64,000 bases of DNA from positions 62,001 to 126,000 of the forward strand of contig JACQVA010000006.1 of assembly GCA_016210005.1 (NCBI GenBank), in the 5' to 3' direction. Each line of letters begins with the position of its first letter. The stretch's first letter is position 1. Of the stretch, positions 1-64,000 are shown piece after piece. The translations under genes and the position numbers were made by a program. Under the pieces are notes generated by a model. That model searched no databases. It saw only the letters and a list, made by a program, of their open reading frames with translations, and was not told where the DNA came from. Origin of the DNA: Deltaproteobacteria bacterium (GTDB taxonomy: Bacteria > Desulfobacterota > Binatia > HRBIN30 > JACQVA1).

Positions 1-441
1 AACGCCACCATCGGCGAGCGGGTGGTGGTGGTCGGCGGCGTCGAAGGCGCGGAGGTCGCCGTCAGCCTGGCGTTGCAGGGCAAGGAGGTCTACCTGATCG
101 AGAAGAGCGGCAACGTCACCAAGGGCCCGTACCTGCTCGATCCGGTGCGCTGCCAGATGCTGGTTGACGAATACATTCCCAAGACCGGCGTGAAGCTGCG
201 CCTGCATCAGAAGGTGGTGGAGATCGGCAACGGCCGCGTCGTCACCCTCGATCGCGATGGGCGGCAGGAGATGTACTCGGCCGATTCGGTGGTGGTGACC
301 TGCGGGCGGCTGCCCAACGAGCTGCTCAAGGAAGCCTTGGAGCACAAGGTGCCCGAGCTTTACGCCATCGGCGACTGCCGCCAACCGCGCTCGATCGGCT
401 GGGCCACGCACGAGGCGGCGCACTGGGCGCGATACGTGTGA
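1..441 (+). CDS. FAD/NAD-dependent enoate (2,4-dienoyl-CoA reductase-like) oxidoreductase, C-terminal fragment
   Basis: The frame is open from base 1, so the gene starts before the window; 146 codons are visible. Near the start there is a Rossmann dinucleotide-binding stretch (VVVVGGVEGAEVA followed by VYLIEK), and the end carries the YAIGDCRQPR signature that closes the FAD-binding half of OYE-type, NADH:flavin oxidoreductase/2,4-dienoyl-CoA reductase proteins. The full-length paralogue at 6343-8298 has the same C-terminal layout (YQIGDC). By family these enzymes reduce activated C=C bonds in CoA esters using NAD(P)H, FMN, FAD and a 4Fe-4S cluster. The next gene begins 3 nt after the stop. 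Substrate unknown. Confidence 0.8.
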   Translation, partial: NATIGERVVVVGGVEGAEVAVSLALQGKEVYLIEKSGNVTKGPYLLDPVRCQMLVDEYIPKTGVKLRLHQKVVEIGNGRVVTLDRDGRQEMYSADSVVVTCGRLPNELLKEALEHKVPELYAIGDCRQPRSIGWATHEAAHWARYV

Positions 442-444
442 GTT

Positions 445-708
445 ATGGCACGCAGCGATTTCGTTTTCGGCGAGAAAGTTCACTTCAGCTTCAGCAACCA
501 CGTCGCTCACTTCGCGGTGAAGAAGATGAAGCGCGATCGCGGCGCCACCCGCGATTTCGGCAAAATCGTCTGGCAGGTTACTCAGGCAGACGTCCCCGGC
601 TCCGCCTTGAAGGTCGGCGACGTGCTGCCGACGCGGCGCGTGTTCTACATCGCCAAGGACATCGACCCGCGCGCGGCCCACGCCTTCGACATGGAGAACC
701 AGCAGTGA
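445..708 (+). CDS. small conserved-looking hypothetical protein (87 aa)
   Basis: An 87-aa ORF fits exactly between the flavoenzyme fragment (3-nt gap) and the CoA ligase, whose GTG start overlaps its TGA by 4 nt. It is basic at the N-terminus and has no signal peptide or membrane segment. I recognise no family. The tight packing and the overlapping stop/start argue that it is real and translationally coupled. The competing frame across this stretch gives an Arg-rich, low-complexity translation typical of a shadow frame, which supports this frame and the later start of the ligase. Confidence 0.6.
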   Translation: MARSDFVFGEKVHFSFSNHVAHFAVKKMKRDRGATRDFGKIVWQVTQADVPGSALKVGDVLPTRRVFYIAKDIDPRAAHAFDMENQQ

Positions 709-2411
709 GTTCGGCCACCGCGCCCGCCTGGTACGCGGTTACCAACAAGACGTGGGGCACGGTGCTCGACGACAGCGCCAAGCGCTGGCCCGAGCGCGAG
801 GCGGTGGTCTACGGCGACGAGCGCATCACTTACCACCAGCTGCGCGAGCGCGTTGACCGCTTGGCCTCGGGCTTGCTGCGGCTGGGTGTGGCCAAGGGCG
901 ATCGGGTGGCGCTGTGGATGACCAACTGCCCGCAGTGGCTCACGGCGCAGTTCGCCGCCTATAAAATCGGCGCCATCCTGGTGCCCGTGTACACCCGTTT
1001 CAAGGAAGAGGAGACCCGCTACGCCCTGGCCCAGTCGCAAAGCAGCACGCTGATCTTCAACGACGAGTTCCTCGGCAAGATCGATTCGCTGGCAATGCTG
1101 CGCGCGATTTGCCCCGAGCTCGACAACGCGCGTCCGGGCGAGCTGGCAGCGGCAGCGCTGCCGCAGCTGCGCCGGGTGATCTGCTTGAGCCGGCGCGCCC
1201 ACGACAACCTCATCAGCTACGAGGCGGTAGCTGCGGGCGAGCGCAATTGGCTGTCGAAGCTGGCCTGGGCACAAGCCGCGGTCGACCCCTTCGACGTCAT
1301 GAACATGGTCTACACCTCGGGCACCACCGGCTTCCCCAAGGGCGGCTTGTCGCTGCATCGCAACAACTTGGCCAGCATCTACAACACCACCGCCCGCATG
1401 GGGCTGAACGAGCACCACCGCTGCCTGCTCAACCTACCGCTGTTCAGCAACTTCGGCTGCATGTTCGTCGCCGCCCTGTCGTTCCTGCGCGGCGCCGCCG
1501 TGGTGCTGCAGGAGACCTTCGATCCCGTGGCCGCGTTCAAGACCATCGCCGAGGAACGTATCACCCACCTTTACGGCTCGCCGGCGTACTATATCGGCTA
1601 TCTCGACGAACCCCGGCGCAAGCAATTCGACCTGAGCTCGCTACGCGGCGGCATCGTCGGCGGCTCACCGTTGCCGAGTGCGACCATGGATGCCATCGCT
1701 GGCGATCTCGGCTGCGCCGAAATCTTGAACGTGTTCGGACTCAGCGAGTGCGGCGGCATCGCGACCACGACCAAGATCGATGATCCGGCCGAGCTCAAGC
1801 GCACCACCGTCGGTACCCCGTTGCCCAACGCGCGGGTGAAGATCGTCGATCCGCGCACTGGCAAGGACGCCGCACCGGGCGAGCAGGGCGAGATCTGCCT
1901 CGGTGATGCGCTCAAAGGCTCTTGTGTCGGCCAGGGCTACTACAACATGCCGGAGAAGACCCGCGAGGCGATCGACCCCGACGGCTGGTTCCACACCGGC
2001 GACCTCGGTGTTCTCGACGATCACGGCTACCTGCGTATCACCGGCCGGGTGAAGGACATGTTCCTGTGCGGCGGCTTCAACGTCTACCCGGTCGAAATCG
2101 AGAACATGCTGCATACCCACCCCAAGGTGAAACAGGCGCAAGTCGTCGGCGTGCCCGATCACAAACTGGGCGAAGTCTGCATGGCTTTCGTCGAGTTGCG
2201 CGAGGGCGTGGAGTGCGCGGGCCGGGAGATCGTCGATTTCGCCGCCCGGCGCATCGCCAACTACAAGGTGCCGCGCTTCGTCAAATTCGTGCGCGACTTC
2301 CCCATGACCGGCAGCGGCAAGGTGCGCAAGTTCGTGCTCCGCGAGCAAGCCATCGCCGAGCTCAACTTGCTCGAAGAGTACACCGTGGCCGGTGCTGAAC
2401 ACGAACAGTGA
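705..2411 (+). CDS. AMP-forming acyl-CoA ligase/synthetase
   Basis: An ANL-superfamily adenylate-forming enzyme of 568 aa that should activate a carboxylic acid to its CoA thioester via an acyl-AMP. Visible motifs are the P-loop YTSGTTGFPKG (from about residue 203), the GWFHTGD motif, and the C-terminal GSGKVRK with the catalytic Lys near residue 539. I chose the GTG at 705 because it overlaps the upstream stop in GTGA; codons from 438 to 704 in this frame are Arg-rich and unlike the family. It is followed at 7 nt by an amidohydrolase with a good AGGAG site. The acid substrate cannot be read from sequence. Confidence 0.9.
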   Translation: MSSATAPAWYAVTNKTWGTVLDDSAKRWPEREAVVYGDERITYHQLRERVDRLASGLLRLGVAKGDRVALWMTNCPQWLTAQFAAYKIGAILVPVYTRFKEEETRYALAQSQSSTLIFNDEFLGKIDSLAMLRAICPELDNARPGELAAAALPQLRRVICLSRRAHDNLISYEAVAAGERNWLSKLAWAQAAVDPFDVMNMVYTSGTTGFPKGGLSLHRNNLASIYNTTARMGLNEHHRCLLNLPLFSNFGCMFVAALSFLRGAAVVLQETFDPVAAFKTIAEERITHLYGSPAYYIGYLDEPRRKQFDLSSLRGGIVGGSPLPSATMDAIAGDLGCAEILNVFGLSECGGIATTTKIDDPAELKRTTVGTPLPNARVKIVDPRTGKDAAPGEQGEICLGDALKGSCVGQGYYNMPEKTREAIDPDGWFHTGDLGVLDDHGYLRITGRVKDMFLCGGFNVYPVEIENMLHTHPKVKQAQVVGVPDHKLGEVCMAFVELREGVECAGREIVDFAARRIANYKVPRFVKFVRDFPMTGSGKVRKFVLREQAIAELNLLEEYTVAGAEHEQ

Positions 2412-2418
2412 GGAGCTT

Positions 2419-3270
2419 ATGCCAGTCATCGACGTGCACGCTCACATCAGCACCAAGCCCTGGAACGACAGCCTGGCCAAGTACAACGAGGCACTCGAAA
2501 AGCACTACCGCTTCAAAGCCGTATGTAAAACCGAGGCCGAGATGGCCAAGGACTTCGTCGACGCCGGCGTCAGGGGCATGATCGTGGCCTGGGATGCCGA
2601 GTCCAACACCGGCATGCCGCGCACCTCGAACGACTACATCGCCAAGATCATCAAGGATTACCCCGAGGCCTTCTGCGGCGGCTGGGCCATGATCGACCCA
2701 TGGAAGGGCGAGATGGCGGTGCGGGAACTCGAACACTCGATCAAGGATCTCGGCTTGAGCGGCCTGAAGTTCCAGCAGACCGCCCAGGGTTTCTTCCCCA
2801 ACGATCGCCGCTTCTATCCGCTGTACGAAACCTGCGCCGCGTTGAAAGTGCCGGTGCAATTCCACACCGGCTTCACCGGGCTGGCCTCGGGCACCCCCGG
2901 CGGCATGGGCATCAAGCTCAAGCACACCCAGCCGATCCCGTACATCGACGACGTCGCCGCCGATTTCCCCAATCTCACCGTCATCGCCTGCCATCCGGCC
3001 TGGCCGTGGCAGGAGGAGATGATCGCCATCCTGCTGCACAAGGGCAACGTCTTCCAGGAGCTGTCGGGCTGGTCGCCGAAATACTTCCCCGACTCGCTCA
3101 AACGCGAGATCCGCGGCCGCTTGCAGGACAAAGTCATGTTCGGCAGCGACTACCCGCTGATCGCGCACCAGCGCCTGTTTGCCGACTACGAGGCGGAGAA
3201 GTATCCGCCCGCCATCCTCGACAAGATCTACTACCAGAATGCCCAGCGCATTCTCGGCATCAAACTATGA
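2419..3270 (+). CDS. amidohydrolase-2 family metal-dependent hydrolase
   Basis: A TIM-barrel amidohydrolase (ACMSD/amidohydrolase-2 type, 283 aa). The N-terminal VIDVHAHI supplies the HxH metal ligands (H7, H9); further signatures are VIACHPAWPW in the middle and the metal/catalytic Asp in FGSDYPL (about D244). The family hydrolyses or decarboxylates ring or carboxyl-bearing substrates. The ATG at 2419 is preceded by AGGAG, and the stop overlaps the next start (ATGA). The operon context suggests action on an intermediate formed after ring or chain activation. A second amidohydrolase at 42790-43650 has lost the HxH motif, whereas this one keeps it. Confidence 0.85.
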   Translation: MPVIDVHAHISTKPWNDSLAKYNEALEKHYRFKAVCKTEAEMAKDFVDAGVRGMIVAWDAESNTGMPRTSNDYIAKIIKDYPEAFCGGWAMIDPWKGEMAVRELEHSIKDLGLSGLKFQQTAQGFFPNDRRFYPLYETCAALKVPVQFHTGFTGLASGTPGGMGIKLKHTQPIPYIDDVAADFPNLTVIACHPAWPWQEEMIAILLHKGNVFQELSGWSPKYFPDSLKREIRGRLQDKVMFGSDYPLIAHQRLFADYEAEKYPPAILDKIYYQNAQRILGIKL

Positions 3271-4076
3271 GTTGGCCCGCTTTCAGCACTCTCGAGCTCG
3301 AGCGCGACGGTGCGGTGACGTGGCTGCGGCTGAACCGGCCGGCGCGCTTCAACGCGCTGACGGAAGAAGGCTGCGCCGAGTTGGGTGCCGCCATCCGCGT
3401 GCTTGCTGCCGACGCCGACACCCGCGTGCTTGTGCTCACCGGCAACGGCCGCGGTTTTTGCGCCGGCGCGGATGTCGCCGGGCTCGAAGAGCGCTTGAGC
3501 TGGGGCCTGACACGGCAGATCGGACGCTTCGAGCGCATGGCGCGCGAGATCGTGCTCGGGTTGCATGAGCTGAGCGTGCCGACGATTGCCGCCATCAACG
3601 GCGCGGCCAGCGGCGGCGGGCTGAGTCTGGCGCTGGCGTGCGACCTGCGCGTGATCGCGGCCGACGCCACTATCACTTTCGGTTTCACCGGGGTCGGTTT
3701 GATTCCCGACCTGGGTGCGACCTACTTCTTGCCGCGACTGATCGGCCTGCCGCAGGCCTGCCGGCTGCTGTGGACCAACCGCCGGCTGAGCGCGGAGCAG
3801 GCACTGGCCGTAGGCTTGGTGGACGAGATCAGTGCGGCCGGCGAGCTGGCCGGCCAGGTGACGGCACTGGCGCGGCAGATCGCCGCCGCGCCGCAACTGG
3901 CAGTCCGCCTAGGCCGCGCGGCGATGCGGGCGGCGCTGCACGGGACGTTGGCCGAGGCGCTCGACACCGAGGGACTGGCCCAAAGCCTCTGCCTCCAGTC
4001 GGCCGATCACCAGCAACGCGTGCGCGCCTTTTTGCAGCGGCCGGCCGGGCAGAATCGCGCCGCCGCCATCGAGTGA
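3267..4076 (+). CDS. enoyl-CoA hydratase/isomerase family (PaaG-like isomerase type)
   Basis: A crotonase-fold protein of 269 aa with the oxyanion-hole signatures GRGFCAGADV and NGAASGGGLSLAL. Neither hydratase glutamate is present: the positions after GGG and in the following strand read S and T instead of E. An Asp lies in GLIPDLGATYFLPR (about D148), where PaaG-type delta3-delta2 enoyl-CoA isomerases carry their catalytic Asp. Isomerisation or another non-hydratase reaction is therefore more likely than hydration. The start overlaps the upstream stop by 4 nt. Confidence 0.88.
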   Translation: MSWPAFSTLELERDGAVTWLRLNRPARFNALTEEGCAELGAAIRVLAADADTRVLVLTGNGRGFCAGADVAGLEERLSWGLTRQIGRFERMAREIVLGLHELSVPTIAAINGAASGGGLSLALACDLRVIAADATITFGFTGVGLIPDLGATYFLPRLIGLPQACRLLWTNRRLSAEQALAVGLVDEISAAGELAGQVTALARQIAAAPQLAVRLGRAAMRAALHGTLAEALDTEGLAQSLCLQSADHQQRVRAFLQRPAGQNRAAAIE

Positions 4077-4089
4077 GGGTGTAGAGAAA

Positions 4090-4911
4090 GTGGACAGCAT
4101 GGCCGAACTGGCGCCCATCGAAAAGAACGTCAAGATTTCACACAAGGTCGTCGAGCAGTTCAAAGCCTTGATTGCCGAAGGCAAGCTGCAGGCCGGGCAG
4201 CGGCTGCCGACCGAGAAGGAGCTGGCCGAAACCCTGCGGGTCAGCCGCCCTACGCTGCGCGAGGCCCTGATGGTGCTCGAAGCCATCGGCTACATCGAAA
4301 TCCGGCCGCGCGAGGGCAGCTTCGTACGCACGATGATTCCGGCCACGCTCGGCGAACCGGTCTTGACCATGCTCGAACGCCACCCGGAAAAGATCTTCGA
4401 GCTCTTCGAGGTGCGCCGCCGCATTGACCCCGACGGCGCCGCGCTGGCGGCCGAGCGCGCCAACGATCGCGAACTGGCGCAGCTGCGTGAGTTGCTGGAG
4501 CAGGCCAAAGTGCTGGTCGCCGGCGGCAAGTCGATCTTCTCGCCCGAGGTCGCCGACCTCTACGCCAAGACCTTCTTCCGCCTCGCCGAGGCCACCCACA
4601 ACAGCATCTACGCCTATCTGATGCGCATGCTGTGGACCATGGTGGAGGGCGCCTTCTCGTACAGCCGCGAGAAGCTCGCCTTCGCCCCGCATCTGTTCGG
4701 CAAGATGTTCCGCCAGTACGTGGCCATCGTCGAGGCCGTGATCGCGCGCGATCCGGTCAAGGCGCGCCAAGCCGTCGCCCGTCATCTCGACTTCGGCGAG
4801 CAGGAGCTGCGCCGCGTCTTGGAAGAGGAGAAGAAGAACAGCAAGCAGAGAGAAGCCGGCGAACTCGCCGAGAGCGAAGCCGGCCCCGGCAAACCTGCGG
4901 CCTCGCTCTGA
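4090..4911 (+). CDS. FadR-type GntR family transcriptional regulator
   Basis: A 273-aa regulator. The N-terminal winged helix covers about residues 18-80, with the GntR signature LPTEKELAETLRVSRPTLREAL and the wing GYIEIRPREGSFV. An all-helical FCD ligand-binding domain follows, and the C-terminus has a charged tail. FadR-subfamily members sense acids or acyl-CoAs and repress or activate nearby catabolic genes. It sits inside the + strand run, 13 nt after the isomerase, so it probably controls this locus and itself. The GTG at 4090 and the ATG at 4099 are both possible starts; neither has a strong Shine-Dalgarno sequence. Confidence 0.9.
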   Translation: MDSMAELAPIEKNVKISHKVVEQFKALIAEGKLQAGQRLPTEKELAETLRVSRPTLREALMVLEAIGYIEIRPREGSFVRTMIPATLGEPVLTMLERHPEKIFELFEVRRRIDPDGAALAAERANDRELAQLRELLEQAKVLVAGGKSIFSPEVADLYAKTFFRLAEATHNSIYAYLMRMLWTMVEGAFSYSREKLAFAPHLFGKMFRQYVAIVEAVIARDPVKARQAVARHLDFGEQELRRVLEEEKKNSKQREAGELAESEAGPGKPAASL

Positions 4912-4948
4912 CGGGCTGCAAGCGACAATATAATCGAGGAGGAGAGTC

Positions 4949-5278
4949 ATGCCGATCACACAACCCCGGGAATGGTTCGAGACCGAATTGCCCGCCGCGG
5001 TGCAAGCCGATCCCAAGAAGATCGAGAACTTCACCGGCACGCTGCTGTTCCAGATCAACGGCGATCAGGGCGGCACTTGGACGCTCGACATCCGCGACCA
5101 GAAGATGAACATCAAGGCGGAGGCAGCGGCCACCCCCGACATCACCGTCACGATGAAGGACGCCGACTTCGTCAACTTCATCAACAAGAAGCTCTCCGGC
5201 CAGATGGCCTTCATGACCGGCAAGCTGAAGGTCAAAGGCAACATGCAGCTGGCCATGAAGCTCAACGGCCTGCTCTGA
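4949..5278 (+). CDS. SCP2 sterol-binding domain protein
   Basis: A stand-alone 109-aa SCP2 domain. The diagnostic C-terminal half contains the ITVTMKDADFVNFI strand and the LSGQMAFMTGKLKVKG turn. SCP2 domains are soluble hydrophobic cavities that hold sterols, fatty acids or acyl-CoAs. The start has a very strong GAGGAGAG ribosome site. It lies between the regulator and the 3-beta-HSD-like gene. Together with that neighbour it is the best hint that the substrate of the locus is a bulky lipid, perhaps a steroid or terpenoid, but SCP2 ligand range is broad. Confidence 0.92.
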   Translation: MPITQPREWFETELPAAVQADPKKIENFTGTLLFQINGDQGGTWTLDIRDQKMNIKAEAAATPDITVTMKDADFVNFINKKLSGQMAFMTGKLKVKGNMQLAMKLNGLL

Positions 5279-5290
5279 TCGGGTGTCGCG

Positions 5291-6346
5291 GTGAAGGCCT
5301 TCGTCACCGGCGCCACCGGCTACGTCGGCCAGGCGGTGGTGCGCGACCTGCTCGCGCACGGCCACCAGGTCAGGGCGTTGGTCCGCAAAACCAGCGACAC
5401 CCGTTACCTCGACGGCCTCGAGGTCGAGCGGGCGTATGGGGACCTGCGCGAGCCCCAGTCGCTGCGCGCAGGCATGGAAGGCTGCGATACGCTGTTCCAC
5501 GTTGGCGCCGCCGTCGCGCTCTGGGCGGCCGACCCGAGCGAGTTCATCGACGCCAACGTCTTGGGCACCCGCATGATCCTGCGGCTGGCCCGCGAGTTGC
5601 GCTACCAAAAGGTCGTGTACACCAGCAGCATCGCCTGCGTCGGGCCGCACCTCGACGGCACGCCGGCCACCGAGGAATCGGTCTACCGCTGGACGCCGAG
5701 CGATCCTTACATGATGTCGAAGTACATGGCCGAGATGGAAGCGCTGCAGGAGGTCGCGCGCGGCTGCCCGGTCGTGATCGTCAACCCGGCGTCGTGCTAC
5801 GGCGAGTTCGACTACCGGCCCTCGCTACCGGGCATGCTGGTGCTGCACTTCCTGTGCGGCCGGATGAAGGTCTACATCGACAGCACCATGAACATGATCG
5901 ATATCCGCGACCAGGCCCGCGGGCACGTGCTGGCGGCCGAGAAGGGGCGCGTCGGCGAGCGCTATCTGATCGGCAACGAGAACGTCCGCGTGTTGGACGC
6001 CTGCCAGATGATGCACGAGATCACCGGCCTGCCGATGCCCAAGTTCCGCATTCCCATCCGGGTCGCGATGTTCTTCGGGCTGATCGCCCAGTTGCGCGCC
6101 GAGTACATCACCCGCAAGGCGCCGTCGATGAACTACCATGCGATGAAGATGGGCCAGTTCCACATCGCCTACGATTGCTCGAAGGCCGTGCGCGAGCTGG
6201 GCCTCGAACTGCACCCGGTGCGCCACGGGCTGGAGCGCGCCATCGACTGGTTTATGAACAACGGCTTCGTGCCCGAGAAGAACGTTCGCATCTATCGCGA
6301 GCATCGTGCGAAGCTGGGACCGGCCCCGGCCACGGCAACCGCATGA
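5291..6346 (+). CDS. NAD(P)-dependent epimerase/3-beta-hydroxysteroid dehydrogenase-like protein
   Basis: An extended short-chain dehydrogenase of 351 aa. It has an N-terminal Rossmann GATGYVGQAVV motif and a YMMSK catalytic Tyr-Lys pair, and the body resembles the dihydroflavonol reductase/3-beta-HSD/hopanoid-associated epimerase group. These enzymes oxidise or reduce a secondary alcohol on a sugar, flavonoid or sterol. The GTG start at 5291 follows the SCP2 stop by 12 nt, and the stop overlaps the next ATG (ATGA). Pairing with SCP2 suggests a lipid alcohol rather than a nucleotide sugar; this is inference. Confidence 0.85.
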   Translation: MKAFVTGATGYVGQAVVRDLLAHGHQVRALVRKTSDTRYLDGLEVERAYGDLREPQSLRAGMEGCDTLFHVGAAVALWAADPSEFIDANVLGTRMILRLARELRYQKVVYTSSIACVGPHLDGTPATEESVYRWTPSDPYMMSKYMAEMEALQEVARGCPVVIVNPASCYGEFDYRPSLPGMLVLHFLCGRMKVYIDSTMNMIDIRDQARGHVLAAEKGRVGERYLIGNENVRVLDACQMMHEITGLPMPKFRIPIRVAMFFGLIAQLRAEYITRKAPSMNYHAMKMGQFHIAYDCSKAVRELGLELHPVRHGLERAIDWFMNNGFVPEKNVRIYREHRAKLGPAPATATA

Positions 6347-8298
6347 GCCAGTTCGAGTACCTCTTCAGTCCCCTGCGCATCGGCAACGTGACGGTCGACA
6401 ACCGCATCGTCATGATGCCGGCCACCACGCTGCTGTCGTCCGATCATCTGATCGGCGACCGGCACATCGCTTACTATGCCGAGCGCGCCAAGGGCGGCGC
6501 TGGGCTGGTGATCGTCGAGACCCTGATCGTGCATCCGAGCTCGCAGCCGTTGATGAACGAGGCGTTTGCATACGACGAGCGCGAAGTGCCCCGCTATCGC
6601 GAGCTGACCAAGGCGGTGCACGCGCATGGGGCAAAGGTCTTCGCCCAGATCGCCCACGGCGGCCGGCAGCTGATCGACGGCAGCATCTCACGCCTGCCGC
6701 TGCTCGGGGTGTCGCCGTTGGCGCTGTCGGTGGCGAGCGAGACCCCGCACGAAATGGACGAACAGGAAATCGCCGAGCTGATCGAAGCCTACGCCACCTG
6801 CGCCGGCCACATCCGCGACGGCGGCTTCGACGGCGTCGAGCTGCACGCCTCGCACGGCTACCTGATCCAGCAGTTCTTTTCGCCGCTGAGTAACCAGCGC
6901 ACCGACCGCTGGGGCGGCGCGCTGGAGAACCGCATGCGTTTCGCTTTCGAGGTCATCAAGGCGGTGCGCCGCAGCGCCGGCGATGACTTCGTGCTCGGCC
7001 TGCGCTTGTCGGCCGACGAGTTCGTGCCCGGCGGCTTGACCACCGACGATACCCAGGAGATCGCCCGCCACCTGGTGGCCACGGGCCAGCTCAACTACCT
7101 CTCGGTCAGCGCCGGCATGGGGCAAACCCCGTTCCTGATCACCTGCGACATGAGCTTCCCGCCGGGTTCGCAAGCCTATCTGGCCGGACTGATCCGCGAG
7201 GTGGCGGGCGAGGTCCCAGTGTTCGCCTCGCAGCGGATCAACGATCCGATCCTGGCCGAGCGCATCCTCGCCGAGGGCCAGGCCGACATGGTCGGCATGA
7301 CGCGGGCCTTGATCGCCGACCCCGAACTGCCGCGCAAGGCGCGCGAGGGCCGGCTGGCCGAAATCCGCGCCTGCATCGGTTGCAACCAGAACTGCATCGG
7401 CCGCGTCATGCAGAGCAAGTCGATCGGCTGCATCCAGAACGCTGCCGCCGGCCGCGAGCGCGAGTGGGGTATTGGCACGCTGAGCGCGGCCCCGAAGCGC
7501 AAGCGCGTCACCGTCATCGGCGGCGGCCCCGGCGGTATGGAGTGTGCCCGCATCCTGGCCGAACGCGGCCACGCGGTCACGCTTTACGAAAAGGCGGCTC
7601 AGCTCGGCGGCCAGATCAATCTCATCACCCAAGCGGCCGGCCGCCAGGAGTTCGGCGGCGTCGTGCGCTACCTCGCCTACCAGATGGAGAAGCTCGAAAT
7701 CGACGTGCGCTTGCAGACGGCGGCAACCGCCGCGGCCGTCCTGGCTGAGAAGCCGGATGCGGTGGTGGTGGCCACCGGCTCACTGCCGGCACACCCCGAG
7801 CTCCCGGGTGCCGACGGGCCCAACGTCTGTGACGTCAGCGAGCTGCTGGCGGGCCGCGTGCAACCCGGCAAGCGGGCCGTGGTCATCGACGGCGAGTGCC
7901 ATTACCGCGCGCTGACGGCGGCCGACTTCCTGCTCAACCGGGAAGTTGCCGTCGAAGTGCTCAGCCCCGTGTTCTTCGTCGGCATGAACGTTGCCATGCC
8001 GAGCTTGATCATCACTTACATGAACCTGTGCAGCAAAGGCGCGGTGTTCACGCCCATGCATATGGTCCGCAGCATCGCCGGCGACAGCGTCAACGCTTTT
8101 CACGTCTTCTCCTTCGCCGAGCGCACGATCACGGACATCGACACGGTGGTGTTCGCCTATCCTGGCCGGGCGGACGACGCGCTTTACAAGCAGCTCAAGG
8201 GACAGGTGCCCGAGCTGTACCAGATCGGCGATTGCGTTGCGCCCCGCAAGGTCGACATGGCCATCCTCGAAGGGCACGAGGTCGGACGGCGGATATGA
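6343..8298 (+). CDS. OYE-type Fe-S flavoenzyme, 2,4-dienoyl-CoA reductase-like
   Basis: A full-length 651-aa enzyme. The N-terminal FMN-binding TIM barrel (about 1-340) has the ELHASHGYLIQQF signature. A 4Fe-4S cluster motif C344-x2-C347-x3-C351-x11-C363 follows. The C-terminal FAD/NAD Rossmann region begins with VIGGGPGGMECA (about 390) and ends at YQIGDC. Members such as FadH reduce dienoyl-CoA or other activated alkenes through NADPH, FAD, Fe-S and FMN. The start is in an ATGA overlap with the dehydrogenase, and the stop overlaps the CoA transferase. It is a paralogue of the fragment at the window start, so the locus carries two such reductases. Confidence 0.92.
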   Translation: MSQFEYLFSPLRIGNVTVDNRIVMMPATTLLSSDHLIGDRHIAYYAERAKGGAGLVIVETLIVHPSSQPLMNEAFAYDEREVPRYRELTKAVHAHGAKVFAQIAHGGRQLIDGSISRLPLLGVSPLALSVASETPHEMDEQEIAELIEAYATCAGHIRDGGFDGVELHASHGYLIQQFFSPLSNQRTDRWGGALENRMRFAFEVIKAVRRSAGDDFVLGLRLSADEFVPGGLTTDDTQEIARHLVATGQLNYLSVSAGMGQTPFLITCDMSFPPGSQAYLAGLIREVAGEVPVFASQRINDPILAERILAEGQADMVGMTRALIADPELPRKAREGRLAEIRACIGCNQNCIGRVMQSKSIGCIQNAAAGREREWGIGTLSAAPKRKRVTVIGGGPGGMECARILAERGHAVTLYEKAAQLGGQINLITQAAGRQEFGGVVRYLAYQMEKLEIDVRLQTAATAAAVLAEKPDAVVVATGSLPAHPELPGADGPNVCDVSELLAGRVQPGKRAVVIDGECHYRALTAADFLLNREVAVEVLSPVFFVGMNVAMPSLIITYMNLCSKGAVFTPMHMVRSIAGDSVNAFHVFSFAERTITDIDTVVFAYPGRADDALYKQLKGQVPELYQIGDCVAPRKVDMAILEGHEVGRRI

Positions 8299-9509
8299 CG
8301 GCATTAGCCACGCCGGCCTTCGGCCCGCTGCCAGGGCTGCGCATTCTCGACACCGGCCGCAACAACGCCGGGCCGTGGGCGGCCTCGCTGGCGGCGGATT
8401 TCGGCGCCGAGGTCATCCACGTCGAGCCGCTGCAAGGCGAGATCTACCGCTTCGATCAATCCGCTTGGGCGCAGGAAAAACGCAACCAGCGCGACCTCAC
8501 GCTCAATCTCGGCAACCCGCAAGGCCGGGAGATATTCTTGCAGCTGTGCGCGCGCGCCGACATCTGGATCGAGAGCTCCATCCCCGGCACTTACGGCCGG
8601 CTCGGGCTGACCGACGAGGCGGTCTGGAAGGTCAACCCCAAGCTGGTCATCGTCCACGTCTCCGGCTTCGGCCAGACCGGCCACCCCGACTACGTCCGGC
8701 GCGCCTCCTACGACATGATCGGCCAAGCCTTCGGCGGGCTGATGTTCATCCAGGGCCTGCCCGAGCCCAATCCGCCGATCGCCGCCAAGCCCTATTTGTG
8801 CGATTACATCACCGGTTTGTGGTCGCTGTGGTCGGCGCTGGCGGCGTACGTCAGCGCGCAACGCACCGGCAAAGGCCAGGCCATCGACATCTCCCAATAC
8901 GAGTGCATGCTGCGCATGCTCGCCGACACCGCGATCAACTATTTCCAGAACGACGAGGTCAAGCAGCGGCTGGGCAACCGCCATCCGGTGGCGGTGCCGT
9001 GGGACACCTATCAGAGCGGCGACGGCGTGTGGTTTTGCATCAACGCCGCCAGCGAGCCGTTCTCGCGCCTGTGCCGCGCCCTCGGCGTCGATCCCGACGA
9101 CGAGCGCTGGTCGCCGCAGTTCGAGAAATGTCTTTCAGGCATGCCTGGGGCAGTTGCCTTCGAGGCCGAGCTGCGCCGCTGGCTGCAGGCGCACACTGCC
9201 GCCGAGGTCGAAGCCATTCTCACCGTCGAGTACCAGGTGCCGTGCCAGCGGGTGTACAGCATCAAGGATTTAGCTGACGATCCGCATTGTGCGGCGCGGG
9301 AGAACTTCATCGAGTGGGACGATCCGGTGTGGGACCGGGTCAAGGGCGTGGGCATCATTCCGAAATTCTCGGCCACTCCGGGGCAGGTCTGGCGCGGAGC
9401 GCCGGGCCTGGGTCAGGACAATGCCGAAATCCTCGGGGCGCTCGGTTACAGCCCGGAACGGGTGGCCGAATTACGCGCGGCCGGGGTCATCGGCGAGGAC
9501 TACAGCTGA
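8295..9509 (+). CDS. CaiB/BaiF family (class III) CoA transferase
   Basis: A 404-aa class III CoA-transferase. It has an N-terminal PLPGLRILDTGRNNAGPW, the DLTLNL strand, VSGFGQTG, and the active-site Asp in ASYDMIGQAFGG (about D140), which forms the covalent aspartyl-CoA/anhydride intermediate in the family. It moves CoA between carboxylic acids without ATP. The gene overlaps the flavoenzyme stop by 4 nt and is followed 21 nt later by an acyl-CoA dehydrogenase, which fits recycling of CoA from a product acid to an incoming substrate. Confidence 0.92.
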   Translation: MTALATPAFGPLPGLRILDTGRNNAGPWAASLAADFGAEVIHVEPLQGEIYRFDQSAWAQEKRNQRDLTLNLGNPQGREIFLQLCARADIWIESSIPGTYGRLGLTDEAVWKVNPKLVIVHVSGFGQTGHPDYVRRASYDMIGQAFGGLMFIQGLPEPNPPIAAKPYLCDYITGLWSLWSALAAYVSAQRTGKGQAIDISQYECMLRMLADTAINYFQNDEVKQRLGNRHPVAVPWDTYQSGDGVWFCINAASEPFSRLCRALGVDPDDERWSPQFEKCLSGMPGAVAFEAELRRWLQAHTAAEVEAILTVEYQVPCQRVYSIKDLADDPHCAARENFIEWDDPVWDRVKGVGIIPKFSATPGQVWRGAPGLGQDNAEILGALGYSPERVAELRAAGVIGEDYS

Positions 9510-9530
9510 GGCGAGACGGAGCACGCGGGT

Positions 9531-10679
9531 ATGGATTTCGGCTTCACCCAAGAGCAAGAGCTGCTGCGTAACACCGTGCGCGACTTCATGCGCCGCGAAT
9601 GCCCGCCGCAATACGTGCGCAGCTGCGATGAGCAACACCGTTTCCCGTCGGAGCTGCGCGCCAAGATGGCGGCGCAGGGCTGGTTCGGCACCATGGTGCC
9701 GGAGGCCTACGGCGGCAGCGGCCGCGGCATCATCGACATCGCCATCATCATCGAGGAGACGGCGCGCTGGGGCATCGGCTGCGATTTCATTCCCACCGGC
9801 ATCTTCAGCGCCGAGGCGCTGTCCAAGTACGGCAGCGAGGCGCAGAAACAGAAGTACCTGCCGCGCATCGCCCGCGGCGAGGTGATCTTCGGGATTTCCT
9901 TCACCGAGCCGGAGGCCGGCACCGATTTCGCCGCCCTCACCACCAGCGCCGACGCCCGCGGCGATGAACTGGTGCTCAACGGGCACAAGATGTTCACCAG
10001 CCTGATCAATCTCGCCGACGTCATCATCGTCGCCGCCCGCACCGACAAGACGGCGAAGAAGCACAAGGGCATCTCGCTGCTGCTGCTCGACCCCAAGGCG
10101 CCCGGCGTCACCATGCGCGAGATCCCCAAACTCGGCGGCCACATCATTCCCACCTACGAGGTCTGGTACGAGAACGTGCGCGTCCCACGCGAGAACCTCC
10201 TGGGCGAGTTGAACAACGGCTGGTATCAGCTGATCGCCACCATCAACACCGAACGCGTCGGCATCTCGGCGCACAATACCGGCAGCGCCCGCGCCGCGCT
10301 CGACTACGCCGTGCAATACGTCGGCCAGCGCCAGCAGTTCGGCCAGCCGATCGGCAAGTTCCAGGCGATCCAGCACAAGCTGGCGGCCGATTACCTCGAG
10401 GTCGAAGCGGCGCGCTTGCTCACTTACAGCGCCGCCTGGTACCTCTCGCAGGGCGATAGCGTCGAAACTCACATGCAGTGCGCGCTGGCCAAGTTGAAGT
10501 CGTCCGAGATCTACAAGCAGGTGACGCTCGACGGCATGCAGGTGATGGGCGGCTACGGCTACTGCATGGAGTTCCCGATGCAGCGCTGGCTGCGCGAGGC
10601 GGTGCTGCAAACCGTCGATCTCGGCAACACCGAGGTCATGCTCTCGACCATCGCCTTTCTCATGGGGATGCCGAGGTAA
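9531..10679 (+). CDS. acyl-CoA dehydrogenase (IVD/LCAD-type catalytic Glu)
   Basis: A 382-aa acyl-CoA dehydrogenase with the FAD/substrate signature GISFTEPEAGTDFA and the FGQPIGKFQAIQ region. The Glu found in the GEGT loop of MCAD-type enzymes is absent (the loop reads VDLGNTEV). A Glu occurs in NTERVGIS (E241), where isovaleryl- and long-chain acyl-CoA dehydrogenases carry their base. It should oxidise an acyl-CoA to the 2-enoyl thioester and pass electrons to ETF. The ATG at 9531 follows the CoA-transferase gene by 21 nt. Confidence 0.93.
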   Translation: MDFGFTQEQELLRNTVRDFMRRECPPQYVRSCDEQHRFPSELRAKMAAQGWFGTMVPEAYGGSGRGIIDIAIIIEETARWGIGCDFIPTGIFSAEALSKYGSEAQKQKYLPRIARGEVIFGISFTEPEAGTDFAALTTSADARGDELVLNGHKMFTSLINLADVIIVAARTDKTAKKHKGISLLLLDPKAPGVTMREIPKLGGHIIPTYEVWYENVRVPRENLLGELNNGWYQLIATINTERVGISAHNTGSARAALDYAVQYVGQRQQFGQPIGKFQAIQHKLAADYLEVEAARLLTYSAAWYLSQGDSVETHMQCALAKLKSSEIYKQVTLDGMQVMGGYGYCMEFPMQRWLREAVLQTVDLGNTEVMLSTIAFLMGMPR

Positions 10680-10687
10680 GAGGCCCC

Positions 10688-11539
10688 ATGCCTACCGTCA
10701 CGACTGCCGGCGCAAAGCTCTACTACGAAGAGGCCGGGGCCGGCTCGGCGGTGGTGTTGGCCCACGGCGGCGGCGGCGATCTCAGCCAATGGCGCCATCA
10801 GGTCCCCGCGCTGGCAGCACACCACCGCGTGATTGCCTTCGATGCGCGCGGCCACGGCCGCTCCGCGGCGAGCACGCCACCCGGACGAATCACCGACTTC
10901 GCCGACGACATCGCCGAGTTGTTGCGTCACCTCGGCATTGCCCGCGCGCACTTGATCGGCGCCACCCTCGGCGGCGTCGCGGTGCTGGAGTTCGCCCTCG
11001 CCCGGCCCGCCGCGGTGCAAAGCCTGGTGCTGATCAGCACTGCACCCGATACCACCGAGGAGATGCGTCTGCGCTTTGAAGCTTCCGCCGAGGTGGTCGA
11101 GTCCGGCGACCTCGCCGGCTTTGCCGAAGGCTTCATCAGTTTCATCTTCTCGTCCGACTTTGCCGACAGCCATCCGGACGACCTGGCGGACTTCCGCCAG
11201 CGGCTCGAACGGATCGACCCGGCCGGCTATGCCGCCTCGATTCGCGCTCTGGGCAATCGACCTGACCTGACCCCCCGCCTCGGACAGCTGCGGGTGCCGG
11301 CGTTGATCGTGACCGGTGCCCTCGACCCGATCCCGACCTCGGCACCCGGCGCGGCGCTGCTCGCGCAGGCGTTGCCGAACGCACGCAACCAAGTCATCCC
11401 AGATGCGGCGCATCTGCCGCAGATCGAGCGGCCGGACCTCTTTAATCGCTTGGTGCTCGACTTCTTCGCCGCGGCAGAGCGGCAAGCGGCGGGCACTGCG
11501 CCGCGGCCACCCGGCGCGGGACATGAGGGAGTAGCATGA
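10688..11539 (+). CDS. alpha/beta-hydrolase fold protein with Thr at the nucleophile position
   Basis: A 283-aa alpha/beta-hydrolase. The oxyanion region LAHGGGGDLSQW and FDARGHGRS are clear, as are an acid Asp in GALDPIP (about D213) and a His in AAHLPQIERP (about H242). The nucleophile elbow, normally G-x-S-x-G, reads IGATLGG, with Thr93 at the Ser position. It may be a Thr hydrolase, a lyase-like member or a non-catalytic binder. It starts 8 nt after the dehydrogenase and its stop overlaps the next start (ATGA). Confidence 0.87.
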   Translation: MPTVTTAGAKLYYEEAGAGSAVVLAHGGGGDLSQWRHQVPALAAHHRVIAFDARGHGRSAASTPPGRITDFADDIAELLRHLGIARAHLIGATLGGVAVLEFALARPAAVQSLVLISTAPDTTEEMRLRFEASAEVVESGDLAGFAEGFISFIFSSDFADSHPDDLADFRQRLERIDPAGYAASIRALGNRPDLTPRLGQLRVPALIVTGALDPIPTSAPGAALLAQALPNARNQVIPDAAHLPQIERPDLFNRLVLDFFAAAERQAAGTAPRPPGAGHEGVA

Positions 11540-12993
11540 ACCCTTCGCGCGGCATTCACAGCATTCGCGACCAGTACGACGTCGTGGTCGTCGGCGGCGG
11601 CCCCGGCGGGCTGGCCACGGCGGCCCTGCTCTGTCAGGGCGGCATGCGGCCGCTAGTGGTTGAGCAAAAGCCGACGCTCGGCGGCCGTTATCGCGCCATC
11701 GAGTTTGCCGGCTGCCGTGTGGACATCGCCGAGCACCTGCTCACCGGCATGGTCAACGACATCGACGACGCCTACGCCAAACAGGTGTTCGACAAACTCG
11801 GGCTGGCGCTGGCGCAGAAGGAGATCAAGTGGGTGATGGGCTTGGTCGGCCGCAGCGGCGGGCCCGCTATCGACTTCTTCTCGATGGATCGCACCAAGGG
11901 GGTCGAGAACTTCTTCGACTTCTTTTCGTTCGCCGCCGGTATGCCGCTGGGCGAGCTCGAGAAAGCGGAGATGTCGCGCATCTTCCATCTCATGGCCGAC
12001 ATGTCGCCCGAGGCCTGCCGTAAGCAAGTGCACATGAGCTTTGCGGAGTGGCTCGACCGGCACGTGCAGAATCCCGTCGTCCACATGGTGCTGGCAGGCG
12101 TGACCGGGCCGCTGCAAGGCAGCACCGCCGACAAGGTCAACATCGGCCAGATGGCCAATATCTTCGGCTCCTTCCCGCGCATCGGTGCCGTCCCGTTCTG
12201 GTATCCGGCCAACGGCATTCTGGCCGACACCATCATCGCGCCGCTGGCCACCTACATTCGGGCTCACGGCGGCGACGTCGTCTGCGGGGTGAAGGCGCGC
12301 CGGGTGCTGTTCGACGGCCACAAGGTCAGCGGCGTCTGGATGCGGGACGAAGACGAGATGCTGCGCGAGGTGCAAACGCCGCGGGTGGTGGTAGCCTATC
12401 CGATCCAGTTTGCCGTCGGCTTTCGCCGCTTGATTCCCGACGAGATGCTCACCCCGGAGGGCCGCGCCTCGATCGCCCAGCTGCGCGAGCTGTCGCATGA
12501 AGACCTGACCGTCTTCTATCTGCTGCGCGAGCGGGTCATTCCCGAGGACTACTACGGCTGGATCCACCTCTTCGACGCGGCCGAAGGGCAGCCCAACTAC
12601 GTCGGCGACTGGATCTTGGGGGACATGATCAACGCCAAGGTGCCGACGGGAAAACAGCTCGTCGGCAACTACATCACGGCCAACTTCGAAGGCACCCAGT
12701 TCGGCCTCGATGCCTCACCCGCGATGGTGCGCAAAGCCATCAATAAGTGGGAAGCCGCGGTGGAGAAGGTGTTCCCGGACTTCACCCGCCAAGTCGAAGC
12801 GCGGGTGTACAATCTCCAACTCAACTGGGGCCGCTACTCGTACTCGGTCATGCCGCGGGAATTGTCGGTGCGGGCGCTCGGGGTCGAAGGCCTGTATTTC
12901 GCCGGCGATTCGATTCTGTCCGTCAGCAGTCTGGCTTCCGACAAGGTTTACGACGTCGCCCTGCAGTGCGCCGAGGCGGTGTTGAACCACTAA
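11536..12993 (+). CDS. FAD-dependent oxidoreductase, phytoene desaturase/amine oxidase-like
   Basis: A 485-aa flavoprotein. The N-terminal dinucleotide motif VVVVGGGPGGLATAALL is followed by a second glycine motif (PTLGGRY). The C-terminal FAD closure is YFAGDSILSVSSLASDK. This architecture is shared by carotenoid desaturases, retinol saturase and related isoprenoid or steroid oxidoreductases. No carotenoid synthase (crtB/crtE) is nearby, so a catabolic or pigment role cannot be decided. The gene overlaps the hydrolase stop by 4 nt and precedes the first DUF1329 gene by 17 nt. A second, different member lies at 20213-21826. Confidence 0.82.
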   Translation: MNPSRGIHSIRDQYDVVVVGGGPGGLATAALLCQGGMRPLVVEQKPTLGGRYRAIEFAGCRVDIAEHLLTGMVNDIDDAYAKQVFDKLGLALAQKEIKWVMGLVGRSGGPAIDFFSMDRTKGVENFFDFFSFAAGMPLGELEKAEMSRIFHLMADMSPEACRKQVHMSFAEWLDRHVQNPVVHMVLAGVTGPLQGSTADKVNIGQMANIFGSFPRIGAVPFWYPANGILADTIIAPLATYIRAHGGDVVCGVKARRVLFDGHKVSGVWMRDEDEMLREVQTPRVVVAYPIQFAVGFRRLIPDEMLTPEGRASIAQLRELSHEDLTVFYLLRERVIPEDYYGWIHLFDAAEGQPNYVGDWILGDMINAKVPTGKQLVGNYITANFEGTQFGLDASPAMVRKAINKWEAAVEKVFPDFTRQVEARVYNLQLNWGRYSYSVMPRELSVRALGVEGLYFAGDSILSVSSLASDKVYDVALQCAEAVLNH

Positions 12994-13010
12994 GTGCGAG
13001 GAGAATCGCG

Positions 13011-14318
13011 ATGCCGCTCATCAGAATCATCTGCCTGGCCGCAGTGCTGACCGCGACGCCGGCGCTGGCCGAGACGCTGCAGCCCGGCATGGTGCTGGAC
13101 GAGAAGACCTGGCAGCTCGCCGCCGATCTCTTACCGCCGGAGATTCTGGATCACTACAAGCGCGGCGAGTACCGCAACCCGGTGGCGGAATGGCCGGACG
13201 GTGCGGTCAACCTCGGCCCCGACTACGCCAGCGCCACCGCGGCCAACGCCGGGCGCTTCGAGGTCAGTCCTGCCGGCGGCATCATCGAGAAGGGCAGCGG
13301 CCAGCGGCCGGCGGCGATTTACGGCTTTCCGTTCCCCGAGATTGCGCCCAATGATCCCCAGGCCGGCATCAAGGTGCTGTGGAACTACTACTACGGCTAC
13401 TGGTCCAACGGCAGCCGCCGCAACGTCACCGACGTCCTCTGGCTCGGCCGTTCGCGTCTTGATCGCACCGCGATGATTGACGTCTGTTTCGCGCAGTACG
13501 ACGGCCAGCCGCCCGACGACCGCCCGAAGAGCAATCCCAACGAGGTGTTGCAGCAGTTCCTCGCCGCCACCCTGCGGCCGGCGGATCTGCAAGGCACCAC
13601 CTCGCTCACCTGGCGCTACCGCGCGGCCGACAAGCGTGACTCCAACTGGGCCTACGTTCCCGCCTTGCGCCGAGTGCGCCAGGTGTCGCCGGCAAATCGC
13701 TCCGACGGTTTCCTCGGCTCCGATATGAGCCAGGACGACGGCCCCTTCTTCGACGGCAAGCCGGAGGACTTCGTCTGGACGCTGGTCGGCGAACGCCAGA
13801 CACTGCGCCTCGCCGATCCTTACAGCCTCAAGGGCGAATTCACCTACCAGCCACTGCCCGGCGGCGGCTGGCGCGTGCCCTTCAAGGCGCTGCCGATGGT
13901 GGGCGTGCAACAGGCGGACTGGAGCGGCCTGGCTTGGGCGCCGCTCAACTTCGTGCTGGTGCAACGCCCGATGTGGGTCATCGAAGGTGTGCCGCGCGAC
14001 CAGTACTACCTCTTCGGCAAGATTCAGCTGTACATCGACAAGGAGAACTTCCGCGGCGCGTGGAGCCGCAAGTTCAACTGGGCCGGCGAATTGGTCACCA
14101 CTTATCAGGTCGGCGCTTACGTCAACGGCAGCCCCGACGGCAAGCACTATATCTGGGGCCACGCGCTCTACTACCAAGTGGCCGAGAACTTCAAGCAGGG
14201 GCGCGCTACCTATGCCGGCGCACCGCCGCCGCAAATGCACGACGCGGCCAACGACTTTTTCGTTTCCTACGACTCGGAGTTCTTCAGCTACCAGTCGCTG
14301 GTCCGCTTTGGAAAGTAA
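13011..14318 (+). CDS. exported DUF1329 family protein, copy 1
   Basis: 435 aa with an N-terminal signal peptide (hydrophobic core ICLAAVLTATPALA, cleavage probably after ALA), then a DUF1329 body. The repeated landmarks SDGFLGSDMSQDDGPFFDGKPEDF and the LFGKIQLYID strand also occur in copy 2 at 15761-17071. DUF1329 belongs to a LolB/LppX-like beta fold and is found next to hydrocarbon, steroid and lipid catabolic genes. A role in binding or passing hydrophobic substrate in the periplasm or outer membrane is plausible but unproven. The start has a GAGGAG site. Confidence 0.88.
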   Translation: MPLIRIICLAAVLTATPALAETLQPGMVLDEKTWQLAADLLPPEILDHYKRGEYRNPVAEWPDGAVNLGPDYASATAANAGRFEVSPAGGIIEKGSGQRPAAIYGFPFPEIAPNDPQAGIKVLWNYYYGYWSNGSRRNVTDVLWLGRSRLDRTAMIDVCFAQYDGQPPDDRPKSNPNEVLQQFLAATLRPADLQGTTSLTWRYRAADKRDSNWAYVPALRRVRQVSPANRSDGFLGSDMSQDDGPFFDGKPEDFVWTLVGERQTLRLADPYSLKGEFTYQPLPGGGWRVPFKALPMVGVQQADWSGLAWAPLNFVLVQRPMWVIEGVPRDQYYLFGKIQLYIDKENFRGAWSRKFNWAGELVTTYQVGAYVNGSPDGKHYIWGHALYYQVAENFKQGRATYAGAPPPQMHDAANDFFVSYDSEFFSYQSLVRFGK

Positions 14319-14361
14319 CGCGGGCGTCGCCAGGCCCCAATGCCAACTTAGGGAGGTGAGT

Positions 14362-15747
14362 ATGAAAACGGCCGTGCAGTTACGAGGGCGCGAACGAGTC
14401 GCCGCCTTACAAGCGCAGTTTCCCACCATCCCGCGGGCGATCGTGATCAAGACCGACGTTCTGCGCGAAGGCATCCAGCCCAACGAGTTGTTGCCGCGCG
14501 TCGGCCCGCACGCCTTCCCTCACTTCCTGGTGTGGAACTCCGATCACGTGTGGAACCCGGCGGTGCAAGCCGGCAGCGAGGTCAAGGCGATTCCGTGGAA
14601 CTTCATCCTGGACGACGGACACGCGCCGGTGGTCTGCCGGCTCGATTCCGCCAGCCCCTACGAGATCCGCCTCACCGAAGCCAAGGGTTTCGTGCTCTTT
14701 CGCGACGGCCAAGCGATCGAGCCGGTGCGCTTCGAGCGCGGCGCGCGCTGGATCTTCGACACCACCTCCGACGGTACCATGAACGGATCGGTGTTCCTGT
14801 CGTGGACGCGCGAGGCCTTGCTCGGCGCAGCGCTGCGCTACTGCGAGTACACCAAGTCCGGCGACCAATGCCGCTACTGCTGCCTCGATGCCGAAGCCAG
14901 CCGCTTCAGCGAGTTGGGCTTCAAGCTCGATATGGCGGTCAAGCCGGCCAATGCCGCCGAAGCCTACCGCGCCGCGGTGATCGAAACCGGCAGCATCCGC
15001 CAGGTGTCATTCACCGGCGGCAGCTTGCTGAACACCAACAAGGAAATGGAGAAATACATCGCGCTGTACGCCGCCCTGCGCGACGTGCGCGACGAACTCA
15101 AGGCCGACACCCAGTTCTACGCCTGTGTCACCGCCCCGCCCGATCGTGAGATCCTGACGCGCTTGCACGATGCCGGCTTGTACCACATCGCCCCCAACAT
15201 GGACTGCTGGGAGGAAAAGCTCTGGCCCGTCATCGTTCCGGGAAAGCACAAGTTCGTCGGCCGCCAGTACTGGATCGACTCGTTGCTCATGTGCCTGGAG
15301 GTTTACGGCGCCGGCATGGTAGGAAGCGCCTTCGTGGTCGGGCCCGAAATGGTGCAACCGTATGGCTTCAAAGACCTCGATCAAGGCCTGGCCTCGTGGA
15401 CCGGCTGCTTCGAGTGGTGCACGCAACACAAGATCGTACCCATGCTGATCCCGTGGCAAAAGGAAGTCGGCTCTCCTTGGGAGCACGAGGTGCCGCCGCC
15501 GGCCGAATACACCCTGGCTGTGTTCGCCGAGCGCCACCGCTGCATGGAAGCTGCCGGCCTGTACGGGATCATGGATCACAACTACTTCATGGGCCAGGCG
15601 TGGGATACCAACGCGGACTTCCGGCGGCTCGCCCACGGCTGCTCGTGCGCCAACTGCGCCCCGCCGCCGTACGGGCCCGAGCGCTACGTCGATCCGGCCG
15701 AGTTCCAGGCCGGGGCTGTTGCCGGCGCGCAACCCACCGCGCTGTGA
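14362..15747 (+). CDS. radical SAM family protein with CX8CX2C motif
   Basis: A 461-aa cytosolic protein without a signal peptide. The candidate radical SAM 4Fe-4S site is C161-x8-C170-x2-C173 (YCEYTKSGDQCRYCCLD), longer than the usual CX3CX2C. After it comes VSFTGGSLLN, which resembles the GGE-type SAM-binding motif. A C-terminal C427-x-C429-x2-C432 group could hold an auxiliary cluster. The first 150 residues match nothing I recognise. A strong GGGAGGTGAG ribosome site precedes the ATG. It sits exactly between two exported DUF1329 paralogues, 43 nt after the first and 13 nt before the second. Reaction unknown. Confidence 0.75.
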   Translation: MKTAVQLRGRERVAALQAQFPTIPRAIVIKTDVLREGIQPNELLPRVGPHAFPHFLVWNSDHVWNPAVQAGSEVKAIPWNFILDDGHAPVVCRLDSASPYEIRLTEAKGFVLFRDGQAIEPVRFERGARWIFDTTSDGTMNGSVFLSWTREALLGAALRYCEYTKSGDQCRYCCLDAEASRFSELGFKLDMAVKPANAAEAYRAAVIETGSIRQVSFTGGSLLNTNKEMEKYIALYAALRDVRDELKADTQFYACVTAPPDREILTRLHDAGLYHIAPNMDCWEEKLWPVIVPGKHKFVGRQYWIDSLLMCLEVYGAGMVGSAFVVGPEMVQPYGFKDLDQGLASWTGCFEWCTQHKIVPMLIPWQKEVGSPWEHEVPPPAEYTLAVFAERHRCMEAAGLYGIMDHNYFMGQAWDTNADFRRLAHGCSCANCAPPPYGPERYVDPAEFQAGAVAGAQPTAL

Positions 15748-15760
15748 GAAAGGAGCCTCC

Positions 15761-17071
15761 ATGAAGCGTACGGCAACACTGTGGTTCTTGGCCACGCTGG
15801 TCGCGACCAGCACCGTTCGGGCGCAGGAGTTGAAGCCGGGCGATACCCTGTCGCAGCAGAACTGGCAACTCGCCAAGGATCTGCTGCCCCCGGAGATCCT
15901 GCGCCACTACGAGCGCGGCGAATACGTCAGCCCGATCCTGGCCTGGGAGAACGGCCGCCAGAAGTGGAGCGCCGACTTCCTCGAGGCGACCGCGCGCAAC
16001 GCCACCGAGTTGGCTCTCGACGCCAAGGGCAGCATCGTCGACAAGGCCACCGGCAAGCGGCCGGCTTACATGCGCGGCTTCCCGTTCCCCAACGTGACCG
16101 CCGATGATCCCCAGGCGGCGTTGAAAATCCTGTGGAACCACTACCTCTACTGGTGGAACAACGGCAACCTGCGAAACTACGTCGAGATCAATTGGGTATC
16201 AAGTAAAGGCGTAGAACGAAAAGCCACACAGGACGTGTACTTCCTCTATTACCAGGGCCAGCCGCGCCAGTACATCCCCACAAGTAACCCAGATGACTTG
16301 CTCACCCAGCTCTTGGCCACCACCGTGAAACCCGCCGACCTCAACGGCACCGCCGCGTTGAGCTGGCGCTACCGCGATCCCGAAAAGCGCGACTCCTCCT
16401 GGGCCTACGTGCCCGCTCTGCGGCGCGTGCGCGCGGTCTCGCCCACCAACCGCTCCGATGGCTTCCTCGGCTCCGACATGAGTCAGGACGACGGCCCCTT
16501 CTTCGACGGCAAGCCGGAGGACTTCAACTGGAAGCTGGCCGGGGAACAGGATATCCTGCGCCTGACTGATCCCTACAGTCTCGACGGCGAGCAGCACCGG
16601 GTGCAACTGCCCAGCGGCGGGTGGCGCGGCATATGGAAGAAGGTTCCCATGGTCGGGTTTCAGGACCCAAGCTGGCAAGGGTCGCCTTGGGCGCCTCTGG
16701 GCACCGCCCTGGCGCGCCGCCGCTGCTGGGTCATCGAGGCGGTGCCGAAGGACACCTACTATCTGTTCGGCAAGATCCAGCTTTACATCGATAAGGAGAC
16801 TTATCACGGCGCCTACAACCGCAAGTTCAACTGGAGCGGCGAGTTGGTCAATATCTACGTGGTGTTTGCCGATCTGAACGGAAGCTCGGGCGGTGACGGC
16901 GACTATTACGGGGCCGGGAACATCGTCTACCAAGGCGCCGAGAACCTCAAGCTCAGCCGCGCCACCGTGATCACCGCGCCGCCGGATCAAGCCGATCCGC
17001 CTAACGATCGCCGCATCAAGCTCGACCCCCAGTTCTTCAGCGCCCAGTCGCTGGTGCGGGCCGGGAAGTGA
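15761..17071 (+). CDS. exported DUF1329 family protein, copy 2
   Basis: 436 aa with a signal peptide (LWFLATLVATSTVRA) and the same DUF1329 landmarks as copy 1 (LLPPEIL, NRSDGFLGSDMSQDDG, FGKIQLYID, RKFNW). The two proteins are clearly paralogous along their whole length but diverged, so this is an old duplication. An AAAGGAG site precedes the start. As with copy 1, family knowledge points to an envelope protein binding something hydrophobic. A short segment near 16195-16235 (AAGTAAAGGCGTAGAACGAAAAG) is AT-richer than its surroundings but stays in frame. Confidence 0.88.
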   Translation: MKRTATLWFLATLVATSTVRAQELKPGDTLSQQNWQLAKDLLPPEILRHYERGEYVSPILAWENGRQKWSADFLEATARNATELALDAKGSIVDKATGKRPAYMRGFPFPNVTADDPQAALKILWNHYLYWWNNGNLRNYVEINWVSSKGVERKATQDVYFLYYQGQPRQYIPTSNPDDLLTQLLATTVKPADLNGTAALSWRYRDPEKRDSSWAYVPALRRVRAVSPTNRSDGFLGSDMSQDDGPFFDGKPEDFNWKLAGEQDILRLTDPYSLDGEQHRVQLPSGGWRGIWKKVPMVGFQDPSWQGSPWAPLGTALARRRCWVIEAVPKDTYYLFGKIQLYIDKETYHGAYNRKFNWSGELVNIYVVFADLNGSSGGDGDYYGAGNIVYQGAENLKLSRATVITAPPDQADPPNDRRIKLDPQFFSAQSLVRAGK

Positions 17072-17098
17072 CGGCATGGCTGAGCGGAGGAGCGGCTG

Positions 17099-18139
17099 AT
17101 GCGGGCGGCGCGCTGGTACGCCCCGCGTGATCTGCGCATCGAAGCGCTGGCGCCGCCGCAGCCGGGCGCCGGCGAGGTGCTGGTGCGAGTCGAGTGGTGC
17201 GGGCTGTGCGGCACCGACGTGCACGAGTACACGCACGGTCCGGTGCTGATCCCATCGCGCCCGCATCCGCTCACCGGCCGTGTGCCGCCGATCACACTGG
17301 GGCATGAATTCTGCGGCACGGTGGTCAGCGCCGCCGCCGGCTTCGCTGCCGGCGAGCGGGTTACGGCCAATGCCTGCCTGGTCTGCCACCAATGCGCGTG
17401 GTGCCGCGCGGGACAGCCCAACTTGTGCGCCAAGCTCGGTAGCATCGGCCTGTGCGCTGACGGCGGCCTGGCGGAGTTCGTCAACGTCCCCGCCTATTCG
17501 CTCTACCGCCTCCCTGCCGGCATGCCGGCGGAGGTGGGTGCGCTGGCCGAACCGACAGCGGTGGCGGTGCATGCCTGCCGGCGTGCGCGGCTGAAGCCGG
17601 GGGAAACCGTGGCGGTGGTGGGAGCAGGTACGATCGGTTTGTTGGTGTTGCAAGCGGCTCGCGCCGGCGGTGCCGCTGAGGTGTTCAGCATCGAGCCGAT
17701 CGCGGCCCGGCGCCAGTTGGCCGAGGAGCTGGGAGCGCGCCTGGCTCTCGATCCGGCGGCGAGCGCGGTCGATAAGGAGATCGCCGCCGCCACCGACAAC
17801 CGGCGCGCCGATGTCGTGTTCGAGTGCACCGGCTCGCTCGCCGGCATCGAAACCGCCTTGCGGGTTTCGGGCAAAGCCGGGCGCGTGGCGATTGTCGGCA
17901 TTTACCGCGACTCGTCGCCGGCGCCGTGGGCGCGCTTGCAAGCGCACGAGAAGGAGATCATCGGCTCCAGCGCCTACACCGACGAGTTCCCCGAGGCCCT
18001 GCGGCTGCTGGCGAGCGACGCCGTGCGCGGCGCCGCCTTGATCACTGATCGCATCGACCTCGCCGAGCTGGAAGCGCGCGGCCTGCGCGCCTTGCTCGAA
18101 GAGCCGGCAAAACATCTCAAAATCCTGGTCCAGCCTTAA
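17099..18139 (+). CDS. zinc-dependent alcohol dehydrogenase (MDR family, butanediol/threonine dehydrogenase-like)
   Basis: A 346-aa medium-chain dehydrogenase. Catalytic-zinc motifs are CGLCGTDVHE and GHEFCG. A structural-zinc Cys quartet lies in CLVCHQCAWCRAGQPNLC. The Rossmann motif is VVGAGTIGLLVLQ. It oxidises a primary or secondary alcohol with NAD(P)+. A CGGAGGAG ribosome site precedes the ATG. The position between DUF1329 copy 2 and an acyl-CoA dehydrogenase suggests oxidation of an alcohol intermediate before CoA activation. Confidence 0.92.
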   Translation: MRAARWYAPRDLRIEALAPPQPGAGEVLVRVEWCGLCGTDVHEYTHGPVLIPSRPHPLTGRVPPITLGHEFCGTVVSAAAGFAAGERVTANACLVCHQCAWCRAGQPNLCAKLGSIGLCADGGLAEFVNVPAYSLYRLPAGMPAEVGALAEPTAVAVHACRRARLKPGETVAVVGAGTIGLLVLQAARAGGAAEVFSIEPIAARRQLAEELGARLALDPAASAVDKEIAAATDNRRADVVFECTGSLAGIETALRVSGKAGRVAIVGIYRDSSPAPWARLQAHEKEIIGSSAYTDEFPEALRLLASDAVRGAALITDRIDLAELEARGLRALLEEPAKHLKILVQP

Positions 18140-18163
18140 CTACCCCACCGCCCGAGGAATCCA

Positions 18164-19312
18164 GTGGAGTTCGAGCTCAACGACGAACAGCGGATGATCC
18201 GCGACCTCTGCCGCGATTTCGCGCAGCACGAGATCGCTCCGCACGCCGAGCAGTGGTACGACGCCGGTGAGTTCCCGACGGCGGTCTTCCGCAAGCTCGC
18301 CGAGCTGCAGCTGATGGGCTTGCTGATTCCCGAGGAGTACGGCGGCAGCAACACCGGCACGGTGGCCTTCGTCGCCGCCATGGAGGAGCTGGCGCGCGTC
18401 GACCAGTCGATCGCCGCCACCTGGAACGCGCACCTGACCATCGGCTCACTGCCCTACCTGCACTTCGGCACCGAGGAGCAGAAGCAACGTTACCTGGTGC
18501 CGCTGGCGCGCGGCGAGATCCTCGGCGCCTTCGGCCTCACCGAACCGGAGGCCGGCTCCGATGCCGCCAATATCAGTACCGCGGCGATCTTGGACGGCGA
18601 CTCCTGGGTCATCAACGGCACCAAGTGTTTCATCACCAACGCCGGCACGCCGCTGTCATACGGGCTGGTGGTACTGGCGGTGACCGGGCGTGACGCCGCC
18701 GGCAAGAAGCGTTACAGCACCCTGATCGTCCCGCGCGATACCCCCGGCTACACCGTCGGCCGCCGCTATCACAAGGTGGGTTGGCACACCGTCGACACCC
18801 GCGAGCAGGTATTCGAGGACTGCCGCGTGGCGCGCGAGAACTTGCTCGGCCCCGAAGGCGCCGGCTTGCGCCAGTTCATGCAGACCCTCGACGTCGGCCG
18901 CATCAGCATCGCCGCCTTGTCGGTCGGCCTGGCGCGCGCGGCCTTGGAATTGGCGCTGGCCCATGCCCAACAACGAGTGACGTTCGGCAAGCGCCTGAGC
19001 CAGCACCAGGCGATCCAGTTCAAGCTCGCCGATATCGCCACCGCGGTCGAGGCCGCGCGCCTGCTGGCATATCGCGCCGCCTGGCTGCGCGACAGCGGCC
19101 GGCCTTACGCCCAAGAGGCCGCCATGGCCAAGCTGTTCGCCTCCGAGGCGGCGGTGCGGGCCGCCGAGGAAGCGGTGCAGATCCACGGCGGCTACGGCTA
19201 CACCCGCGAGCACGCGGTCTCGCGCTTTTACCTGGACTCGAAAATCCTCACCATCGGCGAAGGCACCAGCGAGGTCCAACGCATGGTGATCGCCCGCCAT
19301 CTGGGCTGCTGA
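18164..19312 (+). CDS. acyl-CoA dehydrogenase (MCAD-type catalytic Glu)
   Basis: A 382-aa acyl-CoA dehydrogenase with FGLTEPEAGSDAANI, the VTFGKRLSQHQAIQFKLADI helix and QIHGGYGYTREH. The catalytic Glu is in the canonical loop TIGEGTSEVQRMVIARHLG (about E366). The IVD-type position reads Gly (LDVGRIS). It starts with a GTG at 18164, 24 nt after the alcohol dehydrogenase. It produces 2-enoyl-CoA with electrons to ETF. It differs in active-site architecture from the other dehydrogenase of this locus (9531-10679). Confidence 0.94.
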   Translation: MEFELNDEQRMIRDLCRDFAQHEIAPHAEQWYDAGEFPTAVFRKLAELQLMGLLIPEEYGGSNTGTVAFVAAMEELARVDQSIAATWNAHLTIGSLPYLHFGTEEQKQRYLVPLARGEILGAFGLTEPEAGSDAANISTAAILDGDSWVINGTKCFITNAGTPLSYGLVVLAVTGRDAAGKKRYSTLIVPRDTPGYTVGRRYHKVGWHTVDTREQVFEDCRVARENLLGPEGAGLRQFMQTLDVGRISIAALSVGLARAALELALAHAQQRVTFGKRLSQHQAIQFKLADIATAVEAARLLAYRAAWLRDSGRPYAQEAAMAKLFASEAAVRAAEEAVQIHGGYGYTREHAVSRFYLDSKILTIGEGTSEVQRMVIARHLGC

Positions 19313-19346
19313 TTGCTGCCGCCACGGCCTCTCGGAGCGCACCGCC

Positions 19347-20198
19347 ATGAACGATGCAGAGCTGAAGCAGTTGGGCCGGCGCGCGCGTGAGCGCTTGGAG
19401 GCGGCGCTGGCGGTCAATGATCTGGACGAGGCCCGGCGCGCCTGCGCCGAGCTGCCCAAGGAGTACGTGCTGATTCACAAAGGGCTGCGCCAGGTCCTCG
19501 AATACGCCATGGAGTACATCGAGCAGATCTTCCGCGCCGAGCAGGCCGCGGTCGCCGCCCGCATCACCGCCGCCGTCGAAGCCGGCGACTTCGACCGGGC
19601 GCGCGCCTTGCTGCACGAGCGCGATCGCCAGCACCAAGTCATCCACGATCGGTTCATCGACACGAAAGCCGGCTTCTACAGTTACGTCGCTGAGGTCTTC
19701 GGTGATCAGCGCCTGGAAGGCATCCTGCGCCATACCGGCGAACGCCAGCGCGCCGGCTTCGAGCGCTGGGAGCAACAGTGGCGAGGCGAGTCGGCAGCCG
19801 CCTTCACCCGCGCTTCGGTCCATCTGCTCAAGACCCACATGGGGCGGGTGAGCGTGAGCGAGGACGAGGAGAAGTTCACCATCACCCAAGACCCGTGCGG
19901 CTCCGGCGGCCGGCTGATGCGCGAGGGCGCCTATGATCGGCCCGACGGGCTTAGCCGCGTCGACCGCCCGCAAGCCATGACCTTCGACAAGCCCGATTTT
20001 CCCAGCTACTGTGCCCACTGCGCGGTGTGGAACAACATTCAGTGCATCGAGTGGTTCGGTCACCCGCAGTGGGCGATCGATCACCCGGCGACCCCGGACG
20101 ACCCCTGCCGCATTCACATCTACAAAGATCCCGGCCGCGTCCCCGAGCGCTACTACCGCCAAGTCGGTAAACAGCGACCGGATAAGCCGCAAACTTGA
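19347..20198 (+). CDS. conserved-looking hypothetical protein with Cys motifs (283 aa)
   Basis: A soluble 283-aa protein. The first 170 residues are mostly charged helices with possible coiled-coil character. The C-terminal third holds DPCGSGGRL followed by YCAHCAVWNNIQC and DDPCRIH, which looks like a metal or Fe-S site (Cys about 193, 226, 229). I do not recognise a named family. The gene lies in the + strand run, 34 nt after the acyl-CoA dehydrogenase and 14 nt before the flavoprotein gene, so it is likely a partner of the catabolic enzymes. It may be an L-2-amino-thiazoline- or V4R-like ligand sensor, but that is a guess. Confidence 0.65.
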   Translation: MNDAELKQLGRRARERLEAALAVNDLDEARRACAELPKEYVLIHKGLRQVLEYAMEYIEQIFRAEQAAVAARITAAVEAGDFDRARALLHERDRQHQVIHDRFIDTKAGFYSYVAEVFGDQRLEGILRHTGERQRAGFERWEQQWRGESAAAFTRASVHLLKTHMGRVSVSEDEEKFTITQDPCGSGGRLMREGAYDRPDGLSRVDRPQAMTFDKPDFPSYCAHCAVWNNIQCIEWFGHPQWAIDHPATPDDPCRIHIYKDPGRVPERYYRQVGKQRPDKPQT

Positions 20199-20212
20199 AC
20201 TGGAGGAGTGAC

Positions 20213-21826
20213 ATGCCCGAGACACAAACCTGTGACGTGGTGGTCATCGGCGCCGGCCCCAACGGGCTTTCGAGCGCCTGCTACCTGGCCCGCGCCGGGC
20301 TCGACGTGGTGGTGCTCGAACGCCGCGGTGACGGCATCGTTGGCGGCGGCGCCACCAGCGAGGAAGTGACCCTGCCCGGCTTCAAGCACAACCTGGGCGC
20401 GGTGTGGATGGGGGGCACGCTCTGGACCGGTGTTCACAAGGAGCTGGAGCTGAAAAAGTACGGGGTCAACTACCTCTACACGGATGTCGCCATGTCGGCC
20501 GTGTTCGATGACGGCAGCTGCATCCACTGGCATCACGACCTCGACAAGATGTGCGCCAACATCGCCCGCTACAATCGCCGCGACGCCGACACCTGGCGCG
20601 AGCTGTTCTTGACCTACAAGGACACCGCCCCGATGTGGGCCGCCGCCGAAGAGGCCGTCAGCGGCGCCGCCGCTGCCTCGCCCGGCTCGCTGTTTCTCTC
20701 CCCGCTCGAACGCAGCCCCGCCGGCCGCGAGCTGATCCGCTTGAGCATGAAGCCACCGGTCGATCTGGTGAACGACTTCTTCGAAGAACCCCGCCTGCGC
20801 AACCTGTTGCGCCAGCGCATCTCCGAAGGCTTCACCCGCCCCGACGACGAGCCGCAGCTCGGCAACCCATTCATCATGCACTTGATCATGAGCCATACCG
20901 TCGGGCGCAGCTTCGGGCTGGCGCAGGGCGGCACCGGCCAGGTTTGCCTGGCGCTGCGCAAGTGTCTGGAGGAAAGCCGCGGCCGGGTGCTGTTCGGCAA
21001 GGACGTTCGGGAGATCGTCACCGAGAACAAATCGGCCAGCGGAGTCGTTTGCAGCGACGGCTCGCGCTACACGGCCAAGAAGGGCGTCATCAGTGACGTC
21101 ACCCACGTCACCACCCTGCTGCAAATGGTCGGCGAGCAGCTACTGGAGCCGAAGTTCGCCCGCAAGGTGAAAACCTGGCGCTGGGAAGAGCACAGCTTCC
21201 ACAACACCCACTGGGCGCTGAATGAACCTGTAGTATGGAAGGCGTCGGACAACGACCCCGACATTCAGCGCTGCTGGTCGATCGCCGTGCTGCCGCTCGA
21301 TCCTGACGCCCACTGGCGCCAGTGTCACGAAGACAATCGCGCCGGCCGGCCGCCGCGCTCCTTGGGCTACTACGGCAGCTTTCCCACCGTGCTCGATCCG
21401 ACGCAGGCGCCCGCGGGTAAACACACCGGCTTGGCCTGGAAGCACTCGCCCTACGACCTCGAAGACGGCGGCGCAGCACGCTGGGACGCGATCAAAGAGG
21501 AGTACGCCGACCAGGTCGAGGAATTTACCGCCGGCTTCACCAAGAACGATTTCCGCAAGAGCATCCTCAAGCGTCACGTCGATTCGCCGCTCGACATCGA
21601 GCGGCGCAATCCCTCGTTCGTCAAGGGCTCGTGTTGCAACGGCTCCACCGAACCGCACCAGGTCGGCTACTACCGGCCGTTTCACGACTACCCGCAGGGA
21701 CGTTGCCCGATCGAGAAGCTGTACCTGGCCGGGGATTGGGTCGGTGTCACCGGCGGTGCGGGGCGCAACGCGGCCAGTGCGGTTCTGGACGATCTCAAGC
21801 TGAAGAAGTGGTGGGGCAAGAAGTAA
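20213..21826 (+). CDS. FAD-dependent oxidoreductase, phytoene dehydrogenase-like (COG1233 type)
   Basis: A 537-aa flavoprotein. The N-terminal FAD motif is CDVVVIGAGPNGLSSACYLARAG, and the C-terminal closure is LYLAGDWVGVTGGAGRNAASAV. It has the length and layout of carotenoid desaturase/isomerase-like NAD(P)/FAD oxidoreductases. The ATG at 20213 is chosen because of the TGGAGGAG site directly upstream; an in-frame ATG at 20195 overlaps the previous gene. The substrate is probably an isoprenoid or other lipid, inferred only from family and context. Confidence 0.83.
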   Translation: MPETQTCDVVVIGAGPNGLSSACYLARAGLDVVVLERRGDGIVGGGATSEEVTLPGFKHNLGAVWMGGTLWTGVHKELELKKYGVNYLYTDVAMSAVFDDGSCIHWHHDLDKMCANIARYNRRDADTWRELFLTYKDTAPMWAAAEEAVSGAAAASPGSLFLSPLERSPAGRELIRLSMKPPVDLVNDFFEEPRLRNLLRQRISEGFTRPDDEPQLGNPFIMHLIMSHTVGRSFGLAQGGTGQVCLALRKCLEESRGRVLFGKDVREIVTENKSASGVVCSDGSRYTAKKGVISDVTHVTTLLQMVGEQLLEPKFARKVKTWRWEEHSFHNTHWALNEPVVWKASDNDPDIQRCWSIAVLPLDPDAHWRQCHEDNRAGRPPRSLGYYGSFPTVLDPTQAPAGKHTGLAWKHSPYDLEDGGAARWDAIKEEYADQVEEFTAGFTKNDFRKSILKRHVDSPLDIERRNPSFVKGSCCNGSTEPHQVGYYRPFHDYPQGRCPIEKLYLAGDWVGVTGGAGRNAASAVLDDLKLKKWWGKK

Positions 21827-21837
21827 GCCAGTCCTTC

Positions 21838-22239
21838 ATGATGGCGGCGGCGTGGAATGATTGGAGGCTGCAAGTGGCACGTTCGGTCAAGATGGTGTCC
21901 GACATGGACACGACGATGATGGAGGTCGAGCAAGTCGACCGGGTGGGCGACCGGCTGATGATCAAGGGCACGATGATGGGGAGCTTCCCGGCCGATATCT
22001 ACATCGAGCCGCAAGCCCTGCTCGGACTGCTGCTCATGCACTTGCGCCCCGCGCCGCTGAGTTTCGTCTTCGGCCTGCCGTATTTCTGGTTGCGCTGTTA
22101 CTGGCGGCGCGAGGAAAACCGGAGCGCGCCCGCCCGTGCCAAGGGCGTGGCGTTGGCGGCAGGCATGGCGCTGGCTGCTGCCGGCGGGGTGGTGGTGCTG
22201 CTGCTGGGGCTGGTGCAGCTGATGCGTCTCGTCGTCTGA
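21838..22239 (+). CDS. small membrane-anchored hypothetical protein (about 133 aa)
   Basis: A soluble N-terminal half is followed by a hydrophobic hairpin-like stretch (LLGLLLMHLRPAPLSFVFGLPYFWL) and a strong C-terminal membrane helix (residues about 102-132, ending MRLVV). No family is recognised. The start is uncertain: the ATG at 21838 is 12 nt after the flavoprotein stop, but the GTG at 21874 and ATG at 21892 are also possible. The Met-rich segment MVSDMDTTMMEVEQ is unusual. It could anchor a redox partner, but nothing in the sequence shows that. Confidence 0.55.
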   Translation: MMAAAWNDWRLQVARSVKMVSDMDTTMMEVEQVDRVGDRLMIKGTMMGSFPADIYIEPQALLGLLLMHLRPAPLSFVFGLPYFWLRCYWRREENRSAPARAKGVALAAGMALAAAGGVVVLLLGLVQLMRLVV

Positions 22240-22323
22240 CCAGCGCGGGCGGTCCCGCGGCGGGCAAAGAAAGCACTTGATCTGGGGCCGTGAGCTGTGC
22301 CAAAGCTCACAGCCAGGAGTCAC

Positions 22324-22950
22324 ATGCCGGCCGAGGTCATCGACCTGCAACGCTTCAAGCTGGTTCGGCGCGCCGGGCAGGCGGACAGCGCCGACGCGGT
22401 GTTGCCGTGGAGCGCACAGCACTGGCCGATGTGCCGCATTCGCTATTTCGTGCGCAACACGACCTCGGGGCGGCCGCCGCGATGCTGCTGCGGGCGGGTA
22501 TACAACCGGGTGACGTTGCAGGCGCGTGCCCCGGTTATCACCGCGATCGTGCGTGAGACCGTACAACGGCTGACCGGCGAGGGGCTCATGACCATGGCGC
22601 GGCTGGCGGCGGCGTTACAAGTGCATCCCGAGCTGACCTCGGTGGAGCGCGCCGCGCTCAACACCGGTCCGTGCGCCACCTGCCCGGTGTTGAGCGAGCA
22701 AGCCGAGCAGCTGCGGTTTCTGTGGGGCTTGTACCGCGCCTATTGGGGCCGAGCGGTGCAGGCGAGCGTACCGCGCCGGCATCACAACGAGCTCCGCGGC
22801 GACCAAGCGCGCCAGTCGGCGATCGACCTGCGCCGTCACATCCGCCACGAGATCGCCTTGATTCGCCACCTGCAGCAGCAACTCGCCCTCTGCCCCTGGG
22901 CCCGCCGGCGTCCGATGTCGCGCTCGAGTAACGGCTCGCCGGGGTACTGA
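22324..22950 (+). CDS. Cys-rich hypothetical protein (208 aa)
   Basis: A 208-aa basic, soluble protein with a CAGGAG site before the ATG. Cysteines cluster as PRCCCGRV (residues about 57-59), GPCATCPV (about 116-119) and a late LCPW. This could be a structural zinc or Fe-S site. No named family is recognised. It lies between the small membrane protein (84-nt gap) and the second CoA ligase (151-nt gap). The codon pattern resembles the neighbours, so I believe it is coding, but its role is unknown. Confidence 0.55.
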   Translation: MPAEVIDLQRFKLVRRAGQADSADAVLPWSAQHWPMCRIRYFVRNTTSGRPPRCCCGRVYNRVTLQARAPVITAIVRETVQRLTGEGLMTMARLAAALQVHPELTSVERAALNTGPCATCPVLSEQAEQLRFLWGLYRAYWGRAVQASVPRRHHNELRGDQARQSAIDLRRHIRHEIALIRHLQQQLALCPWARRRPMSRSSNGSPGY

Positions 22951-23101
22951 GCTCTAGCCCCAAAGACGGCGTAGGGGCCACCGCCCGGCTCACCCGCCAG
23001 CCTCGCGACTCTGCCGTGCGCCCGGCTGTGGCCCCCGAATTGACCGGCCGCGGACATGGGTTTAGCATCCGGCCACGGTTTCATTCTCGGAGGGTATCAC
23101 C

Positions 23102-24637
23102 ATGCAGATCGGCCCGGCCGCCAACGCGCAAAACTATCCCGATAAGCTCGCCATCGTCTGCCGCGACCGGCGCTACACCTGGCGCGAGTGGAATGCGCGC
23201 ATCAATCAGCTGGCGTATGGGCTGCGCGCGCTCGGCTTGCGCGCGGGGGACAAGGTGGCGGTGCTGCTCAACAACTGCCACGAGGCGCTGGAGGTCACCA
23301 GCGCGTGCAGCAAGACCGGGACGGTGGCCGTGCCGCTGAACTATCGGCTGACCTCGAGCGAGATTGCCTACATCGTCAACAACTCCGACTCGCGTGCATT
23401 CATCTTCGGCGCCGAGTTCACCGACCGCGTGCGCGTGGTGCAGGAGCAATTGCCGCTGGTGCCGCGCGACAACTTGCGCGTCGTCAGCGACGGCGTCAAC
23501 GGCGAGTTCGCCGCCTACGAGCAGCTGCTCGCCGCCCAGCCCAGCGGCGAGCCCGAGGGCGACAGCGTTCCCGGGCTCTCGGCCATGATCTACACCTCCG
23601 GCACCACCGGCCAGCCGAAGGGCGTGGCCCGCAATGGCCCGGTCGATCCGATGATCGTCCTCGGTATCATCCAAGGCTTCAACCTGACGCCCGACGAGGT
23701 GCATCTGGTGTGCGCGCCGCTCTATCACAGCGCCCCCCTACTGGGCTCGGCGTTGACAATCGCCTTGGGCGGTACGTTGGTGATCATGCCGAAATTCGAG
23801 CCGGAGGAGTTCCTGCGCCTGGTGGAGCAGGAGCGTGTGACCTCGACGATGGCCGTGCCCACCATCATGAAGCGCATCGTGGCGTTGCCGCCGGCGGTGA
23901 GGACACGCTACCAGGGGCGCTCGATGCGGGCGCTGATCTTCGGCGCCGCCCCCTGCCCGATGGAAACCAAACGTGCAATCACCGACTACTTCGGTGACTG
24001 CTTGTACGAGTACTACGGCTCCACCGATGCCGGCCTGAACACCATCCTGCCGCCGCACGAGCAGTTCACCAAGCCGGGCAGCTGCGGCCGGGTGCTGCCG
24101 GGGCACGAGATCAAGATCTTTGACGAGGCCGGCAATGAGCTGCCCGCGGGCGAGCCCGGTGACGTCTACATCTACAACTCGCTGGTGGCAGCGATGCAGT
24201 ACTACAAGGACCCGGAGAAGACGCGCAAGTCGTTTCGCGGCCAGTACATGACCGTCGGCGATGTCGGCTACTTCGATTCCGAGGGCTATCTCTATCTGGT
24301 CGACCGCAAGATCGACATGGTGATCTCCGGCGGGGTCAATATCTACCCGGCGGAAATCGAGGCGGTCATCCACGAGCATCCCGCGGTGCTCGACGTTGCC
24401 GTCATCGGCGTACCCAACGAAGACTGGGGCGAGGAGTTGAAAGCGGTGGTGCAATTAAAGCCGGGCGCGGCGGCTCGCCCCGAGGATATTTGCGACTTCT
24501 GCGCCGAGCGCCTGGCCGACTACAAGCGCCCGCGCAGCGTGGATTTCGTTGACGAGGTGCCGCGCAACCCCTCCGGCAAGATCCTCAAGCGCGAGCTGCG
24601 CCAGCGCTACTGGGCCGCCGCCGGCCGCAAGATCTAA
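23102..24637 (+). CDS. AMP-forming acyl-CoA ligase (long-chain fatty acid type)
   Basis: A 511-aa ANL enzyme. The P-loop is YTSGTTGQPKG (about 163), then YYGSTDAGLN, the hinge region YLVDRKIDMVISGGVNIYPAEIE, and the C-terminal PSGKILKREL with the catalytic Lys. It activates a fatty or aromatic acid to its CoA thioester. The ATG at 23102 follows a GGAGGGTATCACC ribosome site after a 151-nt non-coding gap, so it may have its own promoter. It closes the + strand run. The next genes face it. Confidence 0.92.
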   Translation: MQIGPAANAQNYPDKLAIVCRDRRYTWREWNARINQLAYGLRALGLRAGDKVAVLLNNCHEALEVTSACSKTGTVAVPLNYRLTSSEIAYIVNNSDSRAFIFGAEFTDRVRVVQEQLPLVPRDNLRVVSDGVNGEFAAYEQLLAAQPSGEPEGDSVPGLSAMIYTSGTTGQPKGVARNGPVDPMIVLGIIQGFNLTPDEVHLVCAPLYHSAPLLGSALTIALGGTLVIMPKFEPEEFLRLVEQERVTSTMAVPTIMKRIVALPPAVRTRYQGRSMRALIFGAAPCPMETKRAITDYFGDCLYEYYGSTDAGLNTILPPHEQFTKPGSCGRVLPGHEIKIFDEAGNELPAGEPGDVYIYNSLVAAMQYYKDPEKTRKSFRGQYMTVGDVGYFDSEGYLYLVDRKIDMVISGGVNIYPAEIEAVIHEHPAVLDVAVIGVPNEDWGEELKAVVQLKPGAAARPEDICDFCAERLADYKRPRSVDFVDEVPRNPSGKILKRELRQRYWAAAGRKI

Positions 24638-24660
24638 GGCTAGCCGGCACGCTCATCCAC

Positions 24661-24676
24661 CGGCCGGAGGCGGCCG
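24661..24676. terminator. possible bidirectional hairpin between convergent genes
   Basis: CGGCCG-GAGG-CGGCCG forms a 6-bp GC stem with a 4-nt loop in the 46-nt space between the convergent CoA ligase and glutaredoxin genes. No T-run follows on either side, so an intrinsic terminator is only tentative. Confidence 0.35.
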
Positions 24677-24683
24677 CGGCCCT

Positions 24684-25007
24684 TCACGCCGCCAACGCCG
24701 ACTGCACCAGCGGCTGCAACTCGCCGCTCTCGTACATCTCGCGCACGATATCGGCGCCACCGACGAACTTGCCGGCCAGATATACCTGCGGGATCGTCGG
24801 CCAGTTGGAAAATTCCTTGATGCCTTCGCGCAGCTCGGGATCTTCGAGAATGTTCACCGTCTCGAACGGCACGCCCAGCTCGTGAAACACGGCCACCGCG
24901 CTGGCGGAGAAGCCGCACATGGGGAACACCTTAGTGCCCTTCATGAAGATCACGATCTTGTGCGTCGCGACCAGCGACTGAATACGCTGTCTCAACTCAT
25001 CGGTCAT
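24684..25007 (-). CDS. grxD: monothiol CGFS glutaredoxin (Grx4 type)
   Basis: A 107-aa monothiol glutaredoxin. The single active-site cysteine is in MCGFSA (C31), preceded by IVIFMKGTK and followed by the glutathione-binding WPTIPQVY and GGADI motifs. CGFS glutaredoxins hold a 2Fe-2S cluster with glutathione and deliver it to apo-proteins. A strong GAGGAGG ribosome site precedes the ATG. The upstream gene, 10 nt away on the same strand, encodes the classic partner BolA. Such a pair would suit a genome with many Fe-S flavoenzymes. Confidence 0.97.
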   Translation of the reverse strand: MTDELRQRIQSLVATHKIVIFMKGTKVFPMCGFSASAVAVFHELGVPFETVNILEDPELREGIKEFSNWPTIPQVYLAGKFVGGADIVREMYESGELQPLVQSALAA

Positions 25008-25017
25008 CAGTGCCTCC

Positions 25018-25284
25018 TCAAGCGATCACCCGGAGTGATTTCGGGCGCTGCCGCCATTGCTCGGGCGTATAGGTCTTCAGCGCCAGCGCGTGAATGCGGT
25101 CGGCCAGCGCCGCGCGCAGCGGGGCATAAACCAGCTGATGCTGGTCGACCCGCCCCCGGCCGGCGAAGATCTCGGACACCACCGTGACCTCGAAGTGGTC
25201 GCCGCCACCGGTCAGATCACGCACCTCGATCTCGGCGTTCGGGATCGCGGCAGCGAGCAATTCTCTGATGTCATCAGGATGCAT
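25018..25284 (-). CDS. bolA: BolA family protein
   Basis: An 88-aa BolA/YrbA-type protein with IRELLAAAIPNAEIEVRDLTGGGDHFEVTVVS and the HQLVYAPL and IHALALKTYTPEQW signatures of the class II KH-like fold. BolA proteins bind 2Fe-2S clusters jointly with CGFS glutaredoxins in Fe-S trafficking. The ATG at 25284 is preferred over the GTG one codon upstream. The gene is 10 nt before grxD and surely co-transcribed with it. Confidence 0.95.
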   Translation of the reverse strand: MHPDDIRELLAAAIPNAEIEVRDLTGGGDHFEVTVVSEIFAGRGRVDQHQLVYAPLRAALADRIHALALKTYTPEQWRQRPKSLRVIA

Positions 25285-25353
25285 CACGCAGCCAGCCTGG
25301 TTGTCGCTAACGAACGAACTTCTAGCCCAAATGCCGGGAGCAAGCGAGGGGGG

Positions 25354-25938
25354 CTACTGCTCGAAGCCGGCCTCGACGGTGATATCGAGCTCGTCCGAGG
25401 CGCGCGAGCCGTCCGGGGCGGCGGCCCGCAGGCGCACCAGGTACTCACCGGCCTTCTCGAACACGTGCACCGGGGCCGGCTCAGATGACGGCGGCGACTG
25501 GTCACCGAAGTCCCAAGCGTAGGTCGGGATGCCGCTCGGGCACTGGCTTTCCACGCTGAAGTTGACGGTCAGCGGCGGCTCGCCGAAATCGGGATCGGCG
25601 TCGATGATCACGACGCAGTCGCCTTCATCCGCGAGCTCGGCTTCGGTGCCGGCAGCCGCGTCTTCTTCGGGGGGTGGTTCCGGCGCCGGTGGGAAGGTGG
25701 GCGCGGCTTCGGGGGCCAGCGCCTTGGTCGGCCGCAGAGCCAGTGTTGGTGGCACGATGCGGCCGGCGGGGGTGGGCGCACGCGCGCCGCCGGCGGCCAG
25801 CGTGCGCGCCGGCGGCCGCCGCACTTCCAGGCGCGGGGCCGTGTCCGGCTGCGGCTCACTCGACTCCCGGCAGCCGCCGCATCCTGCCACAAGCAGCAGC
25901 CCGCCCAGTAGCCACACTCTGTGATCTACTACTGTCAC
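25354..25938 (-). CDS. proline-rich lipoprotein with PKD-like domain
   Basis: 194 aa. A signal peptide ends in the lipobox LLVAGC, so the product is probably lipid-anchored. A long Pro/Ala-rich linker (residues about 30-100) follows, then a PKD-type Ig-like domain (DFGEPPLTVNFSVES, TYAWDFGDQSP, HVFEKAGEYLVRL). PKD domains are extracellular binding or spacer modules. The GTG start overlaps the stop of the upstream lipoprotein gene (GTGA), so both are made together. Precise role unknown. Confidence 0.82.
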   Translation of the reverse strand: MTVVDHRVWLLGGLLLVAGCGGCRESSEPQPDTAPRLEVRRPPARTLAAGGARAPTPAGRIVPPTLALRPTKALAPEAAPTFPPAPEPPPEEDAAAGTEAELADEGDCVVIIDADPDFGEPPLTVNFSVESQCPSGIPTYAWDFGDQSPPSSEPAPVHVFEKAGEYLVRLRAAAPDGSRASDELDITVEAGFEQ

Positions 25939-26819
25939 CGTGTTGGTAGCAGTCTCGGCTTCGGTGTCGTCTTCGGTCGCGGCCCTGGTTTGCGCTTCGG
26001 TCGTGGTTGGGGGCCGGGATAAACTATCTTGATCTTCTTAGCCGGGCCAGGATTGCCTTCGACATCGCGCACACGAACGGTCAGCTCGGTGGTGCCGATC
26101 GGAAGCGCCCAGGCCTTGGCGACAACCATGCAAAACTGCGAGGTGGTTTCCTTGGACACGAAGGAGAAATCGCCGTTCGGGGTAACGGTACAGGCGCCAC
26201 TGCTTTCCAGAAAGGTTTCAAAGCGGCAGCCCATGTCGTTCAGCGTATCCGAGATCTCTTGGGTTTCCTTGAACGAGGGCGCGGCGGGGATGCCACCGAT
26301 GTTGGGCATGCGGCGGTCGCAGACCTCTTTACTGCCATCGCCCAGTGGCCGGTTGCTGATGAGTTGGAGATCGGGGCGCCGGCTGGGATCCTTGGGGTCG
26401 TGGGCATAGATACTGTGGCCGACCTCGGTGTTGCTCAGACCGGGTTTGGTCTCCACCACGATCATAAAACCGGAGCCCACGCGGTTGCGGTAGGTCGCGG
26501 TGCCATCCTTGGCCACCGACTCGGGCTCGTACGAGTGCCCGTCAGCCTTGGCCGCGCCGAAGTGAGTGATGATCGGGCCGATGGGCTTGCCCTTGGTAGC
26601 CTTGACGTTGGGGTTGGGCACGGGCCGGGTCGGGATCGGCGCCGGGGTAGCGGGCGGTACGGTCGGTACCGGCGTCTCCGCCACCCGCGGGGTGGGCATG
26701 GTGAAAGTCGGAAGCGGCGACGGTGTAGCCGGCGCCGGCTTTCTCGCCGCACAGCCCGCCGCCACCATCGCCCCAGCCAGCACACATGTAAACACTGCCC
26801 CAAAACGTCCGCGCATCAT
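25935..26819 (-). CDS. proline-rich lipoprotein, unknown function
   Basis: 294 aa. The signal peptide ends with the lipobox MVAAGC, followed by a Pro/Thr-rich spacer (about 24-70). The unique globular part contains four Cys (KEVCDRRMP, DMGCRFE, GACTVT, SQFCMV) that could form disulfides, then an Ig-like strand set. The C-terminal tail is Pro/Arg/Lys-rich and very basic, with repeats such as PRPKRKPGPRPK. No family is recognised. GAGGAGG precedes two consecutive ATGs (26819, 26816); the second has better spacing. It is translationally coupled to the PKD lipoprotein. Confidence 0.75.
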   Translation of the reverse strand: MMRGRFGAVFTCVLAGAMVAAGCAARKPAPATPSPLPTFTMPTPRVAETPVPTVPPATPAPIPTRPVPNPNVKATKGKPIGPIITHFGAAKADGHSYEPESVAKDGTATYRNRVGSGFMIVVETKPGLSNTEVGHSIYAHDPKDPSRRPDLQLISNRPLGDGSKEVCDRRMPNIGGIPAAPSFKETQEISDTLNDMGCRFETFLESSGACTVTPNGDFSFVSKETTSQFCMVVAKAWALPIGTTELTVRVRDVEGNPGPAKKIKIVYPGPQPRPKRKPGPRPKTTPKPRLLPTR

Positions 26820-26966
26820 GCCTCCTCGAAACTTGCGGTTATGTAACGGGGCCTATCCAGCGAGTCAATCCCGATTCGCCCGAGTCCTTCGCCCGGCATC
26901 GGCGCGGTTGCGACCGGCTCCCGGGCGATTTGCTCCGGCGGGGCGCTTCGGCTATCACCCCGACTC

Positions 26967-27443
26967 ATGAAGATGACCCTGCGATCGGGCGTGGTGAAGA
27001 CCTGGGCGCTGGTGGCGGCGCTGGCGTTGCTAAGCGGCTGTGTGCGCCGCCACGCACCGCTCGACAGTACAGTCGCCGGTGGCGCGGCCCCCAGCCCGCT
27101 CGGCGACATAGTGGTGCCGCTGGCGGTGCGATCGTTCGAAATCAGCTCGGTCGACGGACAGCGCGGGGTGTTCTTCAAGCTTTCGCGCGTACCCGACCGT
27201 GTCGCCAGCCACGAGGAGAGCGAGCCCGCCCGCATCGTGGTCGAGGTTGAAGGTCCGGCGGCGGGCGATGACATTGCGCCGCAATCGTATCCCGGCGCCG
27301 ATACCCTGGTCAGTCAGATCAACATGTCGCGCACCGGCGGCCGGCTGACTCTGGTGGTCGAACTCAGCGGCAGCGTCGTGCCCCGTCATAGCGTGCATCA
27401 AATGGCCGACTGGATCATGGTCCGGCTCAACCCGCCGAAGTGA
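26967..27443 (+). CDS. AMIN-domain-like lipoprotein
   Basis: 158 aa with the lipobox LLSGC and a beta-rich body resembling the AMIN domain seen in PilQ secretins and amidases (VRSFEISSVDGQRGVFFKLSR, RIVVEVEGP, SRTGGRLTLVVELSG). AMIN domains bind septal or pole peptidoglycan. It diverges from the lipoprotein pair across a 147-nt spacer. No secretin is nearby, so it may be an accessory envelope protein. Family assignment is by pattern and moderate. Confidence 0.65.
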   Translation: MKMTLRSGVVKTWALVAALALLSGCVRRHAPLDSTVAGGAAPSPLGDIVVPLAVRSFEISSVDGQRGVFFKLSRVPDRVASHEESEPARIVVEVEGPAAGDDIAPQSYPGADTLVSQINMSRTGGRLTLVVELSGSVVPRHSVHQMADWIMVRLNPPK

Positions 27444-27485
27444 CGGCGGGTAGGTTGCGCGGCGCCGTGTGGGACAGGTAAAGTC

Positions 27486-28193
27486 GTGGGCGTGATGGCA
27501 GTGTGGACTCGCCCGCTCTCCGGGTTGTGGCTGCTGCTGGCGCTGGCGCTGGCGCTGGGCGCGGCGCGCGCCGGGGCGCAGATTTCGTCGAAGCAAATCC
27601 GCGAGCGCTACGAGCGCAACACCAAGGGCGGCACGAAACTCGAGGACTTCGTCAAGAAGCTCGATAGCCCCGAACCGGAAGTGCGGCTCGACGGGCTGAA
27701 GTCACTGGGTGAGACCAAGGACGCCAAGGCGGTCACCTACATCATGCAAGCGGTGGGCGACTCGGATATGCGGGTGAAGGTCAAGGCCATCGACTTGTTG
27801 GCGGGGCTGCGGGCCAACGACGCCACCCCGGTGCTGGTGCAGTATCTCTTCCTGCGCACCGTCGACGGGCAGCTCAAGCAGCGCATCTTGGCAGCGCTGG
27901 GTAAAATCGGCGACCCGCGCGCGGCGCAGCCGATCATGGAATTCCTCCAGCGTGATCTCGATCCCGCCATGCGCGGCACCGCGATATTCGCCCTCGGTGA
28001 AATCGGCGCGCCCGAGGCGCTCGAACGCCTGACCCAGATCGCACAGGCCGAGAACGATCCCACCCTGCGCCGCTTAGCGGGCGAGGCGGCCGCCAAGGTG
28101 CGCCAGCACCAAGCGGCGGTACAAAGCGAAGCCAAGGAGCCGCCGGCGACCTTCTTGGAGCCCAAACGCCCGCCGCAAGAACAACCGCAATAG
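27486..28193 (+). CDS. exported HEAT-repeat protein
   Basis: 235 aa. The N-terminal signal or anchor is LWLLLALALALGAARAGA. At least four HEAT/PBS-lyase-like repeats follow (VRLDGLKSLGETKDAKAV, MRVKVKAIDLLAGL, LKQRILAALGKIGDPRAAQP, MRGTAIFALGEIGAPEAL, LRRLAGEAAAKV). HEAT solenoids bind proteins. The start could be the GTG at 27486 or the ATG at 27495. A Pro-rich tail ends the protein. It follows the AMIN-like gene by 42 nt and probably shares its transcript. Confidence 0.85.
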   Translation: MGVMAVWTRPLSGLWLLLALALALGAARAGAQISSKQIRERYERNTKGGTKLEDFVKKLDSPEPEVRLDGLKSLGETKDAKAVTYIMQAVGDSDMRVKVKAIDLLAGLRANDATPVLVQYLFLRTVDGQLKQRILAALGKIGDPRAAQPIMEFLQRDLDPAMRGTAIFALGEIGAPEALERLTQIAQAENDPTLRRLAGEAAAKVRQHQAAVQSEAKEPPATFLEPKRPPQEQPQ

Positions 28194-28245
28194 CGTGCCG
28201 GTGCTGGATTCCGCTCGCTGCATTCGCTATGGCAGAGCTGCCCGA

Positions 28246-28328
28246 GGCCCAGTGGTGGAATGGCAGACACGGCAGACTCAAAATCTGTTGCGGGCAACCG
28301 CGTGGGGGTTCAAGTCCCTCCTGGGCCA
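28246..28328 (+). tRNA. tRNA-Leu(CAA)
   Basis: A cloverleaf can be drawn by hand. The acceptor is GGCCCAG/CTGGGCC with discriminator A, and the D arm is GTGGAATGGCAGACAC. The anticodon arm GCAGA-CTCAAAA-TCTGT has loop anticodon CAA. A long variable arm (TGCGGGCAACCGCG) is typical of class II tRNAs, and the T arm is GGGGG-TTCAAGT-CCCTC. CCA is not encoded. Confidence 0.95.
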
Positions 28329-28483
28329 CTTTCTTGATTAGAGGTAGTTGTCGAGGTGCTCTCTTCTTCCACGGCGGCGAGGCATATTGCGGCCCGCGCT
28401 TCTTCCTCACCGGACGATCCGTCCGGCGACGTTTGGGGCGAGAAGCAGTAAGGACCCGGGCCGGAGTTAGGTAGGGGCGAGCA

Positions 28484-30010
28484 ATGGCCAAGCCGCACGG
28501 TCAGCCGGAAGACACCTCGGCGGCGGCCCGTGAGCGCGATCTTTACCTCCGGCTGCTCAAGCTCGGCCGCGAGCGCGAGCTGACGCCGTTCTTGAAGGAG
28601 GCGCTGGCGCTCTTTGTCGATCTCGCTGACGCTCGGCTCGGCTACCTCGAACTCTACGACGGCGAGCAAGCCGGCGGCAAGCCCGGCTGGTGGATCGCGC
28701 ACGGCTTCGCCGACGACGAAATCGAGGCCGTGCGCGGCAAGATCTCGCGCGGCATCATCGCCGAGGCGCTGGCAACCGGCGAAATCGTCGTTACCCCGTC
28801 CGCGGTCCTGGACCCGCGCTTCGAGGAACGCGACAGCGTCCAAGCCAGCCGCATCGAAGCCGTGCTCTGCGCGCCCATCGGCACGGATCACCCGCGTGGA
28901 GTCCTCTATCTGCAAGGCCCGGCCGGCAGCGGGCTGTTCTCCGAGGCCGGCTGCGCGCAGGCCGAGATCTTCACCCTTCATATCGAACCCTTCGTCGAGC
29001 GCTTGATCGAGCAGGAGCACCGCCGGGTGACGGCGGACCCGACGCTGAGCATTAGGCAACACCTGCGCGTGGACGGCATCGTCGGCCGGAGCGCGGCCCT
29101 GGCCGAGGTGTTGCGTCAAGTGGAGCTGGCGGCGCCGCTCGAAATCAATGTGCTGCTGACGGGCGAGACCGGCACCGGCAAGAGCCAGCTGGCGCGCGCC
29201 ATCCACGACAACAGCCGCCGTGCTGCGCAGCCCCTGATCGAGGTCAACTGCGGCTCGTTGCCGGAATCACTGGTGGAGAACGAGCTCTTCGGCGCGCTGC
29301 CCGGTGCACACTCTACCGCCGTCAAGCGGATCGTGGGCAAAGTGGCGGCCGCCGAGAACGGCACGCTGTTTTTGGACGAGGTCAGCGACTTGCCCCTCGG
29401 CGCCCAGGCCAAGCTGCTGCAGCTGCTGCAATCACACCAGTACTATCCGCTCGGGGCGGATACCCCCGTGCAAGCCGACGTCCGAGTCATCGCGGCGACC
29501 AACACCGACTTGCAGCGGGCGGTGGCGGAGCAGCGCTTTCGCGAGGATCTGTTCTACCGGCTGCATGTGCTGCCCATCCGCGTGCCGGCGCTGGCAGAGC
29601 GGTGCGAAGACATCCCCGAGCTCGTGCAGTTCTTCTGTGCTTCGGCGTCTGCGCGCCATCAGCTGCCACTGCTGAGGTTTTCCGCCAACGCGCTGCGAGC
29701 GCTGGCGACCGCGCCGTGGCCGGGCAACATCCGGCAGCTGGCCAACGCGGTCGAGGCGGCGGTGATTCGCGCTGCCGGCCAAGGCGTGTCACAAATTGAA
29801 TGTGCACACGTGTTTCCGGAGACGGCCGAGAGCCGGCCCGCTGCAACGATGACGTTCCAGGAAGCCACCCGCCGTTTCCAGGCGAGCTTCTTGACGAACG
29901 CGCTCAACGCTACGGACTGGAACATCACCGAGACCGCGCAGCGGCTCGACCTCGCGCGCTCGCACCTCTACGCGCTCATCCGCGCCCTCGGCCTGCGCGG
30001 CCAGCAGTAG
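28484..30010 (+). CDS. NtrC-like AAA+ transcriptional regulator lacking a canonical GAFTGA motif
   Basis: 508 aa. An N-terminal GAF-type sensor spans about residues 20-180. The AAA+ domain has Walker A GETGTGKS (227-234) and Walker B GTLFLDEVSDLP, and the C-terminal Fis-type helix-turn-helix is NITETAQRLDLARSHLYALI. The loop that contacts sigma54, normally GAFTGA, reads GAHSTA here (274-279). Family knowledge says GAFTGA is essential for opening sigma54 promoters, so this is probably a sigma54-independent or repurposed regulator. It sits 162 nt upstream of a Ser/Thr kinase-ATPase gene, a likely partner. Confidence 0.9.
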   Translation: MAKPHGQPEDTSAAARERDLYLRLLKLGRERELTPFLKEALALFVDLADARLGYLELYDGEQAGGKPGWWIAHGFADDEIEAVRGKISRGIIAEALATGEIVVTPSAVLDPRFEERDSVQASRIEAVLCAPIGTDHPRGVLYLQGPAGSGLFSEAGCAQAEIFTLHIEPFVERLIEQEHRRVTADPTLSIRQHLRVDGIVGRSAALAEVLRQVELAAPLEINVLLTGETGTGKSQLARAIHDNSRRAAQPLIEVNCGSLPESLVENELFGALPGAHSTAVKRIVGKVAAAENGTLFLDEVSDLPLGAQAKLLQLLQSHQYYPLGADTPVQADVRVIAATNTDLQRAVAEQRFREDLFYRLHVLPIRVPALAERCEDIPELVQFFCASASARHQLPLLRFSANALRALATAPWPGNIRQLANAVEAAVIRAAGQGVSQIECAHVFPETAESRPAATMTFQEATRRFQASFLTNALNATDWNITETAQRLDLARSHLYALIRALGLRGQQ

Positions 30011-30040
30011 CCTGAGTGCGTGAGTAATCGAAAGATGATC

Positions 30041-30131
30041 GAACCACGGAGGCGCGCAAGACGCCGAGCAAGAACACGACACAAGCCTCCGAGGGGGTTT
30101 CCTCTGTGCGCCCCCTGGGCCTCGGTGGTTC
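30041..30131. repeat. intergenic inverted-repeat element (CCACGGAGG type)
   Basis: The left arm GAACCACGGAGGC (30041-30053) and right arm GCCTCGGTGGTTC (30119-30131) are inverted copies with one mismatch. They flank about 65 bp that holds further short related words (CGCCGAGCAAGAACACGACAC against CCTCTGTGCGCC). It fills most of the gap between the regulator and the kinase genes. Confidence 0.7.
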
Positions 30132-30172
30132 ATTCCGTATCTGTTGTGCGGGCCGCAAGAGAATGACCGCTC

Positions 30173-33100
30173 ATGCACGACGACTCGCGGACGCAGTTCG
30201 CTGATTTTCCTGCGACCGCGCGGTTTCGCCCGATCGCGTGTTTGGGCTCCGGTAGCATCGGCGTGGTCTACCGCGTTCACGACCTGGAATCGGAAACCGA
30301 CGTGGCGCTGAAGACGGTGCGCGTCCCCGCGCCCGATCGTCTCTATAGCCTGAAACAGGAATTCCGCGCCCTCGCCGGCATCGTCCATCCCAACCTGATC
30401 GAGTTGTACGAGCTGTTCGTTGCCGGAGAGTCGTGCTTCTTCACCATGGAGCTAGTCGACGGCATCGGGTTTGCCGAGGCGGTGGCTGCCGGTCTGCGTG
30501 ATGGGGGCAAGGGCCTCGAGGTCGCCGCCCTCAGCGTGCTTTGCCAACATGTCCGACAGGTGGTGGCAGGATTGTCCGCCGTGCACGAGGCCGGGAAACT
30601 CCATCGCGACGTGAAGCCGTCCAACATCATGGTCACCACCGGCGGCCGCATCGTCGTGCTGGATTTCGGACTGGCCACGGCGCTGCACCTAACCGGCGAG
30701 CTCGATGGCTTCGGCGGCTCGCCGGCATACATGGCTCCCGAGCAAGCCTGGGGGCGGCCGTTGACGCCGGCGGCCGACTGGTACGCGCTGGGGGTGGTGC
30801 TTTATGAGGCGTTGACGGGGGAGCTGCCTTTCACCGGCTCGCCCGCGCGCATAATACGAGACAAAGCCCGTCCGCCACTGCGTTCAGCGCGGGCGTTGCG
30901 GCCGGACATCCCGGCCGCGCTCGATGAGCTGATTACCGCCTTGCTCCATTCCGATCCGATGCAGCGCCCCGGCGCCGCGCAGATCCTCGAATGTTTGGCC
31001 GAGTGCGATGGCGGGCGCGCGCCATCGCCCCCACCGGCGCAGTCACCGGAGAGCTCGCCGTTTGTGGGCCGCGAGAACGAGATGGCGTGCTTGGCCGAGC
31101 TGTTTGCCGCGGTACGAGCTGGGGCCGCCCCCGTGGTGGCGCACGTGGTCGGGCCCTCGGGCATAGGCAAGACCGCGCTCGCCCAGCGTTTCATCGACGG
31201 GGTTGGCGGCGAGGCGCTGGTGTTACGCGGGCGTTGCCGCCCGCAGGAGAGCGTGCCCTACAACGCGCTCGATGCGGTGGTGGATGCACTCAGCCGGCAC
31301 CTGCTGTCGCTCTCCGACGACGAGGTCGCCCGCCTCGGGCGGCTGCACCCGGCCGAGCTGGCCCAGCTCTTCCCGGTGTTGCGCCGGGTGGCGTTGTTCT
31401 CGGCGCAGCCTCCACCGGAAGCCGAACCGCACGAGATCCGCCGCCGCGGCGTCGCCGCCTTGCGCGAGCTGCTGCGGGGCTTGGGAAAAACGCGGCCGGT
31501 GATCGTGTGGGTCGATGACGTGCAGTGGAGCGACATCGACAGCGCTTTGTTGTTACTCGACCTGCTGCGCGGGGCGGAGGCCCCGCGGATGCTCTTGCTG
31601 CTGTCGTACCGGAGCGAGGCCGAGGTGCCGTTCCTGCGCGCGTGGGAGGAGCACTCTGAGGACCTGCGCCAGCTGCGTAGCGAGGTCGTACAGCTGGCGG
31701 CCTTGAGCCCGGCCGAGTCGCTGATGCTTGCCGGCCGGTTGCGCGGCGACGCTCAGGGCGCGCAGCGGATTGCGGCCGAGGCCGCCGGATCACCGTTCCT
31801 TTTGTGTGAGCTGGCGCGACTGTCTGCTGCTCCGAGTGCACCGAGGGCGGACGAGCACGCGCCGGCGTCAGCCCTGGCTGACGTTGTCAGCCGGCGATTG
31901 CAGCCCCTTGCGCCAGCGGCGCGCCGGCTGTTGGAAGTCGTCGCGGTGGCGGCGCGGCCCATCGAACGAGAGCTCGCACTGCGGGTCGCACACCTCGGTG
32001 CGCCGGGGCGCCCGGTGGTGGCGCGCCTGGCGGACTCGTGTCTGCTGCGCTCGGCGGTGATTAATGAGTCGGTGCAGATCGAGCCCTATCACGATCGCAT
32101 CGGCGAGGCGCTGCTGGCCAGCTTGCCGGCGGACCAGCTGCGCCGCTGCCACGGTGAGCTGGCGGACGAGTTTGAGCGGTTGTCGTCGCCCGAGCCGGAG
32201 GCGCTGCTGCGTCACTGCCTCGGGGCGGGACGGCCCGAGCGTGCGGCGCTGTGGGGCGAGCGCGCCGCCGATCGGGCGGCCGAGGCGCTTGCCTTCCGCC
32301 GCGCCGCAGAGCTGTACGGCCAGGTGCTCGAGCTGCAGCCGGAGCACCGCGGCCGCCCGGCGCTGTTGGCCAAGCACGCCGAAGCCTTGGCCAATGCGGG
32401 GCATACTGCCGGCGCTGCCGCCCAATTCGAGGCCGCGGCGCAGGCCTTTGAAGCATGCGGGGCAGAAAAGCCGCGCGTGCTCGATCTGCGCCGCCGCGCC
32501 GGCGAGCATTATCTACGAAGCGGACATGTGCCCGCCGGTACCGCCGCCATGCGAGCAGTCTTGGACGCCGTCGGCGTCTCGTACCCGCGCTCGCCGGGCA
32601 AGGCGTTGCTCTGGGCGCTCGCCCTGCGTGCCAGATTGGCCTGGCGCGGTCTGAAGTTCCACCCGCGTACGCCCGATGAGATCCCGCCCGAGCTGCGTCT
32701 GCGCCTGGATACCTGCTGGGGTACGTGCTCCAGCTTCGCCATGATCGATCAGGTCGCGGCAGAAGTGGTCGCCATGCGCCACCTTCTCGACGCGCTAAAC
32801 GCCGGCGACGCTCTCCACATCGCGCGCGGCCTTGCCATTGAGATCCCGAAAACGCAACAGATCGGCGGTCGGTTCTTGCGTCAGCGGGCGGAGCGACTGG
32901 TGCGATTGCTGGAGCGGCTCACGACCGAGAACGGAGGCCCTTACGAGCACGCCATGTTCCACGCGTCGTTGGCAGGCAGCGCGTTCGAAGATGGGAAGTG
33001 GAGCGCGGCGTGGGCGCACGCCGATCAGTCCACAGTGATCTTGCGCCAGCACTGCCGCGGGGTCGCCTGGGAGACCGTCACCTTCGAAGGGTTCGCTCTG

Positions 33101-33910
33101 TCGGCGCTGGCGCAGATGGGGGAGCTGCGCGAGGTGGGCCGGCGGCTGCCGTTGCTAGTCAGTGATGCCGAGGAACGCGGGGACCTGTACGCGCAGCTCT
33201 GCTTCAAGGCCAGCTTTCCCAACTTGGTGTACCTGGCCGAAGACCGGCCCGACTATGCGCGTCGCGTCGCCGATGAGGCGATCGGGCGCTGGCCGAGCTC
33301 GGGAGCCTTCGACATCGAGCACTACTTCCATCTGATCGCCGGCATGCACCTGGATCTCTACGCCGGTGGCTGGGGCGCGTGGCGGCGGATCAACGAAGTC
33401 TGGCCCAAGCTGCAACGGGCGCTGCTGCTGGCCATGGAAAGCCCGCGCGTAGAGCTGCGCAACATGCGTGCGCGCGCGGCGCTGGCCGCAGCCAGCACCG
33501 GAGCTGGCGCCACAGCGGGGGGCATGGATCGGCGATGGACCGTCCCGCGCTTGCTTCGCCTCGCCGCGCGCGACGCCGCGCGCATCGCGCGGGATACCGG
33601 CATCGCCTCGGCCAGCCCGTTCTCCAAGCTGCTTCTCGCCGGGGTGGCACACGCCGAAGGCCGCCCCACGCAGGCTGCCGATGCATACGCGGAGGCGGCA
33701 TGCGCCTGCGCCTCCGCCGACATGAACCTGTACGCTGCTGCCGCCCGTTATCGCGAGGGCGAGCTGCGCGGTGGCGACACCGGCCAGCGCCTGCGCAGCG
33801 AGAGCGAGGACTGGATGCGTGCTCAAGGCATCCAGAATCCCGCGGCCATGGCGCGCGTCTGGTGCCCGGTTGATAGCCTGGAGTTAGATCCGAAACGCCG
33901 TCGTGCATGA
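30173..33910 (+). CDS. giant Ser/Thr protein kinase fused to AAA ATPase and helical repeat region
   Basis: 1,245 aa. The N-terminal Hanks-type kinase (about 18-290) has GSGSIG, VALK, the catalytic loop HRDVKPSN (D146), DFG (D164) and APE motifs, and looks active. A NACHT/AAA-type ATPase follows, with Walker A GPSGIGKT (327-334) and a Walker-B-like VIVWVDDVQWSD. The rest (about 690-1230) is helical, TPR-like. There is no membrane segment. Such kinase-ATPase-TPR proteins are signalling hubs in myxobacteria and related lineages. The upstream GAF-AAA+-Fis regulator could be its phosphorylation target or output; this is inference. Confidence 0.9.
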   Translation: MHDDSRTQFADFPATARFRPIACLGSGSIGVVYRVHDLESETDVALKTVRVPAPDRLYSLKQEFRALAGIVHPNLIELYELFVAGESCFFTMELVDGIGFAEAVAAGLRDGGKGLEVAALSVLCQHVRQVVAGLSAVHEAGKLHRDVKPSNIMVTTGGRIVVLDFGLATALHLTGELDGFGGSPAYMAPEQAWGRPLTPAADWYALGVVLYEALTGELPFTGSPARIIRDKARPPLRSARALRPDIPAALDELITALLHSDPMQRPGAAQILECLAECDGGRAPSPPPAQSPESSPFVGRENEMACLAELFAAVRAGAAPVVAHVVGPSGIGKTALAQRFIDGVGGEALVLRGRCRPQESVPYNALDAVVDALSRHLLSLSDDEVARLGRLHPAELAQLFPVLRRVALFSAQPPPEAEPHEIRRRGVAALRELLRGLGKTRPVIVWVDDVQWSDIDSALLLLDLLRGAEAPRMLLLLSYRSEAEVPFLRAWEEHSEDLRQLRSEVVQLAALSPAESLMLAGRLRGDAQGAQRIAAEAAGSPFLLCELARLSAAPSAPRADEHAPASALADVVSRRLQPLAPAARRLLEVVAVAARPIERELALRVAHLGAPGRPVVARLADSCLLRSAVINESVQIEPYHDRIGEALLASLPADQLRRCHGELADEFERLSSPEPEALLRHCLGAGRPERAALWGERAADRAAEALAFRRAAELYGQVLELQPEHRGRPALLAKHAEALANAGHTAGAAAQFEAAAQAFEACGAEKPRVLDLRRRAGEHYLRSGHVPAGTAAMRAVLDAVGVSYPRSPGKALLWALALRARLAWRGLKFHPRTPDEIPPELRLRLDTCWGTCSSFAMIDQVAAEVVAMRHLLDALNAGDALHIARGLAIEIPKTQQIGGRFLRQRAERLVRLLERLTTENGGPYEHAMFHASLAGSAFEDGKWSAAWAHADQSTVILRQHCRGVAWETVTFEGFALSALAQMGELREVGRRLPLLVSDAEERGDLYAQLCFKASFPNLVYLAEDRPDYARRVADEAIGRWPSSGAFDIEHYFHLIAGMHLDLYAGGWGAWRRINEVWPKLQRALLLAMESPRVELRNMRARAALAAASTGAGATAGGMDRRWTVPRLLRLAARDAARIARDTGIASASPFSKLLLAGVAHAEGRPTQAADAYAEAACACASADMNLYAAAARYREGELRGGDTGQRLRSESEDWMRAQGIQNPAAMARVWCPVDSLELDPKRRRA

Positions 33911-34322
33911 GCACGTCGAGCTCGCAACCGCAGGAGGGGAAGCCAACGAGGCTGGGAAAACAGCGATGGCGCTCACAGCCGCGCGCGCGAATCGCGAACC
34001 CGATTCACGATAAGGTCAGGGCGGGGTAGCGGCCGGCGCCGGCGATGACCAGTCCAACAGTCCAACTTGCGGTCTTGAAATCTGCCAACCGCCACGGCGT
34101 GAATGCAGGGAGACCCCCTCGCCCTCTGGGAGAGGGTCAGGGTGAGGGCCTGGCAGCGGAAGCTGGCGAAGCGGCGCGAGCGGACGCGCAGCTTGTTGGA
34201 GCATGCGTTCACCGGGGTCTTCGCCGGCGCTTGGTGGGCTTCCCCGCTTGCTATCGCGCTCGCCGGCTCCTCATCCCGCCGTTGCCGCGGCAGCGTACGG
34301 ATGCGCACCGCCGGCGCTCTCA
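33911..34322. other. 412-bp intergenic region without a supportable gene
   Basis: This lies between convergent genes (the kinase on +, an acyl-CoA dehydrogenase on -). It contains the CCCTC/GAGGG repeat listed separately and stretches in several frames with repeat-like, Arg-rich translation. I see no gene, tRNA or clear terminator in it. Confidence 0.6.
34115..34148. repeat. CCCTC...GAGGG interspersed hairpin repeat
   Basis: CCCTCGCCCTCTGGGAGAGGG followed by TCAGGGTGAGGG. The core CCCTCT-GGG-AGAGGG is a hairpin, and the outer CCCTC/GAGGG blocks extend the symmetry. It resembles the widespread extragenic CTCTCCC/GGGAGAGGG element seen in many high-GC genomes. Only one copy is seen here. Confidence 0.65.
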
Positions 34323-35471
34323 TCACGCCGGCAAACCCAGGATGCGGGCGATGGTGTTGCGCTGGATCTGCGAGGTGCCTTCACCGATCTCCAGCACCTT
34401 GCAGTCGCGGTAAAAGCGCTGCGCCGCCGACTCCATCGCGTAGCCAAACCCACCGTGGATTTGCAGCGCTTGTTCGGTGACCCGCGTGCAAGTCTCGGTG
34501 GCGAAGAGCTTGGCGCGCGAGGCTTCGAGGATGTGCGGCTCATTGCGCGCCGCTTTCCACGCCGCCTGATAGGTGAGCAGCCGGGCCGCCTCGATCGCCG
34601 TGTGCATGTCGGCGAGCATCCAACCGATGCCTTGGAACGCTCCGATCGGCTGGCCGAACGCCTTGCGCGTCTTGGCGTAGGCGAGTGCCTGCTCGAAGGC
34701 CGCTGTGGCCAAGCCGACGGCAAAGGCGGCGGCCATTATGCGCCCGCGCGTGAGCGTGCGCATGGCGGCGGTGAAGCCGGTGTTCTCCGCGCCGAGCAGA
34801 TTTGCCACCGGCACACGGCACTCCTCGAACACCAGCTCGGCGGTTTCAGCCGCGCGCACGCCGAGCATCTCGATCCGGCGGGCGGCGCGGAAGCCGGGCG
34901 TCCCACGCTCGACGACTAGGAGGCTCAAGCCCTTCATGCCCTGCTCCGGCGCAGTCGAGACGGTGGCGACGACGAAGTCGGCGAAGGTGCCGTTGGTGAT
35001 GAACATCTTGGCGCCGTTGACGACGTAGGTATCGCCGTCGCGCACGGCTCGCGTGCGGATACCGCCGGGGTCGGAGCCGGCGTCAGCCTCGGCGAAGGCC
35101 CAGGCGCCGATCCGCTCGCCGCGCAGGCCGGGCGCAAGCTGGCGCCGCCGCTGCTCGTCATTGCCGAACGCCGCAACCGCCGACAGCGCCAGCGCCACGT
35201 GCACGTAAATGCCGAGCGCGATGCCGGCCGAGGCCCGCGCCAGCTCCTCGGCAAAGACGGCGAAGGTGACCGCATCGCCGCCGCTGCCGCCGTGTTCGGC
35301 AGGGAATCCCACGCCGAGGTAGCCAAGTGCACCGAGCTTCAGAAACAGCTCACGCGGGTAGGCACCGCTGCGATCGCATGACTCGGCCAGTGGGGCGATC
35401 TCACGCGCAGCAAAGTCACGCAAGGCGGCCCGGAACTGTTCCTGTTCTTCCGTCAGTGAGAAATCGATCAT
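34323..35471 (-). CDS. acyl-CoA dehydrogenase (MCAD-type catalytic Glu)
   Basis: A 382-aa acyl-CoA dehydrogenase with WAFAEADAGSDPGGI, the AFGQPIGAFQGIGWMLADM helix and QIHGGFGYAMES. The catalytic Glu is in EIGEGTSQIQRNTIARILG (about E364); the IVD-type position is Gly. It is the last gene of a - strand acyl-CoA operon (order of transcription 43650 to 34323). Upstream, a 7-nt-period repeat separates it from an isomerase-like crotonase. It oxidises an acyl-CoA with electrons to ETF; the chain preference is unknown. Confidence 0.93.
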   Translation of the reverse strand: MIDFSLTEEQEQFRAALRDFAAREIAPLAESCDRSGAYPRELFLKLGALGYLGVGFPAEHGGSGGDAVTFAVFAEELARASAGIALGIYVHVALALSAVAAFGNDEQRRRQLAPGLRGERIGAWAFAEADAGSDPGGIRTRAVRDGDTYVVNGAKMFITNGTFADFVVATVSTAPEQGMKGLSLLVVERGTPGFRAARRIEMLGVRAAETAELVFEECRVPVANLLGAENTGFTAAMRTLTRGRIMAAAFAVGLATAAFEQALAYAKTRKAFGQPIGAFQGIGWMLADMHTAIEAARLLTYQAAWKAARNEPHILEASRAKLFATETCTRVTEQALQIHGGFGYAMESAAQRFYRDCKVLEIGEGTSQIQRNTIARILGLPA

Positions 35472-35490
35472 CGCTCACGCTCCGCGTTAG

Positions 35491-35518
35491 AGTCCGAAGT
35501 CCAAGGTCCAAGGTCGGC
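35491..35518. repeat. 7-nt-period intergenic repeat, AGTCCAA type
   Basis: Four degenerate heptamers in tandem: AGTCCGA, AGTCCAA, GGTCCAA, GGTCGGC. They lie in the 47-nt gap between the crotonase stop and the acyl-CoA dehydrogenase start. Confidence 0.75.
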
Positions 35519-36298
35519 TCACGCCCCTTTGAATGTGGGCGGGCGCTTTTCCTTGAACGCGGCGACGCCTTCGCGGTGATCGGCAGTCTGTAGGCACTGC
35601 ACTTGGGCAAAGACCTCGAAGTCGAACTCGGCTTCACGATCGCGATCGAGCGAGCGGTAGGCGGCTTCCTTGGTGGCGCGCAACGCCCGCGGCGGCCCGG
35701 CGGCAAGCTGCGTTACGAGCGCCGCCGCATCGGCCTCGAACGTCTCGGCCGAGGCGATGCGCTGCACCAGGCCAATGCGTTCGGCTTCCTCCGCCGCGAG
35801 CAGGCGCCCGGTCATCATCAGATCGAGCGCACGGCCGAAGCCCACCATCCGGGGCAGGAAATAGCCTGCGCCCATGTCGCAGCCGGCCAGGCCGATCTTC
35901 ACGAACGGGATGCCGATGCGCGCGCCGGCACGCATGATGCGGAAGTCGCAGCTCAGCGCCAGCCCGACGCCGCCACCGATGCAGTCGCCGTGGATCTTGG
36001 CGACGGTCGGGATCGGCAACGCCATCAAGGCGCGCAACGGATCGAGGTAGTGATCGACGATCGCTTCCCACTCCGCCGGCGCGCGCGGCACCATCTCACC
36101 CTGATCGGCCCCGGCGCAGAAAGCCTTGCCCTTGCCGGCGAGCACCAGCACGCGCGCCGAGGAACGACGCACCTCGGCCAGCGCCGCGATGATCTCATCG
36201 AGCGCGGGCAGGTCGATAGTGTTCAACCGCTCGGGACGGTTGAGGGTCAGCGTCGTCACGCCCTGTTGGTGCGACAGCTCGAGCGCTTCAAATGGCAT
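35519..36298 (-). CDS. enoyl-CoA hydratase/isomerase family (PaaG-like isomerase type)
   Basis: A 259-aa crotonase with GKAFCAGADQ and the oxyanion segment GDCIGGGVGLAL. The two hydratase glutamates are replaced (G after GGG, F in IGIPFVKIG). An Asp sits in GCDMGAGYFLPR, as in PaaG-type isomerases. It ends with the KRPPTFKGA tail typical of operonic crotonases. The ATG at 36298 is favoured over the GTG two codons upstream. It probably isomerises or rearranges an enoyl-CoA between the dehydrogenase and thioesterase steps. Confidence 0.87.
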   Translation of the reverse strand: MPFEALELSHQQGVTTLTLNRPERLNTIDLPALDEIIAALAEVRRSSARVLVLAGKGKAFCAGADQGEMVPRAPAEWEAIVDHYLDPLRALMALPIPTVAKIHGDCIGGGVGLALSCDFRIMRAGARIGIPFVKIGLAGCDMGAGYFLPRMVGFGRALDLMMTGRLLAAEEAERIGLVQRIASAETFEADAAALVTQLAAGPPRALRATKEAAYRSLDRDREAEFDFEVFAQVQCLQTADHREGVAAFKEKRPPTFKGA

Positions 36299-36348
36299 CG
36301 TCACTCCCTGGCGCAGGCTGTTGGGTTGCTCCTACCGGCACACGCTCG

Positions 36349-36792
36349 TCATGCGAGCTTTCTGAAATGGTACTCGACGGTCATCTCCGCCACCGCCGCG
36401 CCCGCGGTATTGTACATCATCACGGCCAGCGGCAGGATGGCCTTGCCGTCACGTTCGACGGCGCGCTCGACTCCAGCGACAGTGTCCGGGGTGATCTCGA
36501 CCGTGCTGGCGATCTCGCCGTCGACTGGTTTGAGGTAATCGATCTCGGCGCGCCGGGCGAGCATGCGCAGGCGGCTCAGATCGAAAGCCGCCCCGGCGGC
36601 GACGCCGGCGCAGGTCTCGCCGAAGGTGAAGATGGCGCCGGCGTGCGTGATGCCGACGTAGTTGTTGTTGGTGGGATCGTGCGGCAAGCGCAAGCGCACG
36701 CGCGTCGGCGTGATCTCGTCCACCTGCACCGCCACCTTCTTCAAGAAGGGGATGCCGCCAGCGATCAGGGCACGCAGGTCGTCGGCGTTCAT
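36349..36792 (-). CDS. hotdog-fold thioesterase (PaaI/DUF4442 type)
   Basis: 147 aa with hotdog signatures: NNNYVGITHAGAIFTFGETCAGVAAG (the HAG-type loop and central helix), EIDYLKPVDGEI and MMYNTAGAAVAEMTVEY. Such enzymes hydrolyse acyl-CoA thioesters, often to relieve dead-end CoA sequestration. The ATG at 36792 has GAGGTGA upstream and lies 5 nt after the stop of the acyl-CoA dehydrogenase gene. The in-frame extension to 36948 overlaps that gene and is not used. Confidence 0.85.
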   Translation of the reverse strand: MNADDLRALIAGGIPFLKKVAVQVDEITPTRVRLRLPHDPTNNNYVGITHAGAIFTFGETCAGVAAGAAFDLSRLRMLARRAEIDYLKPVDGEIASTVEITPDTVAGVERAVERDGKAILPLAVMMYNTAGAAVAEMTVEYHFRKLA

Positions 36793-36797
36793 CGACG

Positions 36798-37955
36798 TCA
36801 CCTCGCCTTTCCGATGCCGCGGCGGGCGATGATCTCGCGCATGACCTCGCTGGTGCCGGCACCGATGGCAAAGCCGCTGATGCCGCCGGTGGCGCGGGCC
36901 ACGAAGTATTCCTCCATGCAGCCATAGCCGCCGAAGGCCTGGTCGCACTCGGGCGCCAGGCGCTTGAACAACTCGCCGGCGAACAGCTTCGCCATCGACA
37001 CGTACACCTCGGCTTGGGGGTCACCGGCGCACATCAGCTCGGTGGCGTACCAAGTCAGCGTCCGTGAGGCTTCGAGCTGCGTCATCAGATCGGCGAAACG
37101 GTGGCGCCAGACCGCCATGCCGGCGAGCAGACTCCCGAACACCTCGCGCTCGCCGGCGTACTGAAGCGTCTCGTCGAGGATCTCCCGCATCCAACTATTG
37201 GTGATGTACGACAGTACCAGGCGCTCGCCCTGGAACAGCTTCATGATGTTGTAGAAGCCGTGCCCTTCTTCGCCGACGAGATTGCGGACCGGCACGCGGC
37301 AGTCCTCGAAGAACAGCTCGGCGGTATCCGACGAGTGCGCCATCACCTTGCGCAGCTTACGGCCGACGGTGAAACCGGGCGTATCGGTGGGAACGATGAC
37401 GACGCTGACGCCGTGCGGTCCCGCCTCGCCGGTGCGGACGGCGAGCGTGACGAAGTCGGCGATGGTGCCGTTGGTGATGAAGATCTTGGAGCCGTTGATG
37501 ACGTAGTCGTCGCCGTCGCGGCGCGCCGTGGTGCGCAGGCCTCCGACATTCGAGCCGGCGCCGGGTTCGGTGATGCCGAGTGCGGCGATGCGCCCGCCCT
37601 TGATTGCCGGCACTAGCCAGTCGCGCTTCAACCCCTCGGAGCCATAGGCGTGGATGATGCTCGTGGCGATCTCGCACTGTACCATCAGACTCACGACCAC
37701 ACCGACGTTGCGCCCGCGCATCAGCTCCTCGATGAGGATGCCGGTGTACCAGTAGTCGAGCCCGCTGCCGCCGTACGCCGGTTCGAAGCGCACGCCGAGA
37801 AAGCCGTGGGTGCCGGCTTTGCGAAACAACTCTCTTGGGAACGACTGCTCGCGGTCCCAGGTCTCGCCGTGGGGCGCGATCTCGCGCTCGGCGAAAGCAC
37901 GCACAGAGTCGCGGAACAGTGCGTGATCTTCGGTGAAGGGCGGGAAGGGCATCAT
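36798..37955 (-). CDS. acyl-CoA dehydrogenase (IVD/LCAD-type catalytic Glu)
   Basis: A 385-aa acyl-CoA dehydrogenase with LGITEPGAGSNVGGL, the VFGSLLAGMAVWRHRFADL helix and AFGGYGCMEEYFV. The canonical Glu loop reads AIGAGTSEVMREII, with Ala instead of Glu. A Glu in GERLVLS (E244) matches the isovaleryl-/long-chain enzyme position. A GGAGGTAG site precedes the ATG at 37955. It is co-directional with the thioesterase (5 nt). A heptamer repeat lies just upstream of its start. Confidence 0.93.
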   Translation of the reverse strand: MMPFPPFTEDHALFRDSVRAFAEREIAPHGETWDREQSFPRELFRKAGTHGFLGVRFEPAYGGSGLDYWYTGILIEELMRGRNVGVVVSLMVQCEIATSIIHAYGSEGLKRDWLVPAIKGGRIAALGITEPGAGSNVGGLRTTARRDGDDYVINGSKIFITNGTIADFVTLAVRTGEAGPHGVSVVIVPTDTPGFTVGRKLRKVMAHSSDTAELFFEDCRVPVRNLVGEEGHGFYNIMKLFQGERLVLSYITNSWMREILDETLQYAGEREVFGSLLAGMAVWRHRFADLMTQLEASRTLTWYATELMCAGDPQAEVYVSMAKLFAGELFKRLAPECDQAFGGYGCMEEYFVARATGGISGFAIGAGTSEVMREIIARRGIGKAR

Positions 37956-37968
37956 CTACCTCCAAAGC

Positions 37969-38003
37969 ACGTGAACCGTGAGTCGGGAAGCGTGAAGCGC
38001 GCG
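37969..38003. repeat. 7-nt-period intergenic repeat, CGTGAA type
   Basis: Five degenerate heptamers: ACGTGAA, CCGTGAG, TCGGGAA, GCGTGAA, GCGCGGA. They lie in the 68-nt gap between the CoA ligase stop and the acyl-CoA dehydrogenase start. Confidence 0.75.
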
Positions 38004-38023
38004 GAAGAGGGAGAACATTGGAG

Positions 38024-39553
38024 CTACTCTGCACCGTGGATGCCGCGCTCGCGGCCCTGCCAGAACGGGGCGCGCGCGGCGCGGCGCAGGATCTTGCCGA
38101 CGCTGCTCTTCGGCAGCTCGGCGACGAAGTCGACTTGCTTGGGGACCTTGAACGCCGCCAGCTGCGCCTTGCAGTGGGCGATGATCGTCGCTCCGTCCAC
38201 GCTCGCGGCCACGACGATCGCCCTGACGGCCTCGCCCCACTTGGCGTCCGGCACGCCGACCACGCAGCACTCGCGCACGCCCGGCACGGCGGCGATCACG
38301 TCTTCGACCTCGCGCGGGTAGACGTTGAAGCCGCCGCTGATGATCATGTCGTCCTGGCGGTCGGCGAGGTAGAAATAGCCGTCGTCGTCCTGGCGGCCAA
38401 GATCACGGGTGCGCAACCAGCCGTCTTTCAGCGTCTGCGCGGTCAGCTCGGGTAGCTTCCAGTAGCCTTTCATCACCCACGGCGCGCAAACACAGATCTC
38501 GCCGACCTCGCCGCGCGCGGTGTCGCTGCCGTCGGGGTTCAGCAGCCGCACCTGCACCGACGAGTCGGCCTCACGCCCGATCGAGGCCAGCCGCGCACCG
38601 CCGGCCTCGAGGGCGGCGTGATGCTCCGCGGAAGAGAGAAACGTGCTGAGGCCGTATGCCTCGGTCTGGCCGAAGCCGGTGGCCAAGATCGGTCCGAAGG
38701 CTTCGAACGCCCGCCGGACCAGCGTGGGCGAAGCGGGGGCAGCGGCGTACAGGACGAGGCGCAGACTGGAAAGATCGCAGCTTGTGACGTCCGGATGGTC
38801 GAGCAGCATTTGCAGCAACGTCGGGACCATCAGCAGCACGCTGATCCGCTGTGCACCGATCGCCGCCAAGATTTCCACCGGGTCCGGTTTCGGTAAGATC
38901 ACCAGCGTCGCGCCGGTGCAGATGCCCGAGTCCATCACCCGGCCGCCGAAATGACTGAGGGCGAAGTGGCCGAGCAAGCGATCGTCGTGCCGAATGCCGG
39001 CGCCGGTGGCCCACGCGGCGATGCCCGCGCTGATGCTGGCGAAGGAATGCATCACGCCCTTAGGCTTACCGGTGGTGCCCGAGGTGTAGAGGATTTGGCC
39101 GAGATCGTCGGGCGCGCCGTCGGGCGCTTCAGCGGACGCGCTCGAAAGCGCGGCGTGCGCGAAGGCTTCGACAACGCGGACGCCGCTGCGCTCGCGGCAC
39201 AACTCGTGAGCACGGCGGCTGCCGTCCGGGCTGAGCGCGATCACCAGGCGCGCTTCCGAGTCCGCCAGCATGTACGCATGCTCGCGCGGCGTGAGCGCTC
39301 CGAGCATGGGCACAAACACGCCGCCGGCACGCGCCACGGCGCAAACGGATTCGACGTAGCGGTGGTTGTTCTCGTGCACGATGGCGACACGGTCGCCGCG
39401 GCCAAGGCCCAGGGCGCGCAGGCCCGCGGCCAGCTCGCTGGCGCGCTGATCGAGCTGCGCGTACGTCAGCACGGTGCCGCCATCGACGATCGCCGCCTTG
39501 TTGGGCCAGTGCCGCCCGGCGCGGGCGAGGTAGTGAGAATAGGGATGAATCAT
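38024..39553 (-). CDS. AMP-forming acyl-CoA ligase
   Basis: A 509-aa ANL enzyme. The P-loop is YTSGTTGKPKG, then GFGQTEAYG, the hinge YLADRQDDMIISGGFNVYPREVE, and the C-terminal SSVGKILRRAAR with the catalytic Lys. It makes an acyl-CoA from a free acid and ATP. The ATG at 39553 overlaps the stop of the citrate-synthase-like gene (ATGA); longer in-frame ORF to 40264 is a shadow of that gene. It probably supplies the substrate for the surrounding beta-oxidation-type enzymes. Confidence 0.92.
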   Translation of the reverse strand: MIHPYSHYLARAGRHWPNKAAIVDGGTVLTYAQLDQRASELAAGLRALGLGRGDRVAIVHENNHRYVESVCAVARAGGVFVPMLGALTPREHAYMLADSEARLVIALSPDGSRRAHELCRERSGVRVVEAFAHAALSSASAEAPDGAPDDLGQILYTSGTTGKPKGVMHSFASISAGIAAWATGAGIRHDDRLLGHFALSHFGGRVMDSGICTGATLVILPKPDPVEILAAIGAQRISVLLMVPTLLQMLLDHPDVTSCDLSSLRLVLYAAAPASPTLVRRAFEAFGPILATGFGQTEAYGLSTFLSSAEHHAALEAGGARLASIGREADSSVQVRLLNPDGSDTARGEVGEICVCAPWVMKGYWKLPELTAQTLKDGWLRTRDLGRQDDDGYFYLADRQDDMIISGGFNVYPREVEDVIAAVPGVRECCVVGVPDAKWGEAVRAIVVAASVDGATIIAHCKAQLAAFKVPKQVDFVAELPKSSVGKILRRAARAPFWQGRERGIHGAE

Positions 39554-40437
39554 CGCGATCTCGGATTTTGGATTGCGGACCGCGGATTGCGCTCTGCGGG
39601 TGTGAGGTGCCGTTCCGGCGGGCCGACGTACTTCGCCCCGAGCGCGTCGGGAATGATGCGCAACGGCACGCCCTCGCGGATTTCCTCGACCACGTGGGCG
39701 ACCAGCGCCATGCCGTAACTCACCGCGCCGAGCGCGCCGATTTCGAGCGGATGCCATTCGAGATCGACCATCACGGCGGCGATCGCGCCCGCGAGATTCA
39801 TCGGCAAAGGCCGGCCCTTCGCGGTTGCCAGCGCCGTGCCGATGGCGTCGAAGAGCGCGCCGCTCTTTCCCCAACCGCCGGCCGCGCGCGCCAAACGTCG
39901 CACGATCTTGGCGCGGGGCTCGCCGCTCTTGTGGATCGGATGGCCGAACCCGGGCACATGCCCCTTCGCCCCTAGCCACTCGGCCACCGTATCGCGCGCG
40001 ATACGCTGCAGCGATGCACGCCCCGGCCGGGTGCGGGCCGCGTACAGCATCTCGGCGCACTCCTGCGGCGAGCCGGTGACCGAGCCGGTTGCCAGCATCC
40101 CGCTGGCGATTGCCGGGATCGGCGATTCGGGAAAGGCGGACGCGGTGAAGCGCGCGGCGCAGGCGGCCGAGTTGATGAACTGCTGGTCCATCGCGCTCTT
40201 CATGACCAATTCCAGCAACGCCGCCTCGCGCGCCGACGGCAGCTCGCCGCGCACGATCAGCCACGCGCTCTCGATGAAGCTGAGGTGCTCGATCAACTCT
40301 TCGATCGGGTAGCCGCGCACGAGGATCTTGCCCGGCGCGGCGGAGCTGATGCGCGTCTGCCAGTAGTCGGAGAAGTCACCGCTCCGAACAAAGTCGCCGA
40401 TCGATCGGCGGCGCGAGGCCTTCGGCTTGCTGCTCAT
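39550..40437 (-). CDS. citrate synthase/citryl-CoA lyase-like protein lacking two catalytic residues
   Basis: 295 aa, short against about 430 for citrate synthase and close to citryl-CoA-lyase-type homologues. Fold landmarks are ILVRGYPIEELI, AWLIVRGELPS and the PGFGHP motif with its conserved His (H166). The other two catalytic positions look lost. The usual H-G-G-A loop reads GSVTGSPQE (Thr at 121), and the usual N-V-D reads MNLAGAIAA (Ala at 216). The last 12 residues (RNPRSAIQNPRSR) are encoded by a heptamer repeat. It may do a different lyase reaction, be inactive, or act as a CoA-ester binder. Confidence 0.8.
   Translation of the reverse strand: MSSKPKASRRRSIGDFVRSGDFSDYWQTRISSAAPGKILVRGYPIEELIEHLSFIESAWLIVRGELPSAREAALLELVMKSAMDQQFINSAACAARFTASAFPESPIPAIASGMLATGSVTGSPQECAEMLYAARTRPGRASLQRIARDTVAEWLGAKGHVPGFGHPIHKSGEPRAKIVRRLARAAGGWGKSGALFDAIGTALATAKGRPLPMNLAGAIAAVMVDLEWHPLEIGALGAVSYGMALVAHVVEEIREGVPLRIIPDALGAKYVGPPERHLTPAERNPRSAIQNPRSR
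39561..39602. repeat. 7-nt-period repeat, GCGGATT type, inside a gene 3' end
   Basis: Six degenerate heptamers: TCGGATT, TTGGATT, GCGGACC, GCGGATT, GCGCTCT, GCGGGTG. They encode the C-terminal tail of the citrate-synthase-like protein on the - strand. Confidence 0.75.
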
Positions 40438-40440
40438 GCG

Positions 40441-41238
40441 TCAGCGTCCTTTGAACCGCGGCGGGCGTTTCTCCATGAACGCCCGCGGTCCTTCCTGCGC
40501 GTCCTCGCTCTGGCGGACCGGCTCGGCGAGCAGTTGCTCCAGGCGCAGCGCTTCGTCGAGTGCGAGGTGCAGGCCGCGGTAAACGGCTTCCTTCGCCGCG
40601 CGCACGGCGACCGGGCCATTGCGGCAGATGCGTTCGGCCAGCGCTAGCGCCGCCGGCATCAACTCGCTCTGCGGAACGACGCGGTTCACGATACCCAGGC
40701 GATGCGCCTCGGCGGCCGCGATACGCTCGCCGGTGAGAATCATTTCGAGCGCAGCGCCGAGCGGCGCGATCCGCGGCAGCCGCTGCGTACCGCCGGCGCC
40801 CGGCATGATGCCCCAGGTTACTTCGGGCAGGCCGAAACTGGCGGTGTCCGCGGCGATGCGGATGTCGCAGGCGAGCGCCAGCTCGAAGCCGCCGGCCAGA
40901 CAGTAGCCGTTCACGGCGGCGATGACCGGCTTCCAGAGCGGCAGATTGCGCGTTAGCCCGCCGAGACCCGGCTCGACTCCGGCGCGCGCCAGGCGCTCGG
41001 CGGACGTGAGCGAGCGGTAGAACTCTCCGACGCCGCGCAGATCGGCACCGGCGCAGAATGCCTGGTCGCCGGCGCCGGTGAGCACGGCAACCCACAGCTC
41101 CGCGTCCTCGCGAAAGCGCCGCCAGGCGCCGGCCAATGCCTGATCGGTTTCGCGGTCGATGGCGTTCCGGGCCTCCGGGCGGTCGATGGTAATGATGGCA
41201 ATATGCTCTCGGTTCTCGAAGCCCACGGCCATTATCAC
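40441..41238 (-). CDS. enoyl-CoA hydratase (both catalytic glutamates present)
   Basis: A 265-aa crotonase with DQAFCAGADL and the oxyanion segment NGYCLAGGFELALACD. It keeps both hydratase glutamates, one in GGFELA and one in FGLPEVTWG, followed by MPGAGGTQRLPR. It should hydrate a 2-enoyl-CoA to the 3-hydroxyacyl-CoA. The GTG at 41238 overlaps the DUF35 stop (GTGA); an ATG lies two codons further in (41232). It ends with the PPRFKGR tail and precedes the citrate-synthase-like gene by 3 nt. Confidence 0.93.
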   Translation of the reverse strand: MIMAVGFENREHIAIITIDRPEARNAIDRETDQALAGAWRRFREDAELWVAVLTGAGDQAFCAGADLRGVGEFYRSLTSAERLARAGVEPGLGGLTRNLPLWKPVIAAVNGYCLAGGFELALACDIRIAADTASFGLPEVTWGIMPGAGGTQRLPRIAPLGAALEMILTGERIAAAEAHRLGIVNRVVPQSELMPAALALAERICRNGPVAVRAAKEAVYRGLHLALDEALRLEQLLAEPVRQSEDAQEGPRAFMEKRPPRFKGR

Positions 41239-41648
41239 GCTCCTTGCGGTGCAAGCCGGAAGACCGGCAGAGCCGCGTCGCCGATGTCGAGAAATTCAAG
41301 CCGTACGGGCGCGCCGACACGCACTTCGCCCGGCGCGCTGCCGACGATGTTGCTCACCAACCGTGGGCCTTCGGCCAACTCGATGACGGCGACGATGTAC
41401 GGCAGCAGCGGCTCGAAGGCGGGGTGATAGGCGCGATGGTACACCGCGAAGCTGAAGACGCTCCCTTCGCCGCGCGCTTGGCGCCACTCAGCCCCAGCCG
41501 CCCAGCACCGCGGACAGACCACCGACGCCGGCAGCCAGCGATGCCCGCAGGCGGCGCACTGCTGAAAACACAAGCTGTGACGCGCGCACGCTTCCCAGAA
41601 CGGGCGGATGACAGCATCCGATTGCGGAACGGGCCGGGGCGCATCCAT
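41235..41648 (-). CDS. DUF35 Zn-ribbon/OB-fold acyl-CoA-binding partner of thiolase
   Basis: 137 aa. The rubredoxin-like zinc ribbon is CAACGHRWLPASVVCPRC (C-x2-C...C-x2-C). An OB-fold follows with GEGSVFSFAVYHRAYHPAF and VAVIELAEGPRLVSNIVG. DUF35 proteins pair with thiolase-fold proteins and shuttle the acyl-CoA; in steroid side-chain degradation the DUF35 domain of ChsH2 binds the aldolase Ltp2. Here the thiolase-like gene is 1 nt upstream, which strongly supports that pairing. Confidence 0.93.
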   Translation of the reverse strand: MDAPRPVPQSDAVIRPFWEACARHSLCFQQCAACGHRWLPASVVCPRCWAAGAEWRQARGEGSVFSFAVYHRAYHPAFEPLLPYIVAVIELAEGPRLVSNIVGSAPGEVRVGAPVRLEFLDIGDAALPVFRLAPQGA

Positions 41649-41649
41649 G

Positions 41650-42783
41650 TCAGTTACGGCTCAGGATCAACGTCGCGTGCGTGTTCATGCCGAGGCCGTG
41701 ACCGCTCACCAACGCGACCTCCGCATCGCTCACTTGCCGAGCGCCGCAGCCGCCACGCAACTGGCGCACCGCCTCGATGACGTGCAGCATGCCGCCGCCA
41801 AAGCCCTCGGAGAGCAAGCCGCCGGCAGTGTTGGTCGGCAGCGCGCCGGCGAGACCGAGGCCGCCCGCCGCCACGAACGCGCCGCCTTCGCCCTTGGCGC
41901 AGAACCCGTAGTCTTCGAGTTGCATGAGGACGACGATGGTGAAGCAGTCGTACAACTCCGCGACGTCGATGTCCGCGGGGCCCACGCCGGCCATTTGAAA
42001 TGCTGCCGGCCCACAGCGCCGCGCGGGAAGTTCGGTGAGGTAGTCGGCGGCGGCGAAGCTGGTCAGGTTGTGCGCCTGGGCGAAGCCGGCGATGCGGACG
42101 GCGGGATGGCGGAGATCACGGGCGCGGGCTGCGGAGGTCACCACTACCGCGCCGGCGGCATCGGAGATCAGGCAACAGTCGAGCGTGCGGAGCGGCTCGA
42201 CGAGGTAACGGGATGCGAGATAGTCGTCGAGCGTCAGCGGCGTGCGCTGCTGGGCGTGCGGCGTCAGGCTGGCGTGGTGGCGCATGGTGACGGCGACGGC
42301 ACCGAGGTGTTCCGGCCGTGTGCCGTAGAGCGCCATCTGCCGTTGGGCGGCGAGCGCGTGCAGGCCGGGCGCCCCGAAGAGGCCGAACGCTGCGTCGTCG
42401 CCGCGGCCGTAGCGCCAGGTGCCCTCGGCCTGTGACGGGGCGTCGCCAAAGACGCAGACGCAGACCTCGCACAGGCCCGCGCCGATCGCCATCGCGGCGC
42501 GCTGCACCATGGCGACCGAGCTGGCGCCGCCGATGACTTCCGAGGCGGTGTAGCGCGGGTTGAGCCCCAGCATCGCGCCCAAGCGCAGGAAGTGTGGCGT
42601 GACGCCTTCGATCACGCCCTGTGAGTAGCCGGGTTCAGTGATCAGGCCGTCGACGGCGCTCGGCGTCAGGCCGGCGTCGGCAACCGCTGCGCGCACCGCC
42701 TCGGCCTGCAGCGCCCAGGCGGACCGCTCGAGCCGCGCGGCCAGAGGCGTGTGCCCGACACCGGCGATGACGGCGCGCGACAT
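41650..42783 (-). CDS. thiolase-fold lipid-transfer-type protein (SCP-x/Ltp2-like)
   Basis: A 377-aa thiolase-superfamily protein. It begins AVIAGVGHTPLAARL, has the GGASSVAMVQRAAMAI helix region, VAELYDCFTIVVL and the C-terminal GGLLSEGFGGGML and SGHGLGMNTHATLIL. This is the non-decarboxylating SCP-x/Ltp2 type rather than FadA; members cleave C-C bonds by retro-aldol or thiolysis. The DUF35 gene follows at 1 nt. Upstream, 6 nt away, is an amidohydrolase. It probably performs the chain-cleaving step of this operon. Confidence 0.9.
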   Translation of the reverse strand: MSRAVIAGVGHTPLAARLERSAWALQAEAVRAAVADAGLTPSAVDGLITEPGYSQGVIEGVTPHFLRLGAMLGLNPRYTASEVIGGASSVAMVQRAAMAIGAGLCEVCVCVFGDAPSQAEGTWRYGRGDDAAFGLFGAPGLHALAAQRQMALYGTRPEHLGAVAVTMRHHASLTPHAQQRTPLTLDDYLASRYLVEPLRTLDCCLISDAAGAVVVTSAARARDLRHPAVRIAGFAQAHNLTSFAAADYLTELPARRCGPAAFQMAGVGPADIDVAELYDCFTIVVLMQLEDYGFCAKGEGGAFVAAGGLGLAGALPTNTAGGLLSEGFGGGMLHVIEAVRQLRGGCGARQVSDAEVALVSGHGLGMNTHATLILSRN

Positions 42784-42789
42784 CGAGAT

Positions 42790-43650
42790 TCAGCGCGCTA
42801 TCCCGAACACGCGCGCGGCGTTGTCGCGGACGATCTTGCGCGTGGCCTCGACGGAGAAGCCGCAGGCGTAGACATCGTCAAGGGTGCGCTTGAACGGCAA
42901 CAGCGGATAGTCGGTGCCCCAGATGAGCTTGTCTTGACCGTAACCGCCGGCGAACTGCTTGAGGCGCTCGGGCCAGTGCCGAGCCGGGCGCGCCGAGGTC
43001 TCGACGTAGACGTTCGGGTGCTTCCAAGCGAGGATCATCATCTCCTCCTCCCACGGGTTGCCGACGTGCGTGCCGAGGATGCGCAGCTCGGGGAAGGTCA
43101 GAGCCACTTCATCGAGGTAGATCGGACGGCCGCACTCCGACGGCAGCAGCGGACCGGTATGCCCGACCTGGATCGCCACCGGGATGTTGTACTCGCAGCA
43201 GGCAACGTAGAACGGCCAGTACATCCGATCGGTCGGCGGCGGCGCCCAGGTACGGCCGTCGCCGAACTGATACGGCTCGAGGCGGCAGGCGCGCATGCCC
43301 AGCTCCTCGACGCAGCGGCGGAACTCGCGCATGGCCGGCATGGGGTTGCGGATGTCGACGGTAAAGCAGCCGATGAACCGGTCCGGGGCCTGCCGGACGT
43401 AGGCGGCGGTCTCGTCGTTGTCGACGATCCAGGTGCCGAGAAAGTTGAACGACGAGGCCACGCCGATCTGCACGCCGGCGTCGTCCATTTCGGCGATGAT
43501 CTCGTCGAGCGAGGCGCCGCGGCGGAAGCGCTCTTCGACCCCGTACTTGCGGAAGATGTGCCAGAACGAGTCCGGCCAGCGCTGCGCCGTGTGTGGCGCC
43601 ATCACCGACATCCAGGCATCGATCGCGCCCACCCGTTCGGCTGTACTCAT
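42790..43650 (-). CDS. amidohydrolase-2 family protein lacking the N-terminal HxH
   Basis: 286 aa. The amidohydrolase-2 barrel is clear from IQVGHTGP, LGTHVGNPWEEEMM, NVYVETSA and IWGTDYPL. The N-terminal metal motif (normally DxHxH) reads GAIDAWMSVM, so both histidines are missing. It may use fewer metal ligands or another chemistry. The ATG at 43650 has GGGAGG upstream; the in-frame GTG/ATG at 43701 lies inside the operator region and is rejected. It is the first gene of the - strand operon and faces the TetR gene across the shared operator. Confidence 0.85.
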   Translation of the reverse strand: MSTAERVGAIDAWMSVMAPHTAQRWPDSFWHIFRKYGVEERFRRGASLDEIIAEMDDAGVQIGVASSFNFLGTWIVDNDETAAYVRQAPDRFIGCFTVDIRNPMPAMREFRRCVEELGMRACRLEPYQFGDGRTWAPPPTDRMYWPFYVACCEYNIPVAIQVGHTGPLLPSECGRPIYLDEVALTFPELRILGTHVGNPWEEEMMILAWKHPNVYVETSARPARHWPERLKQFAGGYGQDKLIWGTDYPLLPFKRTLDDVYACGFSVEATRKIVRDNAARVFGIAR

Positions 43651-43676
43651 CGGCTTCCCTCCCCGGTCTCTGACCG

Positions 43677-43701
43677 ATGACCGAAATAGCAATTTGGTCA
43701 T
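43677..43701. promoter_or_regulatory. palindromic operator in the divergent amidohydrolase/TetR promoter
   Basis: ATGACC (43677-43682) and GGTCAT (43696-43701) are a perfect 6-bp inverted pair separated by 13 nt, with partial symmetry inside. It sits in the 80-bp divergent spacer, between the amidohydrolase start and the TetR start, in the AT-richest part of the region. Spacing and length suit a TetR dimer. Confidence 0.7.
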
Positions 43702-43730
43702 TTATCGTCAACCTGCTACACTGCCGCGGC

Positions 43731-44330
43731 ATGAGCGACCCGTTGCGCGACGCGCCCAAGGACCGGCTGATTGCCGCCGCGGCGGCCAGCTTCCACCGCT
43801 TCGGTTACCGGCGCACCACGGTGGAAGACATCACCAAAGCAGCCGGCATCGGCAAGGGCACCCTCTACCTGCACTTCCAGTCGAAGAAAGAGGCCTATTT
43901 GGCGGTGGTTGAAAGCCGGCTCGAGGGATTTCTCCGCAAGGCGTCGGCGGTGTTGCACGGTCGCGGGAGCGTGCCCCAGCGCCTGCGCGCCTTGGTCGAG
44001 CTCACCGCGCGACACTACGGCAGTGACGACATCCTGCGCGCCTCGCTGTTCGGAGACGGCATGCTGGTTGACGAGCGCGTCGCGCGCCTGGCGGCGCGCG
44101 TGCAGCGCCAGCGCATTCGCCAGCTCCTGGTCGAGGTGTTGCAGGCCGGGCAGCGCGACGGCACGGTCCGGCCCAAGCTCGACGTCGGGGCGGCGGCCGC
44201 CGTGCTGTTCGAGATCGGCTGGGCGGTGGTGCGTGCGGAACTCGAAGGCGAGAGCGCGCTCTCGCTGCCGCGCGCGCTCGACACGCTCAACCAGATCGTC
44301 GGTCTCGGCCTGATGACGCCGAGGAAGTAG
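43731..44330 (+). CDS. TetR family transcriptional regulator
   Basis: 199 aa. The N-terminal TetR helix-turn-helix is FHRFGYRRTTVEDITKAAGIGKGTLYLHFQSKKEAY (residues about 18-52), with a divergent C-terminal ligand domain. TetR repressors leave the operator on binding a small molecule, here plausibly an acyl-CoA or pathway acid. The ATG at 43731 is taken because upstream codons run through the operator. It is divergent from the - strand acyl-CoA operon, so it probably represses that operon and itself. Confidence 0.93.
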   Translation: MSDPLRDAPKDRLIAAAAASFHRFGYRRTTVEDITKAAGIGKGTLYLHFQSKKEAYLAVVESRLEGFLRKASAVLHGRGSVPQRLRALVELTARHYGSDDILRASLFGDGMLVDERVARLAARVQRQRIRQLLVEVLQAGQRDGTVRPKLDVGAAAAVLFEIGWAVVRAELEGESALSLPRALDTLNQIVGLGLMTPRK

Positions 44331-44354
44331 CGCGGGTGCGCCGCAGCGAAGGCG

Positions 44355-45389
44355 CTACTGGGCGTCCGGACCCAGCGGCCGGCCGGCGACGATCTGGTCG
44401 AGATACTCGGACATGCCGTAGCCGGTCTGGCCGTCGCAGGTGTACTCGGTCATTCCCTCGGTGATGCGGGTGACGAGGTCGGAGCCGTCGTCGGCCTTAC
44501 GGCGATTGCGCAACGGGATCAGCGAGAGCACTTTGCCCTCGACCACGTACTCGCGTTCGTCGGTCTTGGCCCACGCCCGCAGCTTGGTCTGGTACCAGTT
44601 CTCGTCCCATTCGCTTTCGATGCGGGCGTCGGTGATCATGACGTATTCGCCGTTGCGCAGCACCATCCCGCTGCGGCGCGGTGCGCCGCCTTCGAGGCCG
44701 ATGATCGAGATCATCATGCCGAAGTCGGAGCCGAAGTTCATCGGCAGCCAGCGGTACCACGTGATGCTCTGCCAGTAACGCGGCCCCCACGATTTGTCGC
44801 GCAGGCCGAAGCCGTCGATGTCCCAGTGCTCGGCGCCGATGGTGAAGCGGCCGCTGGCGGCGACGTGCTGCTCGTAGTGCGCCTTGGCGAAGGACTTCTC
44901 GGGGTCGACGGGGATCTCCGAGCCGTCCGCTTGCAGCGGGCGGCCGCCGTACATCGGCGCGATGCCGCGGTAGTCGAGGGCGACCGTGCAGTCGACCAGC
45001 GGGTTGTTCTTGAAGGCCCGCGACGGGTGCGCCATTTCCAACGGGTGGTTGAGCAGGAGGATCTTGCCGTCGTAGGTCACGCGCAGCCGCTTGAAAGGCT
45101 CGATCACTTCGACGCGCATGCCGCCGGCGTTGAGCTCGTCGTTGTTGTCGATGTTGGGGCGGTTGAACATGAAGCCGACCCGGCCGCCGGGCAAATAGAG
45201 GCAGGAAGACAGCTCGGCGTAGCCTTCGTTGACGCGATTGCCGAGGCGAAACCAGCCGCCGATCTTCTGCTTCGGGTCGAAGACATTGAAGTACATGCTC
45301 TCGTTGTAGTTCTTGGCGGCATCGGGGGCGTGGCAGTACTCGTCCTCGGGCTCGAGGACGATGCGGTAGCCTTCAATCAACGTGCTCAT
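44355..45389 (-). CDS. lipocalin-like/CrtC-type protein of unknown function
   Basis: A 344-aa soluble beta-rich protein. Landmarks are NYNESMYFNVFD, GGWFRLGNRVNEGYAELS, the middle WDIDGFGLRDKSWGPRYW, and SDFGMMISIIGLEGG. The double-lipocalin pattern recalls the AttH/CrtC (hydroxyneurosporene synthase-like, DUF7064/7065) group, often found with steroid or terpenoid catabolic genes. It converges on the TetR gene with a 24-nt gap. Function unknown; I am fairly sure of the fold class, less of any enzymatic role. Confidence 0.7.
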   Translation of the reverse strand: MSTLIEGYRIVLEPEDEYCHAPDAAKNYNESMYFNVFDPKQKIGGWFRLGNRVNEGYAELSSCLYLPGGRVGFMFNRPNIDNNDELNAGGMRVEVIEPFKRLRVTYDGKILLLNHPLEMAHPSRAFKNNPLVDCTVALDYRGIAPMYGGRPLQADGSEIPVDPEKSFAKAHYEQHVAASGRFTIGAEHWDIDGFGLRDKSWGPRYWQSITWYRWLPMNFGSDFGMMISIIGLEGGAPRRSGMVLRNGEYVMITDARIESEWDENWYQTKLRAWAKTDEREYVVEGKVLSLIPLRNRRKADDGSDLVTRITEGMTEYTCDGQTGYGMSEYLDQIVAGRPLGPDAQ

Positions 45390-45431
45390 TGCTGTGACCT
45401 CCGCACTCCAGTTGGTAGCCGCTCGACGCCG

Positions 45432-46004
45432 TCAGTGGCCCGGCGTGGTGCGCAGAATCAGGATGCGCTTGGCGGCGCCGGCCACCGCCGAAGTGATGTT
45501 CTTGCTCTTGGCCAGCAGGCGCAGTTCGCGTTCGGTCAGCGAGTTGACGAAGCGCAGGGCGACCGCCACCGGCGTCTTCGGATTGCTGACCAGGGCCGAG
45601 CGCACCTGCTGGTTGCGCCCCCACTCCTTGTGCTCGCTGACGATGCGCAGCAACTCGGCGTCGACGTTGCGGTTGCGGGCGATGCCGACGATCTCATCGT
45701 CGGTGATGCGCGGGTTCTGCAGCACGAAACGTGGGATGAGGCGGTTGGCTTCGCGAATCAGAATGGTGCGGGCGTCGCGGTTGCCCTTGAGCGCGAGCTT
45801 GATCTTTTCGCCCACCCCCATGTTCTTAATCAGGTTGTACAAGCTCTTGTTGACGATCTCCTGCTCAGCGGCGGGTTGCGCCGCAAGCGGGGGCGGGCTT
45901 TCCGGCTCCTCGACCAGCTCCTTGGGTACGACGTAAGGATCATCGCCGCGGCCAATGTGCTCGACGATCGCCGCGACCTCGTCGGAGTGAATGTCGCCGG
46001 CCAT
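45432..46004 (-). CDS. conserved hypothetical helical-repeat protein coupled to EF-G
   Basis: 190 aa, mostly helical. The body contains LALKGNRDARTILIREANRLIPRFVLQNPRITDDEIV and EWGRNQQVRSALVSNPKTPVAVALRFV, which look like short variant leucine/HEAT-type repeats. I recall similar small proteins in Geobacter-like deltaproteobacteria, but not a function. The ATG at 46004 shares one base with the EF-G stop (TGATG), so translation is coupled. The longer ORF upstream is an EF-G shadow. Confidence 0.8.
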   Translation of the reverse strand: MAGDIHSDEVAAIVEHIGRGDDPYVVPKELVEEPESPPPLAAQPAAEQEIVNKSLYNLIKNMGVGEKIKLALKGNRDARTILIREANRLIPRFVLQNPRITDDEIVGIARNRNVDAELLRIVSEHKEWGRNQQVRSALVSNPKTPVAVALRFVNSLTERELRLLAKSKNITSAVAGAAKRILILRTTPGH

Positions 46005-48091
46005 CACGCCTTCGCGGCCCGGGCCGCCTCCGCTTCTTTGATGATCTTCTCGGTCAAGTGGGCTGGCACTTCCTCGTAGTGGTCGAAGCCGATGGTAAAA
46101 GCGCCGCGGCCGCTGGTGATCGAGCGCAGGTCGGGTGCGTACTTCAACACTTCCGACATCGGCACCAGCGCCCGGATCGCTTGGCTGCCCGATTTCGGAT
46201 CGACGCCGAGCACCTTGCCGCGGCGGCTGTTGAGATCGCCGATGACGTCGCCCATGCACTCGTCGGGGACGACGATCTCCATGGTCATTACCGGTTCGAG
46301 CAATATCGGCTTGGCCTGCGCCACGGCGATCTTGAACCCCAGCGAGGCGGCGATCTTGAAAGCCATTTCTGAAGAGTCGACAGTATGGAACGAGCCATCG
46401 TACAAGGTGACCTTGACGTCCACCATCGGATAGTGGGCGATCACGCCTTCGACCAAGGCCTCGCGCACGCCCTTTTCCACCGCCGGGATGAACTGGCGCG
46501 GCACCACGCCGCCGACGATGGCATCGACGAACTCGAAGCCGCCACCGCGCGGCAGCGGCTCGACCCGCAGCCAGGCGTCGCCGAACTGGCCGCGTCCGCC
46601 GCTCTGCTTCTTGAGTTTGCCCTGGGCCTCGGCGCGCCCTTTGATGGTTTCGCGATAGGGCACTTTGGGCGCCTTGAGTGAGACCTCGACGCCGAACTTG
46701 CGCTTGAGCTTCTCCACCGCCACCTCGATGTGCAACTGCCCGACGCCGGAGAGAATGATCTCGCGCGTGTCGGCGTCGCGGGTGACGTGCAGGGTTTGGT
46801 CTTCTTCCATCATCTTGTGCAACGCCGTGGTCGCCTTCTCCTCGTCGCCCTTGGACTTGGGCTCGATCGCGAACGACATCGCGGTCGGAGTCTCGAGTAG
46901 CCCGGGGTACAGGATCGGCGCCTTTTCCTCCGCCAGGGTGTCGCCCGAGGCGGTGTCCTTGAGTTTGGGCACCGCGACGATCTCGCCGGCGATGGCTTGC
47001 GGCACTGCCTGTTGTTTCTTGCCTTCGAGTTTGAAGAGGTGTCCGAAGCGCTCCCGGGTATCGCGGCCGACGTTGAGCACGGTGGCATCGGCATTGACGC
47101 GGCCCGACAACACCCGAAAGACCGACAGCTTGCCGGCGAAGGGATCGACGATGGTCTTGAACACGAAGGCGGAGAACGGCTCATCGACCGCTGGGCGGCG
47201 TTCGATGGGCTCGTGGATTTTCGGATCGCTGCCGCCAGCGGCGCCCAACTCCGCCGGTGACGGCAGATAGGAGACCACGGCGTCGAGCAGCGGCGGGATA
47301 CCGATGTTCTTACCCGCCGAGCCGCACAGCACGGGTACCAGCTTGGCGGCTGCCGTGCCGGTGCGCAGCGCCCGCAAGATTTCCTCGGTGCTGAGCTCGC
47401 CGGCTTCGAGATACTTCTCCAGCAGTTCGTCGTCAGCTTCGGCCACCAGCTCCATCAGCTGCTCGCGTGCGGTCTGGGCCTCGGCTTGCAAATCGGCCGG
47501 GACGGCTTCCTCGGCTAACGTGCCGTCGCCCTTGCTCACCAGGGCGCGCATCGCGACCAGGTCGATGACCCCGCGAAAAGTCTCGGCCGCGCCCAGCGGC
47601 AACTGGATCGGCACCGCCTTCGCCCCCAGGATCTTGCGCAGGTCGGCGACCGCGAGGGCGAAATCGGCGCGCTCGCGGTCCATCTTGGTGACGAAGGCCA
47701 GCCGCGGCAGCTGCAACTCGTTGGCGCGCTCCCACAGCTTCTCGGCTTCCACTTTGATCTCGCCGGCGGCCGGGGCGAGTACGAACACCAAGCCGGTCGC
47801 GGCCCGCATGCAGTTGAGGGCATCGGGGATGAAGTTGGCGTATCCCGGCATGTCCAGCAATGTCACATCGTGTTTACGCCAGGTGAGGTGATGAAACGCC
47901 GTGGTCAGCGTCAGCTGGCGGCGGACCTCCTCGGGCTCGTGGCCGAAGGCCGACGTGCCTTCGTCCAGCCGGCCGATACGGGTGGTGGCGCCGCCGTCAA
48001 ACAGCATGACTTCTCCCAGCGCCGTCTTGCCGACGCCGCCTTGGCCGGCCAAGCCGAGGTTGCGAATTGCGCCTACATCTTCGACGGGCAT
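46004..48091 (-). CDS. elongation factor G-like GTPase (EF-G2 type)
   Basis: 695 aa, full length. G1 is GQGGVGKT (16-23), not the AHIDAGKTT of housekeeping EF-G. G3 is DMPGY and G4 is TKMDRE. EF-G domain IV landmarks are RGQFGDAWLRVEP and FVDAIVGGVVPRQFIPAVEKGV; domain V has RRGKVLGVDP and RSITSGRGAFTIGFDHYEEVP. It is probably the second EF-G of the genome, a paralogue with altered switch regions. It is not in a str operon. The start has GGAGG upstream. Confidence 0.93.
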   Translation of the reverse strand: MPVEDVGAIRNLGLAGQGGVGKTALGEVMLFDGGATTRIGRLDEGTSAFGHEPEEVRRQLTLTTAFHHLTWRKHDVTLLDMPGYANFIPDALNCMRAATGLVFVLAPAAGEIKVEAEKLWERANELQLPRLAFVTKMDRERADFALAVADLRKILGAKAVPIQLPLGAAETFRGVIDLVAMRALVSKGDGTLAEEAVPADLQAEAQTAREQLMELVAEADDELLEKYLEAGELSTEEILRALRTGTAAAKLVPVLCGSAGKNIGIPPLLDAVVSYLPSPAELGAAGGSDPKIHEPIERRPAVDEPFSAFVFKTIVDPFAGKLSVFRVLSGRVNADATVLNVGRDTRERFGHLFKLEGKKQQAVPQAIAGEIVAVPKLKDTASGDTLAEEKAPILYPGLLETPTAMSFAIEPKSKGDEEKATTALHKMMEEDQTLHVTRDADTREIILSGVGQLHIEVAVEKLKRKFGVEVSLKAPKVPYRETIKGRAEAQGKLKKQSGGRGQFGDAWLRVEPLPRGGGFEFVDAIVGGVVPRQFIPAVEKGVREALVEGVIAHYPMVDVKVTLYDGSFHTVDSSEMAFKIAASLGFKIAVAQAKPILLEPVMTMEIVVPDECMGDVIGDLNSRRGKVLGVDPKSGSQAIRALVPMSEVLKYAPDLRSITSGRGAFTIGFDHYEEVPAHLTEKIIKEAEAARAAKA

Positions 48092-48103
48092 ACTTCCTCC
48101 AAG

Positions 48104-48871
48104 TCAGTTGGTTGCGCGATTGCGCTCATAGATCAAACGCAGGCCCTCGAGCGTGAGGAACTCGTCCACCTCCTCGATGGTGGCGGATTCGGGCGCGAGC
48201 AAGGCGGCAAAGCCGCCGGTGGCGATCACCCGCGCGCGCACGCCGTTCTCATGTTGGATGCGCTCCACCAAACCGTCCACCATCGCGACATAGCCGTAGA
48301 TCAGACCGGACTGGATCGCGCCGGCGGTGTTACGGCCGACCACGTGCTTGGGCTTGACCAGCTCGACGCGATAGAGCTTGGCGGCGCGCTCGAACAGCGC
48401 TTCGGCGGAGATGCCGAGGCCCGGCGTGATGATGCCGCCGACGTACTCGCCCTTGTCCGAGATGTAATCGAAGGTGGTGGCGGTGCCGAAATCAACCACG
48501 ATGGTGGTGGCGCGGGTACGCTCGTAGGCCGCGATGGCGTTCACAATTCGGTCGGCGCCGACCTCACGCGGATTGTCGTACAATATCGGCATGCCGGTCT
48601 TGACGCCCGGGCCGACGAACAGCGGCGCGGTGTGTAGGTAGTCGCGGCAGAGGGCCTCGATCACGCCGGTCATCGCCGGCACCACGCTCGACACCGCGAT
48701 GCCGGTGATCTGCGGCGCGTACTGTTCGCCGAGCAGGCCGCGGAGGAGGAAGCCGTACTCGTCACTGGTGCGATGGATGTCGGTCATCAGCCGCCAATGC
48801 CGCTGCAGCGCCGTCCCGGCGTAGATACCAAACACCGTGTGAGTGTTGCCAACGTCGATTGCGAGAAACAT
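48104..48871 (-). CDS. coaX: type III pantothenate kinase
   Basis: A 255-aa ASKHA-fold kinase. It has [13 protein letters not shown] (phosphate 1), [40 protein letters not shown] (phosphate 2) and GGIITPGL with the adenosine motif ATGGFA. It phosphorylates pantothenate, the first step of CoA synthesis. The ATG overlaps the birA stop by one base (TGATG). Its placement beside birA is a common arrangement; demand for CoA is high in this genome. Confidence 0.97.
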
Positions 48872-49710
48872 CAGCTGCTGCCTCCGGCGACGCCGTATCC
48901 GCCCACCACCGTCACCTCGCCGGCCACGATCCGCCGTTCGCTGCCGTCGGCTTGCCGTAGCCGCAGCGACCCGTCGTCCGCCAACCCGAGCACCGTGCCT
49001 GTAATCCTCTCGCTCATGTCGCCGCTTTGGCTCTGCACCACGATGGCCGCGCCGGTCAGACCCGAGTAGGCCTGCCAGCACGGAGCGATGGCGGCAAAGC
49101 CATCGCGCACGAACTCATCGTAGCGCAGCTCGAGGTGATGCAATAGCCGGGCGGCAAAGCGGCCGCGATCGACGGAGGCGCCGGTAACGCTACGCAGGGA
49201 TATGGCCGAGTCGCGCAATTCAGGCGGGAAGTCGCCGGCCTCACCGTTGAGGTTCACGCCGATGCCGGCGATGACGAAACGGATGCGGTCTTCGTCCGTC
49301 GCCATCTCGGTGAGAATACCGGCGAGCTTGCGGCCACGGCTTACTAGATCGTTCGGCCACTTGATGCTGACCTCCGGCGTCCACTCGCGCACCGCCTGCG
49401 CTGCTGCCAGGCCGAGCACCAGCGTGATTTGCGGGGCGGCCATCGGCGGCAGCGGCGGGCGCAAGATCAACGACAGGTAGAGGTTCAGCGCCGGCGGCGA
49501 GGACCAACTGCGGCCGAGCCGGCCGCGGCCGCGACTCTGGCGGTCGGCAATCACCGCCGTGCCCTCAGCGGCGCCCGCCTCGGCCAGCTCGCGCGCGCGG
49601 GTGTTGGTGGAGTCGAGCAGATCAAAGCAGTGCAGCCGGCGGCCCAGGCGGACGGTCTCCAGATGGGGGGCGATGTCGTCGGTACGTAGTGGCAGGGCGG
49701 CGGCACTCAT
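48871..49710 (-). CDS. birA: biotin--[acetyl-CoA-carboxylase] ligase
   Basis: 279 aa. The ligase core has [14 protein letters not shown], the biotinoyl-AMP-binding [30 protein letters not shown] and the C-terminal SH3-like domain [14 protein letters not shown]. There is no N-terminal helix-turn-helix, so it is the class I enzyme without repressor function. It biotinylates carboxylase carrier proteins. It lies 14 nt downstream of nadC and overlaps coaX. Confidence 0.96.
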
Positions 49711-49724
49711 ACGAACCCTGGCAC

Positions 49725-50594
49725 TCAGCCCTGCCCTCGGGCGGACGGCGAGGAGGTGACCAGCTTCATGCTGAAGTCGAAGGCGGGAGCCGAGTGCGTC
49801 AACGCCCCGACCGAGATCAGGTCGACCCCGGCGGCGGCAACAGCGCGGACACGGGCGAGGGTCATGTTGCCGGAGGCCTCGACCAGGGCGCGGCCGGCGA
49901 TGCGTTGCACCGCCTCGGCGATGGCCGCCACTTCCATGTTGTCGAGCAGAATGCAGTCAGCCGCGGCCGCCAGCGCCTCGTCAACTTGTGCCAGCGTGGT
50001 GCACTCGACCTCGATCTTGAGCGTGTGCGGTGCCCCTGCACGCGCGCTCTGGACCGCCGCGCTCACTCCGCCGGCGGCGGCGATATGGTTATCCTTGATC
50101 AGAATGCCGTCGGCGAGATTGAAGCGGTGGTTGGCGCCGCCGCCGACTCGTACCGCATATTTCTCCAGCAGCCGCAGGCCGGGCAGGGTCTTGCGGGTAT
50201 CGACAATGCGGCAGCGAGCGTCCCCGACCGCTTGCACGAAGGCGGCCGTCAGGGTGGCGATGCCGGAGAGGTGCTGTAACAAGTTGAGCGCGACCCGCTC
50301 GCCGCCCAGCAGCGCACGGGTGTTGCCGGAAACCACCGCGACCACGGCGCCTTCTTCGAGCGGGTCGCCGTCGGCGTAGTGCCGATCCAGCGTCACGCCG
50401 CCAAAGAGCGCGTAAACTCGCTCGACCAGCGGCAAGCCCGCTAGCAGGCCGGACTGTTTGGCGACAATCTGCGCGCTGGCGCGGCTACTGGCCGCGACCG
50501 TGAGGCGGGTGGTGATATCGCCGTGACCGAGGTCCTCAGCCACCGCGGCCGCAATCACGTCGGCAACACCGGGAAGGCTGAGTGCATCATCCAT
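49725..50594 (-). CDS. nadC: nicotinate-nucleotide pyrophosphorylase (quinolinate phosphoribosyltransferase)
   Basis: 289 aa with EDLGHGDITTRL, LNLLQHLSGIATLTAAFV, IVDTRKTLPGLRLLEKYAVRVGGGANHRFNL and IKDNHIAAAGG, all diagnostic of NadC. It converts quinolinate and PRPP to nicotinate mononucleotide in NAD synthesis. Catalytic and PRPP-binding basic residues (R in DTRKT, K in IKDNH) are present. It follows valS by 14 nt. Confidence 0.97.
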   Translation of the reverse strand: MDDALSLPGVADVIAAAVAEDLGHGDITTRLTVAASSRASAQIVAKQSGLLAGLPLVERVYALFGGVTLDRHYADGDPLEEGAVVAVVSGNTRALLGGERVALNLLQHLSGIATLTAAFVQAVGDARCRIVDTRKTLPGLRLLEKYAVRVGGGANHRFNLADGILIKDNHIAAAGGVSAAVQSARAGAPHTLKIEVECTTLAQVDEALAAAADCILLDNMEVAAIAEAVQRIAGRALVEASGNMTLARVRAVAAAGVDLISVGALTHSAPAFDFSMKLVTSSPSARGQG

Positions 50595-50608
50595 GCGACA
50601 CCGTGTAC

Positions 50609-53269
<2,661 letters not shown>

Positions 53270-53349
53270 TCAGGGCGCGTGATGTCGCTACCGGAATCGA
53301 TGGCGCTTCGCAACTCAGGCGCAGATGGTGCAACGGCGCACCGCCGTCC

Positions 53350-53377
53350 GACGTTGAACGTTGGACCTTGGACTATG
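53350..53377. repeat. 7-nt-period intergenic repeat, GACCTT type
   Basis: Four degenerate heptamers: CGACGTT, GAACGTT, GGACCTT, GGACTAT, upstream of valS. The word family is the reverse complement class of the repeat at 35491 (AAGGTCC against GGTCCAA). Confidence 0.7.
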
Positions 53378-53445
53378 CTATTGACCCCACCGGCACAGAG
53401 CGCTATCACCAACGCCGCGCAGCGCTGGCGTTTCACCGCACTCAT

Positions 53446-53529
<84 letters not shown>

Positions 53530-53571
53530 TTTGACCTTCTCCGACCTAGCGACTGTTCACCCGGTCTCATC

Positions 53572-53585
53572 GCCCGGGCTCGGGC
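53572..53585 (+). terminator. possible hairpin after tRNA-Leu
   Basis: GCCCG-GGCT-CGGGC, a 5-bp GC stem 42 nt after the tRNA, followed by TTGATG rather than a T-run. Weak evidence. The rest of the 155-nt gap up to the DUF499 gene shows nothing else. Confidence 0.3.
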
Positions 53586-53684
53586 TTGATGCGTTCCCTG
53601 AAATCCCGTGTGAGCGTCATCGTGCCCGCCGGGCCGTATCTTTTCACGACACATCGAGGTCGACGTCCAGGCCGAGCGCAGGAT

Positions 53685-56600
53685 TCAGCCTAGCAGGAAC
53701 CCTTCTCTGATCTTCCTCAGCAACTCGTTGAACCTGGCAATGGAGTCTTTGTCGAGCTGCGCCTTTCCGTCGCCGAGTTCGATACTGACATGAAATCGAA
53801 TCGGGACGTTCGCGCGGGCGCGTAGCTGCAACAGCTCGGACATGTGATCCGCGAGATCTTGCAGCTCCGACGGCTCCAACTCGGCACTCGCGACTGCCAC
53901 GTTGCGCTTCGGCTCCTGCTCTTTCTCTTTGCTTCTCCCCGATTGGTCTCCCACCTGGAGCTCGACCAGACGCGCCCCCTCGAATGAGCACGGCCACTCA
54001 GGTCCAGCCGATTGCTTGATGAACCGCGCCCGCAGCGCCGCGTCGATCGCATCACGAACCGTCTTCCAGGGCAGCGTGCGCCCCGCCTTCTGAGAGAGCG
54101 CGGTCGCGAGCGACAGTGCTGTCGTCGATCCGTCCTTCCAGGCTTGAGGGAGGCTTTCGGGCATCGTCTCGGCCGGCGCGATGATCGGTGGCGGCGGCCG
54201 CAGCACTGTGGCGTCGTCCAGCAACCCGGGTGGGATTGATTCGCCGAGGAGACTCGCGGGGCCGGCGAGCAGCCAGATGAGTCCCGCTTCGACAGCTTGA
54301 CTCACCGCCGTTTCGACGACTGCGCGTGACGCCTTCGGAATCTGGAGGGGCTCGGTGAAGCCTTCGCGTTGGATCTGTACGACCCGCCCGCCACCGAAGT
54401 AGGCGACGACGTCTTGCAGGGTGATCTGCTCGTTCGACCACAACTCCGGAAGTCCGCTCGGGCGAAGTAGCTCTGGGTCAATCTCGCCCAGCTCCGCAGC
54501 GTGCGGAAGCACCAGTTCCAGCGCGGGATCATTCAGGGCCGCATCATCCGGTTTGCTTTTCCACCACGTTCGGAACGTTCGATCCGGTCGCATCAATCGC
54601 AGCACGAATGTTCCCTGCGCGCAGCCCTCGACCAACGTATCCAGGATCGCCCGCGCCTTGAGCATCTTCGGCAGATGCGGAAGCTGAGCGAAGGCGCCGG
54701 CGAGATCTTTCACCCGTCGGCTCGTCTCGCCCTGCTTCCATAAGTCGTACGGGCCGTCCGGTAGCATTGCATCAGCAGTGATCGCGGTATCTTGGATGCG
54801 CGAACGCGAGTCGCTCTTTATCGTGGTGAACGCCGGATCATCGGTGATCGTAATCTTGAAGGCCTGCACGTCGTCCGTCTGAGACACTGTTACGACGATA
54901 CAGTATGCTTGGTTAATCGCATCCGGCATCCTCTTTCTCGCCTTGTCGATGCTCATGGTGAGTGTCGCCATGCGCGACGGATCGAGGCTGGCGCCTCGCT
55001 GTTCCTCTTCGCGCAAATCGTGCTGGACTTGCTCCCAGCCCAGATAGTCTCTGACACGGCCCATCGCGACCTCAAGGCCATCCTTCGACGGCGTCAGCAG
55101 GATCACTGCGTTCCGGAACACGCGCGGCTTGTCAGGCCCCGTCGTCTCGTCGAGAAAGCGGCGCGCCTCAGCACTCGGCTTGCCTGACTCCGATGCGGCG
55201 CTTAGTCCAAGCACGGCGTAGCGGAACAGTCCGTCGTCATCGACTTCACGCGGCCGTGCCGGCAGCGTGTGTACGCGCACGCCCGCCGCTTGTGCACCGG
55301 ATGTCAGCGTCTTCGTTCGACCGATCTCGTCGATGAGACGGGCCTTCACAGTGTCATCTGGTATCTCGCTCGTCGCTTTGGCGTGCATCTGGGTCAGGTT
55401 AGGTCGGTTCCCCATACGCCATTGACTGGGCAGCGTATCGTCGCCGGACGCGAAGCGATCGTCGAGCCAATGACTCGTCTGCGCCCAGCGAGTCAATCCT
55501 TTCTCCAATTCAATTTTGTCTGGTCGCGTTGGACCTAGGAGCACCATCAGGTCACGCGTCTTCGCGCTCTGACCAATCGGCTGCGAGTGTAGAAACGTTG
55601 CCGTGACAGCTTGCTCGATCTCACGGAAGTTGAGCCCCACGGATTCGCGTTGAATGTCGCGCGCTCGTGTCAGCTCGCCGTCGAGAATGCCGGTCCACGC
55701 CTGCTTCTTGCCTTCGTGTTCTTCGGTGTCGGCCACGCTAACGAGTTCGCGCACGGCTTCTGCGAGTCCGGCGGCGTTCGGGGCGTTGAGGAATACTGCC
55801 GGTCCAACCACTGGAGACGTGTCCCATTTTTCCGCCTCGCGGAGTGCCAGGGCGAAGGTCCGCAGCAGTCCGCGGGTGCGTTGAAAACCGGCCAACTGTG
55901 TCCACTTTTCGTAAAGAACCTCGGTCAGGTCGGGATGGAACGGGTAGCTGTCGAGGAATCGCTTCTCCGCGGAGCTACCTTGCCGTGCAGTCAGTTCGTC
56001 AAGCGCCTTGATGCCCTGCAGTGCCGCGATCACGTGTGACCGGAACACGTTGCTGTCGCGAATCGAATCGGGTGTGAAGAACCGCCTCCGTAGCACCTCG
56101 GCGACGTCTTCTTTCACTACCGGCTCAACCCCCTCCTCCTTCTGTCGGCGGAAGATGTCGTATAGCTCGTTCAGGATTTGCCGGCCGAATGAATCACTCT
56201 TCTTGGGATCGGTGGCCAACAGCGAGGCGACGATACAGCAACGGTCAACTTTGGTCGCGGCCTGCGTCAGATACTGAAAGAAATTGACCAGGCGGCCGCG
56301 CTGCTCGTCTGCCTGACCGATCTCGCGAGCGTACATCAGAACTTCATCGATCAGGATCAGCACCCCCAGGTTCTGCTTCACCGGTATCTCCAGGAGATCC
56401 GTGAGCACGTTCTCTGCGGGCGCTGTCTCGCGTTCCTCCGCTTTGCGATCCGCGTGCAACATTTTGAGCCCATCATCGCCGGCGATCTGATACGCGAGAA
56501 CGCTCCAGGGCCGCTTCAGTCGCCGTACCTTACCCGCCGGCGAGCGGACATCCATGCCGCTCTCAACATCGAGCTTGTCGAAGCAGAGGCCTGCAACCCT

Positions 56601-56987
56601 GGCTTGAAGGGGGCGCTGGCCGATTGTTTGAATGAACTCCTGCACCGACGGCAGGTCCGGCAATGCATCCGGGTCGTGGACAAGATGCCGGAGGGTGATC
56701 AGCGTGTGCGTCTTGCCGCCGCCATAGGTCAGCTCGAGCTGACGGACCGCCTTGTCATTCTTGCCGGCCACGCGCAGCACGACGTCACGTACCAACGATC
56801 GCAAGTTGTGCGTCGGGAACGTCAGCGCAAAGAAGTTCTCTGGTTTCTCATAGATCGGCCGCTTGCCGCTCTGCATCAAGACCTCGTAGAGGTCCGCGGC
56901 AAACATGTGCAGCGGCAATTCTCCCGACTTCAAGTCGTCCCGTAGTCGCACTACCTGATGCCAGGGTGTCCATGCTAGCTTCGGCAT
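53685..56987 (-). CDS. DUF499 domain AAA+ ATPase
   Basis: 1,100 aa. The N-terminal ATPase has Walker A YGGGKTHT (GGGKTH at 89-94) and Walker B VLILIDEVLMYA. The family landmarks ALTFPTHNL, RRRFFTPDSIRD and SYPFHPDLTEVLYEKW identify DUF499 (COG1483). The C-terminal part is a winged-helix/DUF-type region, and the last 130 residues are charged. DUF499 ATPases co-occur with DUF1156 methyltransferases and helicases in genomic defence islands. It is the last gene of the - strand set; the start has AGGAAC only. An inverted-repeat element lies right upstream. Confidence 0.9.
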   Translation of the reverse strand: MPKLAWTPWHQVVRLRDDLKSGELPLHMFAADLYEVLMQSGKRPIYEKPENFFALTFPTHNLRSLVRDVVLRVAGKNDKAVRQLELTYGGGKTHTLITLRHLVHDPDALPDLPSVQEFIQTIGQRPLQARVAGLCFDKLDVESGMDVRSPAGKVRRLKRPWSVLAYQIAGDDGLKMLHADRKAEERETAPAENVLTDLLEIPVKQNLGVLILIDEVLMYAREIGQADEQRGRLVNFFQYLTQAATKVDRCCIVASLLATDPKKSDSFGRQILNELYDIFRRQKEEGVEPVVKEDVAEVLRRRFFTPDSIRDSNVFRSHVIAALQGIKALDELTARQGSSAEKRFLDSYPFHPDLTEVLYEKWTQLAGFQRTRGLLRTFALALREAEKWDTSPVVGPAVFLNAPNAAGLAEAVRELVSVADTEEHEGKKQAWTGILDGELTRARDIQRESVGLNFREIEQAVTATFLHSQPIGQSAKTRDLMVLLGPTRPDKIELEKGLTRWAQTSHWLDDRFASGDDTLPSQWRMGNRPNLTQMHAKATSEIPDDTVKARLIDEIGRTKTLTSGAQAAGVRVHTLPARPREVDDDGLFRYAVLGLSAASESGKPSAEARRFLDETTGPDKPRVFRNAVILLTPSKDGLEVAMGRVRDYLGWEQVQHDLREEEQRGASLDPSRMATLTMSIDKARKRMPDAINQAYCIVVTVSQTDDVQAFKITITDDPAFTTIKSDSRSRIQDTAITADAMLPDGPYDLWKQGETSRRVKDLAGAFAQLPHLPKMLKARAILDTLVEGCAQGTFVLRLMRPDRTFRTWWKSKPDDAALNDPALELVLPHAAELGEIDPELLRPSGLPELWSNEQITLQDVVAYFGGGRVVQIQREGFTEPLQIPKASRAVVETAVSQAVEAGLIWLLAGPASLLGESIPPGLLDDATVLRPPPPIIAPAETMPESLPQAWKDGSTTALSLATALSQKAGRTLPWKTVRDAIDAALRARFIKQSAGPEWPCSFEGARLVELQVGDQSGRSKEKEQEPKRNVAVASAELEPSELQDLADHMSELLQLRARANVPIRFHVSIELGDGKAQLDKDSIARFNELLRKIREGFLLG

Positions 56988-57004
56988 CTTGTTCCTCCAA
57001 TCAA

Positions 57005-57088
57005 TCCACAGATGACGCAGCTGACACAGATGAAGGGATGCAATTCCTCTTCGGGCCTCTATCTGTGGCCATCTGCGTCATCTGTGGA
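57005..57088. repeat. inverted-repeat element, copy R1
   Basis: Left arm TCCACAGATGACGCAGCTG... (57005-57031) and right arm 57061-57088, which is its near-perfect inverse. The arms consist of CAGATGAC-type 9-nt words. They are separated by 29 bp of unique sequence. It spans the 3' end of the GxxExxY gene and the spacer before DUF499. Confidence 0.88.
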
Positions 57089-57490
57089 CTTGGTATAAAT
57101 GAAGCGTTTGTGTTCGAGTCGTGGTGTGCCGAAGTTCAGCAACAGCCCGGTACTGAAGCCCGTCGCCTTGAGATAGTTGATGACCTGGGCATCTTCGGGG
57201 CCACCAAGCACCCCCAGCGCCTTCAGCTCGACGATGACTCCGTCGTAGCATACGAAGTCTGCCCGGTATGAACAGGATAGCTGCGCACCTTTGTAGGAGA
57301 TGGGAAGCTCGACTTCACGGCGAAACGGAATGGCACGACTCTCAAGTTCAATCGCGAGTGCTTCCTGATAGACCGCCTCCAGAAAGCCGCACCCCAATTG
57401 CCGATGCACCTCCATGGCAGCTCCGATGATCGCGTAGGTTCTGGGATCTCTATCCACAGATTGCGCAGATGACACAGATGAATTCTCCAT
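57059..57490 (-). CDS. GxxExxY protein (PD-(D/E)XK nuclease-like fold)
   Basis: About 143 aa from the ATG at 57490. The family signature is [11 protein letters not shown], followed by the nuclease-like beta core [18 protein letters not shown] (D...E-x-K). Members are small proteins of unknown role, perhaps nuclease-derived. Its start region is partly repeat element R2 and its last nine codons (STDDADGHR) are encoded by the arm of R1. Longer in-frame starts at 57520 or 57577 run through R2 and overlap DUF1156. It may be a passenger between the defence genes. Confidence 0.82.
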
Positions 57491-57527
57491 TTGCTTTCTA
57501 TCTGCGTCCATCTGCGTCATCTGCGGA
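57453..57527. repeat. inverted-repeat element, copy R2
   Basis: Left arm TCCACAGATTGCGCAGATG... (57453-57480), right arm 57500-57527, with 19 bp between. It covers the start of the GxxExxY gene and the stop of the DUF1156 gene. Confidence 0.88.
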
Positions 57528-60500
57528 TTCAAACCCAAGCGGCACCTGTTTCTGCTCAGGCGTGGCGCCCTTGGCACCGATGTGGTTGGCGAGGCTCTCC
57601 AGAATCTGCAGTTCCTCGCGGTCCGGGCGCTTGTCGTGACGTGCCAGTTCGATCAACGACTGCATAACGCGCTTGAACAGTTCTTGGCGGCGCAGGCCGT
57701 GGTCATCGAGGTATTGATCAACCTGGTGAACGTCTCCGGCGTGCCAGAGGTGCATCAAGCGGTGGATGCGATCAATCAGTGGAACGGCACGACCGCTCGG
57801 CGCTTCGTAACCCAGGGATCTGGCCTTGCGTTGCGACCATGACTTGAGCCGCGCCCGACTTCCCGAACCCTCCTCTTCTGCGTTGGCTTCGGTGGCGCCG
57901 TCCTCCGTGCCGGCGTCTTCGTCATCCTCTTGCTGAGCGGACTCACCGCCGCTCTTCACGACCAGGTCCCAGGTGTTGGTGAGGTCATGGTCCGAAAGAC
58001 CGCACGACACCGCATAGAGGATGACGGCGCCGACCGGTGCGTCATCGATACCGAAGTCGTAACGGTGGAGCAGGTAGTAGGCGGTCGACTCGTCGAGCCG
58101 CTCTGCCGCTGCCGCATCTGCATCACCGCCGTGCCCCCGGGACAGTACCTGTCCCACTACATAATCGACGACGATGCGGCGGACGTGAGTGAGGAACTCC
58201 GAGACGGTCATCAGTTTGCCCGGATCCGTTGTTTTCTTTACTGCCGGATGCTTGCTGTACGCCTCCAGTGCCGGGCCGGTAGCGGCCCACACGAAGTCCG
58301 GGCCACGGATTCCAGCATCCCAGAACTCGCGCAGGCGGACGCCGATGTTCGCGCGCATGTCGGCTAGGACTCTTGTGTCCCAGCCGGGCTGGGCGATTGC
58401 GGGGCGCTTCTTGCACACTAGCCATACTGAAGAAGCGAGCGCCGCGGCGCTCTGCGCTCGCATCCGAGTACCCCGCTCGGTTTCGACGGGCCAGGAGCCG
58501 TCGACAGCGAAGCCGGCGCGAATGATTGCGGAAACCAGTGTCTCCCAAGCATCAGGCTGCTTATTGGCGAAAACAATCACGAGTCGTCCTTCTGATCGCA
58601 GTGCCGCTGCGCAGCGAACGAAGGCCATTGCCATTCCATCCTCGTACGCCTGCTTGGATTTCGCGGCATCGTTTCCGTGACGGCTTGCCTCGTCAATCAG
58701 TTCTCCATCACCCTCATCTTCGTTCCACTTTGGCGCGAGCGGACTCGCAAAGGCCGAGTCAAAGTCCGAAGATGAACCCCACAGGGACCGACGAAGCAGT
58801 ATGTAGAAGTAATCCATCAAGTCCGAGTACGGGATCGCATCGTAGTACGGAGGATCGGTCAGGATGAGGTCAAACTCACTTCCAACCGATCGGACCGCTG
58901 ATGTCCGGCGTGCAATCGGTGAAGGCGCCCCGGAAGCCGCCAACCCAACGTGAGCATTCGCGAGAGCCACCCAATCGATTGCGCTCTGGTATCCGCCACT
59001 GGTGTCGGCGAGTGGGTTCGTGTCGGCAAAGTCCCACAGCATGGACAGAGCGAAGCGGGCGAATGTACCTTCGATCTTCTCGCCGCCCTGGTTCCACCTC
59101 GATAGCGTACTGGTCTGATTTGAGAGCCTGTCCAGCATGAGAGCCAAGTAGGCCCCAACAGCCTCAACCCATTCTTGAGCGTACTTGCTCGTCTCCAACG
59201 ATTCACGCGCGGCACGCGTTCGTCTGACGAATGTCCCGAGCGTGAGCAATTGGCGAGTGGTGAAGAGTTTACGCCACCTGTCGAAGCCGTAGAGCGGCAC
59301 GCGCATGCCGAGCGCTTCGGCACTCGGTGTCGGTTCCTCGGGGATACCGAAGGGCACATCGGCGAATGCAGCCTCAAGTTTCGCGTCGCTAGGCGTCGCG
59401 ATGTCGATCTCGTGCGCGGTTGGTCGCCGGTACTCTTTGGCGCTCGGACCACTCACGACGACCGCAGTCATGATTGCGGATAGGCGTCCGGCCTGTCCCT
59501 CAACGCGGATGTCTTCCATCGTCATGATGGCAGGGCAGCAGGGGCACTTGGCGCCCGCACGCGACATGGTTCCCGCGCCGAACTTCTTGTCATGTTCACG
59601 GCGCTGGGCGGCATTGCCGCCTTTGACGGGCGCGTTCGTATCGATACCGAACTCAACGCCACTCTCATCGGGCTTCGGCGTCACCGTCAGCACCACCCGC
59701 TTCCTGTCCTTCTTCGCCAGCCAGCGTGTTTTCAGCAGCGGCAGCATGGTTCGGCAATTCTTACACACAACCGTGCGTGCCCAGAGGTACGCCGCCGTTG
59801 GCTTGGCAACCCAGCGCGGGTTCAACTTGTGCCCAAGGTACTCCGTTGAGAACTCGGCGTTGAGCGACTCAATGTCAGGCGCGCCGTCTTCTTTGATCGG
59901 CACCAACTGCATGGGCTGCGCCTCGTAAGCTTTCCCCGGTTTGAGCGGCTGGAACTCGGCGTAGACGGGATAATACTTCGCCAGATCCCGCCGCGCGTGC
60001 TTGAACACCCATTGCCCCCACGCCCGCACGTGCCAGGCAAGGTCACCTTCGATATCGACATCGTGAGAAGTGAAGAGATGCCCCTGCTCGGCTTCGGCAT
60101 TGCGTCGTTGAGGCGCGCGTTGGCCCAACCGCGCCTGGAGCTTGCGATACGTGGCCTTCGCCTCGCCTTTGGTCTGGCCTTTAGACTTCTCGAAGAACGC
60201 CAGCATAAATTCCTCGTTCGAGAGAATGAAGTCGGGCAGTGGCCGTGTCTGGCCCGCAAGCTTCTGCGGGTGCTCGAGCGTGCACTTCAGGATGAACCAA
60301 GAAACGGGATTGATATCGTTGGCCGTCACCTCGCAACCCAATCGCATCGCCTCAAGCGGAATGGCACCGCCGCCAGCGAATGGATCGAGCACCCGAGGCG
60401 GGCGCCCGCCATAGGTCTGGCGGATTTCCTTGCGGAACCACTCGATGTCGTCCTTCTGTGTCTGGACGATCTCGCGTTCGTCCTTCGTTTTGGGGTCACC

Positions 60501-60818
60501 GTACCAGTGAAGGATGCCACCTTCCGTTACTTCCTTCTCGCGCTCGACGATCGAACCGTTCGGCATCTTCTTGCGCTCGACGATCTTCTTCACCCGACCA
60601 CCGATCTTCTCACACAGTTCGCGGCGCTTCTCGGGATCGCCGGGATCGGGCAGCAGCGTGGCGATCAGGGCCGCACGGCACGCCGCGAGGGGCCGGCGCG
60701 CCGGCCAGATGTGCAGCGTCGAGATGTGCCCGTGCCGGACGTTCTTCTCGTGGACCGAGTCCAGCGAGGCTTGCTTCAGGGGGAAGGAAAATTCAATGAG
60801 ACGCGGAAAGTCAGGCAT
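57498..60818 (-). CDS. DUF1156 domain DNA (adenine-type) methyltransferase
   Basis: 1,106 aa. It begins with the DUF1156 block ([12 protein letters not shown]). SAM-binding motif I is [13 protein letters not shown] (145 on). A zinc-ribbon-like pair (CKNC, KCPCC) is in the middle. The catalytic DPPY motif lies at about 655-658 ([19 protein letters not shown]). The family (COG1743) are Zn-ribbon N6-adenine-type methyltransferases often beside DUF499 and SNF2-type helicases. The C-terminal tail [10 protein letters not shown] is encoded by repeat R2. Presumably it marks self DNA for the island's restriction activity. Confidence 0.92.
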
Positions 60819-60830
60819 GCATCACCTCAG

Positions 60831-60914
60831 TCCGCAGATGGCGCAGATGACACAGATAGAAGACCGAGGCGCACACTGGTTCTTTCATCTGCGTTAATCT
60901 GCGTCATCTGTGGA
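60831..60914. repeat. inverted-repeat element, copy R3
   Basis: Left arm TCCGCAGATGGCGCAGATG... (60831-60857), right arm 60887-60914, with 29 bp between. It fills almost the whole 97-bp spacer between the DUF1156 start and the DUF4143-type ATPase stop. Confidence 0.9.
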
Positions 60915-60915
60915 T

Positions 60916-62415
60916 TCACCTCAGCCACAGGAGCGCGGAAAGAGAGATCGGAATGATCCGCGGGTCGGGAATGGCGACACCGTCTTCCATCGTCACCAGC
61001 AGACCGAACGGGGCGTTGTAGACGGTCTTTTCGAGGAAGGCGCGTAGACCGCGCGTGTCGTCGTGGGGATCGATGCGCTTACGATGCTTGACTTCGATTG
61101 GAATTCGCCGCGTGCCCACCGTGATTACGAAATCCACCTCGGGCTCCGCGCCGCGCTCAGGAAAGTGCGCCAGATCAATCCCCGGGATGGCACCAAGGAA
61201 GTAGCCGAGCGTGCTCTCCGCCAAGTGGCCGGCCAGGTCGTACAAGTGGGGCTCGCGCTGCAGCCCCTCCGGGTCGAGAGGCACGATCTCCTGGAGCCAC
61301 CCGGCGCGCAGTGCATGGTCGCAGAGGCAGATCTTCGGAGGTGACTTCCTTTTCTTGAGCCGCAACTCCAGCGGCTGGACGAGCCGAATCAAGAGCGTGC
61401 CGTCAAGAAACCGCAGATAGTTGAGGATTCGGTTCCAGCCGATGTTGCCCGCCAACGCCTGCTGGATTTCGGGCACGAACACTTTCTGGCCGGGCGTTTG
61501 TCCGGCATAGCGACAGCACAGACGGAACACTTCTTCGAGCAGCTTCTCATCACGCTTGACGCCGCGGGACCCCATTCGCAGATCGTGCTTGATAGCGCGC
61601 TTGATCACGGTCTCGTTCAGGTAATCCGCCATCTCCGGCCACGGCATCTCATGCCGCTCATGTGCAATCGGATAGCCGCCCCGTTCCGAAAAGGCGGTGA
61701 ACGCTTGCCATCGCATCTCGCGCTCCGCCTGCGCGTGCTTCACTGCTTGCTGCCAAAAGTTTGGCGTAGCCACGGCGTCCATCCCGTTGTCCGCCCAGTA
61801 CGGTGTGGGGGTGTTACCGAAGCGGAGCTGCGAGATCTCACGCAGGAGCAGCGTTCCGAGATCGACCGTCGTGATTCGCCCAGCGAGGCTGTCGCGACCA
61901 GCCTCGATCCGGAGTGAAGAACTACCGGTGACTAGCACACGGACTTGATGGTTATCGACTAAGTGCTTGATCTGTGGTGCCCAGGCATCCAGGTTCTGCA
62001 CCTCATCGAGCAGCAGATAGGCCGTGGCGCCCTCGCGGGCCAGCTCGTTGAACGTGCGCTTGAGAATGGACTGCTCAAACCATCGCGCAATGGTCAGGAC
62101 TGGGTCCTTGATCTCGCCAAGGCTCTCGATCTCATCGAACGGCACATACAGGATTCGGTGCGGGTTCAACCCATCGCCCAGGAACTGCTCCATGATCTGC
62201 CGTAGCAGCACCGTTTTCCCGACGCGGCGAGGGCCGCGGAGCACCGTTGCGGGCGTGAGCCCCGAAGTGAGCAGCCGCAGCAAGCGAGGAAAGATCCACC
62301 TGCGAAACGCGGGCACCTGCGGACCTGGCTTGCCTTGCCAGTGTGGGTTGAGGCCACGCAGGTTTTCGCCGAGCTCGAAGGACAAGGAGCCATGAAACAG
62401 ATTGGGATCAGTCAT
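60916..62415 (-). CDS. AAA ATPase with DUF4143-type C-terminal domain
   Basis: 499 aa. The N-terminal ATPase has Walker A RGPRRVGKTVLL and Walker B AYLLLDEVQNLDAW, sensor LVTGSSSLRI. The C-terminal part has a winged-helix stretch and a nuclease-like core (EVDFVITVGTRRIPIEVKHRK) of the DUF4143 kind. Such ATPases are common in mobile and defence contexts, but their role is mostly unknown. It is coupled loosely to its neighbours through R3 and R4. It could be an extra module, not part of the core methyltransferase-helicase system. Confidence 0.87.
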   Translation of the reverse strand: MTDPNLFHGSLSFELGENLRGLNPHWQGKPGPQVPAFRRWIFPRLLRLLTSGLTPATVLRGPRRVGKTVLLRQIMEQFLGDGLNPHRILYVPFDEIESLGEIKDPVLTIARWFEQSILKRTFNELAREGATAYLLLDEVQNLDAWAPQIKHLVDNHQVRVLVTGSSSLRIEAGRDSLAGRITTVDLGTLLLREISQLRFGNTPTPYWADNGMDAVATPNFWQQAVKHAQAEREMRWQAFTAFSERGGYPIAHERHEMPWPEMADYLNETVIKRAIKHDLRMGSRGVKRDEKLLEEVFRLCCRYAGQTPGQKVFVPEIQQALAGNIGWNRILNYLRFLDGTLLIRLVQPLELRLKKRKSPPKICLCDHALRAGWLQEIVPLDPEGLQREPHLYDLAGHLAESTLGYFLGAIPGIDLAHFPERGAEPEVDFVITVGTRRIPIEVKHRKRIDPHDDTRGLRAFLEKTVYNAPFGLLVTMEDGVAIPDPRIIPISLSALLWLR

Positions 62416-62458
62416 GCGTCGCTCACCTCCGCCACGTGATTGCCGAGAACGGGATTGA

Positions 62459-62537
62459 TCCGCAGATGGCGCAGATGGCCACAGATATTAGATGCCGCCT
62501 GACGTCCCTATCTGCGCTCATCTGTGTCATCTGTGGA
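62459..62537. repeat. inverted-repeat element, copy R4
   Basis: Left arm TCCGCAGATGGCGCAGATGG... (62459-62486), right arm 62510-62537, with 23 bp between. It covers the spacer upstream of the ATPase and the last codons of the helicase-like gene. Confidence 0.9.
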
Positions 62538-64000
62538 TTCCTCTACTCCGCGGCTGGCGGACGTGATCTCCTTGGCGCTAATGAGGAAGCTCCCCTTTAC
62601 CTTGGCGAGCAACCGGCTGAATGGATCCTGCACGCGCACTCGCCGCGGCGCCGGCGTGGCGCAGTCATAGACAACGTAAAGCCAGTACGCTCTGCCCATA
62701 TTGCAGGCCTTTGCCCACTCATTGGCGAGCATCTCAACATCGCCGGTTGCGGCTCGTCCCTTCACTTCAATGCCGCGCGTGTGACCATTCGGCCGACGCG
62801 ACAGCAGGTCGAAGCCTGGATAGTCTGGCAGCCCAGCGGCGCGGGCCAGCTCGGGCGTGTGCACGTCGAGCACCGTGGCTCCCTCCGACTCTTCCCATTC
62901 GCGAGCGATCTGCATCGCAAGTTGCTCGACCTTGGTGTCGTGCTGCTCTCGATCGAGCGGATCAGACGACGGCACCACCAATGCGTGCGCCAGAAACTGC
63001 ACTGGGCCGAACGCGATGAGATCAGGTTCTCGACGGATGACGGCAATGGCGTGTTCGCGCCGACCCGCCAGCTCGCGCTGCGCCTGCTTGATCCGTTCCA
63101 GCTCTGTCACCGCCGCCTTGTTGCCAGCGCGGACCTTCTCTGAGTGCTTTGCGCGTGCCGCAGCGAGGTCAGCTTCCTGAAAGCTGAAGCCCCGATGCAG
63201 AAATGATTCGCGTTCGGCGACGGTGGCGAGGAGACGGTTCTTCCGGTCGATTGCTATCTGCCGCGCAACGCGCTCACCAATGAAAGCGGCGGCCTGATCC
63301 CGAATATCACTAGCAGCAAGCGCGAGGCGCTGCGCGGCAGGAGGCAATCCGCCGCCCTTCTTAAGTAGCAACAGGCGCTCGACGGAGCACACCTCCAGAT
63401 CGGAACCTTCGAACTGCTTGACGCCAACGAGGCGGCACTCAAGCGCCCGGGCGGTCGCGAACTCCTCGATCGTGGCGTCCGCTTCACGAACCACCGAGAT
63501 GAGCGCGAGGTGGAACAAGTATGGACGCTCGGTCTCCGGGTCCACGAACACGGCGCCGCGCAACGCCTCGGAACCCAACTTTTCCAAAACCAACGCGCGT
63601 AGTTGCTCGAAGACCGGTTCTCCTGGATGAACCCAGATGCCATCACTCTTCGACGGCGGGCGCGATACGGATAGCCGATCATGTAGCCGCAGCGGGTATG
63701 TTTCTAACTCCGGAAGCAGTTTGGCGCTCGCCGCTGGGCTCATCGGCCGTAGTGCAAAGTATCCGCCGAGGTCGCCATCGACGGCTACCGCGACGAGCGG
63801 TGCGGCCTTCTCAATGTAGTGCCGCACAAATCCTGGAATCAGCCGGCGATAGATTTCATTGTCCATCGCGACGCGAAGGCGTGGCAGGTCGCGTTTCACC
63901 TCACCACCGTCGCCGTAGAGTGCACGCTCACGCGCAGCCAGGGCTTCGACTTGTTCCTTTGTGAACGCACCGCCAAGTTCTTCCGCGACCGACTGCGGAT
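62508..64000 (-). CDS. DUF3883/SNF2-type helicase-like protein, C-terminal part (5' truncated)
   Basis: The frame is open to base 64000 with no start needed, so the gene begins beyond the window; 497 codons are visible. The GTG at 63899 is internal. Coiled-coil-rich middle (ERIKQAQRELAGRREHAI). The C-terminal DUF3883 domain is seen as GIEVKGRAATGDVEML and GRAYWLYVVYDC, a nuclease-like fold attached to SNF2-family helicases in defence systems. The helicase core itself is not visible. The last residues (ESTDDTDERR) are encoded by R4. Confidence 0.75.
   Translation of the reverse strand, partial: PQSVAEELGGAFTKEQVEALAARERALYGDGGEVKRDLPRLRVAMDNEIYRRLIPGFVRHYIEKAAPLVAVAVDGDLGGYFALRPMSPAASAKLLPELETYPLRLHDRLSVSRPPSKSDGIWVHPGEPVFEQLRALVLEKLGSEALRGAVFVDPETERPYLFHLALISVVREADATIEEFATARALECRLVGVKQFEGSDLEVCSVERLLLLKKGGGLPPAAQRLALAASDIRDQAAAFIGERVARQIAIDRKNRLLATVAERESFLHRGFSFQEADLAAARAKHSEKVRAGNKAAVTELERIKQAQRELAGRREHAIAVIRREPDLIAFGPVQFLAHALVVPSSDPLDREQHDTKVEQLAMQIAREWEESEGATVLDVHTPELARAAGLPDYPGFDLLSRRPNGHTRGIEVKGRAATGDVEMLANEWAKACNMGRAYWLYVVYDCATPAPRRVRVQDPFSRLLAKVKGSFLISAKEITSASRGVEESTDDTDERR

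Follow-up and report, generated by a model that had tools for sequence, protein, structure and literature searches.

Radical SAM enzymes hold a [4Fe–4S] cluster on three cysteines that binds and cleaves S-adenosylmethionine (SAM), and the 5′-deoxyadenosyl radical so formed takes a hydrogen atom from the substrate. In biotin synthase (BioB) we take these cysteines to be spaced CX3CX2C, and the acidic residue of an N-x-[E/D] motif presumably contacts SAM. Spacing of the CX3CX2C kind is usual in the superfamily but not required, as CX5CX2C, CX14CX2C and CX2CX4C also occur as terms in PMC4389238. Both LipA and LipS2 have CX3CX2C according to a section of PMC9585515, in which C276 and C279 near the C terminus of LipS2 are required for activity. 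A subfamily of divergent radical SAM proteins has already been catalogued as the NCBIfam domain model NF045502, ‘variant_rSAM’, which names no function, and part of a 2005 paper places the radical SAM proteins of Nit1C gene clusters next to COG2516, ‘biotin synthase-related’ (PMC1199592). The literature searched contained no work on a CX8CX2C radical SAM protein and no described function or reaction for any member.

P0001, a 461-residue protein of this variant family, is encoded in the window (the whole 64,000-nucleotide stretch analysed here). Its reading frame runs from an ATG at 14362 to a TGA ending at 15747 without an internal stop, has the ribosome-binding site GGGAGG directly upstream and lies 13 bp from a downstream gene that is itself preceded by AAGGAG. 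Cysteines occur at positions 92, 161, 170, 173, 174, 255, 282, 311, 349, 353, 394, 427, 429 and 432; the canonical CX3CX2C is absent, and CX8CX2C takes its place as a fixed variant. The features of the gene are as follows, with counts referring to 36 aligned relatives.

14362–15747, + strand: variant radical SAM gene, P0001, 461 aa (translation; NF045502 179.8 bits against a cut-off of 125)
14842–14880, + strand: codons of C161-x8-C170-x2-C173, putative SAM-binding [4Fe–4S] site (invariant in 36/36; C170-x2-C173 aligned with cluster cysteines of BioB, MqnE and ThiH)
15013–15021, + strand: codons of T218-G219-G220, putative GG(E)-type SAM-binding motif (G220 in 35/36, G219 in 23/36)
15202–15204, + strand: codon of D281, in register with N-x-[E/D] of biotin synthase (E or D in 35/36)
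15640–15657, + strand: codons of C427-x-C429-x2-C432, C-terminal (in 3/36 aligned proteins; not a family feature)

Conservation of the cysteine motif

Composition alone yields CX8CX2C in 215 of 20,000 shuffled versions of P0001, so the motif in one sequence proves little. Its conservation rules out a chance occurrence. Among 53 non-redundant relatives, which include P0001 and six paralogues and were collected as open reading frames of more than 250 codons matching a seven-paralogue profile at E ≤ 1e-4, 50 carry CX8CX2C, three carry CX9CX2C and none carries CX3CX2C, in a sample where motif-less relatives are perhaps under-represented because the profile includes the cysteine motif (matching itself draws on the full length). 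The set contains no duplicates and none of the own-genome loci L001–L007, L009, L011, L012 and L014. The alignment, A2, holds 36 of the 53, P0001 among them; the other 17, from branches already sampled, were dropped for balance. C161, C170 and C173 are the sole cysteines invariant throughout it, and every other cysteine is shared by at most 17 of the 36. Read from the alignment, the P0001 spacing would correspond to an extended loop linking the first cysteine to the second in an otherwise ordinary site, which would place about five more residues than usual ahead of the last two cysteines.

An earlier note, made from the letters of the window alone, had called P0001 a radical SAM-type protein with non-canonical spacing at C161-x8-C170-x2-C173 and had asked whether homologues keep the cysteines; the motif is present and its three cysteines are kept across relatives, the NF045502 score exceeds the cut-off, and the GG motif that the note expected is the T-G-G at 218–220. 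Two of its details fell. The ‘extra’ C174 is cysteine in 4 of the 36, which rules out a functional role, and the N-terminal 150 residues, described as novel, contain positions conserved family-wide, among them K30 (32/36), G37 (35/36), P99 (34/36) and G138 (35/36).

The source genome (5.9 Mb, 97.6% complete) encodes seven variant radical SAM paralogues, namely P0001 together with two others on contig C6 and a tandem set of four on contig C144, with identities to P0001 of 29–57%; an eighth, distant match lies on contig C266 (132.4 bits). Of 58 genomes searched, a number that includes this one, matches occur in 27 and exceed the cut-off in 22; the other genomes contain at most four matches each. 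With P0001 as query, 63 of 395 genomes of the phylum give a match at E ≤ 0.001; the best beyond its own genome has 30% identity, and close orthologues were not found among the 395. A scan of genome contigs gave one locus, L013, and the viral contigs scanned contained no relatives. Gene calls beyond the window were made by open reading frame and GC frame, and some of their starts are uncertain. In the tree, the seven paralogues group with three relatives (G107, G177 and G222) in a ten-member clade with support of 96/91; the seven alone form one side of a weakly supported branch (59/7).

As ligands of an auxiliary cluster, which the earlier note had proposed, C427, C429 and C432 do not hold up as a general feature, being cysteine in 4, 3 and 3 of the 36, and a family-wide auxiliary site at the CxCxxC is ruled out. 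Tails with a cysteine pair or triplet are nevertheless found in 13 of the 36, and for P0001’s own clade the idea is retained: nine of its ten members have such a tail (CxxC or CxCxxC), against 4 of the 26 other proteins, although one of the seven paralogues lacks the motif. The four tailed proteins outside the clade all fall in the branch of L059, annotated as an MSMEG_0568 protein, where a CX2CX2C tail occurs in 4/4 and CX9CX2C in 2/4.

Relation to described radical SAM enzymes

The match of P0001 to NF045502 spans residues 58–389, and all 36 aligned proteins match this model at E ≤ 0.001. The notion of an unassigned subfamily thus survives as to function and fails as to family, for which a model already exists. 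Within NF045502, the P0001 clade differs by cysteine-rich C termini and by the occurrence of seven paralogues in catabolic surroundings. Proteins of TIGR04043 (the MSMEG_0568 family of Nit1C) belong to the same wider family and share the long cysteine loop, and L059 has a C-terminal cysteine triplet; L059 and its relative L037, however, have CX9CX2C rather than CX8CX2C. The TIGR04043 genes are located in nitrilase clusters, whereas no nitrilase, GNAT or MSMEG_0572-type neighbours occur at 438–21826 of the window. P0001 reaches 51.6 bits against TIGR04043 (E 7e-14), far below the cut-off of 303.7, and MSMEG_0568/Nit1C membership is ruled out.

Searched alone, P0001 matches nothing at E ≤ 1 in Pfam, including PF04055 Radical_SAM, nothing at E ≤ 1 in the BioB model TIGR00433 or the LipS2 model NF053743, and nothing at E ≤ 1 in the PDB by phmmer. 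Its relatives reach further: PF04055 matches 26 of the 36 aligned proteins at E ≤ 1 (best 5.3e-15), NF053743 matches six, none of them P0001 (best 3.7e-14), and the HmdB and CofH models match two each. LipS2 membership of P0001 is ruled out, and no protein exceeds the cut-off of that model in the 14 genomes searched with it.

A profile of the 36 relatives, searched against the PDB, finds biotin synthase best (1.8e-8), followed by MqnE (1.3e-6), ThiH (2e-5) and PylB (8.6e-4). In these alignments, C170-x2-C173 coincides with the C-x2-C that forms the last two cluster cysteines of BioB, MqnE and ThiH, and D281 with the acidic residue of N-x-[E/D] in biotin synthase. Sequence alignment covers no more than part of the barrel between the P0001 family and ThiH, HydG, MqnE, HydE or PylB, whose cysteine spacing presumably differs from that of P0001, and the auxiliary-cluster ligands of BioB, LipA and LipS2 are not conserved in the P0001 family.

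The earlier note had also suggested a structure prediction as a check for the barrel. The AlphaFold model of P0001, built from an input of three sequences, is poor (mean pLDDT 43.3, pTM 0.45, below 50 in the region of the cysteine motif), yet radical SAM barrels match it best. The two best Foldseek matches of this low-confidence model are both lipoyl synthase of Mycobacterium tuberculosis (3.6e-4 and 5.8e-4). By VIA-align, the best 25 of the 50 matches listed for the poor model are all radical SAM enzymes (Z 10.5–13.8, rmsd 3.1–6.0 over 188–231 residues) and include lipoyl synthase, HydG, BioB, HydE, RlmN and MqnE. Lipoyl synthase, HydG, BioB and HydE lead (Z 11–14), with LipA best at 13.8; designed and unrelated TIM barrels start at Z 10.5, intermixed with more radical SAM enzymes. 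These matches support, with moderate weight, a predicted partial (β/α)6 TIM barrel.

Given the invariant cysteines, the register with BioB and MqnE and the family match, we are confident in assigning P0001 to the radical SAM enzymes, as a member of the CX8CX2C ‘variant_rSAM’ family that stands with BioB, LipA, HydE and MqnE within the superfamily. What is notable here is this clear kinship with BioB, LipA and MqnE, together with the presence of seven paralogues among catabolic genes.

Genomic context of P0001 and its paralogues

From 438 to 21826, catabolic genes run along the + strand of the window, and several of them overlap by 4 bp. The genes below stand in their order along the run; in addition, an amidohydrolase gene precedes and a GntR regulator gene follows that of the enoyl-CoA hydratase, the P0001 gene lies between the two DUF1329 genes, and a gene for a protein without a family precedes the last one.

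438–2411, + strand: AMP-binding CoA ligase (PF00501)
3267–4076, + strand: enoyl-CoA hydratase/isomerase (PF00378)
5291–6346, + strand: NAD-dependent epimerase, 3-beta-HSD-like (PF01370, PF01073; 37% to L010:16139–17155, beside the radical SAM cluster of C144)
6343–8298, + strand: FadH/OYE-type enoate or dienoyl reductase (PF00724; 33% to L010:7589–9727, beside the C144 cluster)
8295–9509, + strand: CoA-transferase family III (PF02515)
9531–10679, + strand: acyl-CoA dehydrogenase (PF00441)
10688–11539, + strand: alpha/beta hydrolase, PcaD-like (PF00561; NCBIfam)
11536–12993, + strand: FAD oxidoreductase, amine-oxidase type (PF01593)
13011–14318, + strand: DUF1329/LolA-like protein, directly upstream of the P0001 gene (PF07044, 5.7e-31)
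15761–17071, + strand: second DUF1329/LolA-like protein, 13 bp downstream of the P0001 gene (PF07044, 1.6e-36)
17099–18139, + strand: zinc alcohol dehydrogenase (NCBIfam matches, none over cut-off)
18164–19312, + strand: acyl-CoA dehydrogenase (NCBIfam matches, none over cut-off)
20195–21826, + strand: CrtO-like FAD oxidoreductase (NF045689 218.9 bits, below the cut-off of 1000)

The protein without a family (19347–20198, same operon) has 283 residues, matches neither Pfam nor NCBIfam, and contains cysteines in its C-terminal half. The OYE at 6343–8298 comes near the mycofactocin-linked OYE2 model (740.9 bits against a cut-off of 793.15); the genome contains no mycofactocin maturase (MftC-type) over cut-off, and a mycofactocin link was rejected. 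Elsewhere in the window, large genes at 53685–63899 have a third-position GC of 0.70–0.76, compared with 0.8–0.9 in most other window genes, and are possibly a foreign island.

Part of this operon recurs on contig C144, where the four tandem paralogues (L010:10401–16202) adjoin a DUF1329 gene, an OYE gene and an epimerase gene; the DUF1329 protein has 56% identity to both window copies. A 964-residue molybdopterin oxidoreductase is encoded nearby (L010:1395–4289). Near the two paralogues on contig C6, L008:4710–12003 encodes a transketolase, a bifunctional RhaD-like aldolase/SDR, an LsrF-like thiolase/aldolase and an adenine phosphoribosyltransferase, which, speculatively, could serve 5′-deoxyadenosine salvage. 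A radical SAM protein of a second kind, HpnJ-like and far under the cut-off of the HpnJ model, is encoded at L008:2051–3727.

For DUF1329 proteins of other bacteria, sections of the respective papers report that AmeB of Castellaniella is required for growth on limonene (PMC6394551) and PP_0766 of Pseudomonas putida for Tween 20 metabolism (PMC10866462). The limonene (ctm/mrc/ame) set of Castellaniella defragrans combines DUF1329 with phytoene-dehydrogenase-type FAD enzymes, a 2,4-dienoyl reductase and an acyl-CoA dehydrogenase in the covered portions of PMC4109377 and PMC6394551, where ‘radical SAM’ has no occurrences. Its gene classes are similar to those of the window, a comparison made at the level of gene class. 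The literature searched contained nothing joining radical SAM with DUF1329, or with DUF1302 and acyl-CoA dehydrogenase. Since DUF1329 occurs often in the class (matched in 54 of the 56 genomes searched, and 18 times in the P0001 genome), its adjacency to the P0001 gene is weak evidence, and an exclusive partnership with the radical SAM protein is ruled out by those 18 matches. The genome also contains cytochrome oxidase genes, two P450 matches and five Rieske matches, all short and in frames of 133–203 codons; given the cytochrome oxidase genes, an oxygen-sparing or oxygen-independent route is possible, not forced.

Proposed role and alternatives

We propose that P0001 is a hydrogen-atom-abstracting radical SAM enzyme in the CoA-linked catabolism of a hydrophobic compound, a statement that, taken as a whole, we consider evenly poised between right and wrong. 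C161, C170 and C173 would hold a [4Fe–4S] cluster that cleaves SAM reductively, and the 5′-deoxyadenosyl radical would abstract hydrogen at an unactivated position of its substrate, a hydrophobic intermediate that probably bears CoA or an acid group. Rearrangement, cleavage or oxidation of the radical product may then lead into the acyl-CoA dehydrogenase, hydratase and enoate reductase steps of the same operon, with the flanking DUF1329 proteins perhaps handling the apolar molecule at the outer membrane. We infer this substrate class from the operon, its partial duplication and the DUF1329 reports on limonene and Tween 20; the C144 cluster, which repeats the combination of variant radical SAM, DUF1329, OYE and epimerase, points in the catabolic direction. 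A more specific version, in which the seven CX8CX2C paralogues form a substrate-specific set acting on cyclic molecules of an isoprenoid- or steroid-like kind, which they would activate or open at unactivated C–H positions without an oxygenase and with delivery by DUF1329, is speculative and we think it rather improbable; it would add a catabolic radical SAM route alongside the known glycyl-radical, flavin and molybdenum ones.

Of the other roles considered, an enzyme that makes a cofactor, matures a partner or modifies a protein, in the style of MqnE, CofH, HydE or HmdB, would supply a product used by the operon’s oxidoreductases instead of performing a catabolic step. We judge this unlikely, if with some claim to attention: the enzymes nearest by profile or fold include MqnE, ThiH, PylB, HydE and HydG, the HmdB and CofH models each match two of the aligned proteins, and the OYE of the operon scores near the mycofactocin-linked model, but that genome-wide lack of a mycofactocin maturase over cut-off counts against it, and seven divergent paralogues, four of them in tandem, fit substrate diversification better. 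The kinship with BioB and LipA would also suit a sulfur-insertion or thiolation enzyme resembling BioB or LipS1/LipS2, in which a second cluster on the C-terminal cysteines (CxCxxC or CxxC) donates sulfur. The six aligned proteins that match LipS2 as well, the required C276 and C279 of LipS2 and the tails in nine of ten clade members argue for such chemistry. Yet beyond the three motif cysteines conservation reaches 17 of the 36 at most, the majority of relatives lack the C-terminal motif, as does one of the seven paralogues, and none of the operon genes was recognised as one for sulfur transfer; because the C-terminal cysteines vary too much, a shared sacrificial cluster is disfavoured, and we hold sulfur insertion to be improbable. 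Far less credible still is a cluster-binding redox or sensing protein that retained the barrel without acting on SAM. The missing Pfam Radical_SAM match and the unusual spacing would suit it, but the cysteine motif, T-G-G and [E/D]281 are kept over very divergent relatives, and these regions align with true SAM enzymes.

Should the catabolic role of P0001 be correct, hydrophobic compounds would be degraded by a direct use of radical SAM chemistry. Should it be wrong, annotation would still profit from the motif, from its alignment register with BioB and MqnE and from the clade with C-terminal cysteines. The family with the fixed CX8–9CX2C motif is widespread in bacteria, and seven divergent paralogues near catabolic genes narrow the substrate class, so that a first reaction for the family becomes testable.

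Relatives elsewhere have varied neighbours. Acyl-CoA dehydrogenase and CoA ligase genes lie beside those of G465 and G314, OYE and UbiD in G465, methylmalonyl-CoA mutase in G177, SAM synthetase in G173 and a methyltransferase in the f5 family. Other branches adjoin a nitrilase cluster, ThiS-like sulfur-carrier genes, MmgE/PrpD or, by eye, nitrogenase-like genes and ABC transporters. Because these surroundings differ, the context described above speaks for the substrate of the P0001 clade only, and the family appears to have more than one role. In the branch L038–L043, a distant CX8CX2C relative (L056:8713–13140, G003) adjoins a ThiS-family sulfur carrier and two PLP enzymes, which suggests a sulfur-related role there. 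In the f5 family (L049:9161–11129, L050, L054 and L055), the radical SAM gene is directly followed by one for a 189-residue protein, the L049 copy of which is a methyltransferase by Pfam. Nit1C-type relatives are annotated on plasmids of Klebsiella, Acetobacter and Komagataeibacter.
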